In this document: positions 1-38,360 of the stretch, piece after piece | How the letters are laid out: every line of letters starts with the position of its first letter | Numbering within the stretch: the first letter of the stretch is position 1 | Virus record (IMG/VR): IMGVR_UViG_3300028809_000522 | Coordinates: 1 to 38,360 of that record | Strand: one strand, 5' to 3' | DNA: 38,360 nt | From: a virus | Position numbers and translations under genes: made by a program | Notes under the pieces: generated by a model | What the model was told of the DNA's origin: nothing | The model's database searches: none | What the model saw: the letters and a program-made list of their open reading frames with translations, nothing else

Positions 1-920
1 GCAGTTCGTTGCTCTCGCGGCTGGTCGGCTTCGCCAGGCCGCCAGTCCCGCGGACGAGCTGGCGAGGCGGCGCGAGGAGTGGGCGGGGGCGACGCCGGGG
101 CGGCCTGGCCGCCGAACAGTAGGCCGTGAATCCGCTGGACGTCGTTCTCCAGCGTCGTCTGCTGGCCCTGCTGCTGCATCGTCACCAGCAACTGGTGGAT
201 CGCCATGCGCTTGACCAGTTCGGGCGACCCGGGCTTCAGGTCCCGCGTGCGGCCCGTGCCCAGGCCCGGGTGCCGGGAGTACACGAGGTCCATCTGGGCC
301 TCGAACTTCTCCGCCTCCGTCGCCTCCGTCTTCGCCAGGACTTGCTGGAGCCTGTCCTCCAGGGCCTTCGTCTTCTTCCGCTCCGCCAGGACGATCTTCT
401 TCATCCCGGCCAGGAACTCCGGGTCGTACTGCGCCGCGTCGAACGGCAACTCCACGTCCTCGTCTTCCGGCGGTGCCTGCTGCTGGGCGGGGGCGGCCGG
501 GGCCTGCTGCTGCGCCGGGGCCTGGTGGACGCCGTCCCGCGACCGCTGCTTCGACATCTCGGTCCGGATGTACCACTGCAACCGGTCCGGCGGCGTCACC
601 GCCATCGACTCCGCCGACAGGCCCAGGTCCCGGCCCATGTCCAGGATGAACTGGTCGTGCTGGTACGTCTGCTGCTGCGGGGCCTGCTGCTGGCCCGCCG
701 CGGGCGTCACCGTGTCGCCCGCGGCATCGCCCGCCTGCTCGCCGACGTCCATCAGGTCGCCGGGGTCCACGAACTCGGCGGGCCGCTCCTCCTCCGCGGG
801 AACCGTGACGGTGCGAGTGTGCGTCTTGACGCGGACCTTCTTCTTGACGACCGCGGGCTTCGCCGCGGACGCGGGGGTGTGCTCGGTGACCTCTTCGGCC
901 TTCTTGGACTTGCTCGCCAC
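1..920 (-). CDS. Putative phage scaffolding protein, 3' end cut by window edge
   Basis: About 306 residues are visible, starting at a GTG (918-920) preceded by the Shine-Dalgarno AAAGGAG; the C terminus runs off the left edge. The N-terminal third is rich in Lys and Glu. The middle has Gln/Pro/Ala runs and an in-frame copy of the window's palindromic repeat (702-720, read AGDTVTPA). The C-terminal half has a charged helical stretch (KKIVLAERKKTKALEDRL) and a Gln-rich tail. Low complexity, acidic and helical content and a place downstream of the portal fit a scaffolding protein that directs capsid assembly, but no diagnostic motif exists, so this is inference. The capsid gene would be expected next, outside the window. 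It could instead be another head-associated protein. Confidence 0.5.
   Translation of the reverse strand, partial: MASKSKKAEEVTEHTPASAAKPAVVKKKVRVKTHTRTVTVPAEEERPAEFVDPGDLMDVGEQAGDAAGDTVTPAAGQQQAPQQQTYQHDQFILDMGRDLGLSAESMAVTPPDRLQWYIRTEMSKQRSRDGVHQAPAQQQAPAAPAQQQAPPEDEDVELPFDAAQYDPEFLAGMKKIVLAERKKTKALEDRLQQVLAKTEATEAEKFEAQMDLVYSRHPGLGTGRTRDLKPGSPELVKRMAIHQLLVTMQQQGQQTTLENDVQRIHGLLFGGQAAPASPPPTPRAASPARPRDWRPGEADQPREQRT
702..720. repeat. Palindromic repeat copy inside the scaffold-like gene
   Basis: GGGCGTCACCGTGTCGCCC with flanking GC on both sides. It is a hybrid copy: one arm is of the GTCAC type and the other of the GTGTC type, so the palindrome has one mismatch. It is read on the minus strand as AGDTVTPA, in the same codon phase as the other in-gene copies. 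Confidence 0.7.
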
Positions 921-980
921 GTTACGACTCCTTTACTCCAGAGTTAAAGCCGTTCTGCGCTGGTTACAACCGCCGTCGCG

Positions 981-1349
981 TCACGGCGCCCCGATCAGGT
1001 ACTCCACCTGGCACGCCGCCGTGTCCGCGATCAGGTACGGGGCGGTCACGTCCGGGCCGAACTCGAACAGGGCGAACGCCCCGGGCCGGACCTTGACCGC
1101 GTCGTCCCCGCCGCTCGCGAACCGCACCGTGACGAAGTTCGTCGCGTCGCGGTTGACGATGAAGCACATGCCCAGGCTCGCCAGCGTGCCCAGTTCCATC
1201 GCCTCCTCGGTGAGGCCGACGTTGTGCTTCACCTTCGCGTGCAGTTTCGTCGTCTGCGAAATCGCCTTCTCCGCGACGTCGAGGAACTCGTCGGTCCCCT
1301 CGGAGTCGCGGAGCGAGAAGAACCCGCCGACGCGGATCTCGTTAGCCAT
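981..1349 (-). CDS. Unknown small virion-region protein, 122 aa
   Basis: Starts at ATG 1349, overlapping the stop of the upstream gene (ATGGCTAA arrangement), so the two are translationally linked. The sequence alternates hydrophobic and polar residues as in a beta-sandwich, with segments such as LGMCFIVNRDATNFVTVRFA and FALFEFGPDVTAPYLIAD. No signal peptide or membrane segment is seen. Its place between the portal group and the scaffold-like gene suggests a head decoration, head-fibre or neck protein; this is from position and predicted beta content only. A short gap of about 60 nt separates it from the scaffold-like gene. Confidence 0.75.
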   Translation of the reverse strand: MANEIRVGGFFSLRDSEGTDEFLDVAEKAISQTTKLHAKVKHNVGLTEEAMELGTLASLGMCFIVNRDATNFVTVRFASGGDDAVKVRPGAFALFEFGPDVTAPYLIADTAACQVEYLIGAP

Positions 1350-1695
1350 CGCCGTAGCCCCCGTTGTTGTCGTGGAAACCGGTCGCCCTCAACGCCTCGC
1401 GGCGGTGTGCCCGCGATTCGAGGATCGCCTCCCCGCTCGGCGTGAACTCCAGCCTCACGCCCTTCTTCGCCGCGGCCGCCGTCGCCGCCTTCACCTGCTT
1501 CGGGTGGACGCCGAGGCCCTTCGACAGGATCGGCCACTTGCTGTTGGCCGCCATGAACCCCGCCCGCTTGGGCTTCTTCATCGCCCTGTCGAACTCCGCC
1601 TTCGGCACCTCGCGGCCGTCGATGACGTAGACGGTGGTCAGCACCCACTCGCCGTCCTCGCCCACCCGCCGCACGGTCCTGATCTCGCCCTTCAC
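1342..1695 (-). CDS. Conserved-looking phage head-region protein, 117 aa
   Basis: The chosen start is GTG 1695, because GGGAG lies 7 nt upstream and the GTG overlaps the stop of the previous gene (GTGA). A longer frame upstream is only the shadow of that gene. The protein is basic in the middle (RAMKKPKRAGFMAANSKWPI) and ends with a Gly/Asp-rich tail. The central part (LGVHPKQVKAATAAAAKKGV) looks like a small helical domain followed by a strand (RLEFTPSGEAIL). I know similar short proteins beside portal genes in other phages, without a known role. Its 3' end overlaps the next gene by 8 nt. Confidence 0.75.
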   Translation of the reverse strand: MKGEIRTVRRVGEDGEWVLTTVYVIDGREVPKAEFDRAMKKPKRAGFMAANSKWPILSKGLGVHPKQVKAATAAAAKKGVRLEFTPSGEAILESRAHRREALRATGFHDNNGGYGDG

Positions 1696-1883
1696 TTCAA
1701 CACTCCCACCCGAACGGGGGCACACCCCTTGTCCGGGCGGTCCCGCTCGAAGTACGCCCGACACCGGGGACACACGCGGACACGCGTCGGGTCGGGCGAC
1801 AGGAACGTGTGTTCGCTCTTGCCGACGCCCAGGCAGCGGACGCGGACGCGCACGGCCACGACTGCCACCCGGGGCCTGGCCAC
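1692..1883 (-). CDS. Small zinc-ribbon protein, 63 aa
   Basis: Starts at GTG 1883, overlapping the portal stop codon (TAGTG), with GGAGGG about 8 nt upstream. It ends by overlapping the next start (GTGA). The core reads RVRVCPRCRAYFERDRPD, with a CxxC knuckle at residues 38-41 and further Cys at 17 and 54, so zinc binding is plausible but the second pair is not a clean CxxC. Short zinc-ribbon proteins next to portal genes occur in many phages. The start could instead be a GTG further inside, at residue 9 or 11, because several Val codons occur in the N-terminal stretch. Confidence 0.7.
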   Translation of the reverse strand: MARPRVAVVAVRVRVRCLGVGKSEHTFLSPDPTRVRVCPRCRAYFERDRPDKGCAPVRVGVLK

Positions 1884-3664
1884 TACTGCAACCCTCCCGG
1901 GGCCTCGGGCTGTTGGGCCATCATCTCGGCCACGAGCTGCTTGTCCTGGCCCATCCGCGTCGCCTCGGACGTGTTCTCGCGGACGTGCGTCGTCGTCGAG
2001 TCGCCGCCCGGCTGGGGCAGGTCGCCGCCCTGGTCCCCGCCCTGCGGAGTCACCGGGTCCGACACCGTGAGGATCTGGAGCAACTCCGGCGTGCCGAACA
2101 GCTTCGCCCGGAGTGCGACGTAGGCCGCGAGGTCGAAGAACACGCCCTGCTGCGCCATGACCGGCGTCATGGGCATGACGATGTTCATCACGAACTGGTC
2201 GATCTGCTCGCCCTTCTGCTGCGGCGTCACCGGCTGGAGCGAGTACGGGGACACCCGCAGCCGCAGCTTCTCCCACGGCACCCGCACCCGCGCCTCCGGC
2301 GTCACCACGCGGTCGATCCCGACGTGCGGCGTGTCCGGCGGGCTGAAGTGGTCGGTCATCTCCAGGTCGGGGTGGTGCCAGTAGTACCACAGCAGCGCCT
2401 CGCCCACGCCGCCCACGAACTTCACCGTCACGTCCTGCATGTCCTGCATGATCCGCGACGCGTTCGCGTTGAGCATCTTCTCCTGCGCCGCCGTCTTCGC
2501 CTGCGGACTCAGGCCGCCCATCGTCTCCAGGTTCCCGGCCTGCCGGCTGAACAGGTCCCACATCTGCGTCGCGAACGCGAAGTTCTGCGGATTCGGACCC
2601 GGGAACGACAGCGGCTTCACCGCGTCCACGTTGTCCACGCCCACCATCTGCCCGTCCATCGCGTCCATGATCCGCTTGCCGTCCTCCTCCGTCTTCCGGT
2701 TCGCGATGGTCAGGTCCTTCTGCCGCTCCGCCTGGTTCGCGAGCTTCCGCATCAGCTTGTTCGCCAGTTCGTCCGGCTCGATCAGGTCGCTCACCGGCGG
2801 CTTGGGGATCGCGTTGTCCGGCACCAGACCGTAGCCCAGGAAGTGGTACGGGCCGCACGGCGGGCCGATCCACTCCTGGACGTCCAGCGGCTCCACGTCC
2901 TTCATCGGCTGGCCGCTCTCGTCCGACGCGAACGTGACCACGATGCCCCGCGACGGGATGTAAATCTCCCACAGGTCCACCATGTCCTGCCATTCGAGGC
3001 GGCCCATCGCCGCCTCCTGGCCCTGCCCGAGCTGCTTCGACCTGTCGTCGCCCTGCTCCGTCTCCGGCATGTCCACCGAGGGGGTCAGCTTGTACTTCGG
3101 CTTGTACTGATCCTCCGCCGCGTCCAGCGGCACCCGGTACCGGTGCCCCACGAACCCCGCCTCGTCCAGCGACCGCGCGTTCCGGTCCGCCACGAAGTCG
3201 TCGAACGACACCACCCGGGCGAACGGCTTGCCGACCTTCAGACCCCAGCCCGACCCCACGCTCTCCGAGGGCGTCGCCAGGGCCACCTTCACGATGCCCA
3301 TCAGGAAGATGCCGTCGTAGACCGCCCGCTGGAGGACGTCGTCCAGCCGCGCCACCTCGATCTCGTCGTTCACCCAGTTCTCCGCGACGTCCACGTCCCG
3401 CCTCGCCTCCTTCGCGAACGTGGACAGGCTGAACCGCGGCACCTTCGCCACGAGCTGGCGGACCACCACCTTCGCGTACAGGCTCAGGAGGTTCGAGATC
3501 CGCCTGGCGTCCGCCGCCGGCTGGTCCGCCCCCCAGTGGTCGCCCGCGTACTGGCGGATCGCGAAGTTCCGCTCCTCGCGGAACGTCTGCCACGCCTGGC
3601 GGCAGGCCTGGATCGAGTCGATGAGCCGGTCGTAATCGACCGGCCGGCGAGAACTGCGTGCCAT
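1883..3664 (-). CDS. Portal protein, 593 aa
   Basis: Forms the dodecameric channel at one head vertex through which DNA is packaged and ejected. Length and character fit portals of short-tailed phages: an N-terminal helical region (WQTFREERNFAIRQYAGDHW), a long central wing-like alpha/beta part, and a C-terminal region with helical and crown-like segments followed by a Gly/Gln-rich end. It lies two genes after the large terminase, the usual order terminase-portal-scaffold-capsid. The start ATG 3664 has GGGGGAC just upstream. Identification rests on remembered family resemblance plus synteny; there is no single catalytic motif for portals. The stop overlaps the next GTG. Confidence 0.82.
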   Translation of the reverse strand: MARSSRRPVDYDRLIDSIQACRQAWQTFREERNFAIRQYAGDHWGADQPAADARRISNLLSLYAKVVVRQLVAKVPRFSLSTFAKEARRDVDVAENWVNDEIEVARLDDVLQRAVYDGIFLMGIVKVALATPSESVGSGWGLKVGKPFARVVSFDDFVADRNARSLDEAGFVGHRYRVPLDAAEDQYKPKYKLTPSVDMPETEQGDDRSKQLGQGQEAAMGRLEWQDMVDLWEIYIPSRGIVVTFASDESGQPMKDVEPLDVQEWIGPPCGPYHFLGYGLVPDNAIPKPPVSDLIEPDELANKLMRKLANQAERQKDLTIANRKTEEDGKRIMDAMDGQMVGVDNVDAVKPLSFPGPNPQNFAFATQMWDLFSRQAGNLETMGGLSPQAKTAAQEKMLNANASRIMQDMQDVTVKFVGGVGEALLWYYWHHPDLEMTDHFSPPDTPHVGIDRVVTPEARVRVPWEKLRLRVSPYSLQPVTPQQKGEQIDQFVMNIVMPMTPVMAQQGVFFDLAAYVALRAKLFGTPELLQILTVSDPVTPQGGDQGGDLPQPGGDSTTTHVRENTSEATRMGQDKQLVAEMMAQQPEAPGGLQ

Positions 3665-3681
3665 CTCGTCCCCCGTGTGGG

Positions 3682-3704
3682 GCGGGCGTCACCGTGACGC
3701 CCGC
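3682..3704. repeat. Palindromic repeat between late genes
   Basis: GGGCGTCACCGTGACGCCC at 3684-3702 is a perfect palindrome around one central C, extended by GC on each side. It lies 4 nt downstream of the stop codon of the 107-aa minus-strand gene and before the portal start, that is, just after a stop in the direction of transcription, as in the plus-strand copies. Confidence 0.85.
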
Positions 3705-3706
3705 GG

Positions 3707-4030
3707 TTACAACAGCCTCACCGCCTCCAACACCGTCTGGCTGGCGATCATCAAGGCCCGCGACGCCGCCGGGATCTTCGAGTTCGTGAACTCGTCCCAG
3801 TGGATCGCCACGTCCTGCCCCAGGACCTTCCTGTCGCCGCCCGCGGTCGTCACCTCGCGGGAGATCCGGAGCCGCAGCCCCGCGAGTCGGTCGGTCGGCT
3901 TGAGTTCCCGCCCCAGAGGCCGCGGGTTGATGAGTTCGTGTTGGAAGGTGAAGCCCAGCGGCAGGAGCTTCCGCTCCAGCACTTCGAGCAACTCCGCGAC
4001 GTACTGGTTGACCTCGTTGAACTTGCTCAC
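3707..4030 (-). CDS. Unknown protein between terminase and portal, 107 aa
   Basis: Starts at GTG 4030, overlapping the terminase stop (GTGA), with the strong ribosome site AAAGGAG in the end of the terminase gene. The N-terminal part is amphipathic helix (FNEVNQYVAELLEVLERKLL). It is followed by beta-like segments and a Ser/Ala-rich helical end. No motif is recognised. Tight coupling to the terminase and portal suggests a packaging or head-assembly role, by position only. Confidence 0.75.
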   Translation of the reverse strand: MSKFNEVNQYVAELLEVLERKLLPLGFTFQHELINPRPLGRELKPTDRLAGLRLRISREVTTAGGDRKVLGQDVAIHWDEFTNSKIPAASRALMIASQTVLEAVRLL

Positions 4031-5841
4031 CCCCAGGACTCCTTTCGCCGCCGCTCCTGCTCCCACATCGCCCGGCGGCCGGCGAGTGTGTTCGGACCCG
4101 GTTCGTCCTTCTTCGCCCGGTCCGCCAGCGAGGGCCGCCCGGCCCCCAGTTCCGCCGCCATCTTCCACGCGAGTGCGTCCGCGATGACGCGGTCGCCGTG
4201 GTTCTCACGCGCCCCCGAGGGGTCGTCGCGGCTGGCCTCCCCGCCGTGCTCGACGTTCCCGCGGTCCGTGTAGACGAACTTCAGGGTCTCTTCGAGGGCC
4301 TTCCCGGAGTAGTTGACGAACTGCCCCGAGGCGAGTGCCGAGCGGTACTCTTCGAGGAGGAGTCGCTTGGATTTGGGGTGCGGGTACCAGCCCGGCGTGT
4401 CCGACACGACGACCTCTTCCTTGAAGTCGTTCACGTTGTAGTACACGCGGCGGTAGCCGCTCTCGATCACCCGCTTGCCGAACAAGAGGCCCGGCCCGTG
4501 CTGCTCCCACGCGAAGTACGCGTTCCGGAAGACCCGCCCGAGGGCCGCCGCCATCACCCCCGCGTCCTCCGGCACCACGAACGGCGAAGCCCACTCCGCG
4601 AACTTCTCGCCCGTCTCCACCCGGCACACGCTCACGCACGTCGGAGTCGCACCCGTCCCCGCCGCCACGTCCGCCCCCATCGCGTACTCGCCCGGCGGGA
4701 CCTCCATGTTCGGCCCCGGCGTGAACCACAGCCGCAGCCACCCGGCCGGCGACTCCACCAGCGACAGCGGCTCCCCGCTCTCCCGGTCGTAACGCAGGTC
4801 CCCCACCCAGTCCGGCGGCCGCGCCACCGTCCGCATGAGCTGGTGGACCACCATCGGCTGGAAGAACTGGCTCCCCGACCCCTTCGCGTCGATGTCCAGG
4901 TCCATCGCCACCTGACGCGGACTCCCGCGGCGGGGGACCTCCGCGTCGTACCAGGGCGAGCGGACGCCCGGGAACGGCCCGCCGGTCGGGGCCTCCGACA
5001 GCACGAACTTGAACCCCGGCGGGTACAGGTACTTCTTGTCCAGCACCTCGATCTGGTTCGTAGCCGGGTCGAACCGGTACAGGCCCGGGTTCTTCTTCGG
5101 GTGGGCCGACCAGTGCATCACGAGCTTCTTGAACAGCCCCGACGTCGCGATCCGGTACGCCGCCGTCCCCACGCCCGTGTGCGTGAAGTTGAACACCCGG
5201 TTCTTCGTCACGTCCGCCGTCTTCCCCAGGACCTCGTCGTCCTCCGCGATCTGCGAGAACTCGTCGATCAGCATCCCCGTCGCCCGGCCGCCCACGCCCG
5301 CCTTCCCCGTGCTCGCCTGCCCGATGATCGTCGAGCCGTTCTTGTGCGTGAACGACAGCTTCCGCCGGACGTAGTCCTTCGGACTCAGCATCCAGTGCGG
5401 CAGCCGCTCCAGGACGTGGTCGATCTTCCAGAACAGACTGTCCGGGTCCCCCGGCTTGTCCACCGCGTCCTCGTTCCGCGAGATCACCAGGAACTTCTGC
5501 CACGGCCGGAACAGCCACCGGTGGACGTAGTGCAACTCGCAGCACCACGACGCCCCCATGTCACGCGACTTCTCCACCACCAGGTCTTCCCCGTGGTCGG
5601 TCGCGTGGGCGAGGGCGTCGAACGCCTCGTCCTGGAACTCGTAAGTGCAGAACGGCCCGACCTCGGCGCCCGCCAGACGCGGGTCGTAGGCCCACACGAA
5701 GAGGTTCACCCACAGCTTCACGTCCGCCGCACACAACTCCAACAGCCCGCGGCGGAGCGTCGCGTCCCCCGCGGCCGCCTCCAGCAACTCGATCCGCAGG
5801 GCCGCGTTCTTCGCCGGGTCGCGGGGAATCGCCTCAACCAT
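4027..5841 (-). CDS. terL: Terminase large subunit, 604 aa
   Basis: DNA-packaging motor with ATPase and nuclease parts. A Walker-A-like segment VVEKSRDMGASW (about residues 88-99) carries the R..MGxSW form common in phage terminases in place of GxxGKS. The Walker B is MLIDEFSQIAED (190-201). The C-terminal RNase-H-like nuclease shows the acidic residues D391 (YAMGADVAAG), E446 (FAWEQHGP) and D550/D555 (ENHGDRVIADALAW). Start ATG 5841 was chosen because it overlaps the stop of the upstream gene (ATGGTTGA); 39 further upstream codons are Arg/Trp-rich shadow sequence. Length is normal for the family. It heads the left late block together with the 108-aa gene. Confidence 0.95.
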   Translation of the reverse strand: MVEAIPRDPAKNAALRIELLEAAAGDATLRRGLLELCAADVKLWVNLFVWAYDPRLAGAEVGPFCTYEFQDEAFDALAHATDHGEDLVVEKSRDMGASWCCELHYVHRWLFRPWQKFLVISRNEDAVDKPGDPDSLFWKIDHVLERLPHWMLSPKDYVRRKLSFTHKNGSTIIGQASTGKAGVGGRATGMLIDEFSQIAEDDEVLGKTADVTKNRVFNFTHTGVGTAAYRIATSGLFKKLVMHWSAHPKKNPGLYRFDPATNQIEVLDKKYLYPPGFKFVLSEAPTGGPFPGVRSPWYDAEVPRRGSPRQVAMDLDIDAKGSGSQFFQPMVVHQLMRTVARPPDWVGDLRYDRESGEPLSLVESPAGWLRLWFTPGPNMEVPPGEYAMGADVAAGTGATPTCVSVCRVETGEKFAEWASPFVVPEDAGVMAAALGRVFRNAYFAWEQHGPGLLFGKRVIESGYRRVYYNVNDFKEEVVVSDTPGWYPHPKSKRLLLEEYRSALASGQFVNYSGKALEETLKFVYTDRGNVEHGGEASRDDPSGARENHGDRVIADALAWKMAAELGAGRPSLADRAKKDEPGPNTLAGRRAMWEQERRRKESWG

Positions 5842-6160
5842 GCTTGGCCCCCAGCCGGGCCAAGAACTCCTTCGCCGCCTCCAACGCCTTCGCCGACCCC
5901 CCGTCCTCCGCCAACTTCTGACCCTTCGCCGCCTCCCTCGCCAGCCTCCGCTCCGCACGCTTCTGCCGCTGCGACGCCCACTCCGCCTCCAACTTGTTCA
6001 GCAGCAGGTAGAACTTCGAGACGTCCTGCTTCTTCAACGTCCGCGCGTCACGCAGCATCTCCGTCGCCTCACCCCCCGCGGGTTCGGCCGTCTTCGCCAC
6101 CTGACGGTAAGCCCGCAACAGCGGCGGTGCGTTCGGTCGGATCGCCATACCACCCAACAT
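5834..6160 (-). CDS. Small protein before the terminase, possible small terminase subunit, 108 aa
   Basis: First gene of the left late block. It is helical and highly charged in the middle (LNKLEAEWASQRQKRAERRL), with a helical C terminus. Small terminase subunits commonly precede terL and contain coiled-coil oligomerisation segments, but no helix-turn-helix is obvious, so the assignment is weak. ATG 6160 and ATG 6148 are both possible starts; neither has a clean Shine-Dalgarno. A possible -10 lies about 32 nt upstream of 6160. It overlaps terL by 8 nt. Confidence 0.65.
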   Translation of the reverse strand: MLGGMAIRPNAPPLLRAYRQVAKTAEPAGGEATEMLRDARTLKKQDVSKFYLLLNKLEAEWASQRQKRAERRLAREAAKGQKLAEDGGSAKALEAAKEFLARLGAKHG

Positions 6161-6191
6161 CGCACGTCACGGCCGCCGCACTACTGCACCC

Positions 6192-6283
6192 ATTACCCCG
6201 CACCCCACCCTCACCCGCACAACGCCCGTCACAACCCGCACAGCCGGAAGGCCCCGCAATCGCTCACAGAGCCTCCGCAATCG
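6192..6283 (-). promoter_or_regulatory. Candidate late promoter with tandem 21-bp-spaced repeats
   Basis: On the minus strand a -10-like GGTAAT (6192-6197) lies about 32 nt before the first late gene. No good -35 is present; TTGTGC is 19 nt away. Upstream of it are two pairs of direct repeats: TGTGCGGGT at 6213-6221 and 6234-6242, and CGATTGCGG at 6254-6262 and 6275-6283. Each pair is 21 bp apart start to start, two turns of the helix, as expected for an activator binding one DNA face. Function is inferred. Confidence 0.4.
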
Positions 6284-6315
6284 ACGACGGACCCGGACCC
6301 GGCAAAAGGGCACCC

Positions 6316-6334
6316 GGGCGTCACCGTGACGCCC
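6316..6334. repeat. Palindromic repeat in the divergent control region
   Basis: Perfect GGGCGTCACCGTGACGCCC. Unlike most intergenic copies this one does not follow a stop codon; it sits between the candidate late promoter and the GGGACCCG array. Confidence 0.85.
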
Positions 6335-6359
6335 AGACGCGACGCCAGGGGCCTCAGAC

Positions 6360-6430
6360 GGGACCACAAGGGACCCGAACGGGACCCGTAAGATGGGACC
6401 CGACAAAGGGGTTAAGTCCGATGGGACCCG
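6360..6430. repeat. GGGACCCG iteron-like array
   Basis: Four exact copies of GGGACCCG start at 6370, 6381, 6395 and 6423, with a degenerate GGGACCAC at 6360. Start spacings are 10, 11, 14 and 28 nt, near one to almost three helical turns. Two copies share the longer form GATGGGACCCG. Such arrays serve as operators or replication-initiator sites; which applies here is not known. Confidence 0.55.
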
Positions 6431-6526
6431 GCCGGACCGGGGGCGGGTGTCCGGTTCCGTTTTCGGCGGCGGTCGCCCGCCGCGAGCCTCCGCCCTAGTC
6501 GCCAGCCCCCGCCGCACGCACACGCA

Positions 6527-6556
6527 TTCGACACCGCACCCGCGATCGGCTACACT
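6527..6556 (+). promoter_or_regulatory. Candidate early rightward promoter
   Basis: TTCGAC (6527-6532) and TACACT (6551-6556) are separated by 18 nt, a sigma-70-like arrangement, with the -35 weaker than the -10. It would give a leader of about 175 nt before the first early gene. Confidence 0.4.
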
Positions 6557-6603
6557 CAGGCCTCAACGATGACGCCCGGCCACACCGCAACGAGGTAGCC
6601 CCC

Positions 6604-6648
6604 ATGTGCACGACGCCTACGATCCCCGGCCACGCTGACGCACGCTGA
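6604..6648 (+). CDS. Possible 14-aa leader peptide
   Basis: ATG 6604 opens a short frame reading MCTTPTIPGHADAR, preceded by GAGGT 8 nt upstream, inside the long early leader. It ends 3 nt before a hairpin with perfect 8-bp arms CCGGGCAG (6652-6659) and CTGCCCGG (6679-6686). The order promoter, short frame, hairpin, first gene resembles attenuation leaders, but the peptide has no run of one amino acid and its translation is unproven. Confidence 0.25.
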   Translation: MCTTPTIPGHADAR

Positions 6649-6651
6649 CCC

Positions 6652-6686
6652 CCGGGCAGCGGTCGCACCCCGCGGCCCCTGCCCGG
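6652..6686 (+). promoter_or_regulatory. Leader hairpin before the first early gene
   Basis: Inverted repeat CCGGGCAG / CTGCCCGG with a 19-nt loop. No T run follows, so it is not a classical terminator; it may be an attenuator or mRNA-stability element. Confidence 0.35.
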
Positions 6687-6720
6687 CGGCCTGCACTCCG
6701 CAGCCCCGCCGATCACCCCA

Positions 6721-6736
6721 CAGGCACAGGAGCCTG
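6721..6736 (+). promoter_or_regulatory. Shine-Dalgarno hairpin, copy 1
   Basis: CAGGC-ACAGGA-GCCTG, a perfect 5-bp stem with the Shine-Dalgarno AGGA in a six-base loop, followed by ACC and the ATG of the H1-like gene. It is the best-paired member of a family repeated before several early genes. Confidence 0.65.
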
Positions 6737-6739
6737 ACC

Positions 6740-7192
6740 ATGTCGAAGCGTTACACCCTCGCCGACCTCGCCGACGTCCTCGCCCAGGTCGCCCGCCCGA
6801 TCACCGACGCGTTGCGTGACGAGGGCTTCCCCGGCTGGCTGGCCCGCCAGCGTGAGCGGCTGGCCGGCTGGATGCGGAGGGCCGCGGACCGCGTGGCCCC
6901 GGCCCCGGTCGCGTCCGTCACCCTGACCGTGACGTTCGCCCAGCCCGAACCGCAGCCCGTCCCGGTCGCTGTGGTGCCGGAGCCGACGCCCGCGGCCGAG
7001 GTGAAGCCGGCCCGCAAGCCCCGCGTGCGGAAGCCGGCCGCACCCAAGCCGGCCGCGAAGCCGAAGGCCGCGCCCAAGCCCAGGCCGAAGGCCGTCCCCG
7101 CGGCCGCCCGTGCCACGGCCAAGCCCAAGCCGGCCGCGAAGCCGAAGGCCCCGGCGAAGCCGCGTGCGAAGAAGGCGAAGGCGGCCGACTGA
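6740..7192 (+). CDS. Histone-H1-like basic protein, 150 aa
   Basis: First gene of the early arm. Residues 1-60 form a helical, mixed-charge region (LADVLAQVARPITDALRDEG). After a hydrophobic strand region, the last 65 residues are a Lys/Ala/Pro-rich tail of AKPK/PKPA-type units, like eukaryotic histone H1 tails and bacterial Hc1-like proteins. Such tails bind DNA without sequence specificity. A role in coating phage DNA or altering the host nucleoid early in infection is inferred. The N-terminal region is not a domain I recognise. The start is fixed by the Shine-Dalgarno hairpin 3 nt upstream. Confidence 0.8.
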   Translation: MSKRYTLADLADVLAQVARPITDALRDEGFPGWLARQRERLAGWMRRAADRVAPAPVASVTLTVTFAQPEPQPVPVAVVPEPTPAAEVKPARKPRVRKPAAPKPAAKPKAAPKPRPKAVPAAARATAKPKPAAKPKAPAKPRAKKAKAAD

Positions 7193-7204
7193 CGGCGGAG
7201 CGTA

Positions 7205-7222
7205 GCGGGCCGGTCGGCCCGC
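7205..7222 (+). terminator. Intercistronic GC hairpin
   Basis: GCGGGCC-GGTC-GGCCCGC, perfect 7-bp stem 12 nt after the H1-like stop, followed by a second hairpin CCCCGC-GTGTCT-GCGGGG at 7238-7255. No T run follows, so it is more likely an mRNA-end or pause structure than a full intrinsic terminator. Confidence 0.45.
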
Positions 7223-7295
7223 CCGCCGCCCCGCGGCCCCCGCGTGTCTGCGGGGTGAGCCGCCCCGCACTGACGAGGCCCAGCAGGGCCGAAAC

Positions 7296-7310
7296 ACGCA
7301 CCAGGAGCGT
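7296..7310 (+). promoter_or_regulatory. Shine-Dalgarno hairpin, copy 2
   Basis: ACGC-ACCAGGA-GCGT: the stem differs from copy 1 in both arms but remains fully paired, and the loop again presents AGGA. The GTG start of the ArdC-like gene is 5 nt downstream. Confidence 0.6.
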
Positions 7311-7315
7311 AGACC

Positions 7316-7744
7316 GTGCCACGCAAGACCCCCACGCCCGAACAGAAGGCCGCGGCCGAGATCCGCAGGGCCGCACTCCGCCAGCTCGCGAAGGACGTCG
7401 CCGCCCTCACCGACGCCGAGCGTACCGCCCTGATGATGCGGCACGGCGGAATCCGCACCACTGTCGGCCGCGCCCTCACCACCTTCAATTCGTGCTTCGT
7501 GCTCGCCCAGCGGCCGACCGCGTCCGTCGTGGGCGGGTTCGTCCAGTGGCTGACCGCCGGCCGCCGAGTGAAGAAGGGCGCCCAGGCCATAGCCATCTGG
7601 GCGCCGTCCGGCCGCGGCAAGGACGCCCAGGCCACGCCCGCCGACGTCGAGGCCACCGACGAGAAGGGCCGCCCGCGGTGCTTCATCGTCTACGTGTTCG
7701 ACGTCGCGGACACCGAGGAGGACGCGGCCGCATCCGGCCAGTAA
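7316..7744 (+). CDS. ArdC-type single-stranded-DNA-binding domain protein, 142 aa
   Basis: The segment TTFNSCFVLAQRPTASVV, then FVQWLTAGRRVKKGAQAIAI (about residues 53-96), follows the pattern of the N-terminal domain of ArdC antirestriction proteins (N..LL.....G.F.QW...GR.V.KG..AI.I.AP). ArdC proteins bind single-stranded DNA and protect incoming DNA from restriction. The ArdC metallopeptidase domain is absent: the protein ends soon after the N domain in an acidic tail (DVADTEEDAAASGQ). GTG start; the Shine-Dalgarno lies in the hairpin at 7296-7310. Early position fits a defence-evasion or DNA-protection role, which is inferred. Confidence 0.7.
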   Translation: MPRKTPTPEQKAAAEIRRAALRQLAKDVAALTDAERTALMMRHGGIRTTVGRALTTFNSCFVLAQRPTASVVGGFVQWLTAGRRVKKGAQAIAIWAPSGRGKDAQATPADVEATDEKGRPRCFIVYVFDVADTEEDAAASGQ

Positions 7745-7758
7745 CCGCCACCAGGCCC

Positions 7759-7785
7759 GGCCGGGCGACGCCGTGTCGCCCGGCC
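7759..7785. repeat. Palindromic repeat, GACRC subfamily
   Basis: Core GGGCGACGCCGTGTCGCCC (7763-7781), extended by GGCC on both sides; one G-T wobble breaks perfect pairing. It follows the ArdC-like stop by 14 nt. It is part of a block of about 55 bp (7745-7801) repeated at 10263-10314. Confidence 0.8.
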
Positions 7786-7806
7786 CCTTCACCAGGAGCA
7801 CCGACC

Positions 7807-8397
7807 ATGCCGACCATCCGCCACCCCATCAAGCCGACCACGCACACCTGGCGCGTGCGGTGGGCAGACGGCCGCCACGCAGACCACGACGCCGCGACGC
7901 CCAGACTGGCCATGCACTACGCCCAGGTTCACCGCCAGCGGACCGAACCCCAGTGCGAGGCCCCCACGCACGCGGACGACAACGGCCACCGCTGGCCCCC
8001 GTGCGCGTGGGACTACTGCCCCACCTGCCGCGATCACCACGACTTCTGTCCGGACGAGGACACCGACCAGGAGCAGGCCGCCGAGGACGCGGAGTTGGTG
8101 CGGGCCGCCATCGACGAGGAGGAACGCCGCGTCTTCACCGAGATCGCCGCGAAGGCCGCGGGGGAGTCGCTCCGCCAACTCGCCCAGGCCAGCCAAGACC
8201 TGAAGGCCGAGGCCGGCGCCCAGGCCGCCGCGATGCTGATCGCCTGCCCGCGATGCCACGCCGAGAGGGGCCGACGCTGTAAGAACTACAAGGGCCAGAA
8301 CAAGGCCCAATGCAAGGAGCGGACGAGGCCGCCCGAGGCCCCGGCGCCCACGTACCCGCCGGCCCCCAAGCGGCCCGGCGTGCTGTTCGACAACTGA
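7807..8397 (+). CDS. Unknown protein with two Cys clusters, 196 aa
   Basis: ATG 7807 follows ACCAGGAG. The N-terminal third is His/Arg-rich (MHYAQVHRQRTEPQCEA). A first Cys cluster is WDYCPTCRDHHDFC. The middle is a long acidic to mixed helix (EEERRVFTEIAAKAAGESLR). The C-terminal second cluster is IACPRCHAERGRRC followed by a further Cys (AQCKER), a pattern seen in small phage zinc-finger proteins. The tail is Pro-rich. Nucleic-acid binding is plausible; function unknown. Confidence 0.7.
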   Translation: MPTIRHPIKPTTHTWRVRWADGRHADHDAATPRLAMHYAQVHRQRTEPQCEAPTHADDNGHRWPPCAWDYCPTCRDHHDFCPDEDTDQEQAAEDAELVRAAIDEEERRVFTEIAAKAAGESLRQLAQASQDLKAEAGAQAAAMLIACPRCHAERGRRCKNYKGQNKAQCKERTRPPEAPAPTYPPAPKRPGVLFDN

Positions 8398-8412
8398 CCA
8401 GGAGACCACGCG

Positions 8413-8841
8413 ATGAAGAAGCCCACGCTACACCAGGTGCTGACCCAGATCGAACGCCGGGCGAAGCGCGCGACGCTGCGCGCCGCCAAGCAGGCCCGCA
8501 AGGACCTGTACAAGGCCCACCGCCTGAAGATCGACCCCAAGCTATGGGCCGAGGTGATCGCCGCCAGCACTCGCGAGACGGATTCCCGCATGATCGCCGC
8601 CGCGTACCTGTTCGCCCTGGCACGCCGCGCGATGATCGACGTCGTGGGCCACCCGGCCATCCTGCCCGAGACCCGCGCGTCCCTCATGCGGAAGATGAGC
8701 AACATTCAGGACCGCATCGCCCAGGCCGATCCGGTCGCGTTGCCGATGCACGAGGCACCCGAGTTGCCGCCCGCGGCCGAACCTGCGAAGATCCTGCCCG
8801 AGCCGGCCCCGCACGTCGCGGAGCCGGGTTCCCTGTTCTGA
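8413..8841 (+). CDS. Unknown helical basic protein, 142 aa
   Basis: ATG 8413 after CAGGAGACCACGCG. The N-terminal half is strongly basic helix (IERRAKRATLRAAKQARKDL) followed by a hydrophobic helical segment (MIAAAYLFALARRAMIDVV). The last third is Pro/Glu-rich and probably unstructured. No family recognised. It lies 15 nt after the preceding gene in the same operon. Confidence 0.7.
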   Translation: MKKPTLHQVLTQIERRAKRATLRAAKQARKDLYKAHRLKIDPKLWAEVIAASTRETDSRMIAAAYLFALARRAMIDVVGHPAILPETRASLMRKMSNIQDRIAQADPVALPMHEAPELPPAAEPAKILPEPAPHVAEPGSLF

Positions 8842-8859
8842 GCACCAGGAGCCGAGACC

Positions 8860-9036
8860 ATGCCACGCACGACCCGCTACCGCATCGCCGACCGCACCGA
8901 AGAAGGGGAATGCCGCCACTGCGGATGCGCGCTCTACGTCGGGGACTACGCCCACATGACCGAGGCCGAGCACGTTTACTGTTCGGCCAAGTGCGCGGCC
9001 TACGAGGCCAGCGACCTGGAACACGAGCGAAACTAA
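8860..9036 (+). CDS. Small treble-clef-like zinc finger protein, 58 aa
   Basis: ATG 8860 follows CACCAGGAGCCGAGACC, the family leader in unpaired form. The protein shows two Cys pairs, CRHCGC (18-23) and CSAKC (41-45), about 20 residues apart, with a short beta region between (ALYVGDYAHM). This spacing fits a small zinc finger of the kind that binds nucleic acid or acts as an adaptor. It ends with an acidic helix. Function unknown. Confidence 0.7.
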   Translation: MPRTTRYRIADRTEEGECRHCGCALYVGDYAHMTEAEHVYCSAKCAAYEASDLEHERN

Positions 9037-9051
9037 CCCACCCACCACCCA

Positions 9052-9063
9052 GGCACAGGAGCC
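9052..9063 (+). promoter_or_regulatory. Shine-Dalgarno hairpin, copy 3
   Basis: GGC-ACAGGA-GCC, 3-bp stem, 6 nt before ATG 9070. Shorter stem than the other copies. Confidence 0.45.
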
Positions 9064-9069
9064 GAGACC

Positions 9070-9486
9070 ATGCGACCGCACTACACCCTCACCGGCCGGA
9101 ACCAGTTCACCCGCTTCACCCACACCGACGAGCACGGCCGGGAACAACTGATCGCGGAATTCTGGAGTACCACCCAGGCCCGCCGCTACGCCACCGCCCA
9201 GGGCTTCACCGTCGAAGCCCTCACGCACGACGACGGCACCCCCGCACTGACCTGGCACCACCCGGCCCCCGGCCCGCTGTTCGAGGCCATCAACCTGGAC
9301 GCCCTCAGCAACGACGCCCCGGACTACGACGAGGCCGCGAAGGTGCTGGGCCAGTACGCGGCCTACTGCGACATGAAGGCCCGCGCCGTCCGACTCAGAG
9401 CGATCGGGGACGTCGAGGCCGCCCAGGCCCACGAGCGGAACGCGGAGGCCATCTACAGCCGACTCCCGCAGTGGGCCAAGTGGTGA
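9070..9486 (+). CDS. Unknown protein, 138 aa
   Basis: The N-terminal half looks like a small alpha/beta unit (FTRFTHTDEHGREQLIAEFW, then ARRYATAQGFTVEAL). The C-terminal half is helical (DEAAKVLGQYAAYCDMKARA; QAHERNAEAIYSRL). No motif recognised. The start is fixed by the leader hairpin at 9052-9063; the gene is followed by a perfect GC hairpin. Confidence 0.7.
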   Translation: MRPHYTLTGRNQFTRFTHTDEHGREQLIAEFWSTTQARRYATAQGFTVEALTHDDGTPALTWHHPAPGPLFEAINLDALSNDAPDYDEAAKVLGQYAAYCDMKARAVRLRAIGDVEAAQAHERNAEAIYSRLPQWAKW

Positions 9487-9503
9487 GCCGGCCCCCGGCG
9501 AGC

Positions 9504-9527
9504 GGCCGGGCCGCACCAGGCCCGGCC
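9504..9527 (+). terminator. Intercistronic GC hairpin
   Basis: GGCCGGGCC-GCACCA-GGCCCGGCC, perfect 9-bp stem 17 nt after the stop of the 138-aa gene. No T run follows. Confidence 0.5.
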
Positions 9528-9567
9528 CCTCACCGGCGATCGACTCCCGACCGCCGACCACCACCCC

Positions 9568-9581
9568 AGGCACAGGAGCCT
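9568..9581 (+). promoter_or_regulatory. Shine-Dalgarno hairpin, copy 4
   Basis: AGGC-ACAGGA-GCCT, 4-bp stem, loop with AGGA, 4 nt before ATG 9586. Confidence 0.55.
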
Positions 9582-9585
9582 TACC

Positions 9586-9846
9586 ATGTCGAGACGAACC
9601 CCCAGGCCCACGCCGACCCCCACGCCGGACGTCCCCGCAATCGTCATCGCCGAGCAGCAGGGCGAGTACGTCGCGTTCCGCATCGCATCCGACCGCCGGC
9701 CGCTCTCCCCGGTCGCGACCTTCCGCGGCCAGATCGGCGGGAACCCCTACAGCCTGTTCGGCGAGGCCGTCGCCGCCTGGCTGGGCGTCGATTCGTGGCA
9801 ACAGACGGAAATCACCGTGGCGACCATGAGCAGCGGCACACTCTAA
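9586..9846 (+). CDS. Unknown small protein, 86 aa
   Basis: A Pro/Thr-rich N terminus (RTPRPTPTPTPDVP) precedes a compact beta-like part (IVIAEQQGEYVAFRIAS; SPVATFRGQIGGNPYSLFGE). No motif recognised. It starts just after the leader hairpin and ends 33 nt before the next gene. Confidence 0.65.
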   Translation: MSRRTPRPTPTPTPDVPAIVIAEQQGEYVAFRIASDRRPLSPVATFRGQIGGNPYSLFGEAVAAWLGVDSWQQTEITVATMSSGTL

Positions 9847-9860
9847 CCCACCACCACCCC

Positions 9861-9874
9861 AGGCACAGGAGCCT
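9861..9874 (+). promoter_or_regulatory. Shine-Dalgarno hairpin, copy 5
   Basis: AGGC-ACAGGA-GCCT, 4-bp stem, 5 nt before ATG 9880. The surrounding 20 bases match copy 4 almost exactly. Confidence 0.55.
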
Positions 9875-9879
9875 AGACC

Positions 9880-10260
9880 ATGTCCCAGCGCGAGACCGTC
9901 CCCACCGCCCGCTTTCTGGTGTGGGAGAACGACCAGTGGGTGAAGATCAGCCTACGGCCCGGCCAGAGCCTGACGCGCGACGTCGGAGGCCCGACCGAAG
10001 AGGGCTATTCGTGGGAGTCCACGACCTGGACCCACACCGGCCAGGGCGTCGCCCAGGAGTACAGCAGCGGCGGCCGCGACTGCGACGGCCGCCACGAGTA
10101 CCACAGCGAAAGCTACTGCCCGCTAGAGGACCTCGCGGCCCGCGACGCCACCGTCGAGAACTACGACGGGACCACGTCGCACGCCGGAGTGATGGCGCCC
10201 GACTGGCAGCACGGGGGGAGCATCCGGCGCGACCACACCGCCGAGGCCGCCGGCTACTGA
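9880..10260 (+). CDS. Unknown polar protein, 126 aa
   Basis: Beta-rich N terminus (TARFLVWENDQWVKISLRPG), then a Gly/Ser/His/Tyr-rich polar region (GGRDCDGRHEYHSESYCPLE) with two Cys. No family recognised. It follows the leader hairpin at 9861-9874 and is followed by a palindromic repeat. Confidence 0.65.
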   Translation: MSQRETVPTARFLVWENDQWVKISLRPGQSLTRDVGGPTEEGYSWESTTWTHTGQGVAQEYSSGGRDCDGRHEYHSESYCPLEDLAARDATVENYDGTTSHAGVMAPDWQHGGSIRRDHTAEAAGY

Positions 10261-10271
10261 CCCCGCCACCA

Positions 10272-10298
10272 GGCCGGGCGACACCGTGTCGCCCGGCC
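10272..10298. repeat. Palindromic repeat, perfect GACAC/GTGTC form
   Basis: Core GGGCGACACCGTGTCGCCC (10276-10294), perfectly self-complementary around a central C and extended by GGCC each side. Compared with the main form, both arms have changed together (GTCAC to GACAC and GTGAC to GTGTC), so pairing is kept. Confidence 0.85.
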
Positions 10299-10323
10299 CC
10301 TTCACCAGGAGCACGAAGCCCCG

Positions 10324-10515
10324 ATGAGACGCAAGCGCAACCCCGGCTGGTTCCGGTGCGGACACGACCCGCGCCGCCACCAACTCACCGCCGAGGAGCG
10401 GAGGCGCGGCGGGAACACCACCGCCCGCATGTACACGATCGTCGGCCCGTGGCCGCCCGACTGGCACGAGCAAGCCACCCGACGAACCACCACCACCCAG
10501 GACAAGCGGCAATGA
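10324..10515 (+). CDS. Unknown small basic protein, 63 aa
   Basis: Starts RRKRNPGWFRCGHDPRRHQL, with a single Cys and several His, then an Arg-rich stretch (EERRRGGNTTARM). It resembles the GWF..GHD...H short basic phage proteins sometimes carrying a host-like 'homing' motif, but nothing firm can be said. The stop overlaps the next ATG (ATGA). Confidence 0.6.
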   Translation: MRRKRNPGWFRCGHDPRRHQLTAEERRRGGNTTARMYTIVGPWPPDWHEQATRRTTTTQDKRQ

Positions 10516-10718
10516 CCACCAAGAGCATCAAACGCGCGCTGGCCCAGTTCAAGCGAGAGCACCCCGGCCACGACAAGCCCGAGCACGTCGAGGAGCACGG
10601 AAACGATTACGTCAATTGCTTCCGATGCTGCGGGGCGATCTACGGCATTCACCAAAACGGCGCGGGGGACTTTGTGTACAAACTGGTTTCAGCGGGGGAC
10701 GAGACATGCCCAGTCTAA
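10512..10718 (+). CDS. Unknown small protein, 68 aa
   Basis: ATG overlaps the previous stop. A basic helix (SIKRALAQFKREHPGHDKPE) is followed by FRCCGAIYGIHQNGAG and ends with ETCPV; the CC pair and final Cys could bind metal. It overlaps the next gene by 13 nt. Confidence 0.6.
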   Translation: MTTKSIKRALAQFKREHPGHDKPEHVEEHGNDYVNCFRCCGAIYGIHQNGAGDFVYKLVSAGDETCPV

Positions 10719-10918
10719 CGCGAAACCTGTTCGACGACCTCGCCGACGAACTCGCCGACCTGGAAGCCCAGGCCGACGACCTCGCGGCCGAGGCCCCGCC
10801 AGCTCGCCGCACGGCCTGCACATGGTGCGGCTACACCGCCCGGCAGGGTTCCCGATTCTGTTCGGCCGACTGCGAAGAACTCGACGCGACCTGTTCGCGG
10901 ATTGAGGCCAAGAAGTAA
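10706..10918 (+). CDS. Small zinc-finger protein, 70 aa
   Basis: Start ATG 10706 has GGGGGA 6 nt upstream, inside the end of the previous gene. An acidic helix (LFDDLADELADLEAQADDLA) is followed by CTWCGY and CSADCEE, a C2-C2 finger like that of the 58-aa protein at 8860. This is the last gene before a hairpin terminator and a new promoter. Confidence 0.7.
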   Translation: MPSLTRNLFDDLADELADLEAQADDLAAEAPPARRTACTWCGYTARQGSRFCSADCEELDATCSRIEAKK

Positions 10919-10930
10919 CTTGCGAAATCC

Positions 10931-10953
10931 GCCCGGCCCGCGGTGGGCCGGGC
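10931..10953 (+). terminator. GC hairpin closing the first early operon
   Basis: GCCCGGCCC-GCGGT-GGGCCGGGC, perfect 9-bp stem 12 nt after a stop. No T run, but it is followed directly by a promoter, so it likely marks a transcription-unit boundary. Confidence 0.55.
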
Positions 10954-10981
10954 TTGACGCGACCCCCCGAACTTTAGTAAT
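10954..10981 (+). promoter_or_regulatory. Sigma-70-like promoter
   Basis: TTGACG (10954-10959), 16-nt spacer, AGTAAT (10976-10981). AT-richness in this region stands out. It drives the 270-aa gene at 11028. Confidence 0.6.
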
Positions 10982-11008
10982 CTCTCCCCTCGCCCACCAT
11001 CTTTCACC

Positions 11009-11022
11009 CGGCAAAGGAGCCG
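11009..11022 (+). promoter_or_regulatory. Shine-Dalgarno hairpin, copy 6
   Basis: CGGC-AAAGGA-GCCG, 4-bp stem different from copies 1-5 on both arms yet fully paired, with the loop presenting AGGA; 5 nt before ATG 11028. Confidence 0.6.
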
Positions 11023-11027
11023 AGACC

Positions 11028-11840
11028 ATGCGTTACGAATTCACCGAGACCGCGCCCGACTTCTCCGGCACGATCACCGTGACCGCCGAGACCTCGCCCG
11101 AGGTATTGGAACTGGCCGATCACTTCCGCATGTTCGACAAGACGAAGCCCGCCGACCTGATGGACCTCGCCCGCGCGATGCAGGCCGGGACGCTGACCTA
11201 CGCCAGCAACCCGCAGTCGAAGCGCCGATGGTTCCGCGTGGAGGCCGCACTCGACCACGAATACACCAAGCCCTACACGGACCTACTCCGCCGCGTCACC
11301 GGCGCGGACCTGGACCACTTCCCCGACATGGACCTGACCCCGTTCCACCCCCGCAGACTGTGCCACACGCACATCACCGCGGCGTGCACGATGGAGCACG
11401 GCCACTACTGCTACGACGTCCTCATCCAGGCCGAGGACTGGAACGGCAAGGACGCGTTCACCCGCGCCCAGATCAACGCCCAAGACTACGCCGAGGAGGA
11501 CTTGGGACACCGGCCGTTTGAGCGCGAGTACGTCGAGGGCCGCAACGGCGTGTTGATGCGAAACCCGAACTACCTGAAGCGGCACCGGGCGAAGCCGACC
11601 ACCGGCGCCCCGTGGCTGTGGGCCGCACTGTTCAACTGGTGGCGCGCGACCCACGCCACGCCCGGCCAGGCCGCCGCCCTCGCCCTGTGCGACGCCACCC
11701 ACGCGAAGCACCGCCTAGAACCCGACTACCTCATCCGCTCCTCGGGCGGCCCGGCCGGACTGATCGGCTACGGCGGAATCATCACAAGCTTCAACGAGCC
11801 GGTCGCCCGCGTGTCGTGGGAAGAGTTCGCCAAGCTGTGA
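11028..11840 (+). CDS. Unknown protein, 270 aa
   Basis: ATG 11028 directly follows leader hairpin copy 6; upstream in-frame codons are rejected because they cover the promoter. The protein is mixed alpha/beta with many aromatic and His residues: RRLCHTHITAACTMEHGHYC suggests a possible metal site (two Cys, three His within 20 residues), and FNWWRATHATPGQAAALALC a helical part. No signal peptide. No family recognised. It has its own promoter and is followed by a 10-bp hairpin. Confidence 0.75.
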   Translation: MRYEFTETAPDFSGTITVTAETSPEVLELADHFRMFDKTKPADLMDLARAMQAGTLTYASNPQSKRRWFRVEAALDHEYTKPYTDLLRRVTGADLDHFPDMDLTPFHPRRLCHTHITAACTMEHGHYCYDVLIQAEDWNGKDAFTRAQINAQDYAEEDLGHRPFEREYVEGRNGVLMRNPNYLKRHRAKPTTGAPWLWAALFNWWRATHATPGQAAALALCDATHAKHRLEPDYLIRSSGGPAGLIGYGGIITSFNEPVARVSWEEFAKL

Positions 11841-11850
11841 CCGCTCCCCC

Positions 11851-11875
11851 GGCCGGGCGGACAACCCGCCCGGCC
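11851..11875 (+). terminator. Intercistronic GC hairpin
   Basis: GGCCGGGCGG-ACAAC-CCGCCCGGCC, perfect 10-bp stem 10 nt after the stop of the 270-aa gene. It precedes the tRNA-like region. Confidence 0.6.
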
Positions 11876-11885
11876 ACGCCGCAAC

Positions 11886-12004
11886 GGCACGAGGCGCCCA
11901 GCGACGCGACGGCCTGTTCCCACGCCCTCCCCCGGGCGTGCGATCCCCCCGGCCCAGCGACGCACGGCGGGTTCCGCTGGCGGGTTCGACTCCCGCCCGT
12001 GCCA
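11886..12004 (+). other. Possible tRNA-like element with canonical T arm
   Basis: The 3' part GCGGGTTCGACTCCCGC (11980-11996) is a perfect 5-bp T arm with the canonical TTCGACT loop. It is followed by CCGTGCC and a discriminator A. The arm GGCACGA at 11886-11892 pairs with CCGTGCC except at the last position; GCACGG just upstream also pairs. A 7-bp hairpin CACGCCC-TCCCCC-GGGCGTG (11921-11940) lies between. At about 118 nt the whole is too long for an ordinary tRNA and the D arm is unclear. It may be a degenerate tRNA or the tRNA 3' end of an attachment site. Confidence 0.35.
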
Positions 12005-12033
12005 CTGCCCCACCACCCTCCGGAGTTCCGCTC

Positions 12034-12327
12034 ATGGCCGCCCAGTTGCCCGCCCACCCGCAGAACGGCACCCAGCCCATCACCGGCCGACCGATCCACC
12101 GCCGCCAGGCCGTGGTAATCGACAAGGACGGGGACCGCCACCGCGTCACCTGCCACGTCTTCCCCACCCAGCGCAGCGGAGGCCGCCGCATCGTCGTCAC
12201 CGACGACGAGGGCCGCCGCGTGATCGACACCGACGACGCCTACGACACCGCGAACGCCGTGAACAAGGCCGACCACATGATGGGCGACTTGGGACTGACC
12301 GACGCCGGCGCGGAGGCCACGCGATGA
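12034..12327 (+). CDS. Unknown small protein, 97 aa
   Basis: ATG 12034 follows CGGAG. The protein is polar with beta-like alternation (AVVIDKDGDRHRVTCHVFPT; GRRIVVTDDEGRRVIDT) and an acidic end. Its last codons overlap the start of the next gene (ATGA), so the two are co-translated. Upstream in-frame codons belong to the tRNA-like region and are rejected. Confidence 0.65.
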   Translation: MAAQLPAHPQNGTQPITGRPIHRRQAVVIDKDGDRHRVTCHVFPTQRSGGRRIVVTDDEGRRVIDTDDAYDTANAVNKADHMMGDLGLTDAGAEATR

Positions 12328-13070
12328 CCACCTGGCACGTCAACCGCACCGTGAACGCCGCCAACATGGTGGAGGTTGCCCAGTTCATGGCGAGGATCGA
12401 CGAAACGAACGCCCTGCGGCGCTACGTCGCCCGGTCTGTCCAACAGTTCTGCGCCGCCATCGCCGCCGCCCGCCGCCAGGCCCTCACGGTCTGCGTCGCC
12501 GTCTACCGCGGCACGAAGGACCCCGGCCGCAAGCAGCCCGACCACACCGAAACGCCGGTCGGGTTCGTCACCCTCCGGCAGGGGTGGACGGGCGGCCCCC
12601 GCGTACTCGACGGGCGAACCGTCCTACAGGTGCAACACCTGTGGTGCGACCCGGCCGACCCGGTCGCCGCCGCCCGCCTCGCCGGGGCCATCTGGGGCAA
12701 CATCGCCCACCAGTGGTTCAGCCACAAGTACCTCGTCAACGACGCCGCCGGCAACTGGAAACCCGACATCCACCGCAAACACCCGGCCTGGCAATCCGCC
12801 GACGTCCGCGCCCTGATCGCGAGCATGTTCGTCTTCCGCGACAACCACCCCGAAGGCGAGATCGCCGAGCGCATCGAGTGGGACCGACTCCCGATCCTGG
12901 CCGACGCGCTCCAGGAGGCTGACTTCCCCGACGCGATCACCCTGAACGCGTTCCGGTCGCGGCCCGCGGTCGGCCGCGACGTGTTCCGCCTGCACTTCCC
13001 GGCCGCACGCTCGAAGGCGGAGGAGGCCGGCGAAGAGACCACCGAGGAGGCAAGTTCCGCGGGGGGCTAG
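12324..13070 (+). CDS. Unknown protein, 248 aa
   Basis: Overlaps the 97-aa gene by 4 nt. N-terminal helices (VEVAQFMARIDETNALRRYV; QQFCAAIAAARRQALTVCVA) are followed by Trp-rich segments (IWGNIAHQWFSHKYLV) and a C-terminal acidic tail. No motif recognised. It is the last gene before a gap of about 290 nt. Confidence 0.75.
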   Translation: MTTWHVNRTVNAANMVEVAQFMARIDETNALRRYVARSVQQFCAAIAAARRQALTVCVAVYRGTKDPGRKQPDHTETPVGFVTLRQGWTGGPRVLDGRTVLQVQHLWCDPADPVAAARLAGAIWGNIAHQWFSHKYLVNDAAGNWKPDIHRKHPAWQSADVRALIASMFVFRDNHPEGEIAERIEWDRLPILADALQEADFPDAITLNAFRSRPAVGRDVFRLHFPAARSKAEEAGEETTEEASSAGG

Positions 13071-13237
13071 TCACCCCACCGACTCCGCGGAACGCGCCCC
13101 GCGTATCCCCGGCCTACAGTCCGTATCGCTCGCCCAGCCCCACAAGGACGCCGTCAAGGCAACGGGGCGCCCTGAGCGATCCGCACGGCCGACGAAGGGC
13201 GTTAAAGCAGGGATGGCGGCCCGGAGAGACGGGCAGA

Positions 13238-13303
13238 GGTTCCGGCATCGGATGCCCCCCGCGTCGCGACGCGGGGTTCCGGGTTCGACTCCCGGCGGAA
13301 CCT
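13238..13303 (+). tRNA. tRNA-like cloverleaf with perfect acceptor and T arms
   Basis: Acceptor arms GGTTCCG (13238-13244) and CGGAACC (13296-13302) pair over 7 bp. The T arm CCGGG-TTCGACT-CCCGG (13279-13295) directly abuts the acceptor, as in a tRNA, with the canonical T loop. The space between holds a hairpin GCAT-CGG-ATGC (13245-13255) in the D-arm place and CCCCGCGT-CGCG-ACGCGGGG (13257-13276) in the anticodon-arm place. Only 3 nt are unpaired between helices. D-loop GG, T8 and a seven-base anticodon loop are missing, and no CCA is encoded. This is a tRNA mimic or a highly reduced tRNA, not an ordinary one. The rest of the gap 13071-13364 holds a possible TACAGT -10 near 13114 but no gene I can support. 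Confidence 0.4.
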
Positions 13304-13305
13304 AT

Positions 13306-13324
13306 GGGCGTCACGACGACGCCC
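13306..13324. repeat. Palindromic repeat variant next to the tRNA-like element
   Basis: GGGCGTCACGACGACGCCC: outer arms GGGCGTC/GACGCCC match the family, while the centre differs (ACGAC). It lies 2 nt after the tRNA-like element. Confidence 0.6.
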
Positions 13325-13364
13325 GCCGAGGGCCGCAGGTAAGCGGCCGACCGAAGGACCGACC

Positions 13365-13994
13365 ATGTCACGACCCACAGGATCATCCGCCCCCTACGAG
13401 GCCCGCGGCGTGCTCATCCCCCGCTACCTGGTGTCCCAGGCAATGCCCGACTTCGAGGGCCAGCCGATCCCGCCGCCGCCCCCGACGCCCAGGCCCGACG
13501 AGCGGCACAACGCCGCCGGCCTGCTGGTCCGCCACGCCCGCAAGTGCGAGCCGGTCGCCACCCTGCTGGAGCGTGAGGGACCCGTCGCCTACCTCCGCCA
13601 GCTCGCCCGCGTCGCCCGCCGCGTCCGCCGCGACCTCGCCCGCATCAAGGCCCGGCAGGACGCCGCCGACGCCGCCGCCGCCGAACTCGCGAAGCGGCCC
13701 CTCACCCCCGAGGAGAACCGCGCCCGCGTCCGACGCTACGAACGCCGGCTGATCGCCACCAGCGACCTCGCCCGGTTCCTGGAAGAGTACGAGATCCCGA
13801 AAGACGCCGTCCGGCCCACGCCCTGCCGCCGGTGCGGCATGAAGATCCTCCCCCGGTCGGCCGAGTGCGTCCGCACCCTGGCCGACCGGCTCGACCGACC
13901 CGCCGCCATCCGCCTGGCCCCGCCGCAGGGCGGGACCACCGAAGAAGGCCGACCCCTGTGCCGCCGGTGCGTCCGCATCGGCGAGGAGATATAG
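13365..13994 (+). CDS. Unknown protein with C-terminal zinc finger, 209 aa
   Basis: ATG 13365 follows GAAGGACCGACC. A Pro-rich segment (about residues 33-45) precedes a long basic helix (LARVARRVRRDLARIKARQD) likely to form a coiled coil. The C terminus has CRRCG and, about 45 residues later, CRRC, suggesting a zinc finger split by a loop. It ends 4 nt before the CsrA-like gene, so the two are likely one translation unit. Function unknown; nucleic-acid binding is plausible. Confidence 0.7.
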   Translation: MSRPTGSSAPYEARGVLIPRYLVSQAMPDFEGQPIPPPPPTPRPDERHNAAGLLVRHARKCEPVATLLEREGPVAYLRQLARVARRVRRDLARIKARQDAADAAAAELAKRPLTPEENRARVRRYERRLIATSDLARFLEEYEIPKDAVRPTPCRRCGMKILPRSAECVRTLADRLDRPAAIRLAPPQGGTTEEGRPLCRRCVRIGEEI

Positions 13995-13998
13995 ACCC

Positions 13999-14190
13999 AT
14001 GCCCCTAGTCCTGGCACGCAAGCCCGGCCAGTCGATCACCGTCACCCACGAGGAGACGGGCGACGTCCTCACGCTCACCGTCGTCGAGCTGAGGCCCGGC
14101 CGGCTCGCCCTGGAGTTCGCCGGGGACGAGTTCGACGTCCAGCGCTCCGAGCGCGGCGCGAACCGCCCCGACCCGAGACCCGGCCAGTAG
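13999..14190 (+). CDS. CsrA-like post-transcriptional regulator, 63 aa
   Basis: CsrA/RsmA proteins are small beta-stranded dimers that bind GGA-containing hairpin loops over ribosome sites and block or stabilise mRNAs. This protein follows the CsrA plan: the opening PLVLARKPGQSITV (MLVLTRKxGExIxI), then LTLTVVELRPGRLALEF matching the beta2-beta3 strands, then DEFDVQRSE, matching the end of the CsrA fold with the conserved RNA-contact Arg at residue 49. It differs in a longer beta1-beta2 loop (THEETGD) and in lacking the usual AP before the last strand. GAGGAG lies 12 nt upstream of the start. It shares an arm with at least six leaders that display AGGA in a hairpin loop, so a phage regulon is a clear hypothesis. 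Confidence 0.75.
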   Translation: MPLVLARKPGQSITVTHEETGDVLTLTVVELRPGRLALEFAGDEFDVQRSERGANRPDPRPGQ

Positions 14191-14202
14191 GCCGGACCCG
14201 CC

Positions 14203-14221
14203 GGGCGCCACCGTGACGCCC
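14203..14221. repeat. Palindromic repeat after the CsrA-like gene
   Basis: GGGCGCCACCGTGACGCCC; one C-A mismatch in the stem. Starts 12 nt after the stop and, as in the copies at 7763 and 10276, is followed by GGCCCCT. Confidence 0.75.
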
Positions 14222-14251
14222 GGCCCCTCTGTTCCCCTCCGGAGTCCGACA

Positions 14252-14773
14252 ATGCCGACCCTGTTCCAGATCACGAGAGAGTTAGTCGCCTGGAACGACG
14301 TGCTCGACGAAATCGGGGGCGACGTCACCAGCCCCGTGGCCGAGGCCGCCATCGCCGAGTGGTACAAGGAACTGATCGGCCAGGAGGCCGAGAAGCTCGA
14401 CGGGTACGTCGGGCTAATCAAGACGCTGGAGATGGAGGCCGCCGCCGCCCAGGCCGAGGTGGAGCAGTGGCAGGCGAAGGCCCGCGCCCGCCGCAGCCGC
14501 GCCGAGTACCTGAAGGCCAAGCTCCTGGAACACATGGAGCACACCAACCAGGTCAAGATCGCCACCGCGTCCGGCCGCACGATCGCCGCCCAGCAGAACG
14601 GCGGCCTCGCGTCGATGGAGGTGTTCGAGGACATGGTCGCGGACATGCCGGACGAGCACGTCCAGACGATCCGCGTCCCCGACCGCGAGAAGATCCGCCA
14701 GGCCCTGAACGCGGGCGAGCCGCTCCCCTACGCCCGCCTCCTGCCGAAGGGCCGGCACCTCCGCATCCGCTGA
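14252..14773 (+). CDS. Siphovirus Gp157-family protein, 173 aa
   Basis: ATG 14252 after CCGGAG. A short N-terminal part (LFQITRELVAWNDVLDEIGG) leads to a long coiled coil (EQWQAKARARRSRAEYLKAK). Then come VKIATASGRTIAAQQNGGLA and the C-terminal IRVPDREKIRQALNAGEPLP with final residues LRIR. This layout, coiled coil followed by a beta segment and 'P..P.D...I..AL..GE..PGA.L', is that of the Gp157 family found in early regions of many phages near recombination or replication genes. Its biochemical role is not well established. It is followed by the strongest intrinsic terminator in the window. Confidence 0.8.
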   Translation: MPTLFQITRELVAWNDVLDEIGGDVTSPVAEAAIAEWYKELIGQEAEKLDGYVGLIKTLEMEAAAAQAEVEQWQAKARARRSRAEYLKAKLLEHMEHTNQVKIATASGRTIAAQQNGGLASMEVFEDMVADMPDEHVQTIRVPDREKIRQALNAGEPLPYARLLPKGRHLRIR

Positions 14774-14785
14774 CGAACGCCACGC

Positions 14786-14817
14786 ACCCCGGGGCGACTC
14801 CCGCCCCGGGGTTTTTT
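14786..14817 (+). terminator. Rho-independent terminator
   Basis: CCCCGGGGC-GACTCCC-GCCCCGGGG, 9-bp stem (10 with the flanking A-T pair) followed by six T. The only hairpin in the window with a clear T run; it closes the CsrA-Gp157 unit. Confidence 0.92.
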
Positions 14818-14838
14818 CACGCCCCACCGAGGACACCG

Positions 14839-15609
14839 ATGGAAGAGAAAGTCGCATGCGGCTGGGTCAAGCTCTGGCACCCGGCCGGCGTCCAAGTCAC
14901 GCTCCCCGTCACCGGCCTGGACGACAACGCCGCCGACCTGTTCGCCCACGTTGACGCCTACCTCGCCGCCGGATTCACCGCCACGCCGCCCGGCCTGGCC
15001 AGCGGGGAAGACTTCATGCTGGTGGACCGCATCATCCGCGTCTCGCAGGCGGACGGCCGCGGCGGGTCCACGCCCACGCTGCACTTCTACGAGGTGAGTA
15101 ACGACTACAAGAGTCTGACCGTCTACCTGGACACGATGGACCAACAGCTAGACTTCGAGCACGCCAGCGGCCTGGCCATGGCCGACGTCAAGCCGTTCCC
15201 CGGCAAGGCCGCCCCGAAGTTCGGCGACTCGCCCGACTCCGACCAGTTCTTCGCGAAGGCGAAGGTGCCCTTCCGCGTCGTCTTCAAGCCGAACCCCAAG
15301 TGGAACGCCGAGGACGAGGCGAAGGCCAAGATCGCGCCCGGCGGGATCTACAAGGTGCCCCGCCGGCTGTTCGTCCGCTACGCCAACGAGCGGCCCAACC
15401 CGCTCGCCGCACTCCCCGGGTTCTTCGCCGCCGACCCCAGCGTCGCGGACATCAACAAGAAACTGGGCGAGATGGTCGCCCTCCGCGACAAGGACAAGGC
15501 CGAGGCGTGGCGGATGTTCAAGGAGCACGCGGACAAGGCGGGCTTGCAGTTCGACGGCGCCCGCCGCGAGTTCTTCAACCCCGACACCGGGACCGAGCCG
15601 ACCCAATGA
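14839..15609 (+). CDS. Unknown early protein, 256 aa
   Basis: ATG 14839 follows GAGGACACC and the terminator, so upstream in-frame codons are rejected. The first half is beta-rich (WVKLWHPAGVQVTLPVTGLD; TPTLHFYEVSNDYKSLTVYL). The second half has a conserved-looking block (GGIYKVPRRLFVRYANERPN) and a helical C terminus (INKKLGEMVALRDKDKAEAW). The position after a Gp157 gene suggests a link to recombination or DNA replication, but no motif supports this. The stop overlaps the next ATG. Confidence 0.7.
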   Translation: MEEKVACGWVKLWHPAGVQVTLPVTGLDDNAADLFAHVDAYLAAGFTATPPGLASGEDFMLVDRIIRVSQADGRGGSTPTLHFYEVSNDYKSLTVYLDTMDQQLDFEHASGLAMADVKPFPGKAAPKFGDSPDSDQFFAKAKVPFRVVFKPNPKWNAEDEAKAKIAPGGIYKVPRRLFVRYANERPNPLAALPGFFAADPSVADINKKLGEMVALRDKDKAEAWRMFKEHADKAGLQFDGARREFFNPDTGTEPTQ

Positions 15610-15722
15610 ACCAGGACCAACCCGACTTCGGAGAACCCACCTTCTGGCAACTCGCCGGCGCGGTCGTCGTGTCGGTCGCGACCGGCGAGTTGCTCTACCT
15701 CGTCGCGAGGATGTTCCAGTGA
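15606..15722 (+). CDS. Tiny single-pass membrane protein, 38 aa
   Basis: ATG overlaps the preceding stop (ATGA) and its own stop overlaps the next GTG, so it is translationally coupled on both sides. The acidic N terminus (NQDQPDFGEP) is followed by one hydrophobic segment, FWQLAGAVVVSVATGELLYL, and a short basic end. Product length and coupling argue that it is real. Role unknown; it lies far from any lysis gene. Confidence 0.6.
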   Translation: MNQDQPDFGEPTFWQLAGAVVVSVATGELLYLVARMFQ

Positions 15723-16027
15723 GTGAGCCGCCGCAGCGACTGAAGCTCACCCGCCGCCAGGCCGAGGTGATGCTCGCGATCTACGACCTGATCGCCGCCC
15801 ACGGGCGGCCGCCGACGTTCCGCGAGGTGGCGGGCGTGATGGGCTTCAAAAGCCCGAACGCCGTCCAGTGCCACCTCAACCCGCTCCGCAAGAAGGGGGC
15901 GGTCCTGCCGCAGCAGAAGAAACACGACGGGATCGTCCCCGCGGCCCTGGACGCCGCGTACCGCGAGGCCGCCCGCGTGGAGGCCGAACTGTTCCGCCAC
16001 CAACTCCGCCTGCAAGTCGTGGAGTGA
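15719..16027 (+). CDS. LexA-type DNA-binding domain protein without peptidase, 102 aa
   Basis: Residues 9-55 match the LexA winged helix-turn-helix: LTRRQAEVMLAIYDLIAAHG, then RPPTFREVAGVMGFKSPNAV, then HLNPLRKKGAV. In LexA this domain binds SOS boxes. The C-terminal self-cleaving serine peptidase of LexA is missing; instead the protein ends in a helix (YREAARVEAELFRHQL). It could compete at host SOS boxes or act as a phage repressor that does not respond to RecA. GTG start overlapping the previous stop. Confidence 0.8.
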   Translation: MSEPPQRLKLTRRQAEVMLAIYDLIAAHGRPPTFREVAGVMGFKSPNAVQCHLNPLRKKGAVLPQQKKHDGIVPAALDAAYREAARVEAELFRHQLRLQVVE

Positions 16028-16032
16028 ACCCC

Positions 16033-16051
16033 GGGCGTCACCGTGACGCCC
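16033..16051. repeat. Palindromic repeat, perfect copy
   Basis: GGGCGTCACCGTGACGCCC, 5 nt after the stop of the LexA-like gene and 18 nt before the next start. Confidence 0.85.
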
Positions 16052-16069
16052 GCAACCCGAAGGAGACCG

Positions 16070-16459
16070 ATGGGAGTCATCCAGTGCGTGGCCTGCAAGA
16101 CGATGCGCGGCCCGGGGGAGGTGTACATCGTCGCCCCCGGCAAATACCACTCGTTCCCGGACGGCGCGATCATCTGCTTTCACTGCGTCGCGGCGGTCAG
16201 GGGGGACCGCGAGAGTCCCGTCCTGCCCGAGGCCGCGGCGGACCTGTGCGGCAAGTTGTACCACTTCGTCAGCTTCGCGTGCGCCATGGCCCGCGGCGAA
16301 CTCGCGCCGGCCGAAGCCGACTCGAAGCGGCTGACGGAGCAGATGTCCCGGGACATCGCCTCGAAGTTCCCCGGCGACAAGACCCCCAGCATGGAGCAAC
16401 TGGCCAAGTGGTACGCGCGGTCGCTCCGCCACCTGGCCGACTACCTGGAGGCCGCGTGA
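16070..16459 (+). CDS. Unknown zinc-ribbon protein, 129 aa
   Basis: ATG 16070 after GAAGGAGACCG. CVACK near residue 5 and CFHC near residue 38 make a plausible C2-C2 ribbon at the N terminus. The rest is helical (LTEQMSRDIASKFPGDKTPS; WYARSLRHLADYLEAA). The stop overlaps the next GTG (GTGA). Confidence 0.65.
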   Translation: MGVIQCVACKTMRGPGEVYIVAPGKYHSFPDGAIICFHCVAAVRGDRESPVLPEAAADLCGKLYHFVSFACAMARGELAPAEADSKRLTEQMSRDIASKFPGDKTPSMEQLAKWYARSLRHLADYLEAA

Positions 16460-16728
16460 GTTGCCCCACCTGCGACCACACGATGGAGAGGATCGGACAG
16501 ACCGAGGTCGGGGGCGGGATCTACCTGTGCCCCCGGTGCGGGACCGTCAAGGCCCACGGGTACAACGGCAACGTCACCACCTACTACCCGAAGCTCGTCG
16601 GCCGGTGCCGCGAGTTCGAGAGGCAGCTCGGCGTGCCCGGCGACTGGCACGGCCTGTACGACGAGTGGCAAACCCGCGGCATCGCCGAATCCATCAACAC
16701 CCCCGAGAACCGGAAGGACCCACGATGA
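16456..16728 (+). CDS. Unknown zinc-ribbon protein, 90 aa
   Basis: GTG start overlapping the previous stop. CPTC at residues 3-6 and CPRCG about 20 residues later form a classical zinc ribbon. Further on are a Tyr-rich segment (NGNVTTYYPKLVGRCREFER) and a Trp-containing helix. Coupled to the next gene by ATGA. Confidence 0.65.
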   Translation: MSCPTCDHTMERIGQTEVGGGIYLCPRCGTVKAHGYNGNVTTYYPKLVGRCREFERQLGVPGDWHGLYDEWQTRGIAESINTPENRKDPR

Positions 16729-17024
16729 ACCGCAAGAAGAAGCTCGACCGCGACATGAACGCCGAACTCCTCACCGCCCGCGAGCAGTTCGCCGCCCGGT
16801 TCATGGCCAGCCTCATGCGACACGACCCGCCCATCCACCCCGAGCAGGTCCGCGTCTTCGCGGCCTACGCCAACATCGCCGTATTCGCGGCCGACAAGCT
16901 GATCGAGGCCCTCAACCGCACGGCCCTCTGCCCGGCGTGCGGCCGGACGCCCACCGGGGGCGAGGAGTGCGGCCCGTGCGCCGCCAGCCAGGAATCCCAC
17001 CTGAAGCTCCTGAAGCCCGAGTAG
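16725..17024 (+). CDS. Unknown protein with C-terminal Cys cluster, 99 aa
   Basis: Basic N terminus (NRKKKLDRDM), a helical centre (FAARFMASLMRHDPPIHPEQ; YANIAVFAADKLIEALNRTA) and a C-terminal CPACGRTPTGGEECGPC zinc ribbon. Third in a row of overlapping small zinc-ribbon genes. It ends 17 nt before a new promoter. Confidence 0.65.
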   Translation: MNRKKKLDRDMNAELLTAREQFAARFMASLMRHDPPIHPEQVRVFAAYANIAVFAADKLIEALNRTALCPACGRTPTGGEECGPCAASQESHLKLLKPE

Positions 17025-17041
17025 CCGCCGCCCTAGTCGTC

Positions 17042-17070
17042 TTGACGCCCCGGCCCGCCGGGGCTACTCT
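17042..17070 (+). promoter_or_regulatory. Sigma-70-like promoter with palindromic spacer
   Basis: TTGACG (17042-17047), 17-nt spacer, TACTCT (17065-17070). The spacer contains the inverted repeat GCCCCGG/CCGGGGC, so a symmetric DNA-binding protein could sit between the -35 and -10. It drives the ParB-like gene at 17108. Confidence 0.65.
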
Positions 17071-17107
17071 CTCCACCCTGTCCCGCACCACCGACCGAGG
17101 AGTTCCC

Positions 17108-17866
17108 GTGTCCGCTCACGACCGCCCGTTCACGATCGACCCCGAGTTCAAGGCCTTCCTGCCCCAGCAGTCGCCCGACGAGCGCAAGATCCTGGAGGCC
17201 AACCTCGTGGCCGAGGGGTGCCGCGACCCGCTCGTCGCCTGGAAGGAGGAGAAGATCCTCCTGGACGGCCACAACCGCCTGGACATCTGCGAGAAGCACA
17301 ACATCGCCTACAAGGTGATCTGGCAGTCGTTCCCCGACCGCGCCGCCGCGATGGAGTGGATGGCGCAGCACCAGCTCGGCCGCCGCAACCTCCCCGACGC
17401 ACTCCGCCGCTACTACCTGGGCAAGGAGTACCTGGCCGCCGTCGAGCAGGAGAAGAAGGCCGAGGCCGCCGCCCCGAAGGAGAAGGGCAAGCCCCGGGCG
17501 AAGCGCGGCAAGACGAGCGAGAAGGTCGCCGCCCGCAACAAGACCACCCGCCGCACCGTCGAACGCGCCGCCCGGTTCGCGAAGGCCGTTGACCAGGCCG
17601 CCGCGGGCGACGCCGCCAAGAAGGCCGAGATCCTGAAGAACCCGAAGGAGGCGAAGAAGGCCGCCCCCGCCAGGCCCGCCAAGAAGTTCGACGGCGAGAA
17701 GTTCCGCCACACGCTCGGCACCGTCATCCGCGAGATCGACAAGTACGCCGCCGAGACCGGCACCGCCAACGGCCCCTCCCACAAGTTGATCTTGAAGGCG
17801 TGCGGCGTCGTGGCTAAAACCTTCGACGCGTGGCAGAAGAAGGTGTCGGCCCAGAAGTCGAAGTGA
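17108..17866 (+). CDS. ParB/sulfiredoxin-fold domain protein, 252 aa
   Basis: GTG 17108 with GAGGAG 5 nt upstream. Residues 12-75 carry a ParB-like nuclease domain: ANLVAEGCRDPLVAWKEEKI followed by LLDGHNRLDICEKHNI, with the DGHNR box (53-57) that in ParB proteins lies in the CTP-binding or catalytic site. Next are a helical region, a Lys/Ala-rich linker (PKEKGKPRAKRGKTSEKVAA) and a putative HTH. No ParA is present, so plasmid-type partition is not shown; related phage proteins act as regulators or DNA-processing factors. Its own promoter lies about 40 nt upstream. Confidence 0.75.
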   Translation: MSAHDRPFTIDPEFKAFLPQQSPDERKILEANLVAEGCRDPLVAWKEEKILLDGHNRLDICEKHNIAYKVIWQSFPDRAAAMEWMAQHQLGRRNLPDALRRYYLGKEYLAAVEQEKKAEAAAPKEKGKPRAKRGKTSEKVAARNKTTRRTVERAARFAKAVDQAAAGDAAKKAEILKNPKEAKKAAPARPAKKFDGEKFRHTLGTVIREIDKYAAETGTANGPSHKLILKACGVVAKTFDAWQKKVSAQKSK

Positions 17867-17873
17867 CCCCCCA

Positions 17874-17890
17874 GGCGTCACCGTGACGCC
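17874..17890. repeat. Palindromic repeat after the ParB-like gene
   Basis: GGCGTCACCGTGACGCC, perfect 8-bp arms; the outer pair is lost (A against C). Starts 7 nt after the stop. Confidence 0.8.
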
Positions 17891-17913
17891 CGCACCCCCA
17901 ACCCGAGGCAACA

Positions 17914-18360
17914 GTGCCACCCCGCAAGAAGGCCGCCGCCGCGGCCGAAATGTCCGTGTCCGAGTCGATCGCCGTCGCCTACGGCGACGTCGGCATCGGC
18001 GACAAGAGTTGCCGCGTGGCGGTCACCATCGACCGCCGCTCGCTCGGCCTGAAGGCGGCCGAGTCCATGCTCTGCGGCAAGCGGCTCTCCGCCGTCCTCC
18101 TCGCCCGGTCCGCGGGCGGGCCGGACCAGGACAGCCTCCCCGGCGCCGACGACGACCTGCAACTGGCCGGCGTGTTCGACTCCAAGTCGTTCCGCGTCAG
18201 CCCGAAGGCCGTCCACGCCACCCTGTCGTTCTCGATCGAGAACGTGGACCTCGCCACGCTCGGCCGGTTCGCCAAGCGTCACGGCCAACTGACCATCACC
18301 GAGATCGCCCGCATCCCGGCCGAGGCGAAGGCCCGCGACGCCGACGCCGACGACGAGTGA
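17914..18360 (+). CDS. Unknown protein next to helicase, 148 aa
   Basis: GTG 17914 after CGAGGCAACA. The Lys/Ala N terminus precedes a beta-rich body (CRVAVTIDRRSLGLKAAESM; GVFDSKSFRVSPKAVHATLS; GQLTITEIARIPAEAKARDA) and an acidic tail (DADADDE). An acidic C-terminal tail is typical of phage single-stranded-DNA-binding proteins and this gene lies just before the helicase, so a DNA-binding partner is possible but unproven. Confidence 0.7.
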   Translation: MPPRKKAAAAAEMSVSESIAVAYGDVGIGDKSCRVAVTIDRRSLGLKAAESMLCGKRLSAVLLARSAGGPDQDSLPGADDDLQLAGVFDSKSFRVSPKAVHATLSFSIENVDLATLGRFAKRHGQLTITEIARIPAEAKARDADADDE

Positions 18361-18372
18361 GTGACCCGACCG

Positions 18373-18393
18373 GGGCCGGCACGAAGCCGGCCC
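18373..18393 (+). terminator. Intercistronic GC hairpin
   Basis: GGGCCGGC-ACGAA-GCCGGCCC, 8-bp stem 12 nt after a stop, followed by GTTCT. A weak terminator or mRNA-stability structure before the helicase gene. Confidence 0.5.
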
Positions 18394-18421
18394 GTTCTCC
18401 CCCCGAACGCACGGAAGCGAC

Positions 18422-19996
18422 ATGCCCATCGAACTCCGGCCGTACCAGGCCGAACTCCTCCACGACGTCGAGGCCGAGATCGCGGACCGCCAGCGGCGGG
18501 TCGCCGTAACGCTCCCCACCGGGGGCGGGAAGACCCGCGTCTTCGCGGCCCAGGCCGAGCGGTGGATCGCCCGCGGCAAGCGAGTCGCCCTCTACACCAA
18601 CCGCCGGCTACTCCTGGACCAGGCCGCCGACGTCTTCGGCAAGCTCGGCCTGGAGTTCGGCATCCGGGCCGCCGGCTACGCCCGCGACGTCGCGAAGCCG
18701 CTCCAGATCGCCAGCGTCCAGACCGAGAAGTCCCGCTCGATGGGCGAGAACCCGGTGTGGGAGAAGTGCGACGCGGACCTCGCCATCTTCGACGAGTGCC
18801 ACCTCTTCAACAACCCGACCGGCCACGCCGTCGCCGGCCACCACCTGGACACCGGCGGGGTCGTCGTCGGCTACACCGCCAGCCCGATCGACCTCGGCGA
18901 CATGTTCGACGTCTTGGTGCAGGGGCCGGGGGTCCGCGACCTCCAGACGTCGAAGCCGCCGCACCTCGTCCCCGCCCACCACTACGGCCCGGACGAGCCG
19001 GGCCTCGCCACCGGCAAGCGGATCGCCCTGGCCACGGACATGGACACCGTCACCCAGAAGCAGCTCCACAACGCCATGATGACGCCGGGCGTCTACGGCC
19101 GCGTGCTGGAGTGGTACCGAAAGATCAACCCCGACGACCGCCCCACGATCCTCTTCGCGCCCGACGTCCAGAGTTCCGTCTGGTTCTGCGACGAGTTCCA
19201 GGGCGCCGGCATCCCGGCGGCGCACATCGACGGGGACAACGTCCGCGTCGGGGGCGAGTGGTTCGACTCCGACCACGCCGCCCGCGAGGGCGTGATCGAG
19301 GCCAGCCGCTCCGGCAAGGTGAAGGTGATCTGCAACCGGTTCGTCCTCCGCGAGGGCGTTGACCTCCCGTGGGTGAGTCACCTGATCTTCGCCACCGTGT
19401 TCTCGACCGTGCAGAGTTACCTTCAGTCGGGCGGCCGCGGCCTCCGCATCTACGACGGCAAGACGCACTGCACGGTCCAGGACCACGGCGGCAACTGGTG
19501 GCGGTTCGGCTCGCTCAACGAGAACCGCCAGTGGGACCTCACGCACAGCGACCGGGTCGCGTGCGGCCTCCGCGAGTGGCACCTCCAGCACGACACGCCC
19601 GGCACGCCGCCCGAGCCGCAGCGGTGCGAGTGCGGCCGCATCGTCGTGGGCGTGCGCTGCCCGTGCGGGAACAAGATCGACCCCCGCCGCCGCAGCCGGC
19701 CCGTCGTCCAGACGGACGGGTCACTCGTGGACGTCACCGGCCGGATCTACTACCCCAAGACCCGCGGCGAGAAGCCCGACACCCTGAAGAAGTGGCTGCA
19801 AGCCTACTGGCGGGCCAAGTCCGCGAAGCGGCCGATGACGTTCAACCAGGCGATGGGCCTGTTCGCCCAGACCAACTACTACCACCCGCCGGAGAACCTC
19901 CCGTGCATGCCCCTGCACCCGGAGGACTGGTTCCGCCACGTCGGGACGGTGCCCATGAGCCGCCTCGTCCCCATGCCCCCGAAGGAGGGAATGTAA
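18422..19996 (+). CDS. SF2 DEAD/DEAH-type helicase, 524 aa
   Basis: RecA-like domain 1 has an N-terminal Q-type start (LRPYQAELL), Walker A LPTGGGKTRV (31-40), the DEAH-like motif II IFDECH (122-127), and motif III TAS (152-154). Domain 2 carries FAPDVQSSVWFCDEF, then ICNRFVLREGVDLPW (motif V) and motif VI QSGGRGLR (335-342). A C-terminal zinc-ribbon follows (CECGRIVVGVRCPCG, about 402-416), then a helical tail. Phage helicases of this type work in replication or recombination. Length and all motifs are intact. It is the largest early enzyme in the window. Confidence 0.92.
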   Translation: MPIELRPYQAELLHDVEAEIADRQRRVAVTLPTGGGKTRVFAAQAERWIARGKRVALYTNRRLLLDQAADVFGKLGLEFGIRAAGYARDVAKPLQIASVQTEKSRSMGENPVWEKCDADLAIFDECHLFNNPTGHAVAGHHLDTGGVVVGYTASPIDLGDMFDVLVQGPGVRDLQTSKPPHLVPAHHYGPDEPGLATGKRIALATDMDTVTQKQLHNAMMTPGVYGRVLEWYRKINPDDRPTILFAPDVQSSVWFCDEFQGAGIPAAHIDGDNVRVGGEWFDSDHAAREGVIEASRSGKVKVICNRFVLREGVDLPWVSHLIFATVFSTVQSYLQSGGRGLRIYDGKTHCTVQDHGGNWWRFGSLNENRQWDLTHSDRVACGLREWHLQHDTPGTPPEPQRCECGRIVVGVRCPCGNKIDPRRRSRPVVQTDGSLVDVTGRIYYPKTRGEKPDTLKKWLQAYWRAKSAKRPMTFNQAMGLFAQTNYYHPPENLPCMPLHPEDWFRHVGTVPMSRLVPMPPKEGM

Positions 19997-20337
19997 TGAG
20001 CCGCGACCTGTTCGACTTCCTCAGCGAACCCGACGACAAGCCCGAACCCCGGGCCGACGCCGGCCACGCGCGCCCCCAGCCCCCGCACGACTACCATCGG
20101 CCTTGCCGCTCGTGCGGCAAGCGCGTCCTCTGGCTGATGTCGTGCGTCAGCCGGCAAACCGCCCCGATCGACCCCGACCCGTCCCCGGACGGCAACGTCG
20201 TCGTCAACGGCGACGGCACCTACGACGTCCTCGGCGGCAAAAACCTCGCCCAGGCCCAGGCCGCCGGCCTCACGCTCCACGCCAGCCACTTCGCCACCTG
20301 CCCCAACGGCCCCACCCACCGCAGGAGGAAGAAGTGA
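19996..20337 (+). CDS. Unknown zinc-finger protein, 113 aa
   Basis: ATG overlaps the helicase stop (TAATG). Acidic N terminus (DLFDFLSEPDDKPEPR), then CRSCGKRVLWLMSC and a late FATCPNG: a short ribbon plus extra Cys. The centre resembles small phage proteins with VVVNGDGTYDVLGG. Coupled to the next gene by GTGA. Confidence 0.65.
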   Translation: MSRDLFDFLSEPDDKPEPRADAGHARPQPPHDYHRPCRSCGKRVLWLMSCVSRQTAPIDPDPSPDGNVVVNGDGTYDVLGGKNLAQAQAAGLTLHASHFATCPNGPTHRRRKK

Positions 20338-20633
20338 CCCGCGAGGAGTTCGTCGCCCGGCACGAGACCATCGTGCTCGGCCTGTTCGCGAAGGCGTTCG
20401 GCGAGATCCAGGACACCCTCCGCCGCCGCGCCTCCGGCGAGGTCACACTGATCGACGCGGCCCGCGAGGGCCACGTCCTCATGGGCCTCCTGGCCGACGC
20501 CCGCCGCCTGGTCCGGATGATGGCGGACGACGCGCTCGGCCCCGTGCCCGGCATCGACGCACCCAAGCCGGGCGTCGCCGTGACGCCCGCCGTCAAGAAG
20601 GCGTCGGCAATCCCGAAGGCGCCCCCACTCTGA
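20334..20633 (+). CDS. Unknown helical protein, 99 aa
   Basis: GTG start overlapping the previous stop. Mainly helical (HETIVLGLFAKAFGEIQDTL; LLADARRLVRMMADDALG). Near the end it carries an in-frame palindromic repeat, read PGVAVTPA, joining the helical body to a short Lys/Pro tail; the repeat therefore acts as a linker. Confidence 0.65.
   Translation: MTREEFVARHETIVLGLFAKAFGEIQDTLRRRASGEVTLIDAAREGHVLMGLLADARRLVRMMADDALGPVPGIDAPKPGVAVTPAVKKASAIPKAPPL
20570..20588. repeat. Palindromic repeat inside the 99-aa gene
   Basis: GGGCGTCGCCGTGACGCCC; one G-T wobble. Read in frame as PGVAVTPA on the plus strand. Confidence 0.7.
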
Positions 20634-20640
20634 GGCAGTC

Positions 20641-20982
20641 ATGGCCCACAAGAGCCGCTCGAACCGGAAGAAGAACGCCGCGAAGAAGGCGGCCCGCGCC
20701 GAGAAGTGTTGGCAGAGGCCGCAGCACCTCCAGGTGATGCTGGCCGCCAACCGATCGCTCGCGAAGGCCGAGCAGTACCCCGCCGCCCCGACCTACCGGG
20801 ACGACAACCCGAATCCGTACACGCCGACGCAGGCCCAGGCGCAGCCCGCGACCGGCGAATCCACCGCGCCTAAGGACCTCGGACATGGCACTGAAGCAGA
20901 CCCCCACTTCGTCGTCGTCGGAGACGCCGGAATCGCCCACGCCGTCGCCCTCGCCGGCCCCGGCCGCAGAAGAAAAGGCTGA
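20641..20982 (+). CDS. Unknown basic-to-neutral protein, 113 aa
   Basis: ATG 20641, 7 nt after the previous gene. Very basic N terminus (KSRSNRKKNAAKKAARAEKC), a short helix, then an Asn/Pro/Gln-rich linker. Its last third overlaps the next gene by 98 nt in another frame, so one of the two C/N termini may be less constrained. No family recognised. Confidence 0.6.
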   Translation: MAHKSRSNRKKNAAKKAARAEKCWQRPQHLQVMLAANRSLAKAEQYPAAPTYRDDNPNPYTPTQAQAQPATGESTAPKDLGHGTEADPHFVVVGDAGIAHAVALAGPGRRRKG

Positions 20983-21220
20983 GGGCCGCTCGCAGGACGC
21001 GGAGATCCTACTGATGGCCCGCATCCACCGCGAACTCTCGAAGGTGGAGGTCAACGCCCGCCAGCGGATCATGCAGTGGGTGATGCAGCGGGTCGAACAG
21101 GACCTCGCCGACGAACGGCAGCGGAAGGAGAAGGAGGCGATGGAGCGGTACGCGGGCCACGTCATGAAGATCAACGGCCCGCGGGGCTACCAGTCGATCG
21201 CCGCCGAGAAGAAGGACTGA
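20885..21220 (+). CDS. Unknown helical protein, 111 aa
   Basis: ATG 20885; the Ser/Thr/Pro-rich first 35 residues overlap the previous gene. The rest is a strong helix or coiled coil (RIHRELSKVEVNARQRIMQW; VEQDLADERQRKEKEAMERY). The end lies 3 nt before the nuclease gene. Start uncertain: a shorter form from an internal codon is possible. Confidence 0.6.
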   Translation: MALKQTPTSSSSETPESPTPSPSPAPAAEEKAEGRSQDAEILLMARIHRELSKVEVNARQRIMQWVMQRVEQDLADERQRKEKEAMERYAGHVMKINGPRGYQSIAAEKKD

Positions 21221-21223
21221 CCC

Positions 21224-21676
21224 GTGGGCATGAAGGTTGACCCGAAGACGCTGAAGGCGCTCCAGGCCGGGGGCCGCGTCACCGCGAAGGTGAATGCGAC
21301 CGCCCTCGGCCTGGTCGCCGCCCTCTCCTCGCCGCCGCCGGACGGGTGCGGCGAGAACGTGTTCATGGACGCCGTCGCCCGCCTCGCCCGGGCCGCCGGC
21401 TGGAAGGTGCTCCACGTCCTGAAGAAGCGCGTCGCCGCCAAGAAGGCCGGCGCGATGGACTACCACTGGGAGACGTCCGTCGCCTACGACGGCAAGGGCT
21501 TCCCCGACCTGCTACTGCTGAAGCCCGGCCGGCTCGTCGTCGTCGAGACGAAGGTCGGCCGGAACAAGGCCACCCCCGAACAGGAGGAGTGGCTCGAACT
21601 GTTCGCCACCGTGGGCGAGGCCCGCCTCGCCTACCCGAAGCACTGGCCCGAGATCGTCGCCACGCTGACCGCCTGA
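21224..21676 (+). CDS. VRR-NUC family nuclease, 150 aa
   Basis: PD-(D/E)XK nuclease of the VRR-NUC family, which includes Holliday-junction and flap nucleases; the stand-alone form is common in phages. Visible sites: E44 in GCGENVFMDA, D95 in KGFPDLLLLK, E108 and K110 in LVVVETKVGRN, and Q120 in TPEQEEWL. Spacing GFPD-x12-ExK and the trailing Q fit the family. Probable role: processing branched phage DNA with the helicase encoded upstream. GTG start at 21224 or ATG at 21230. Confidence 0.88.
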   Translation: MGMKVDPKTLKALQAGGRVTAKVNATALGLVAALSSPPPDGCGENVFMDAVARLARAAGWKVLHVLKKRVAAKKAGAMDYHWETSVAYDGKGFPDLLLLKPGRLVVVETKVGRNKATPEQEEWLELFATVGEARLAYPKHWPEIVATLTA

Positions 21677-21754
21677 CAGCCCCCGTTGGCAGACCGGCCT
21701 GAAGATCGCACTCCCGCCGACCGCCGAGGCCCCCGAGGCACAGCGACAAGAGGA

Positions 21755-21985
21755 GTGGAAGGCGGACCCGGAGGGGGACGCCGTCCGCGATTCCCGTTGC
21801 GCGTCCGACACACTGGCGGGGTCCGGCCGAAAGGCCAGTCGCGGCAGGCAGGGTGCAAGCCCCGGATGCCTGAACCAAACACCGGGGACGGGAAGACGTA
21901 TACCGCGGCTCCGTCGCAGGGTAGACCTCCCGGCCGACTCCGAACAGGGGTCGGTCCGTACCCGCTCACCATCGTCGGGTAGGTT
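21755..21985 (+). ncRNA. Candidate structured RNA upstream of the sigma factor
   Basis: The 399-nt gap 21677-22075 has no gene I can support and holds several phased hairpins: GCGGAC/GTCCGC (21762-21788), GGCC-GAAA-GGCC with a GNRA loop (21825-21836), CAGGCA-GGG...CCC-TGCCTG (21845-21872), CCGACTCC-GAACA-GGGGTCGG (21934-21954) and TACCCG...CGGGTA (21959-21981). Two alternative pairings compete: ACTGGC/GCCAGT (21812-21839) against the GNRA hairpin, and CCCCGG/CCGGGG (21860-21887) against the CAGGCA hairpin. This suggests a switch-like leader or a free non-coding RNA. I could not match it to a known class. Confidence 0.45.
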
Positions 21986-22002
21986 TGCGGAATCCGGGGT
22001 GC

Positions 22003-22008
22003 GATAAT
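22003..22008 (+). promoter_or_regulatory. Possible -10 element before the sigma gene
   Basis: GATAAT in a GC-rich setting (TGCGATAATGC). No -35 lies at normal spacing; TTGCGG is 12 nt upstream. It may be an alternative-sigma or activator-dependent promoter. Confidence 0.25.
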
Positions 22009-22075
22009 GCGGGTTGCACGGACCGCGGCGCTAAGGTAGAACGTCCCAGTCACCACGACGACGGAGGCCCACCCC

Positions 22076-22723
22076 ATGCTCGCAGACCCCAACGGGGACA
22101 TCGACCCCGCCATCCTGAAGCTCGCCAACTACCTCGCCGGCCGGCTCGCGCCGAAGCTCGGCCGGTTCATGGACCGCGAGGAGATCGCCAGCGTCGCCGC
22201 CGTCGCCGGCCTGGAGGCCAAGCGCCGGTTCCGCCCGGAACTGGGCGTCAGGCTGACGTCCTTCGTCCAGCGGCGGATGCGCGGGGCGGTCTACGACGTC
22301 GTCCGCGGCCGCGACTGGTTCTCCGGCGGCCTGGCCCGACGCGGCCGCTCCCTCCGCCAGCTCCCCATCGTCGCCCGGCCCGACATCTACAGCCGCCGAC
22401 TCGATGCCGACAACCTGAACGGCAAGGAGTCACTCTTCTACCACCCGGCCTTCGTCACGCTGGACCCCGAGGACGCGCTCGACGCGTTCCGCCACCAGGT
22501 CCGCCGCCTGATCCCCGGCCTGTCCCGACTCGAATACAGCGTACTCCTCAGCTACTTCTACCACGGCCTGACCATGAAGGAGACCGGCGAGATCCACGGC
22601 AAGAGCGAGAGCCGCGTCTCCCAGATCATCACGCAACTGATCGACCGCGCCCGCGAGCGGCACGGGCGTCAGCGAGTCGCCCGCACGGTCGGCCGCCCGA
22701 GCGTCCGGGAGGTGGCGTCGTGA
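22076..22723 (+). CDS. Phage RNA polymerase sigma factor, 215 aa
   Basis: Sigma-70 family, group 3/4-like. Region 2 spans about residues 33-80: DREEIASVAAVAGLEAKRRF, then VRLTSFVQRRMRGAVYDVVR, with the FVQRRMRGAVYD signature of FliA-type sigma region 2. Region 4 spans 148-193, with the helix-turn-helix GLTMKETGEIHGKSESRVSQ. Region 3 is short. ATG 22076 has GGAGG 9 nt upstream. A phage-encoded sigma factor would direct host RNA polymerase to late promoters; the divergent region and the weak -10 at 35893 are candidate targets. The 3' end overlaps the next GTG. Confidence 0.88.
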   Translation: MLADPNGDIDPAILKLANYLAGRLAPKLGRFMDREEIASVAAVAGLEAKRRFRPELGVRLTSFVQRRMRGAVYDVVRGRDWFSGGLARRGRSLRQLPIVARPDIYSRRLDADNLNGKESLFYHPAFVTLDPEDALDAFRHQVRRLIPGLSRLEYSVLLSYFYHGLTMKETGEIHGKSESRVSQIITQLIDRARERHGRQRVARTVGRPSVREVAS

Positions 22724-23928
22724 ATTTCGACTGGTCGAACGTCGTCGTCGGACACTGGCGGGTCTGCGGCCCCACCGACTGGCCCGCCATGCGCCGCCGC
22801 GTCCGCGCCACCACCGGCACGCACGTCGTCTACTACGACGTGTGGAGCAGGTGCGGGTTCGGCGGCCAGATCGCTGACTACGCCCTGGCGGACGGGCCGC
22901 CCGCCCGCTGCCACTTCTGCTACTCCGCCCTCGGCAAGGCCCTCACCTCCTCTTTCCGGAAGGCGAAGGGGATGCCCGTACTCCCGCTCCAGCGGCGAAT
23001 GTCGCCGCGGGACCTGGAGGCCAATCTCACGTTCTGGGAGCCTGAGAACATGATCGCCAGCGAGCACGCCTGTTGTCACGGGGACCACGCGAAGGCCTGG
23101 GAGGAAGACGGCCTCGCCGCCGTCCGCGAACTCGTCGCCCGCACCGGCCTGGGCCTGGACTTCGGGTGGAAGGCGAAGGTCTACGACACGCACCGCTGCC
23201 ACCCGCGCGCCGAGGTGGTCCGCGTCCGCGACGTCCAGCACGCCATCCGGACCGTCGATCTACTCGTCACCCCGCCCGGCCGCGGGATCGACTTCGAGGT
23301 GAAACTCGCCACCGGCCGCAACAAGGACTTCGAGGACGTCGCCGCCAAGATCCGGTCCGCCGCCGACGCCCTCAACGCCGCACACGCCAAGACGCCCGAG
23401 GGCCGCGTCGTCGTCGTCGAGGCCCTGCCGCCCGAGCCGGCCCCGCAGCCCGAGCCGACGCCGTCCGGGGCCGTCGCCGAACTCCTGAAGTTCCGCTCCG
23501 GCCTGGACGAGGTCATCGCGTTCGCCCGCGACTCCGACGCCGCCAACGCCCGGCTCGCCGCCGCCCGCCAGGAGGTGGAGGCCGCACGCCAGAAGGCCAT
23601 CGGCCTGATCCGCACCCGCGAGGCCGTCGCCGACCAGACCCGCATCGCGAAGATCGGCTACGAACACGCCCGCGACAAGGTTGTTGACCTGAACGTCAGG
23701 CTCAACAACGCGTGCGTGGACGAGGCCCGGCAACTCACCGAGTACGAGCGACTCCAGAAGTGCCTCGCCGAGGCCGAGCGGGTCGCCCGCGGCCCCGAGC
23801 AGGACCTCCGGGCCGCCGAGGAACTCCTCGCCGAGGCCGAGGCCGCCGAGAAGAAGCGAACCACCCAGGTCAGCCCCGAGATGATGACCATTCTGGACGC
23901 CCTCAAAACCCTTCAGGGAGGAAAGTGA
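22720..23928 (+). CDS. Possible PD-(D/E)XK nuclease with C-terminal coiled coil, 402 aa
   Basis: GTG 22720 overlaps the sigma stop. The N-terminal 120 residues carry Cys clusters (CHFC at 64-67; EHACCHGDH at 115-123) that may bind zinc. Residues 176-200 read IRTVDLLVTPPGRGIDFEVK and continue LATGRN, giving D180 and E193-x-K195 with the spacing of a PD-(D/E)XK nuclease. Residues from 235 on are coiled coil (RLAAARQEVEAARQKAIGLI), with a Pro linker before it. Two nucleases, this one and the VRR-NUC, thus flank the sigma gene. Assignment to a family is inference. Confidence 0.7.
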   Translation: MNFDWSNVVVGHWRVCGPTDWPAMRRRVRATTGTHVVYYDVWSRCGFGGQIADYALADGPPARCHFCYSALGKALTSSFRKAKGMPVLPLQRRMSPRDLEANLTFWEPENMIASEHACCHGDHAKAWEEDGLAAVRELVARTGLGLDFGWKAKVYDTHRCHPRAEVVRVRDVQHAIRTVDLLVTPPGRGIDFEVKLATGRNKDFEDVAAKIRSAADALNAAHAKTPEGRVVVVEALPPEPAPQPEPTPSGAVAELLKFRSGLDEVIAFARDSDAANARLAAARQEVEAARQKAIGLIRTREAVADQTRIAKIGYEHARDKVVDLNVRLNNACVDEARQLTEYERLQKCLAEAERVARGPEQDLRAAEELLAEAEAAEKKRTTQVSPEMMTILDALKTLQGGK

Positions 23929-24608
23929 TGCACCTGTCTCTGACCACGCTCTCACTGATCGTCTTCGGCACCGCGATCGTCTGCCTGATGTGGGGCATCT
24001 TTCTCGGCTGCAAGACCGAGCGGACCGGGTGGGTGATCCGCGCCCACGGCCGAGGCCAGCCCAACACCGCCCACTTCGTGGACGGCCTGTACTACCACGT
24101 CATCCCCGAAGGGTACTTCTGCAACAACTACGTCCCCAGGGTCGTGTGCGAGGACATGCAGAAGGACCTGAAGGACCGCGGCCACCAACTCACCGAGACC
24201 GCCGTACTCCTCGCCCGCTCCAAAGAGTACAACAAGCAGCTCACGGACGAGATCGCCGCACTCCGCGAGCAGCACCGCGGCTTCCTGGCCGCCTCAGAGA
24301 AGGCCGCGAAGCGGCACCAAGAGGAACTCGCCAAACTCACCGAGCGGGTCGAATTCTGGAAGAAGGAGGCCGAGGAGAAGTCCAAGCGGATCGGCAAGCT
24401 CAACGAGGACATCGACGCGGCCGGCAACCTCCGCAAGACGCTGTCCGACGCCTGCACCGCCCGCGACAAGCTCCGCGTGGAGTACAACGTCCTGGCCGCC
24501 GAGCGGGACAAGGCTCACAGCGAACTGTCGTCCGCGAGGAGACTGTTCGACAGTCTGCAATCCACGTTCAACGAACTCATCGCCAAGATCGGCGAGGCCG
24601 GGTTCTGA
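23928..24608 (+). CDS. Membrane-anchored coiled-coil protein, 226 aa
   Basis: ATG overlaps the preceding stop (TGATG). An N-terminal hydrophobic segment (LSLIVFGTAIVCLMWGIFLG, about 5-28) is followed by a Cys and a short globular part, then a long coiled coil (about 85-220, e.g. KRHQEELAKLTERVEFWKKE). This topology, N-in membrane anchor plus a long periplasmic coiled coil, is that of inner-membrane spanins, but it is larger than most and no outer-membrane partner lipoprotein is recognised, so a lysis role is only possible. Followed by a palindromic repeat. Confidence 0.65.
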   Translation: MHLSLTTLSLIVFGTAIVCLMWGIFLGCKTERTGWVIRAHGRGQPNTAHFVDGLYYHVIPEGYFCNNYVPRVVCEDMQKDLKDRGHQLTETAVLLARSKEYNKQLTDEIAALREQHRGFLAASEKAAKRHQEELAKLTERVEFWKKEAEEKSKRIGKLNEDIDAAGNLRKTLSDACTARDKLRVEYNVLAAERDKAHSELSSARRLFDSLQSTFNELIAKIGEAGF

Positions 24609-24617
24609 CCGAAGCAC

Positions 24618-24642
24618 GCCGGGCGTCACCGTGACGCCCGGC
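24618..24642. repeat. Palindromic repeat, perfect copy
   Basis: Core GGGCGTCACCGTGACGCCC (24621-24639), extended by GCC/GGC; starts 9 nt after the stop. Confidence 0.85.
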
Positions 24643-24660
24643 ATTCACGAGGAGGATGGT

Positions 24661-25158
24661 ATGAGGAAGTTTCTGACAGCCGCCCTGTTCCTGCTGACCG
24701 CCGGCCTGCTGGCCGCGCAGTTGCCCCCGCCGCCCCCGCCGCCGCCGCTGCCCGACGAAGCCGTGTACTCGACGGACGCCTACGTCACGAAGACGAAGGA
24801 CGGGTACCGGATCGAGGGCGATTGCTGGGGCTGGGGCAAGGTGGACGCCAAGACGAAGTATTTCGTTGACGTCGTCGGGGTCGCGTCCGACTCAACCGAC
24901 AGCATGCGCCTGGAGCGGCTGGCGGACGGCAAGGACCTGTACTGGTTCCCCACGCCGTACACCGGCGGCGACGTCGATTGCGGGTGGTGGTATCAAGTCG
25001 TGGCCAGTGACGGCAGCGACCACCTGGGCAACCGCATCGCCACGGACGGCGGGTGTTGGGTGCGGACCGTCCTGTGGAAGTGGGTCGATCAGGGGAACAT
25101 GAATTACGCCGCGTCGGTCGCGGACGACAACTGGTACTGGGCGCCGCTCCTGCCCTAG
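24661..25158 (+). CDS. Secreted protein of unknown function, 165 aa
   Basis: ATG 24661 after GAGGAGGATGGT. A clear signal peptide (RKFLTAALFLLTAGLLAA) is followed by a Pro run (about 21-31) and a Trp/Tyr/Asp-rich beta domain (YRIEGDCWGWGKVDAKTKYF; VDCGWWYQVVASDGSDHLG; CWVRTVLWKWVDQGNMNYAA) with four Cys outside the signal, which may form disulfides. Export suggests a cell-envelope or lysis-related role, or surface exclusion, next to a membrane-anchored coiled-coil gene. No enzyme motif is seen. Confidence 0.75.
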   Translation: MRKFLTAALFLLTAGLLAAQLPPPPPPPPLPDEAVYSTDAYVTKTKDGYRIEGDCWGWGKVDAKTKYFVDVVGVASDSTDSMRLERLADGKDLYWFPTPYTGGDVDCGWWYQVVASDGSDHLGNRIATDGGCWVRTVLWKWVDQGNMNYAASVADDNWYWAPLLP

Positions 25159-25167
25159 TCAACCCCG

Positions 25168-25192
25168 GCCGGGCGTCACCGCGACGCCCGGC
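25168..25192. repeat. Palindromic repeat
   Basis: Core GGGCGTCACCGCGACGCCC (25171-25189), extended by GCC/GGC; one A-C mismatch. Starts 9 nt after the secreted-protein stop. Confidence 0.8.
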
Positions 25193-25289
25193 TTACTTCG
25201 AGGCACCCATGTCTGGACCGTTCGACGCCCCCCTGCCGTACCGGCAGATTGCACACGAAAACTTTCCCTATCTTGCCTGGAGAAAACAC

Positions 25290-27533
25290 ATGGCAGACAC
25301 GGTAACCGCGGCCTCGCCCGAGGCCCTGTCCCGCCTGAGCGGGCAGGTTGACGTTCTGATTGGCCGGGTGGACGCCCAGTCCGTCCTGGTTCGCAACGTC
25401 GCCGGCCGGTGCGACTCGCTCGACGAGTGGTCCAACGAGGCTACCAAACAGATCATCAACAACACCGGGTCGATCGGTAGACTCGAAGACCGCATCAGGA
25501 CGATCGAGGACAAGCTCAACCCGCCGCCACCGCCGCCAGTCGCGAAGTTCCTCGGCCGCATCCTGAGCGGAGAGGCCGGCTGGAGGTGGAACGAGTACGG
25601 CGGCGCGGACGGGTACAACCTGTTCGGGGCCGTCGCGGTCAACAGCCCGATCGCGTCGTGGGCTTTCGGAATCCTTTCGCACGTCTGGGCACCGAACACG
25701 GGCGACAAGCGGGCCGTCCGCGTCACCGACAAGAGTGCCATCGCCGCCTGCCGCTACATGGCTGACAAGTTCGCGTTCACCGTCCAGAAGACCGGACTCC
25801 TGTCCCTGTACTTCCTGGACTGGGACCGCAACGGCCGGGAGCAACTGGTCGAAATCGTTGACCTAAACACCCTGGAGGTGTTGGACGCGCAGACGGTCGC
25901 GTCCTTCGAGAACGGCGCCATGCTCCAGTGGGAGACGACGAGGTCTGTCGGCGTCAGGATCACGAAGACGAAGGGCACCAACGGCGTGATATCGGCCGTC
26001 CTCCTCGGCGGGCCGGTCGAGGTGGACTGGCAGGAAGGACCGCCGCCGCCGGCCGCCGACTGGGACTCCGCGTTCGTGTCGCAGTCCGTACCGACCATCC
26101 TGGAGGCGGATCAGGTCTTCAAGGCCTCGGTGACGCTCCGAAACACCGGCGCGAAGCAGTGGGGGATGCTGAGTGGGGCACAAGAGCCTCCGATTCTGGT
26201 CGCCACCGGCGACTCGTGGGGCACAGACTTCGTCATCCTCGGGCAGGGTCGGTTCATCGACAACGGGCAGGAGGCGGCCTTCGTGTCGCACCTCCGGGCG
26301 CCGTCCGACCCCGGAACTTACACGTTCCGCTGGCGACTGGGTCACCCGTCCGCCGGAGGGTTCGGGGTCGAGAGCGACCCGGTCACGATCACCGTCACGC
26401 CGGCCACGCACCGCCCGCTCGTCCTGCCCACCCCCATGACCGACGATGACGGGCGTGCCCCGCTGACACCAGACCGCGTGGAGTACCTGGGTTCGTTCAA
26501 GTTGCCCAAGTACGTCGGCGGCGCCAACTCCGGCTACTCCGAGACAACGATGGCCCTCAAGGAAGTCAACGGTGTCAAGCGGCTCGTGATCGGCTACAAC
26601 CACCCACGCCACTGGCTGTTCGAGGTGAACATCCCCGACCCGGTGAAGTACACGGGGTCGAACCTCCACTCCCTGCCGACCGCCCCACTCGCGAACGAGT
26701 GGGGCGACGTGTCGGCCGGCGGGATCGGCCCGGTCGGTCAGGCGTACTACCGCGACGGCTTCCTGCACTGGTCGTGGCACCACCCGTACTGGACCGGCGG
26801 GCCGATCAAGTGCGCCGGCCGGACGCTGCTGCGCGAGGACGGCACGTTCGCCCCGGCCGGGACGTGGGAGGTTCCGAACCAGAAGTGGCACTGGGGCGGG
26901 ACACACCTGCTGCCCAAGAGCTACGCCGACAAGTACACCGGCGGCCGCCGGGACGCCCGCGGGTTCGGGTGCTACTACTCCATCAGCGACCCGTGCAGCC
27001 GGGGCGTCGCCCTCGGCGTGTTCGACGACCCGGACCCGAGTCTCGAATCGCTCGTCCGCAGGCACCAACTCCTCGGCCGGCTGGTGGACAACCCGCTGCC
27101 GCGGCGGGGGGACTACTTCAACGCCAACTGTGACTACTGGGCCGAACAGCCCGAGAGCGCCGACAAGGGCTTCGTCACGTTCGACGACCATTGCCGGGCC
27201 GGCTTGGTGGTCCACCTCCCCGACGTGCAGGGGGCGATCTTCCCCGTCCGGGTCGGCACCGGCCGCCTCGGGTACGACTACGGCTCGATCACCCGCGGCG
27301 GCGGGGCGACCGACTGGTACTTCTTCGACGCCCACGACATCGGCAGCACGCCGGTGGAGTCCGACGATCTGCCCCACGCCATCGACCGGGACGTGCTGAA
27401 CCCTTACGGGAGTGGGCAACTCATCACCTCGCTGGCCCAGGACGGGCGGGTGATCTACGCCCTCCGCGGCCAGGCGTACCAGAACGGCACCGAGTACGAC
27501 CCGCTCGTGGACGTGTTCCGAATCCGTGAGTAG
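25290..27533 (+). CDS. Tail-fibre-like protein with NBR1-type Ig domain and propeller-like region, 747 aa
   Basis: The preferred start is ATG 25290, with GGAG 7 nt upstream. Between the alternative ATG 25209 and 25290, codons 14-27 lose the G/C third-base bias, so that stretch looks non-coding. Domains: an N-terminal coiled coil (1-75), a beta-sandwich (about 90-245), and an NBR1-like Ig domain (about 256-370: DSAFVSQSVPTILEADQVFK ... GTYTFRWRLGHPSAGGFGVE). A beta-rich C-terminal region (395-747) resembles a propeller. No signal peptide is seen. Such multi-domain proteins often bind cell-surface targets, so receptor binding is likely but inferred. It lies on the early strand, far from other tail genes. 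Confidence 0.8.
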   Translation: MADTVTAASPEALSRLSGQVDVLIGRVDAQSVLVRNVAGRCDSLDEWSNEATKQIINNTGSIGRLEDRIRTIEDKLNPPPPPPVAKFLGRILSGEAGWRWNEYGGADGYNLFGAVAVNSPIASWAFGILSHVWAPNTGDKRAVRVTDKSAIAACRYMADKFAFTVQKTGLLSLYFLDWDRNGREQLVEIVDLNTLEVLDAQTVASFENGAMLQWETTRSVGVRITKTKGTNGVISAVLLGGPVEVDWQEGPPPPAADWDSAFVSQSVPTILEADQVFKASVTLRNTGAKQWGMLSGAQEPPILVATGDSWGTDFVILGQGRFIDNGQEAAFVSHLRAPSDPGTYTFRWRLGHPSAGGFGVESDPVTITVTPATHRPLVLPTPMTDDDGRAPLTPDRVEYLGSFKLPKYVGGANSGYSETTMALKEVNGVKRLVIGYNHPRHWLFEVNIPDPVKYTGSNLHSLPTAPLANEWGDVSAGGIGPVGQAYYRDGFLHWSWHHPYWTGGPIKCAGRTLLREDGTFAPAGTWEVPNQKWHWGGTHLLPKSYADKYTGGRRDARGFGCYYSISDPCSRGVALGVFDDPDPSLESLVRRHQLLGRLVDNPLPRRGDYFNANCDYWAEQPESADKGFVTFDDHCRAGLVVHLPDVQGAIFPVRVGTGRLGYDYGSITRGGGATDWYFFDAHDIGSTPVESDDLPHAIDRDVLNPYGSGQLITSLAQDGRVIYALRGQAYQNGTEYDPLVDVFRIRE

Positions 27534-27535
27534 CC

Positions 27536-27554
27536 GGGCGTCACCGTGACGCCC
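27536..27554. repeat. Palindromic repeat, perfect copy
   Basis: GGGCGTCACCGTGACGCCC, 2 nt after the tail-fibre-like stop and 12 nt before the next start. Confidence 0.88.
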
Positions 27555-27566
27555 GCGGAGGTTGAC

Positions 27567-27680
27567 GTGGAAGAGCAAGACGCCGAGTTCTGCTTCATGG
27601 TCGCCGCGATCGGAGTCGCGGCGGCCTACCTGTCCTGGATCGTCGTCAGCGTCTGGACGATGGAGTCACTTCCCAAGTAG
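27567..27680 (+). CDS. Tiny single-pass membrane protein, 37 aa
   Basis: GTG 27567 with GGAGG 5 nt upstream. An acidic N terminus (EEQDAEF) is followed by one hydrophobic stretch (CFMVAAIGVAAAYLSWIVVS) and a short end. It is the last gene of the plus arm and overlaps the 3' end of the polyvalent gene by 15 nt, tail to tail. A small holin is possible, but no endolysin is seen and the topology could suit other membrane roles. Confidence 0.6.
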   Translation: MEEQDAEFCFMVAAIGVAAAYLSWIVVSVWTMESLPK

Positions 27681-30600
27681 CTTCCTCGCCAGCTCGATCT
27701 GCCGACGCCGCACCGCCGCCACCTGGTCGGCGGTCGGCTCGGCCACCTTCACCTTCCGCCCGTTCCGCAGGGCCTCGCCGCGGGCCTGGCGGCTCAGTTC
27801 GGCCATCTGCCGGGACGCGTTCTCGAACTTCGTCAACTCCGCCGGCTGGCGGCCGCCGCGCCGCTTCGCGTCCTCGGCCTCGGCCCGCAACTCTTCCAGC
27901 CGGGCGTAAAACTCGTCCACGCTCCGCCGGGCGTTCCGCACCTCGGTGAACGGCGTGACCCCGAACCCGCCGGCCCCGAGCTGCTTCGCCGCGTAGGGGA
28001 GTTGGTACTCCGTCAGCTTCCGCGACCGCGACGCGTCCGCCTCACTCTTCGGGACGATCGGCGAACCCTGCCAGTTCTCGTTGCCCTGGAGGTCCCACAG
28101 GATCTGGCCGAACGGCGTGATCGGCACCGGCGGCGTGTTCGACTCCAGCGACCGGGCCAGGTAGCCGCGGACGTCCGGGTTCTTCGCCGCGACCGAGTCC
28201 AGCAGGAGCGGCACCAGGCCGCCGCCGGCCACGTCGAGGCCGCGGGGGGCCGGGAACCGACGCAGGCCCGCGGGCGTGTTGACCACGAAATTTTCGTACC
28301 GGTCGTTCGCCTTCAGCTCCTGGTACCAGTCCTCTTCACTCACGGCCAGCCAGTGGATCGTCCGGGCCACGATGAGGGCCGCCAGCGCGTAGGACGCCCC
28401 CTTCGGGTTGTCCCGCCAGTTGCGGATCGCCTTCGCGAACCCCGCCACCGCCGGCCCGAAGAAGGGTTGGATCTTGTTCAGTTGCCGCGTGACGGACCCC
28501 TGCCGGCCGAACGGCGTCGTCACCTCGTGGGCCGCGTGCTTCGCCTCGGCCAGGAGGTCGAGCGGCACCGGATCGACGTACTGCTCGCCCGCCCTCGCCT
28601 TCGCCTCCGCCGCCGCGAACGACTCCCTCAGCTCGGCCTCGCTCTTGCCCGTCACCTGCTTCAGCCGCGTCACCCACTCGACGTAACGCGGCGCCAGCTC
28701 GCCGGCCCCGGCCAGGTTCAGGACGTCGCCGGCCACGCCCCAGACCGAGTGGACCGTCCGGGCCAGCCGCGACCGCTCGGCCTTCCGCTGCCGCGTGTAC
28801 GCCGTGTCCGGCCGGTCGGGGCGGAACTCGTTGAACTGCCGCAAATCCTCGCCGCGGTCCCGGACGAAGGCCTCCAGCAGCGGGTCGCCCGACTCCCGCC
28901 CGCGGAGCCGGTTGTAGTAGTACGAGTACAGGTCCCGGTAGGCGCCCCAGATCGTGGACGGGTTCGCCGACGTCCGGTCGATCGTGTTCGCCCAGAACTG
29001 GTACACGTCCCGCGGGATGTTCCGCACCTGGAAGCCCAGCGACAAGGTCGAGAACGCCTTCCTCGCCCCCGTGCTCATCAGCTTGAGCGGCTGGACGCCC
29101 ATGACCTTCATCTCCGCCACGCCGCGGACGAGCCTCGCCATCTGGTGGGCGTCCACCGTCTGGTCCGTCAGCAGGTCGAACAACGCCCGGTTGCGCACCC
29201 GCACGTTGGTCAGTTCGCCGCCCGGCCCGGCCCACCACACGGTGTTCGCCTTGCCGTCCTGCCACGGCACCGTCGTCGCCAGCGGCACGCCGCGGCCCGC
29301 CTCCACGTCCGCCAGGGCCTGGTCGAGCTGCGCCCCCGACAGGTTGAACACGTCGAGCGCCCGCTTCGCGATGTCCTGGGCCTCCTTCGTCGGGACGGTC
29401 TCGCCGAACAGGGCGAAGTCCGCCATGCCCGGCTCCTTCAGCAGCTTCATCACCGCGTTCATGCGGATCTGCTTCGCCAGCATCCCGGCCACCAGCTTGA
29501 CCCGCTTGTGGTAGCTGACCATCGGGCTGACGATCTGCTCGGCCGAGTGGCCCTCGCGGGCCTGCAACAGCTTCGGGCTGTCCTTCTCCGCCACGCGGGT
29601 GTGCGGGACGTACATCGGCCGCCGCTGCTCGAGCGCGTCCACCGTCCCCGGCTTCAGGTAGTGGACCTCTGCACTCTCCAGCACGCGGAGGGTGTCGTTG
29701 AACGCCTTCGTCAGCCGCTTCGCCGCCGCCTCGTACCGGTCGCGCTTCGCCGGGTCCGCGTTCACGGAATCGACCACGGCCTGGTACTGCGACCGCTGCC
29801 ACTCCGGCACGGGCGTCTGCCCCATCTCGAAGTCCGCCAGGACCGACCGCGCCACCGCGTAGGTGTCGAACTCGCTCGCCGCCCCGTCCCGCGACGCCAG
29901 GTCCGCCGGGAGGAGGCCGTCGAGGATCTGCGCCTCGCTCTGCCCGATCCGCACCTTCCGCCCCGACTGGATCGTCCACGCCCCGTCACGCAGGAACTCG
30001 CCCGCGATCGACGGCTCGCTCCCCATGAGGTGTTCGAGGATCACGCTCGGCCGCCGGCCCGGCGGCAGCTTCTTGCCGTTCTTCGCCTCGTAGTGGGCCT
30101 CCGCCCGGCGGATCACCGCCAGGTCGTCCACCACGTCGTCGGCCACGCGGCTCGCCACCGACTCGCGGAACTCCGCCAGGGCCTCGCCGCGAGTCAACTC
30201 CGGCCCGGCCGCCCGCCCCGTCTCGCTCACGAGGCCCGCCGCCTTCCGCTCCGGCGACTGCTCGTTGTACCGCCGCCACATGTCCCGCAGCCGGTCGGCC
30301 CGCGCGGTCAGGGCCTGGTCGCCCAGCCACTTCTCCGCGTAATCGCTCGCCGCCTGCTTGTCCGGCGTCAGGTTCGTGAGCTGGTCCGTCGTCCGCAGCC
30401 GGAACCACTCCGCGAAGCCCTCGCTCATCTTCAGCCGACTCATCCGCCGGCCCGGCTCGTAATCGAACGCCGCCAGGCCCCGGGCGACTTCCTTGGGGAG
30501 TCTCGCCGGGTTCGTCTCGAAGCTCCCCTGCCGGAGGATGTGCTCGGCCACCTCGTGGGCCGCCAGGCCGACCGACCCGACGCCCATCGTCCCCGTCTCG

Positions 30601-33600
30601 ATGCCCTGCTCACGCGCCCGGTAGCGGGCGCGGTCGCCCACGCTCCGCGTGACGTACTCCGGCACGCCGAACAGACGCCTCGCCGTCTCGGTGATCGAGA
30701 ACGGCGACGGCCCGGCCTTCCCCCCGCCGCCGCCCTCCGCCTGGTCGGCCGAGGGGCCGTACACGGTCATACCGAACATCGACTGGCCCGGGTCGTCGTC
30801 TTCGCCGAGGTCCTTCGCGATGTCCTTCTCGGACCGACCCTTCGCCCGCTCGGCCCGGCGGAAGGCGTCGGCGTTCGACTCCTCGTAAAAGAACGTCCAG
30901 TCGTCCCTGACGAAGTAGCCGTCCGCGTCGCTGACCGGCTGCGGCTTGCGCACCCGCCACTTCGACCCGGCGTTATAGTTGCCAGCACTCACGGCGATCT
31001 CTTCCTTCGCCGCCGCGACCGTGGGGGCGTCGGCGACGTACTGCCATCGACCGTCGCCGTAGACGTCCACCCACAGCCCGGCGTCGATCGGCTCGTCGTC
31101 GCGGACCTTAACCCTCCTCTCTCCGCCCTCCGCCCGGTCGGCCGAGGGACCCCACGGGATCTCCTCCTCGCCCTCCTTGTTCAGGAGCCGCTCGTCCTCC
31201 TCCAACTGGCGACGCGCCTTCTGGTTCGCCAACTCCTGGCCGAAGTTCTTCCGCGCCTCCCTCTCCGCCCGCTCCCACCCCCAGTCCGGGTTCTGCTTCT
31301 GGTACTTCTCCACCAACTCGCCGAGGAACCGCTCGCGCATTTCCCGCTCGTACACGACGTCCATCCACCGGCCCTCTTCGACCAACTTGTGCTCCTGCAT
31401 CGCGTCCAGGAGCGTGTTCCAGTACGGCTCCTCGATCAGGCCCCGGTCGGCGTAGGCCTGCGCCACCTCGTCGTAGGCCGCCTTCCCCTTCGTCCCGTCC
31501 TTCGCCCGGAACAGCCAGCCCATGCCGTTCTCGATCAGGTCCCCGTACTCGGCCTTGCCCAGGTTCCGCTTGAAGTAGTCCGGGTCCAGCCCGTCCCACT
31601 GGACCTTGATGTCCTCGCCGATCGTCACCGCCCCGGCCTCGCGGCGAATCCGCTCCTCGAAGGCGAAGTCGCTCTCGCCCTGCTTCTTCTGGAGCGGGTC
31701 GTCCACCTTCGACGCCCGCGCGTTCGCCGCCGCCGCCTGGCGGTTCTTCTTCGTCCGCTCGGCCCGCGCCTCGTACTCCTGCCTCAGCTTCTCCGGATCG
31801 GCCCCCAGCAGAGACCCGTCCGCGCTCGACTCGCTCCCCGGCTCGACGTCCACCGGCAGCGTCGCCTCCGCCGCCGGCTTCGCCGCGGGCTTCTTCCTGG
31901 CGCCCGGCTTCTTCTTCGGGGCGGCCGGCTCCTTCGGCTTTTCCAGCTTGCCCTCGCCCTTCGCCAGCCCCTCCAGGGCCTTCAGCGTCATCGCCGGGTC
32001 CTGGCCCGGCACCAGATCCTCCAGGGCCTTCAGCAGGGCCTGCGCCTCCGGCGAGTCCGGACCCGGCACCGGCTTCTTCGCCCCCGGCTTCTTCTTGGCC
32101 GCCGCGATCTCCGCCTTGACCTTCTCCTTCTCCGCCTTCGCCGCGGCCCGCTCCGCCGCGGCCCGGTCCTTCTCCGCCTGCTTCGACGCCCGCTCGGCCT
32201 GCTCCGCCAGGTCCCGCTCCGCCGCCTCCCGGGCCTTCACGCCGGGCGGCACGGTGACGCCCGGCAGTCGGGACGGCGGCCTCTGCGACCGCTCGCCCCT
32301 GCCGGGCGCCGGCTCGCCCTCGCCGCGGGCCGCTACTCCAGGGGGGAGTTGTCGCGAATCGGGATCTTGCCCGCGAGGTGCTTCCGCCCCTTCGCGACCA
32401 ACGTCTGCTGCGTCAGCAATCGCAGCTTCGCGTGCAGCCGCCTTTGCAGCACTTCGTGCAAGCGACTCTCGGCCGAGCTGGTCGGCTTCGGCAACGATCC
32501 TTTGGGCTTCCGCTTCGGCATCGTCGTACTCCTTCTGGGCTTTGGCGAGCGACCTCTCGGCCTCCGCCAACTCTTCGGGGGTGGGGCGGTACTCCTCCAG
32601 CCGGGCGCGCCAGAGCTTCTCCAGTTCCGCCGTGCCGCGGTTCCGGCCGTCCTGCGACAGCCACGCGTGGCGGACCGTGTCCTCGAACACCGACCGGTCG
32701 CGGCCGGTGATCCTGGCCAACTCGTCGATCAGGGGGGTGAACCGCTCGCGGACGCCGCTCGGCAGTCGGGCGTAGGTCGTCCGCTCGAACAGTGCGTTCA
32801 ACTCCCGCTCCGGGCCGGTCACCTGCTCGGCCTTCATCTGCTCCCGGGAGCCGGGCCGGCGCAGCGCCTCCCGCGTCTCCCTCGGGATCGGCCGGTTCTC
32901 CGCCACCGGCGCGTCGCCGTACCGGGCCGACTGCGTACCCTGGTCCGTCCCGCCCACCGGCCGCGGGGCCTCCGACTGCGCAGCCGGGATCGACTCCGCC
33001 GGCTTCGCGGCCGGCGCGTCGTCGGACAGGAGCCGCACCGGCTCCAGGCCCGCCTCCGCCCGGATCTGGTTGTGGTACTCGATCCACTCCGCCATCTCGC
33101 GGAACTCGGGCGACTCCGACGAACCCTTGTACCGGACCGACCGCAGTGCCGGGTTCATGTACATGGGCTGCTGACTGCCGAGGCCCGTCTCCTTCAGCCG
33201 CGCCTCCGGGAAGTCGCCCTCGCCGATCTTCGCGGCGTCGAACTCGATCTGGAACTGGCCCTCCTTCAGGTAGCCGTCGTTCTGGGCCTTCGAGTTCGAG
33301 AACCACAGATTCGCGTACTGCTTGTCCTTGAACAACTCCCGCTTGGTCGCCTCCAGGTTGTTCCCGGCCGCGTTCGCGTCCTTGGAGTCCGGCACCCGGT
33401 ACAGGTTGTTCTCGCCCTGCGTAAAGTCTGCCGGTTGTGCGGGCGCGTCCGCCGGCCCGCCAGGGGCCACAGGAGCGTCCACAGGCGGCGCGACCGCGTC
33501 GGCGGCCGGAACTGCGTCCGCGGGGGGGATCGCCTCTCCTGGGGCCTCTGCGGGCTTCGCCGCCAGCTTCTCGCGGACCGCGGCCTGCAACCGGGCCACC

Positions 33601-35864
33601 ACCGTGGGCGACTTCCCGATGTTGTTGAGGATTGTGCCGATTTTGGCGCGGGTGTTGATCCCGAACGACTTCGCGATCCGCTTGATCTCCGCCTCGCCCA
33701 GGACCTGCACCGGGTCCGGTGGGGCAACCGGGTCAACCGGGGCGGGCGTCACGGTGTCGCCCGCGGCGCCGGCCGGCTTCTCGCCCGCCCTGTACTTCGC
33801 GATCCCCTCCTCGCGGACCCTGCTGTACTCGGCCCGCGCGACGCCGATCGCGTCCGCCTCCGATTTGCCGTCCTGGAACCTGGCCTTCGTGTAGGCCCGC
33901 TGGTAGGCGTCGTTCATGGCCGTCACGATCGGGGACCAGGCCTCACGCGGGATGTCCGACGCGTCGCCCGGCTGAGCCTTCCGCCCGCGGACTTCCGTGA
34001 TCCGGCTCCCGGGGTGGTTGCCGCGGTAGCCTTCGAGTCCGTCCTTCGCCAGCGACTCCGACTTGCCCCACAGTTCCAGTGGGTTGCGGCCCACCTCCGG
34101 CGTCGTCGTGAACGGGAATCGGCCGTCGATGCCACGCTCGCCCGACTTGGGGTTGATGCTCGTCAGCAGGACCTCGCCGTTCGCCACGACCACCCGCTTG
34201 CCCTGTGCGCTCAGCCCCTGCCACATGCCCACCGCCTGGGCGTGCTCCGGGGACAGGAACAGGGTGCGGTCCGACTTCTCCTTTAGGCCCGAGTCCGGGT
34301 CGCCGCCCCTCGCCGCCTTCGTCCGCTGCGTCCGGCCGCCGTCCATCGTGTACGTCGAACCCCGCTCCGTCGTGAACCCCTCGCCGCCTTCCACCACTTC
34401 GGCGGGCTTCGCCGGCTCGGCCGGCTTCTCCGCCGAGGGCCGGCTCTTGCCCCGCCCGTCGCCGGGGTCCGGGATCGACTCCGTCAGCGCGTCCACGAAC
34501 TTCCGCACCGCCGGGTCCTTGACGTGCGAGAACATCGCCCGCGCCTCGCCGCGGGTCAGGTCCGGCTTCTCCGCCATCGCCTTCTGCAACCGGCCGAGGA
34601 TCTGCTCGCCGTACTTCCCGGCCACCCGCTCCAGCGTCGCCTGCCGCTCGCCCCGGGCCTCCAAGAAGGTGTTGACGTAATCGCTGTACTCCTTCTGGAC
34701 CCGCTTCGCCCCCGCCACGCCGTCGTGCAAACCCGCGAACAGCGAGAACGTCACCGCCTGGCTCGCCGCGTTCCGCAGCGCCGCCGGGACGTCCCGCTCC
34801 TGGTCGATGCCGATCAACTGGCCGAGGACGCCGTATCGCGTGTTCGTCTTGTACCCCTCCGCCAGGACCTGGTCGGCCAGGCCCGCCCACACGTCCAGCG
34901 TCGCCTGCTCGCCCACGCCGATCGCGCCCTTCGCCCCCACCCGACCGGCCAGCGTCCGGACGTTGTTCCCCACGGCCTGCATGTGCCCGAGGATCGCCAT
35001 GTTCGCGTAGGCGTAGCCGAGGGCGGTCGGGAAGCCCCGCGGGTCCGAGGGGTCGCGGCCCGCCGCCATGTTGTTCTGGGCCGCGTGCTCCAAATACATC
35101 GACGGGACCATCGGCGTCAGAACCGCCATCCGCCCCGCGTGCGACGCCAGGCCGCCGGCCCGCGCGAGGAGGCCCGGGTTCTTCGCCGCCGCCAGCGGGA
35201 CGCGGGCGAGTTGCGCCGTGTACGCGTTGAGCATCGGGGCCGGGATCAGGCTCGCCGCCTGGGCCGCCCGGCCGCCGCGGGCCAGCCACGCCGCACCCTG
35301 AAGGACCTTGCCCGCCCCGGCGAACTCGCCCACGAACGCGGGGGCCTGGGCCAGGGCCTTGTTGATCGACCCGCCCAGCGTCTGACCCTGCCGCGCGTCG
35401 TTCTCCTGCTGACGCTCGTAGCGCGCGATCGTCGCCGCGTCCTCTTTGGTCGCCCGCCCCTCGCGGAACCGCTTCATGGCTTCCGAGGCCGACTCGTGCT
35501 CGCCGTGCCGGACGCCCTGGCTCGCGAGCGGAATCGCGTTGCGGGCGACGAACCGGCCGAAGTTCCGGACGTTGATCGCCTCCATCTCGCCCGTGGTCGC
35601 CAGCCGCCGCTGCTCCTCGCGGAGCTGGTAGGCCTGCCGGTACTGGGCCGGGTCGATGTTCCGCTGCCGCAGGATGTCCGCGGTCTCGGTCCACGGACGC
35701 CCCGTCTCGGCGCCGGCCCGCACCGCCCGGTCCCCGTACTCGTCGTCGTCCACGATCTTGTCGGCGGAGTCGCGGAGGACGTCCGCGAAGGAGGTGCTTT
35801 CAACGGAAGATCCGCCGGAGGAGACCCCGGCGGACCGTGCGAAGAGATCCACGATGTCGGCCAT
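27666..35864 (-). CDS. Giant polyvalent virion protein, 2732 aa
   Basis: ATG 35864, with AGGAG 9 nt upstream, is the start; longer in-frame sequence is the shadow of the preceding gene. Residues 100-420 are helical with hydrophobic runs. The middle has Ala/Lys/Pro-rich linkers and helical blocks. Around 1765-1820, HEVAEHIL with SEGFAEWFR about 50 residues on recalls the metallopeptidases in phage polyvalent proteins, but histidine spacing is not HExxH. The C-terminal 500 residues match the polyvalent-associated LPD38 type (TPFGRQGSVTRQLNKIQPFF, then RYENFVVNTPAGLRRF). These proteins are packaged and ejected with the DNA. Two palindromic repeats and a nested gene lie inside. Confidence 0.82.
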   Translation of the reverse strand: MADIVDLFARSAGVSSGGSSVESTSFADVLRDSADKIVDDDEYGDRAVRAGAETGRPWTETADILRQRNIDPAQYRQAYQLREEQRRLATTGEMEAINVRNFGRFVARNAIPLASQGVRHGEHESASEAMKRFREGRATKEDAATIARYERQQENDARQGQTLGGSINKALAQAPAFVGEFAGAGKVLQGAAWLARGGRAAQAASLIPAPMLNAYTAQLARVPLAAAKNPGLLARAGGLASHAGRMAVLTPMVPSMYLEHAAQNNMAAGRDPSDPRGFPTALGYAYANMAILGHMQAVGNNVRTLAGRVGAKGAIGVGEQATLDVWAGLADQVLAEGYKTNTRYGVLGQLIGIDQERDVPAALRNAASQAVTFSLFAGLHDGVAGAKRVQKEYSDYVNTFLEARGERQATLERVAGKYGEQILGRLQKAMAEKPDLTRGEARAMFSHVKDPAVRKFVDALTESIPDPGDGRGKSRPSAEKPAEPAKPAEVVEGGEGFTTERGSTYTMDGGRTQRTKAARGGDPDSGLKEKSDRTLFLSPEHAQAVGMWQGLSAQGKRVVVANGEVLLTSINPKSGERGIDGRFPFTTTPEVGRNPLELWGKSESLAKDGLEGYRGNHPGSRITEVRGRKAQPGDASDIPREAWSPIVTAMNDAYQRAYTKARFQDGKSEADAIGVARAEYSRVREEGIAKYRAGEKPAGAAGDTVTPAPVDPVAPPDPVQVLGEAEIKRIAKSFGINTRAKIGTILNNIGKSPTVVARLQAAVREKLAAKPAEAPGEAIPPADAVPAADAVAPPVDAPVAPGGPADAPAQPADFTQGENNLYRVPDSKDANAAGNNLEATKRELFKDKQYANLWFSNSKAQNDGYLKEGQFQIEFDAAKIGEGDFPEARLKETGLGSQQPMYMNPALRSVRYKGSSESPEFREMAEWIEYHNQIRAEAGLEPVRLLSDDAPAAKPAESIPAAQSEAPRPVGGTDQGTQSARYGDAPVAENRPIPRETREALRRPGSREQMKAEQVTGPERELNALFERTTYARLPSGVRERFTPLIDELARITGRDRSVFEDTVRHAWLSQDGRNRGTAELEKLWRARLEEYRPTPEELAEAERSLAKAQKEYDDAEAEAQRIVAEADQLGRESLARSAAKAAAREAAIADAADVGREGAEAPRGQDPDSRQLPPGVAARGEGEPAPGRGERSQRPPSRLPGVTVPPGVKAREAAERDLAEQAERASKQAEKDRAAAERAAAKAEKEKVKAEIAAAKKKPGAKKPVPGPDSPEAQALLKALEDLVPGQDPAMTLKALEGLAKGEGKLEKPKEPAAPKKKPGARKKPAAKPAAEATLPVDVEPGSESSADGSLLGADPEKLRQEYEARAERTKKNRQAAAANARASKVDDPLQKKQGESDFAFEERIRREAGAVTIGEDIKVQWDGLDPDYFKRNLGKAEYGDLIENGMGWLFRAKDGTKGKAAYDEVAQAYADRGLIEEPYWNTLLDAMQEHKLVEEGRWMDVVYEREMRERFLGELVEKYQKQNPDWGWERAEREARKNFGQELANQKARRQLEEDERLLNKEGEEEIPWGPSADRAEGGERRVKVRDDEPIDAGLWVDVYGDGRWQYVADAPTVAAAKEEIAVSAGNYNAGSKWRVRKPQPVSDADGYFVRDDWTFFYEESNADAFRRAERAKGRSEKDIAKDLGEDDDPGQSMFGMTVYGPSADQAEGGGGGKAGPSPFSITETARRLFGVPEYVTRSVGDRARYRAREQGIETGTMGVGSVGLAAHEVAEHILRQGSFETNPARLPKEVARGLAAFDYEPGRRMSRLKMSEGFAEWFRLRTTDQLTNLTPDKQAASDYAEKWLGDQALTARADRLRDMWRRYNEQSPERKAAGLVSETGRAAGPELTRGEALAEFRESVASRVADDVVDDLAVIRRAEAHYEAKNGKKLPPGRRPSVILEHLMGSEPSIAGEFLRDGAWTIQSGRKVRIGQSEAQILDGLLPADLASRDGAASEFDTYAVARSVLADFEMGQTPVPEWQRSQYQAVVDSVNADPAKRDRYEAAAKRLTKAFNDTLRVLESAEVHYLKPGTVDALEQRRPMYVPHTRVAEKDSPKLLQAREGHSAEQIVSPMVSYHKRVKLVAGMLAKQIRMNAVMKLLKEPGMADFALFGETVPTKEAQDIAKRALDVFNLSGAQLDQALADVEAGRGVPLATTVPWQDGKANTVWWAGPGGELTNVRVRNRALFDLLTDQTVDAHQMARLVRGVAEMKVMGVQPLKLMSTGARKAFSTLSLGFQVRNIPRDVYQFWANTIDRTSANPSTIWGAYRDLYSYYYNRLRGRESGDPLLEAFVRDRGEDLRQFNEFRPDRPDTAYTRQRKAERSRLARTVHSVWGVAGDVLNLAGAGELAPRYVEWVTRLKQVTGKSEAELRESFAAAEAKARAGEQYVDPVPLDLLAEAKHAAHEVTTPFGRQGSVTRQLNKIQPFFGPAVAGFAKAIRNWRDNPKGASYALAALIVARTIHWLAVSEEDWYQELKANDRYENFVVNTPAGLRRFPAPRGLDVAGGGLVPLLLDSVAAKNPDVRGYLARSLESNTPPVPITPFGQILWDLQGNENWQGSPIVPKSEADASRSRKLTEYQLPYAAKQLGAGGFGVTPFTEVRNARRSVDEFYARLEELRAEAEDAKRRGGRQPAELTKFENASRQMAELSRQARGEALRNGRKVKVAEPTADQVAAVRRRQIELARKLLGK
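30732..31148 (-). repeat. 24-bp direct repeat flanking a module in the polyvalent gene
   Basis: The 24-nt segment encoding PSADRAEGG (31125-31148) recurs with one mismatch at 30732-30755 as PSADQAEGG. The roughly 130-residue domain between them has a Trp/Tyr-rich pattern (WVDVYGDGRWQYVADAPT; WTFFYEESNADAFRRAER). The repeat may mark a module gained or duplicated by recombination. Confidence 0.45.
32244..32262. repeat. Palindromic repeat inside the polyvalent gene, copy A
   Basis: GGGCGGCACGGTGACGCCC with GCC/GGC flanks; one arm base changed. Read on the minus strand as PGVTVPPG in a linker region. Confidence 0.65.
32333..32521 (-). CDS. Nested overprinted gene inside the polyvalent gene, 62 aa
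   Basis: ATG 32521 has AAGGAG exactly 7 nt upstream. In this frame (+1 relative to the polyvalent frame) only about 7 of 62 codons end in A or T, whereas the polyvalent frame over the same bases has about 34 of 62; outside the stretch the polyvalent frame again ends almost always in G or C. Codon bias therefore switches frame over the gene. The product is basic (PKRKPKGSLPKP, then LHEVLQRRLHAKLRLLTQQT), with a helical core; it could bind nucleic acid. No family recognised. Confidence 0.65.
   Translation of the reverse strand: MPKRKPKGSLPKPTSSAESRLHEVLQRRLHAKLRLLTQQTLVAKGRKHLAGKIPIRDNSPLE
33744..33762. repeat. Palindromic repeat inside the polyvalent gene, copy B
   Basis: GGGCGTCACGGTGTCGCCC with GC flanks; a hybrid with one GTCAC arm and one GTGTC arm. 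Read on the minus strand as AGDTVTPA between two Pro-rich segments. Confidence 0.65.
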
Positions 35865-35892
35865 CTTCGGCTCCTGACTGGGTTCAGCCAGG

Positions 35893-35898
35893 ATTCTA
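35893..35898 (-). promoter_or_regulatory. Possible -10 element before the polyvalent gene
   Basis: On the minus strand TAGAAT lies 29 nt before the polyvalent start in the 41-nt gap, matching five of six bases of a sigma-70 -10. No -35 is seen at normal spacing. A target of the phage sigma factor is possible. Confidence 0.3.
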
Positions 35899-35905
35899 CC
35901 ACAGA

Positions 35906-37261
35906 TCAGCGAGCGACGGGCGTCGTCGTGCCGCCCGGCCCGATGTTCACCGTGCCCGGCGGGTAGTCGTAGGCCGAGTCCGGAATGCCGCCCTTCGACT
36001 GGACCGGGGCCTTCTCCAGGTAGTTGTCCAGGTCCCGCTTCAGCTCGGCGAACTTCTGGACGTGCAGCGGGGTCCGCTTCTCCGGGGGCTTCGCCATCAA
36101 CTCCTTCATCTCGCGAAGGATGATCGCCGCCGCCTGCTTCTCCTCCGGCCGCAGCATCCCCATGTTGCTGATCTTGCTCTCCAGTTCCACCAGGGCGCCC
36201 TGCTCCTCCTCGCGGTGCTTCTTCGCCTGCCCGGCCGGAGTGCCCTCGTCGAACAGTTTGGCCTCCTTCCCCAGTTGCTCCATCCGCTTGCGGTAGAACT
36301 CGTCCTTGTTCACGTTCGGGTCGTCCTTCGCCGCCTTCTCCGCCGCGTCGAGCGCGTCCTTCACGTTCTTCAGGTGCTGCTCGCGGGCCTTGTCCAGCTT
36401 GGCCGCCTCGTCCTCGCCCGCCGCCTTGCCCTTGCCCGCGGACGCGCCCTCGCCGGCCGCCCCGCCGCCGAGCGGCTCCCACTTGCCCGGGGCCGACTCG
36501 AAGTAAGGCTTCTTCACCCCGCGGCGGACCGCCTCCTTGTCGATCATCGCCTGGAGCACGTTCGGCGGGACGCGGCCGCCGCCGTAGAGCGAGTTCACCT
36601 CCTCCACGATCTCGTCGTACCCCGCCTTGTCCACCGTCAGGTTCGTCACCCGATCGTCGGCCTTCTTCGCCCGGAACTGGCTCATCTCCTCGTTGAGCAC
36701 CGTCCTCGCCTTCGCCTCCTCGATCGCCGCGTTCTTCCGCTGCGTCTCCACCTCGATCTGCTCGCGCTTCAGCCGCTCCGTCTTCGAGTCGATGCCCGTC
36801 TTCAGTTGCAGGATCAGGTCCTCCTTGTCCGCGGGCGACAGCGACGGGTGGGCCATCACGTCGGCCACCGCCTTCTTCTCCTGCTGGAGCTGCATCTTCT
36901 CCTTCTGGCTCAACTGCTGCTGGCTCAGCCAGGACGCGAGTTGCGCCCTCTTCACCATCTGCGCGTCCTCGGCCGCGACCTGGCCCGACGCGATCCCCGC
37001 CTGGAGCGCCCGCTGGTCCTGGTCCCGGTTCAGCCCGCCCATGAACTGCGACTGCTCCTCGCGGAGGCGGTCGCCGAACTGCCGGTCCCGCTGCATCAGT
37101 TCCGCGTTCGCGAGTTGGGCGCGGACCATGTCGCCCTGTGCGTTCGCGGCGATCGCGGCGAACTGGGCGTCCGAGCCGCCGCCCCCGCCGGCCGCCGCCC
37201 GACCGACCTGGCTGAGCTTGTTGGTGTCGAGCGGCATGAAGCCCTGGAACGAAATCGCCAT
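35906..37261 (-). CDS. Coiled-coil virion-associated protein, 451 aa
   Basis: ATG 37261 with AAGGAG about 7 nt upstream. After a Gly-rich segment (AAAGGGGGSDAQF), the protein is almost entirely helical, rich in Gln, Lys and Glu (FGDRLREEQSQFMGGLNRDQ; LSQKEKMQLQQEKKAVADVM; EQIEVETQRKNAAIEEAKAR). A Gly/Ala/Lys linker lies near residue 265 and the tail is Pro/Gly-rich (IGPGGTTTPVAR). The place just upstream of the polyvalent gene and the composition fit an internal virion or ejection protein. The last codons include a degenerate palindromic repeat (35918-35936). Confidence 0.75.
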   Translation of the reverse strand: MAISFQGFMPLDTNKLSQVGRAAAGGGGGSDAQFAAIAANAQGDMVRAQLANAELMQRDRQFGDRLREEQSQFMGGLNRDQDQRALQAGIASGQVAAEDAQMVKRAQLASWLSQQQLSQKEKMQLQQEKKAVADVMAHPSLSPADKEDLILQLKTGIDSKTERLKREQIEVETQRKNAAIEEAKARTVLNEEMSQFRAKKADDRVTNLTVDKAGYDEIVEEVNSLYGGGRVPPNVLQAMIDKEAVRRGVKKPYFESAPGKWEPLGGGAAGEGASAGKGKAAGEDEAAKLDKAREQHLKNVKDALDAAEKAAKDDPNVNKDEFYRKRMEQLGKEAKLFDEGTPAGQAKKHREEEQGALVELESKISNMGMLRPEEKQAAAIILREMKELMAKPPEKRTPLHVQKFAELKRDLDNYLEKAPVQSKGGIPDSAYDYPPGTVNIGPGGTTTPVAR

Positions 37262-37272
37262 AGCCTACTCCT

Positions 37273-37488
37273 TCAGCCGGTGGGAACCCCCACGAGGCCG
37301 ATCGCCGCGTGGTTGGGGTGGAACAACAACAGGTCGGTGGACACCAGTGCCTCCACGACTGCCAGCGTCACGCGGGCGTCGGCCGTGCCGGTGGTCATCG
37401 CCTCGGTGACGAGGAGCGTGGACCGGGCGTCGGCCGTGCCGGTGGTCATCACCTCGGTGACGACCAGTGTGGAGCGCGCGTCGGCCAT
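37273..37488 (-). CDS. Small triple-repeat structural protein, 71 aa
   Basis: ATG overlaps the upstream stop (TGATG). Residues 2-52 are three tandem 17-residue units: ADARSTLVVTEVMTTGT, ADARSTLLVTEAMTTGT and a diverged ADARVTLAVVEALVSTD, with a matching 51-bp DNA repeat. I recall the pattern AR.TL.VVEAL as common in short phage structural proteins next to tail or fibre genes. The units are beta-strand-like and could stack into a fibre or needle. The C terminus is hydrophobic and unrelated. Repeat number could vary by slippage. Confidence 0.75.
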   Translation of the reverse strand: MADARSTLVVTEVMTTGTADARSTLLVTEAMTTGTADARVTLAVVEALVSTDLLLFHPNHAAIGLVGVPTG

Positions 37489-38360
37489 CAGCTACCCGCC
37501 TCGAACCCGAACTCCGCCGCGTTCACGTCCGACGCCGACCACGTCGTCGAGTCGGACGGCTTGACGTCGTAATACTGGCTCCGCAGCGTGTAGCTGTCGG
37601 TGAGGGACACCTCGGTGCCCGGGTAGTCCGTCGAGCCGATGCGGACGACGGGCGCGTAGCCGCGGGCGCCGGCGTCCGTCTTCTTGATCCAGTTGTTGAC
37701 GGAGACCGAGTACACCGCGCTCGTCCCGGCCGGGAGGTCGGGGAACGTGTAGGTGTCCTTCGTCCCGTCCACCGCGCTGCCGACGTAGGTCGTGTCCCCG
37801 TCCCAGGCCCCCGTCACCGGATCGTCCACCAGGAGGTAGTTGTCGGTGGAGTTGCCGTCCGACCCGGTCATGCCCGAGTTCGCGCCGTTGCCGGTCGGCC
37901 GCCCGCCACACACCCGCCAGCGGCCCAGGAAGTTGTTGTTCTGACTCCCGGTCAGGGTGAAGGCGTACCAGTCGTCCCACCGGAACGTGGTCGTGCCGCC
38001 GCCCGTGATCGTCGGCACGCTGCCGTTCAGGCAGCACGTCGTGACGTAGGCGTTCGACGTGTGCTTCGTGTCGGTCGCCGCCGCCAGCGTCAGCACACTC
38101 GCCCCGTCCACCCGCAACTCCACGTCGCCGGACGCGATCGAGTCGGCGATCTTGAACTTCAACTCGATCGTGTGCCACTGGTTCGGCACCAGGACGCCCG
38201 CGGCCGTCGAGCCGAGCGTCGTCGCGTGGGTGTTGCGGAAGATCGAGATCGACAGGTCGTTGTTCAGCACGAGGCCGATCTGGACGTTGCCCGCCGTGTT
38301 GATCGTCGAGCCGTCGAACAACACCATGATGTTGCCGCGGTAGATTCCCGTGCCCGACGT
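37488..38360 (-). CDS. LamG/concanavalin-like structural protein, 5' end cut by window edge
   Basis: At least 290 residues; the reading frame continues upstream past 38360. An internal Met at 38327 is not necessarily the start. The visible N-terminal part looks like a LamG-type jelly roll (LNNDLSISIFRNTHATTLGS; PNQWHTIELKFKIADSIASG; DVELRVDGASVLTLAAATDT; FRWDDWYAFTLTGSQNNNFL). The C-terminal half is another beta domain, Ser/Thr/Asp-rich. Such proteins occur as phage tail, fibre or surface-decorating components that bind sugars or receptors. The stop overlaps the start of the triple-repeat gene. Confidence 0.75.
   Translation of the reverse strand, partial: TSGTGIYRGNIMVLFDGSTINTAGNVQIGLVLNNDLSISIFRNTHATTLGSTAAGVLVPNQWHTIELKFKIADSIASGDVELRVDGASVLTLAAATDTKHTSNAYVTTCCLNGSVPTITGGGTTTFRWDDWYAFTLTGSQNNNFLGRWRVCGGRPTGNGANSGMTGSDGNSTDNYLLVDDPVTGAWDGDTTYVGSAVDGTKDTYTFPDLPAGTSAVYSVSVNNWIKKTDAGARGYAPVVRIGSTDYPGTEVSLTDSYTLRSQYYDVKPSDSTTWSASDVNAAEFGFEAGS

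Follow-up and report, generated by a model that had tools for sequence, protein, structure and literature searches.

The window analysed here is a virus sequence record of 38,360 bases with a G+C content of 70%, whose minus strand carries TerL, an SU10-type portal and further virion genes. At the opposite end of the record from TerL and the portal, and on the same strand, lies a giant ORF (Table 1). The sole domain recognised in the giant protein is LPD38 near its C-terminus, with a borderline score (26.5 bits for the whole ORF and 27.7 bits for the C-terminal part, against a cut-off of 27). Among polyvalent proteins LPD38 is listed for the phage type only (PMC5512222). Given a giant ORF in the virion module with a borderline LPD38, the label of polyvalent protein that an earlier note on this DNA had attached to it is plausible. 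Far from the overlap described below, the giant protein also contains a 130-residue module without a Pfam match here, which is common to phage and conjugative giant proteins and matches gp22 of Sinorhizobium phage PBC5 at 37% and the MobF relaxase of a Paraburkholderia conjugative plasmid at 40%.

Table 1. Features of the window, with positions counted from its first base.
Feature	Coordinates	Strand	Remarks
Giant host ORF	27666..35864	-	2,732 aa from ATG 35864, AGGAG 6 nt upstream; virion-module position
Putative nested gene	32333..32521	-	62 aa (MPKRKPKGSLPKPTSSAESRLHEVLQRRLHAKLRLLTQQTLVAKGRKHLAGKIPIRDNSPLE); +1 frame of the giant ORF, ATG to TAG
AAGGAG, Shine-Dalgarno-like sequence	32529..32534	-	7 nt before the nested ATG
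Maximum-likelihood stretch of abnormal giant-frame codon usage	32334..32522	-	Coincides with the nested ORF to within one codon
Predicted nested-protein helix, residues 16-52	32366..32476	-	Single-sequence AlphaFold2, pLDDT about 95 in residues 21-40
Predicted long giant-protein helix	32385..32579	-	Residues 56-120 of the folded piece; single-sequence AlphaFold2, pLDDT mostly >90
15-nt repeat	32482..32496 and 32509..32523		13 of 15 identical, spacing 27 nt
130-residue module of the giant protein	33984..34376	-	Residues ~497-627
Leader CAGGAGCCNNGACC	7302..11030	+	At 7302, 7793, 8846, 9056, 9866 and 11014
826-aa ORF	25053..27533	+	Borderline N_BRCA1_IG (Ig-like), 26.2 bits against a cut-off of 28
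279-aa protein	37488..38327	-	Matches PHROG 2448 (unknown function)

Elsewhere in the record, a near-identical leader stands directly before the ATG or GTG codons of a run of small plus-strand genes (6 matches with at most 2 mismatches against 0.09 expected), and it may be a translation signal that these genes share and that duplication has spread. Relatives of the 279-aa protein occur in Caulobacter and Brevundimonas phages and in Tetraselmis viridis viruses, with three adjacent matches to it at one locus (L008).

The nested ORF is complete, with its own start codon, ribosome site and stop codon, and lies wholly within the giant ORF in a different frame, as expected of an embedded gene. Its coordinates, its +1 frame and the perfect AAGGAG preceding its ATG were confirmed as the earlier note had given them. 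Throughout the 2,732 codons of the giant gene, the +1 frame contains a single ATG, which is this nested start with its AAGGAG. The window contains 7 instances of AAGGAG followed by ATG after 4 to 10 nucleotides, where 0.52 would be expected, and 4 of the 7 begin evident genes. Near the start of the nested ORF a 15-nt sequence is repeated, encoding MPKRK and LPKPT in the nested frame and DAEAE and VAEAD in the giant frame; it may stem from a small, old duplication. A mobile insertion was considered and rejected, with no bracketing repeats of at least 10 nt and no second copy of the segment in the window.

Over the overlap, the G/C fraction by codon position was 0.89/0.59/0.44 in the giant frame, where 28 of 63 codons end in G or C, and 0.59/0.44/0.89 in the nested frame with the stop codon included, where 55 of the 62 codons before the stop end in G or C. 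The mean third-base G/C (GC3) of the giant gene is 0.94 as against 0.44 over the overlap, and the lowest value of any other 62-codon window is 0.79 within the giant gene, which is one unselected ORF, and 0.77 among all called genes of the window, a minimum that is somewhat flattered because these comparison genes were picked partly by GC3. The exact computation thus showed a shift of GC3 bias from the giant to the nested frame that is stronger than had been claimed. A change-point fit that used giant-frame synonymous codons alone, and was therefore blind to the nested frame, placed the edges of abnormal codon usage at the nested ATG and TAG, with a posterior at the exact codon of 0.29 for the start and 0.47 for the end. 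A random edge would fall within one codon of an ATG with a probability of 0.0011 and of a stop codon with a probability of 0.07. Synonymous usage over the overlap gave z = -15.6 in the giant frame and z = -2.6 in the nested frame, the reference being 0.26 +/- 1.30 for real windows (minimum -5.2) and -3.1 or lower for +1-frame windows.

In a +1 overlap the third base of a nested codon is the first base of a giant-frame codon, and the second nested base is the third giant-frame base. Given that the giant protein is rich in Ala and Glu, part of the high nested GC3 comes for free. However, the coding signature of the nested frame exceeds what the giant frame forces. With the giant protein held fixed and codons chosen as in the phage, the observed nested coding score was never reached in simulation, and with an even choice among synonymous codons 0.04% of the simulated sequences were both stop-free and reached it. 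The nested codon-usage rs of 0.83 compares with 0.59 +/- 0.09 in the even-choice control (p = 0.001) and with 0.75 +/- 0.07 in real gene windows. The nested coding score is +0.26 nats per codon, while real genes score 0.44 +/- 0.14 and stop-free +1 windows -0.34 or lower. Among the 40 same-strand nested ORFs of at least 30 codons in the window it ranks best, the runner-up scoring -0.28. Antisense ORFs score similarly, but over hosts with normal GC3; high antisense scores are a known mirror effect of high GC3. These results bear on the possibility that there is no nested gene, and that a foreign or relaxed segment of the giant frame with poor codon usage happens to leave an ORF open. Although +1 stretches are open in 61 of 288 windows, and unbiased third bases leave 12% of sequences stop-free, the rarity of the observed score in the even-choice simulation argues against such a chance ORF, which also leaves the coincidence of both edges unexplained, and we regard it as highly improbable.

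The giant frame itself looks to be under selection in the overlap. It holds 4 prolines where about 10 are expected in 62 residues (p = 0.0045) and none in the first 31 residues of the overlap (p = 0.01), the expectation being computed for a fixed nested protein encoded with the codon usage of the phage; the deficit is no longer significant if the nested gene merely favours G over C at third positions. A long helix predicted for the giant protein begins 19 residues before the overlap and extends about 46 residues into it, and the overlap segment of the giant protein is acidic (pI 4.5). After the nested TAG, the giant frame is coding-like at once and holds no start codon for 27 codons.

The same GC3 switch would be produced if the giant protein were read in the nested frame between two compensating indels about 190 nt apart, whether by frameshift or assembly error. 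A single assembly covers the site, and a 5.2-kb contig (L002) with 100% identity in the TerL, portal and adjacent gene products ends in another gene, short of the site. However, the two edges would then have landed by chance on the sole ATG of the +1 frame, itself preceded by a perfect Shine-Dalgarno sequence, and on a TAG (probability about 0.0011 x 0.07), and the avoidance of prolines suggests that the giant frame is translated. Compensating indels within a single assembly are the main residual risk, but a small one, and we consider this explanation very improbable. A programmed +1 frameshift near AAGGAG-TAC-GAC-GAT would carry ribosomes into the nested frame as far as the TAG, yielding an N-terminal product of 1,114 residues with a basic tail. 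Frameshifting can be stimulated by an internal Shine-Dalgarno sequence a short way upstream, such as is present here, and the frame is +1 and ends at the TAG. The site nevertheless offers no slippery run and no in-frame stop codon, RNA folding around the nested start was not unusual (z -0.48), the Shine-Dalgarno spacing suits initiation, and the ATG sits exactly at the edge, leaving this pathway with very little probability. An Rfam search of the whole window gave no match, and a structured RNA was rejected as the cause.

Combining the frame switch, its exact match to the start and stop codons and the gene-like codon usage of the nested frame, all features of the sequence, we consider that 32333..32521 on the minus strand is very probably a genuine, separately initiated 62-aa gene. 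The arrangement would cleanly illustrate a type of gene-in-gene overlap that is already known.

Searches of IMG/VR, GTDB genomes, phages and plasmids returned no relative covering the overlap, and the nested protein found no homologue in IMG/VR, GTDB genome contigs, phages, plasmids, Pfam, PHROGs or PDB. A weak Pfam match of the nested protein to DUF7066 (E 0.055, 13.9 bits against a cut-off of 27) was disregarded, as was a 38% match to an alternative frame of PBC5 (E 0.2), which lacks a start codon and a GC3 switch. For the giant gene no relatives were found in IMG/VR or GTDB, and elsewhere only the 130-residue module was matched, in PBC5 and the Paraburkholderia MobF relaxase. Adjacent giant genes of PBC5, considered as an unfused version, showed no similarity to the C-terminal part of the giant ORF. 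Apart from the identical 5.2-kb contig, the remaining relatives have only TerL, the portal or a neighbouring gene in common with the record, with best segments at 28-41%.

Which of the two frames is the older can be approached through codon usage, since a de novo frame is expected to lie farther from genome usage than the old frame, a criterion with a specificity of 1.0 and a sensitivity of 0.52 on 25 viral overlaps (PMC3744397). The result was the opposite of what the earlier note had proposed: the nested rs stands against a giant-frame rs of 0.12 (Hotelling t 5.8, p 9e-7, with the geometry of the overlap as a confounder), so that the nested frame looks ancestral. The giant frame over the overlap, in both its rs and its GC3 of 0.44, looks like a typical phage gene translated in the wrong frame (expected 0.16 and 0.45). 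Thus, of the earlier interpretation, a real nested coding sequence stands, while its origin by de novo overprinting runs against the codon usage. Because the third nested base is the first giant-frame base, dual selection alone could yield much of the codon-usage pattern.

We therefore weighed the possibility that the nested gene is real but arose de novo over an older giant frame, with selection for the new protein rewriting the giant third bases, each of which doubles as a nested second base. In most internal viral overlaps of known polarity the +1 frame is the new one (PMC8227390), which argues against a nested-first history. The nested protein is an orphan, the giant helix starts upstream of the overlap and continues into it, and on either side of the overlap the giant frame looks like coding sequence. 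A giant frame that is coding-like past the TAG and startless for 27 codons is a poor fit to a simple fusion with a downstream gene. On the other hand, the giant frame keeps no genomic codon usage over the overlap whereas that of the nested frame is ordinary, and a fall in GC3 from 0.94 to 0.44 needs about 30 third-base changes. De novo origin is accordingly a possible but doubtful history. Because it accepts the nested gene as real and disputes the history only, the confidence placed in it and that placed in our best explanation add up to more than one. That the small gene came first and was later enclosed seems to us somewhat more likely than not, and for the fuller version, in which a growing giant gene swallowed a pre-existing small gene, so that the giant segment is the younger part and selection now acts on both products, the chances appear evenly balanced.

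The nested product contains 15 K+R and 4 D+E residues and has a pI of 11.65. With the helix predicted for residues 16-52, it agrees with the earlier description of a basic and helical protein, the prediction being made without an alignment and single-sequence models of helical proteins being weak evidence. Marked amphipathicity was rejected for this helix, as it is no greater than in shuffles (p 0.25). No membrane segment was found in the nested protein (highest 19-residue hydropathy 0.03), and it contains no Cys, so that it has neither the lipobox Cys nor the membrane segment of an Rz1-like o-spanin. Tentatively, the product, with its basic tail and helix, may act in virion assembly or early infection by binding either nucleic acid or the acidic, helical part of the giant protein.

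Embedded two-component spanins, such as lambda Rz1 wholly inside Rz in the +1 frame, likewise have a small phage gene enclosed by a larger gene of the same strand but a different frame, and they too are commonly missed by gene callers. They have been argued to come from once separate genes, with loss of a stop codon as one proposed route (PMC6139136). Unlike spanins, the nested product has no lipoprotein signal or membrane segment and no homology to them, and its host is a 2,732-aa virion-module protein rather than a lysis gene. Overprinted viral genes of the phiX174 type (PMC8227390, PMC3744397) similarly combine dual coding, a +1 frame and an orphan product. By contrast, codon usage here suggests that the small frame is the older, and in a phage genome of this large size compression offers no obvious motive. 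RpnS within RpnL and Cas11d within Cas10d (PMC10327210) are also made from an internal ribosome start within a large gene, with a small product that could act on the large one; however, those are in frame and have sequence in common with the large protein, whereas the nested gene is out of frame. Finally, the host ORF resembles the phage polyvalent proteins described in PMC5512222, the main text of which does not use the word 'overlapping', in being giant, in following virion genes and in its borderline LPD38, although a single borderline domain is all that was recognised here.

In the proposed mechanism, some of the ribosomes on the giant gene's late mRNA would start independently at the nested AAGGAG and ATG and others would read through in the giant frame, so that one stretch would give two proteins and the nested gene would be expressed in infected cells. 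The small gene may have become enclosed when flanking ORFs were joined across it, or by insertion into a low-complexity linker, and the giant frame may later have been refined by losing prolines within the overlap, leaving a continuous helix. Taken as a whole, an independent 62-aa gene within the giant ORF is the explanation that we hold with high confidence, its origin and function being less sure. Gene callers reject nested frames and so miss such genes systematically; here a strong GC3 bias gives the frame away and allowed detection from a single genome. Should the small gene prove the older, it would show how giant phage proteins can lengthen by reading through their neighbours, and it would cast doubt on the default view that of two such frames the smaller, enclosed one is invariably the younger.
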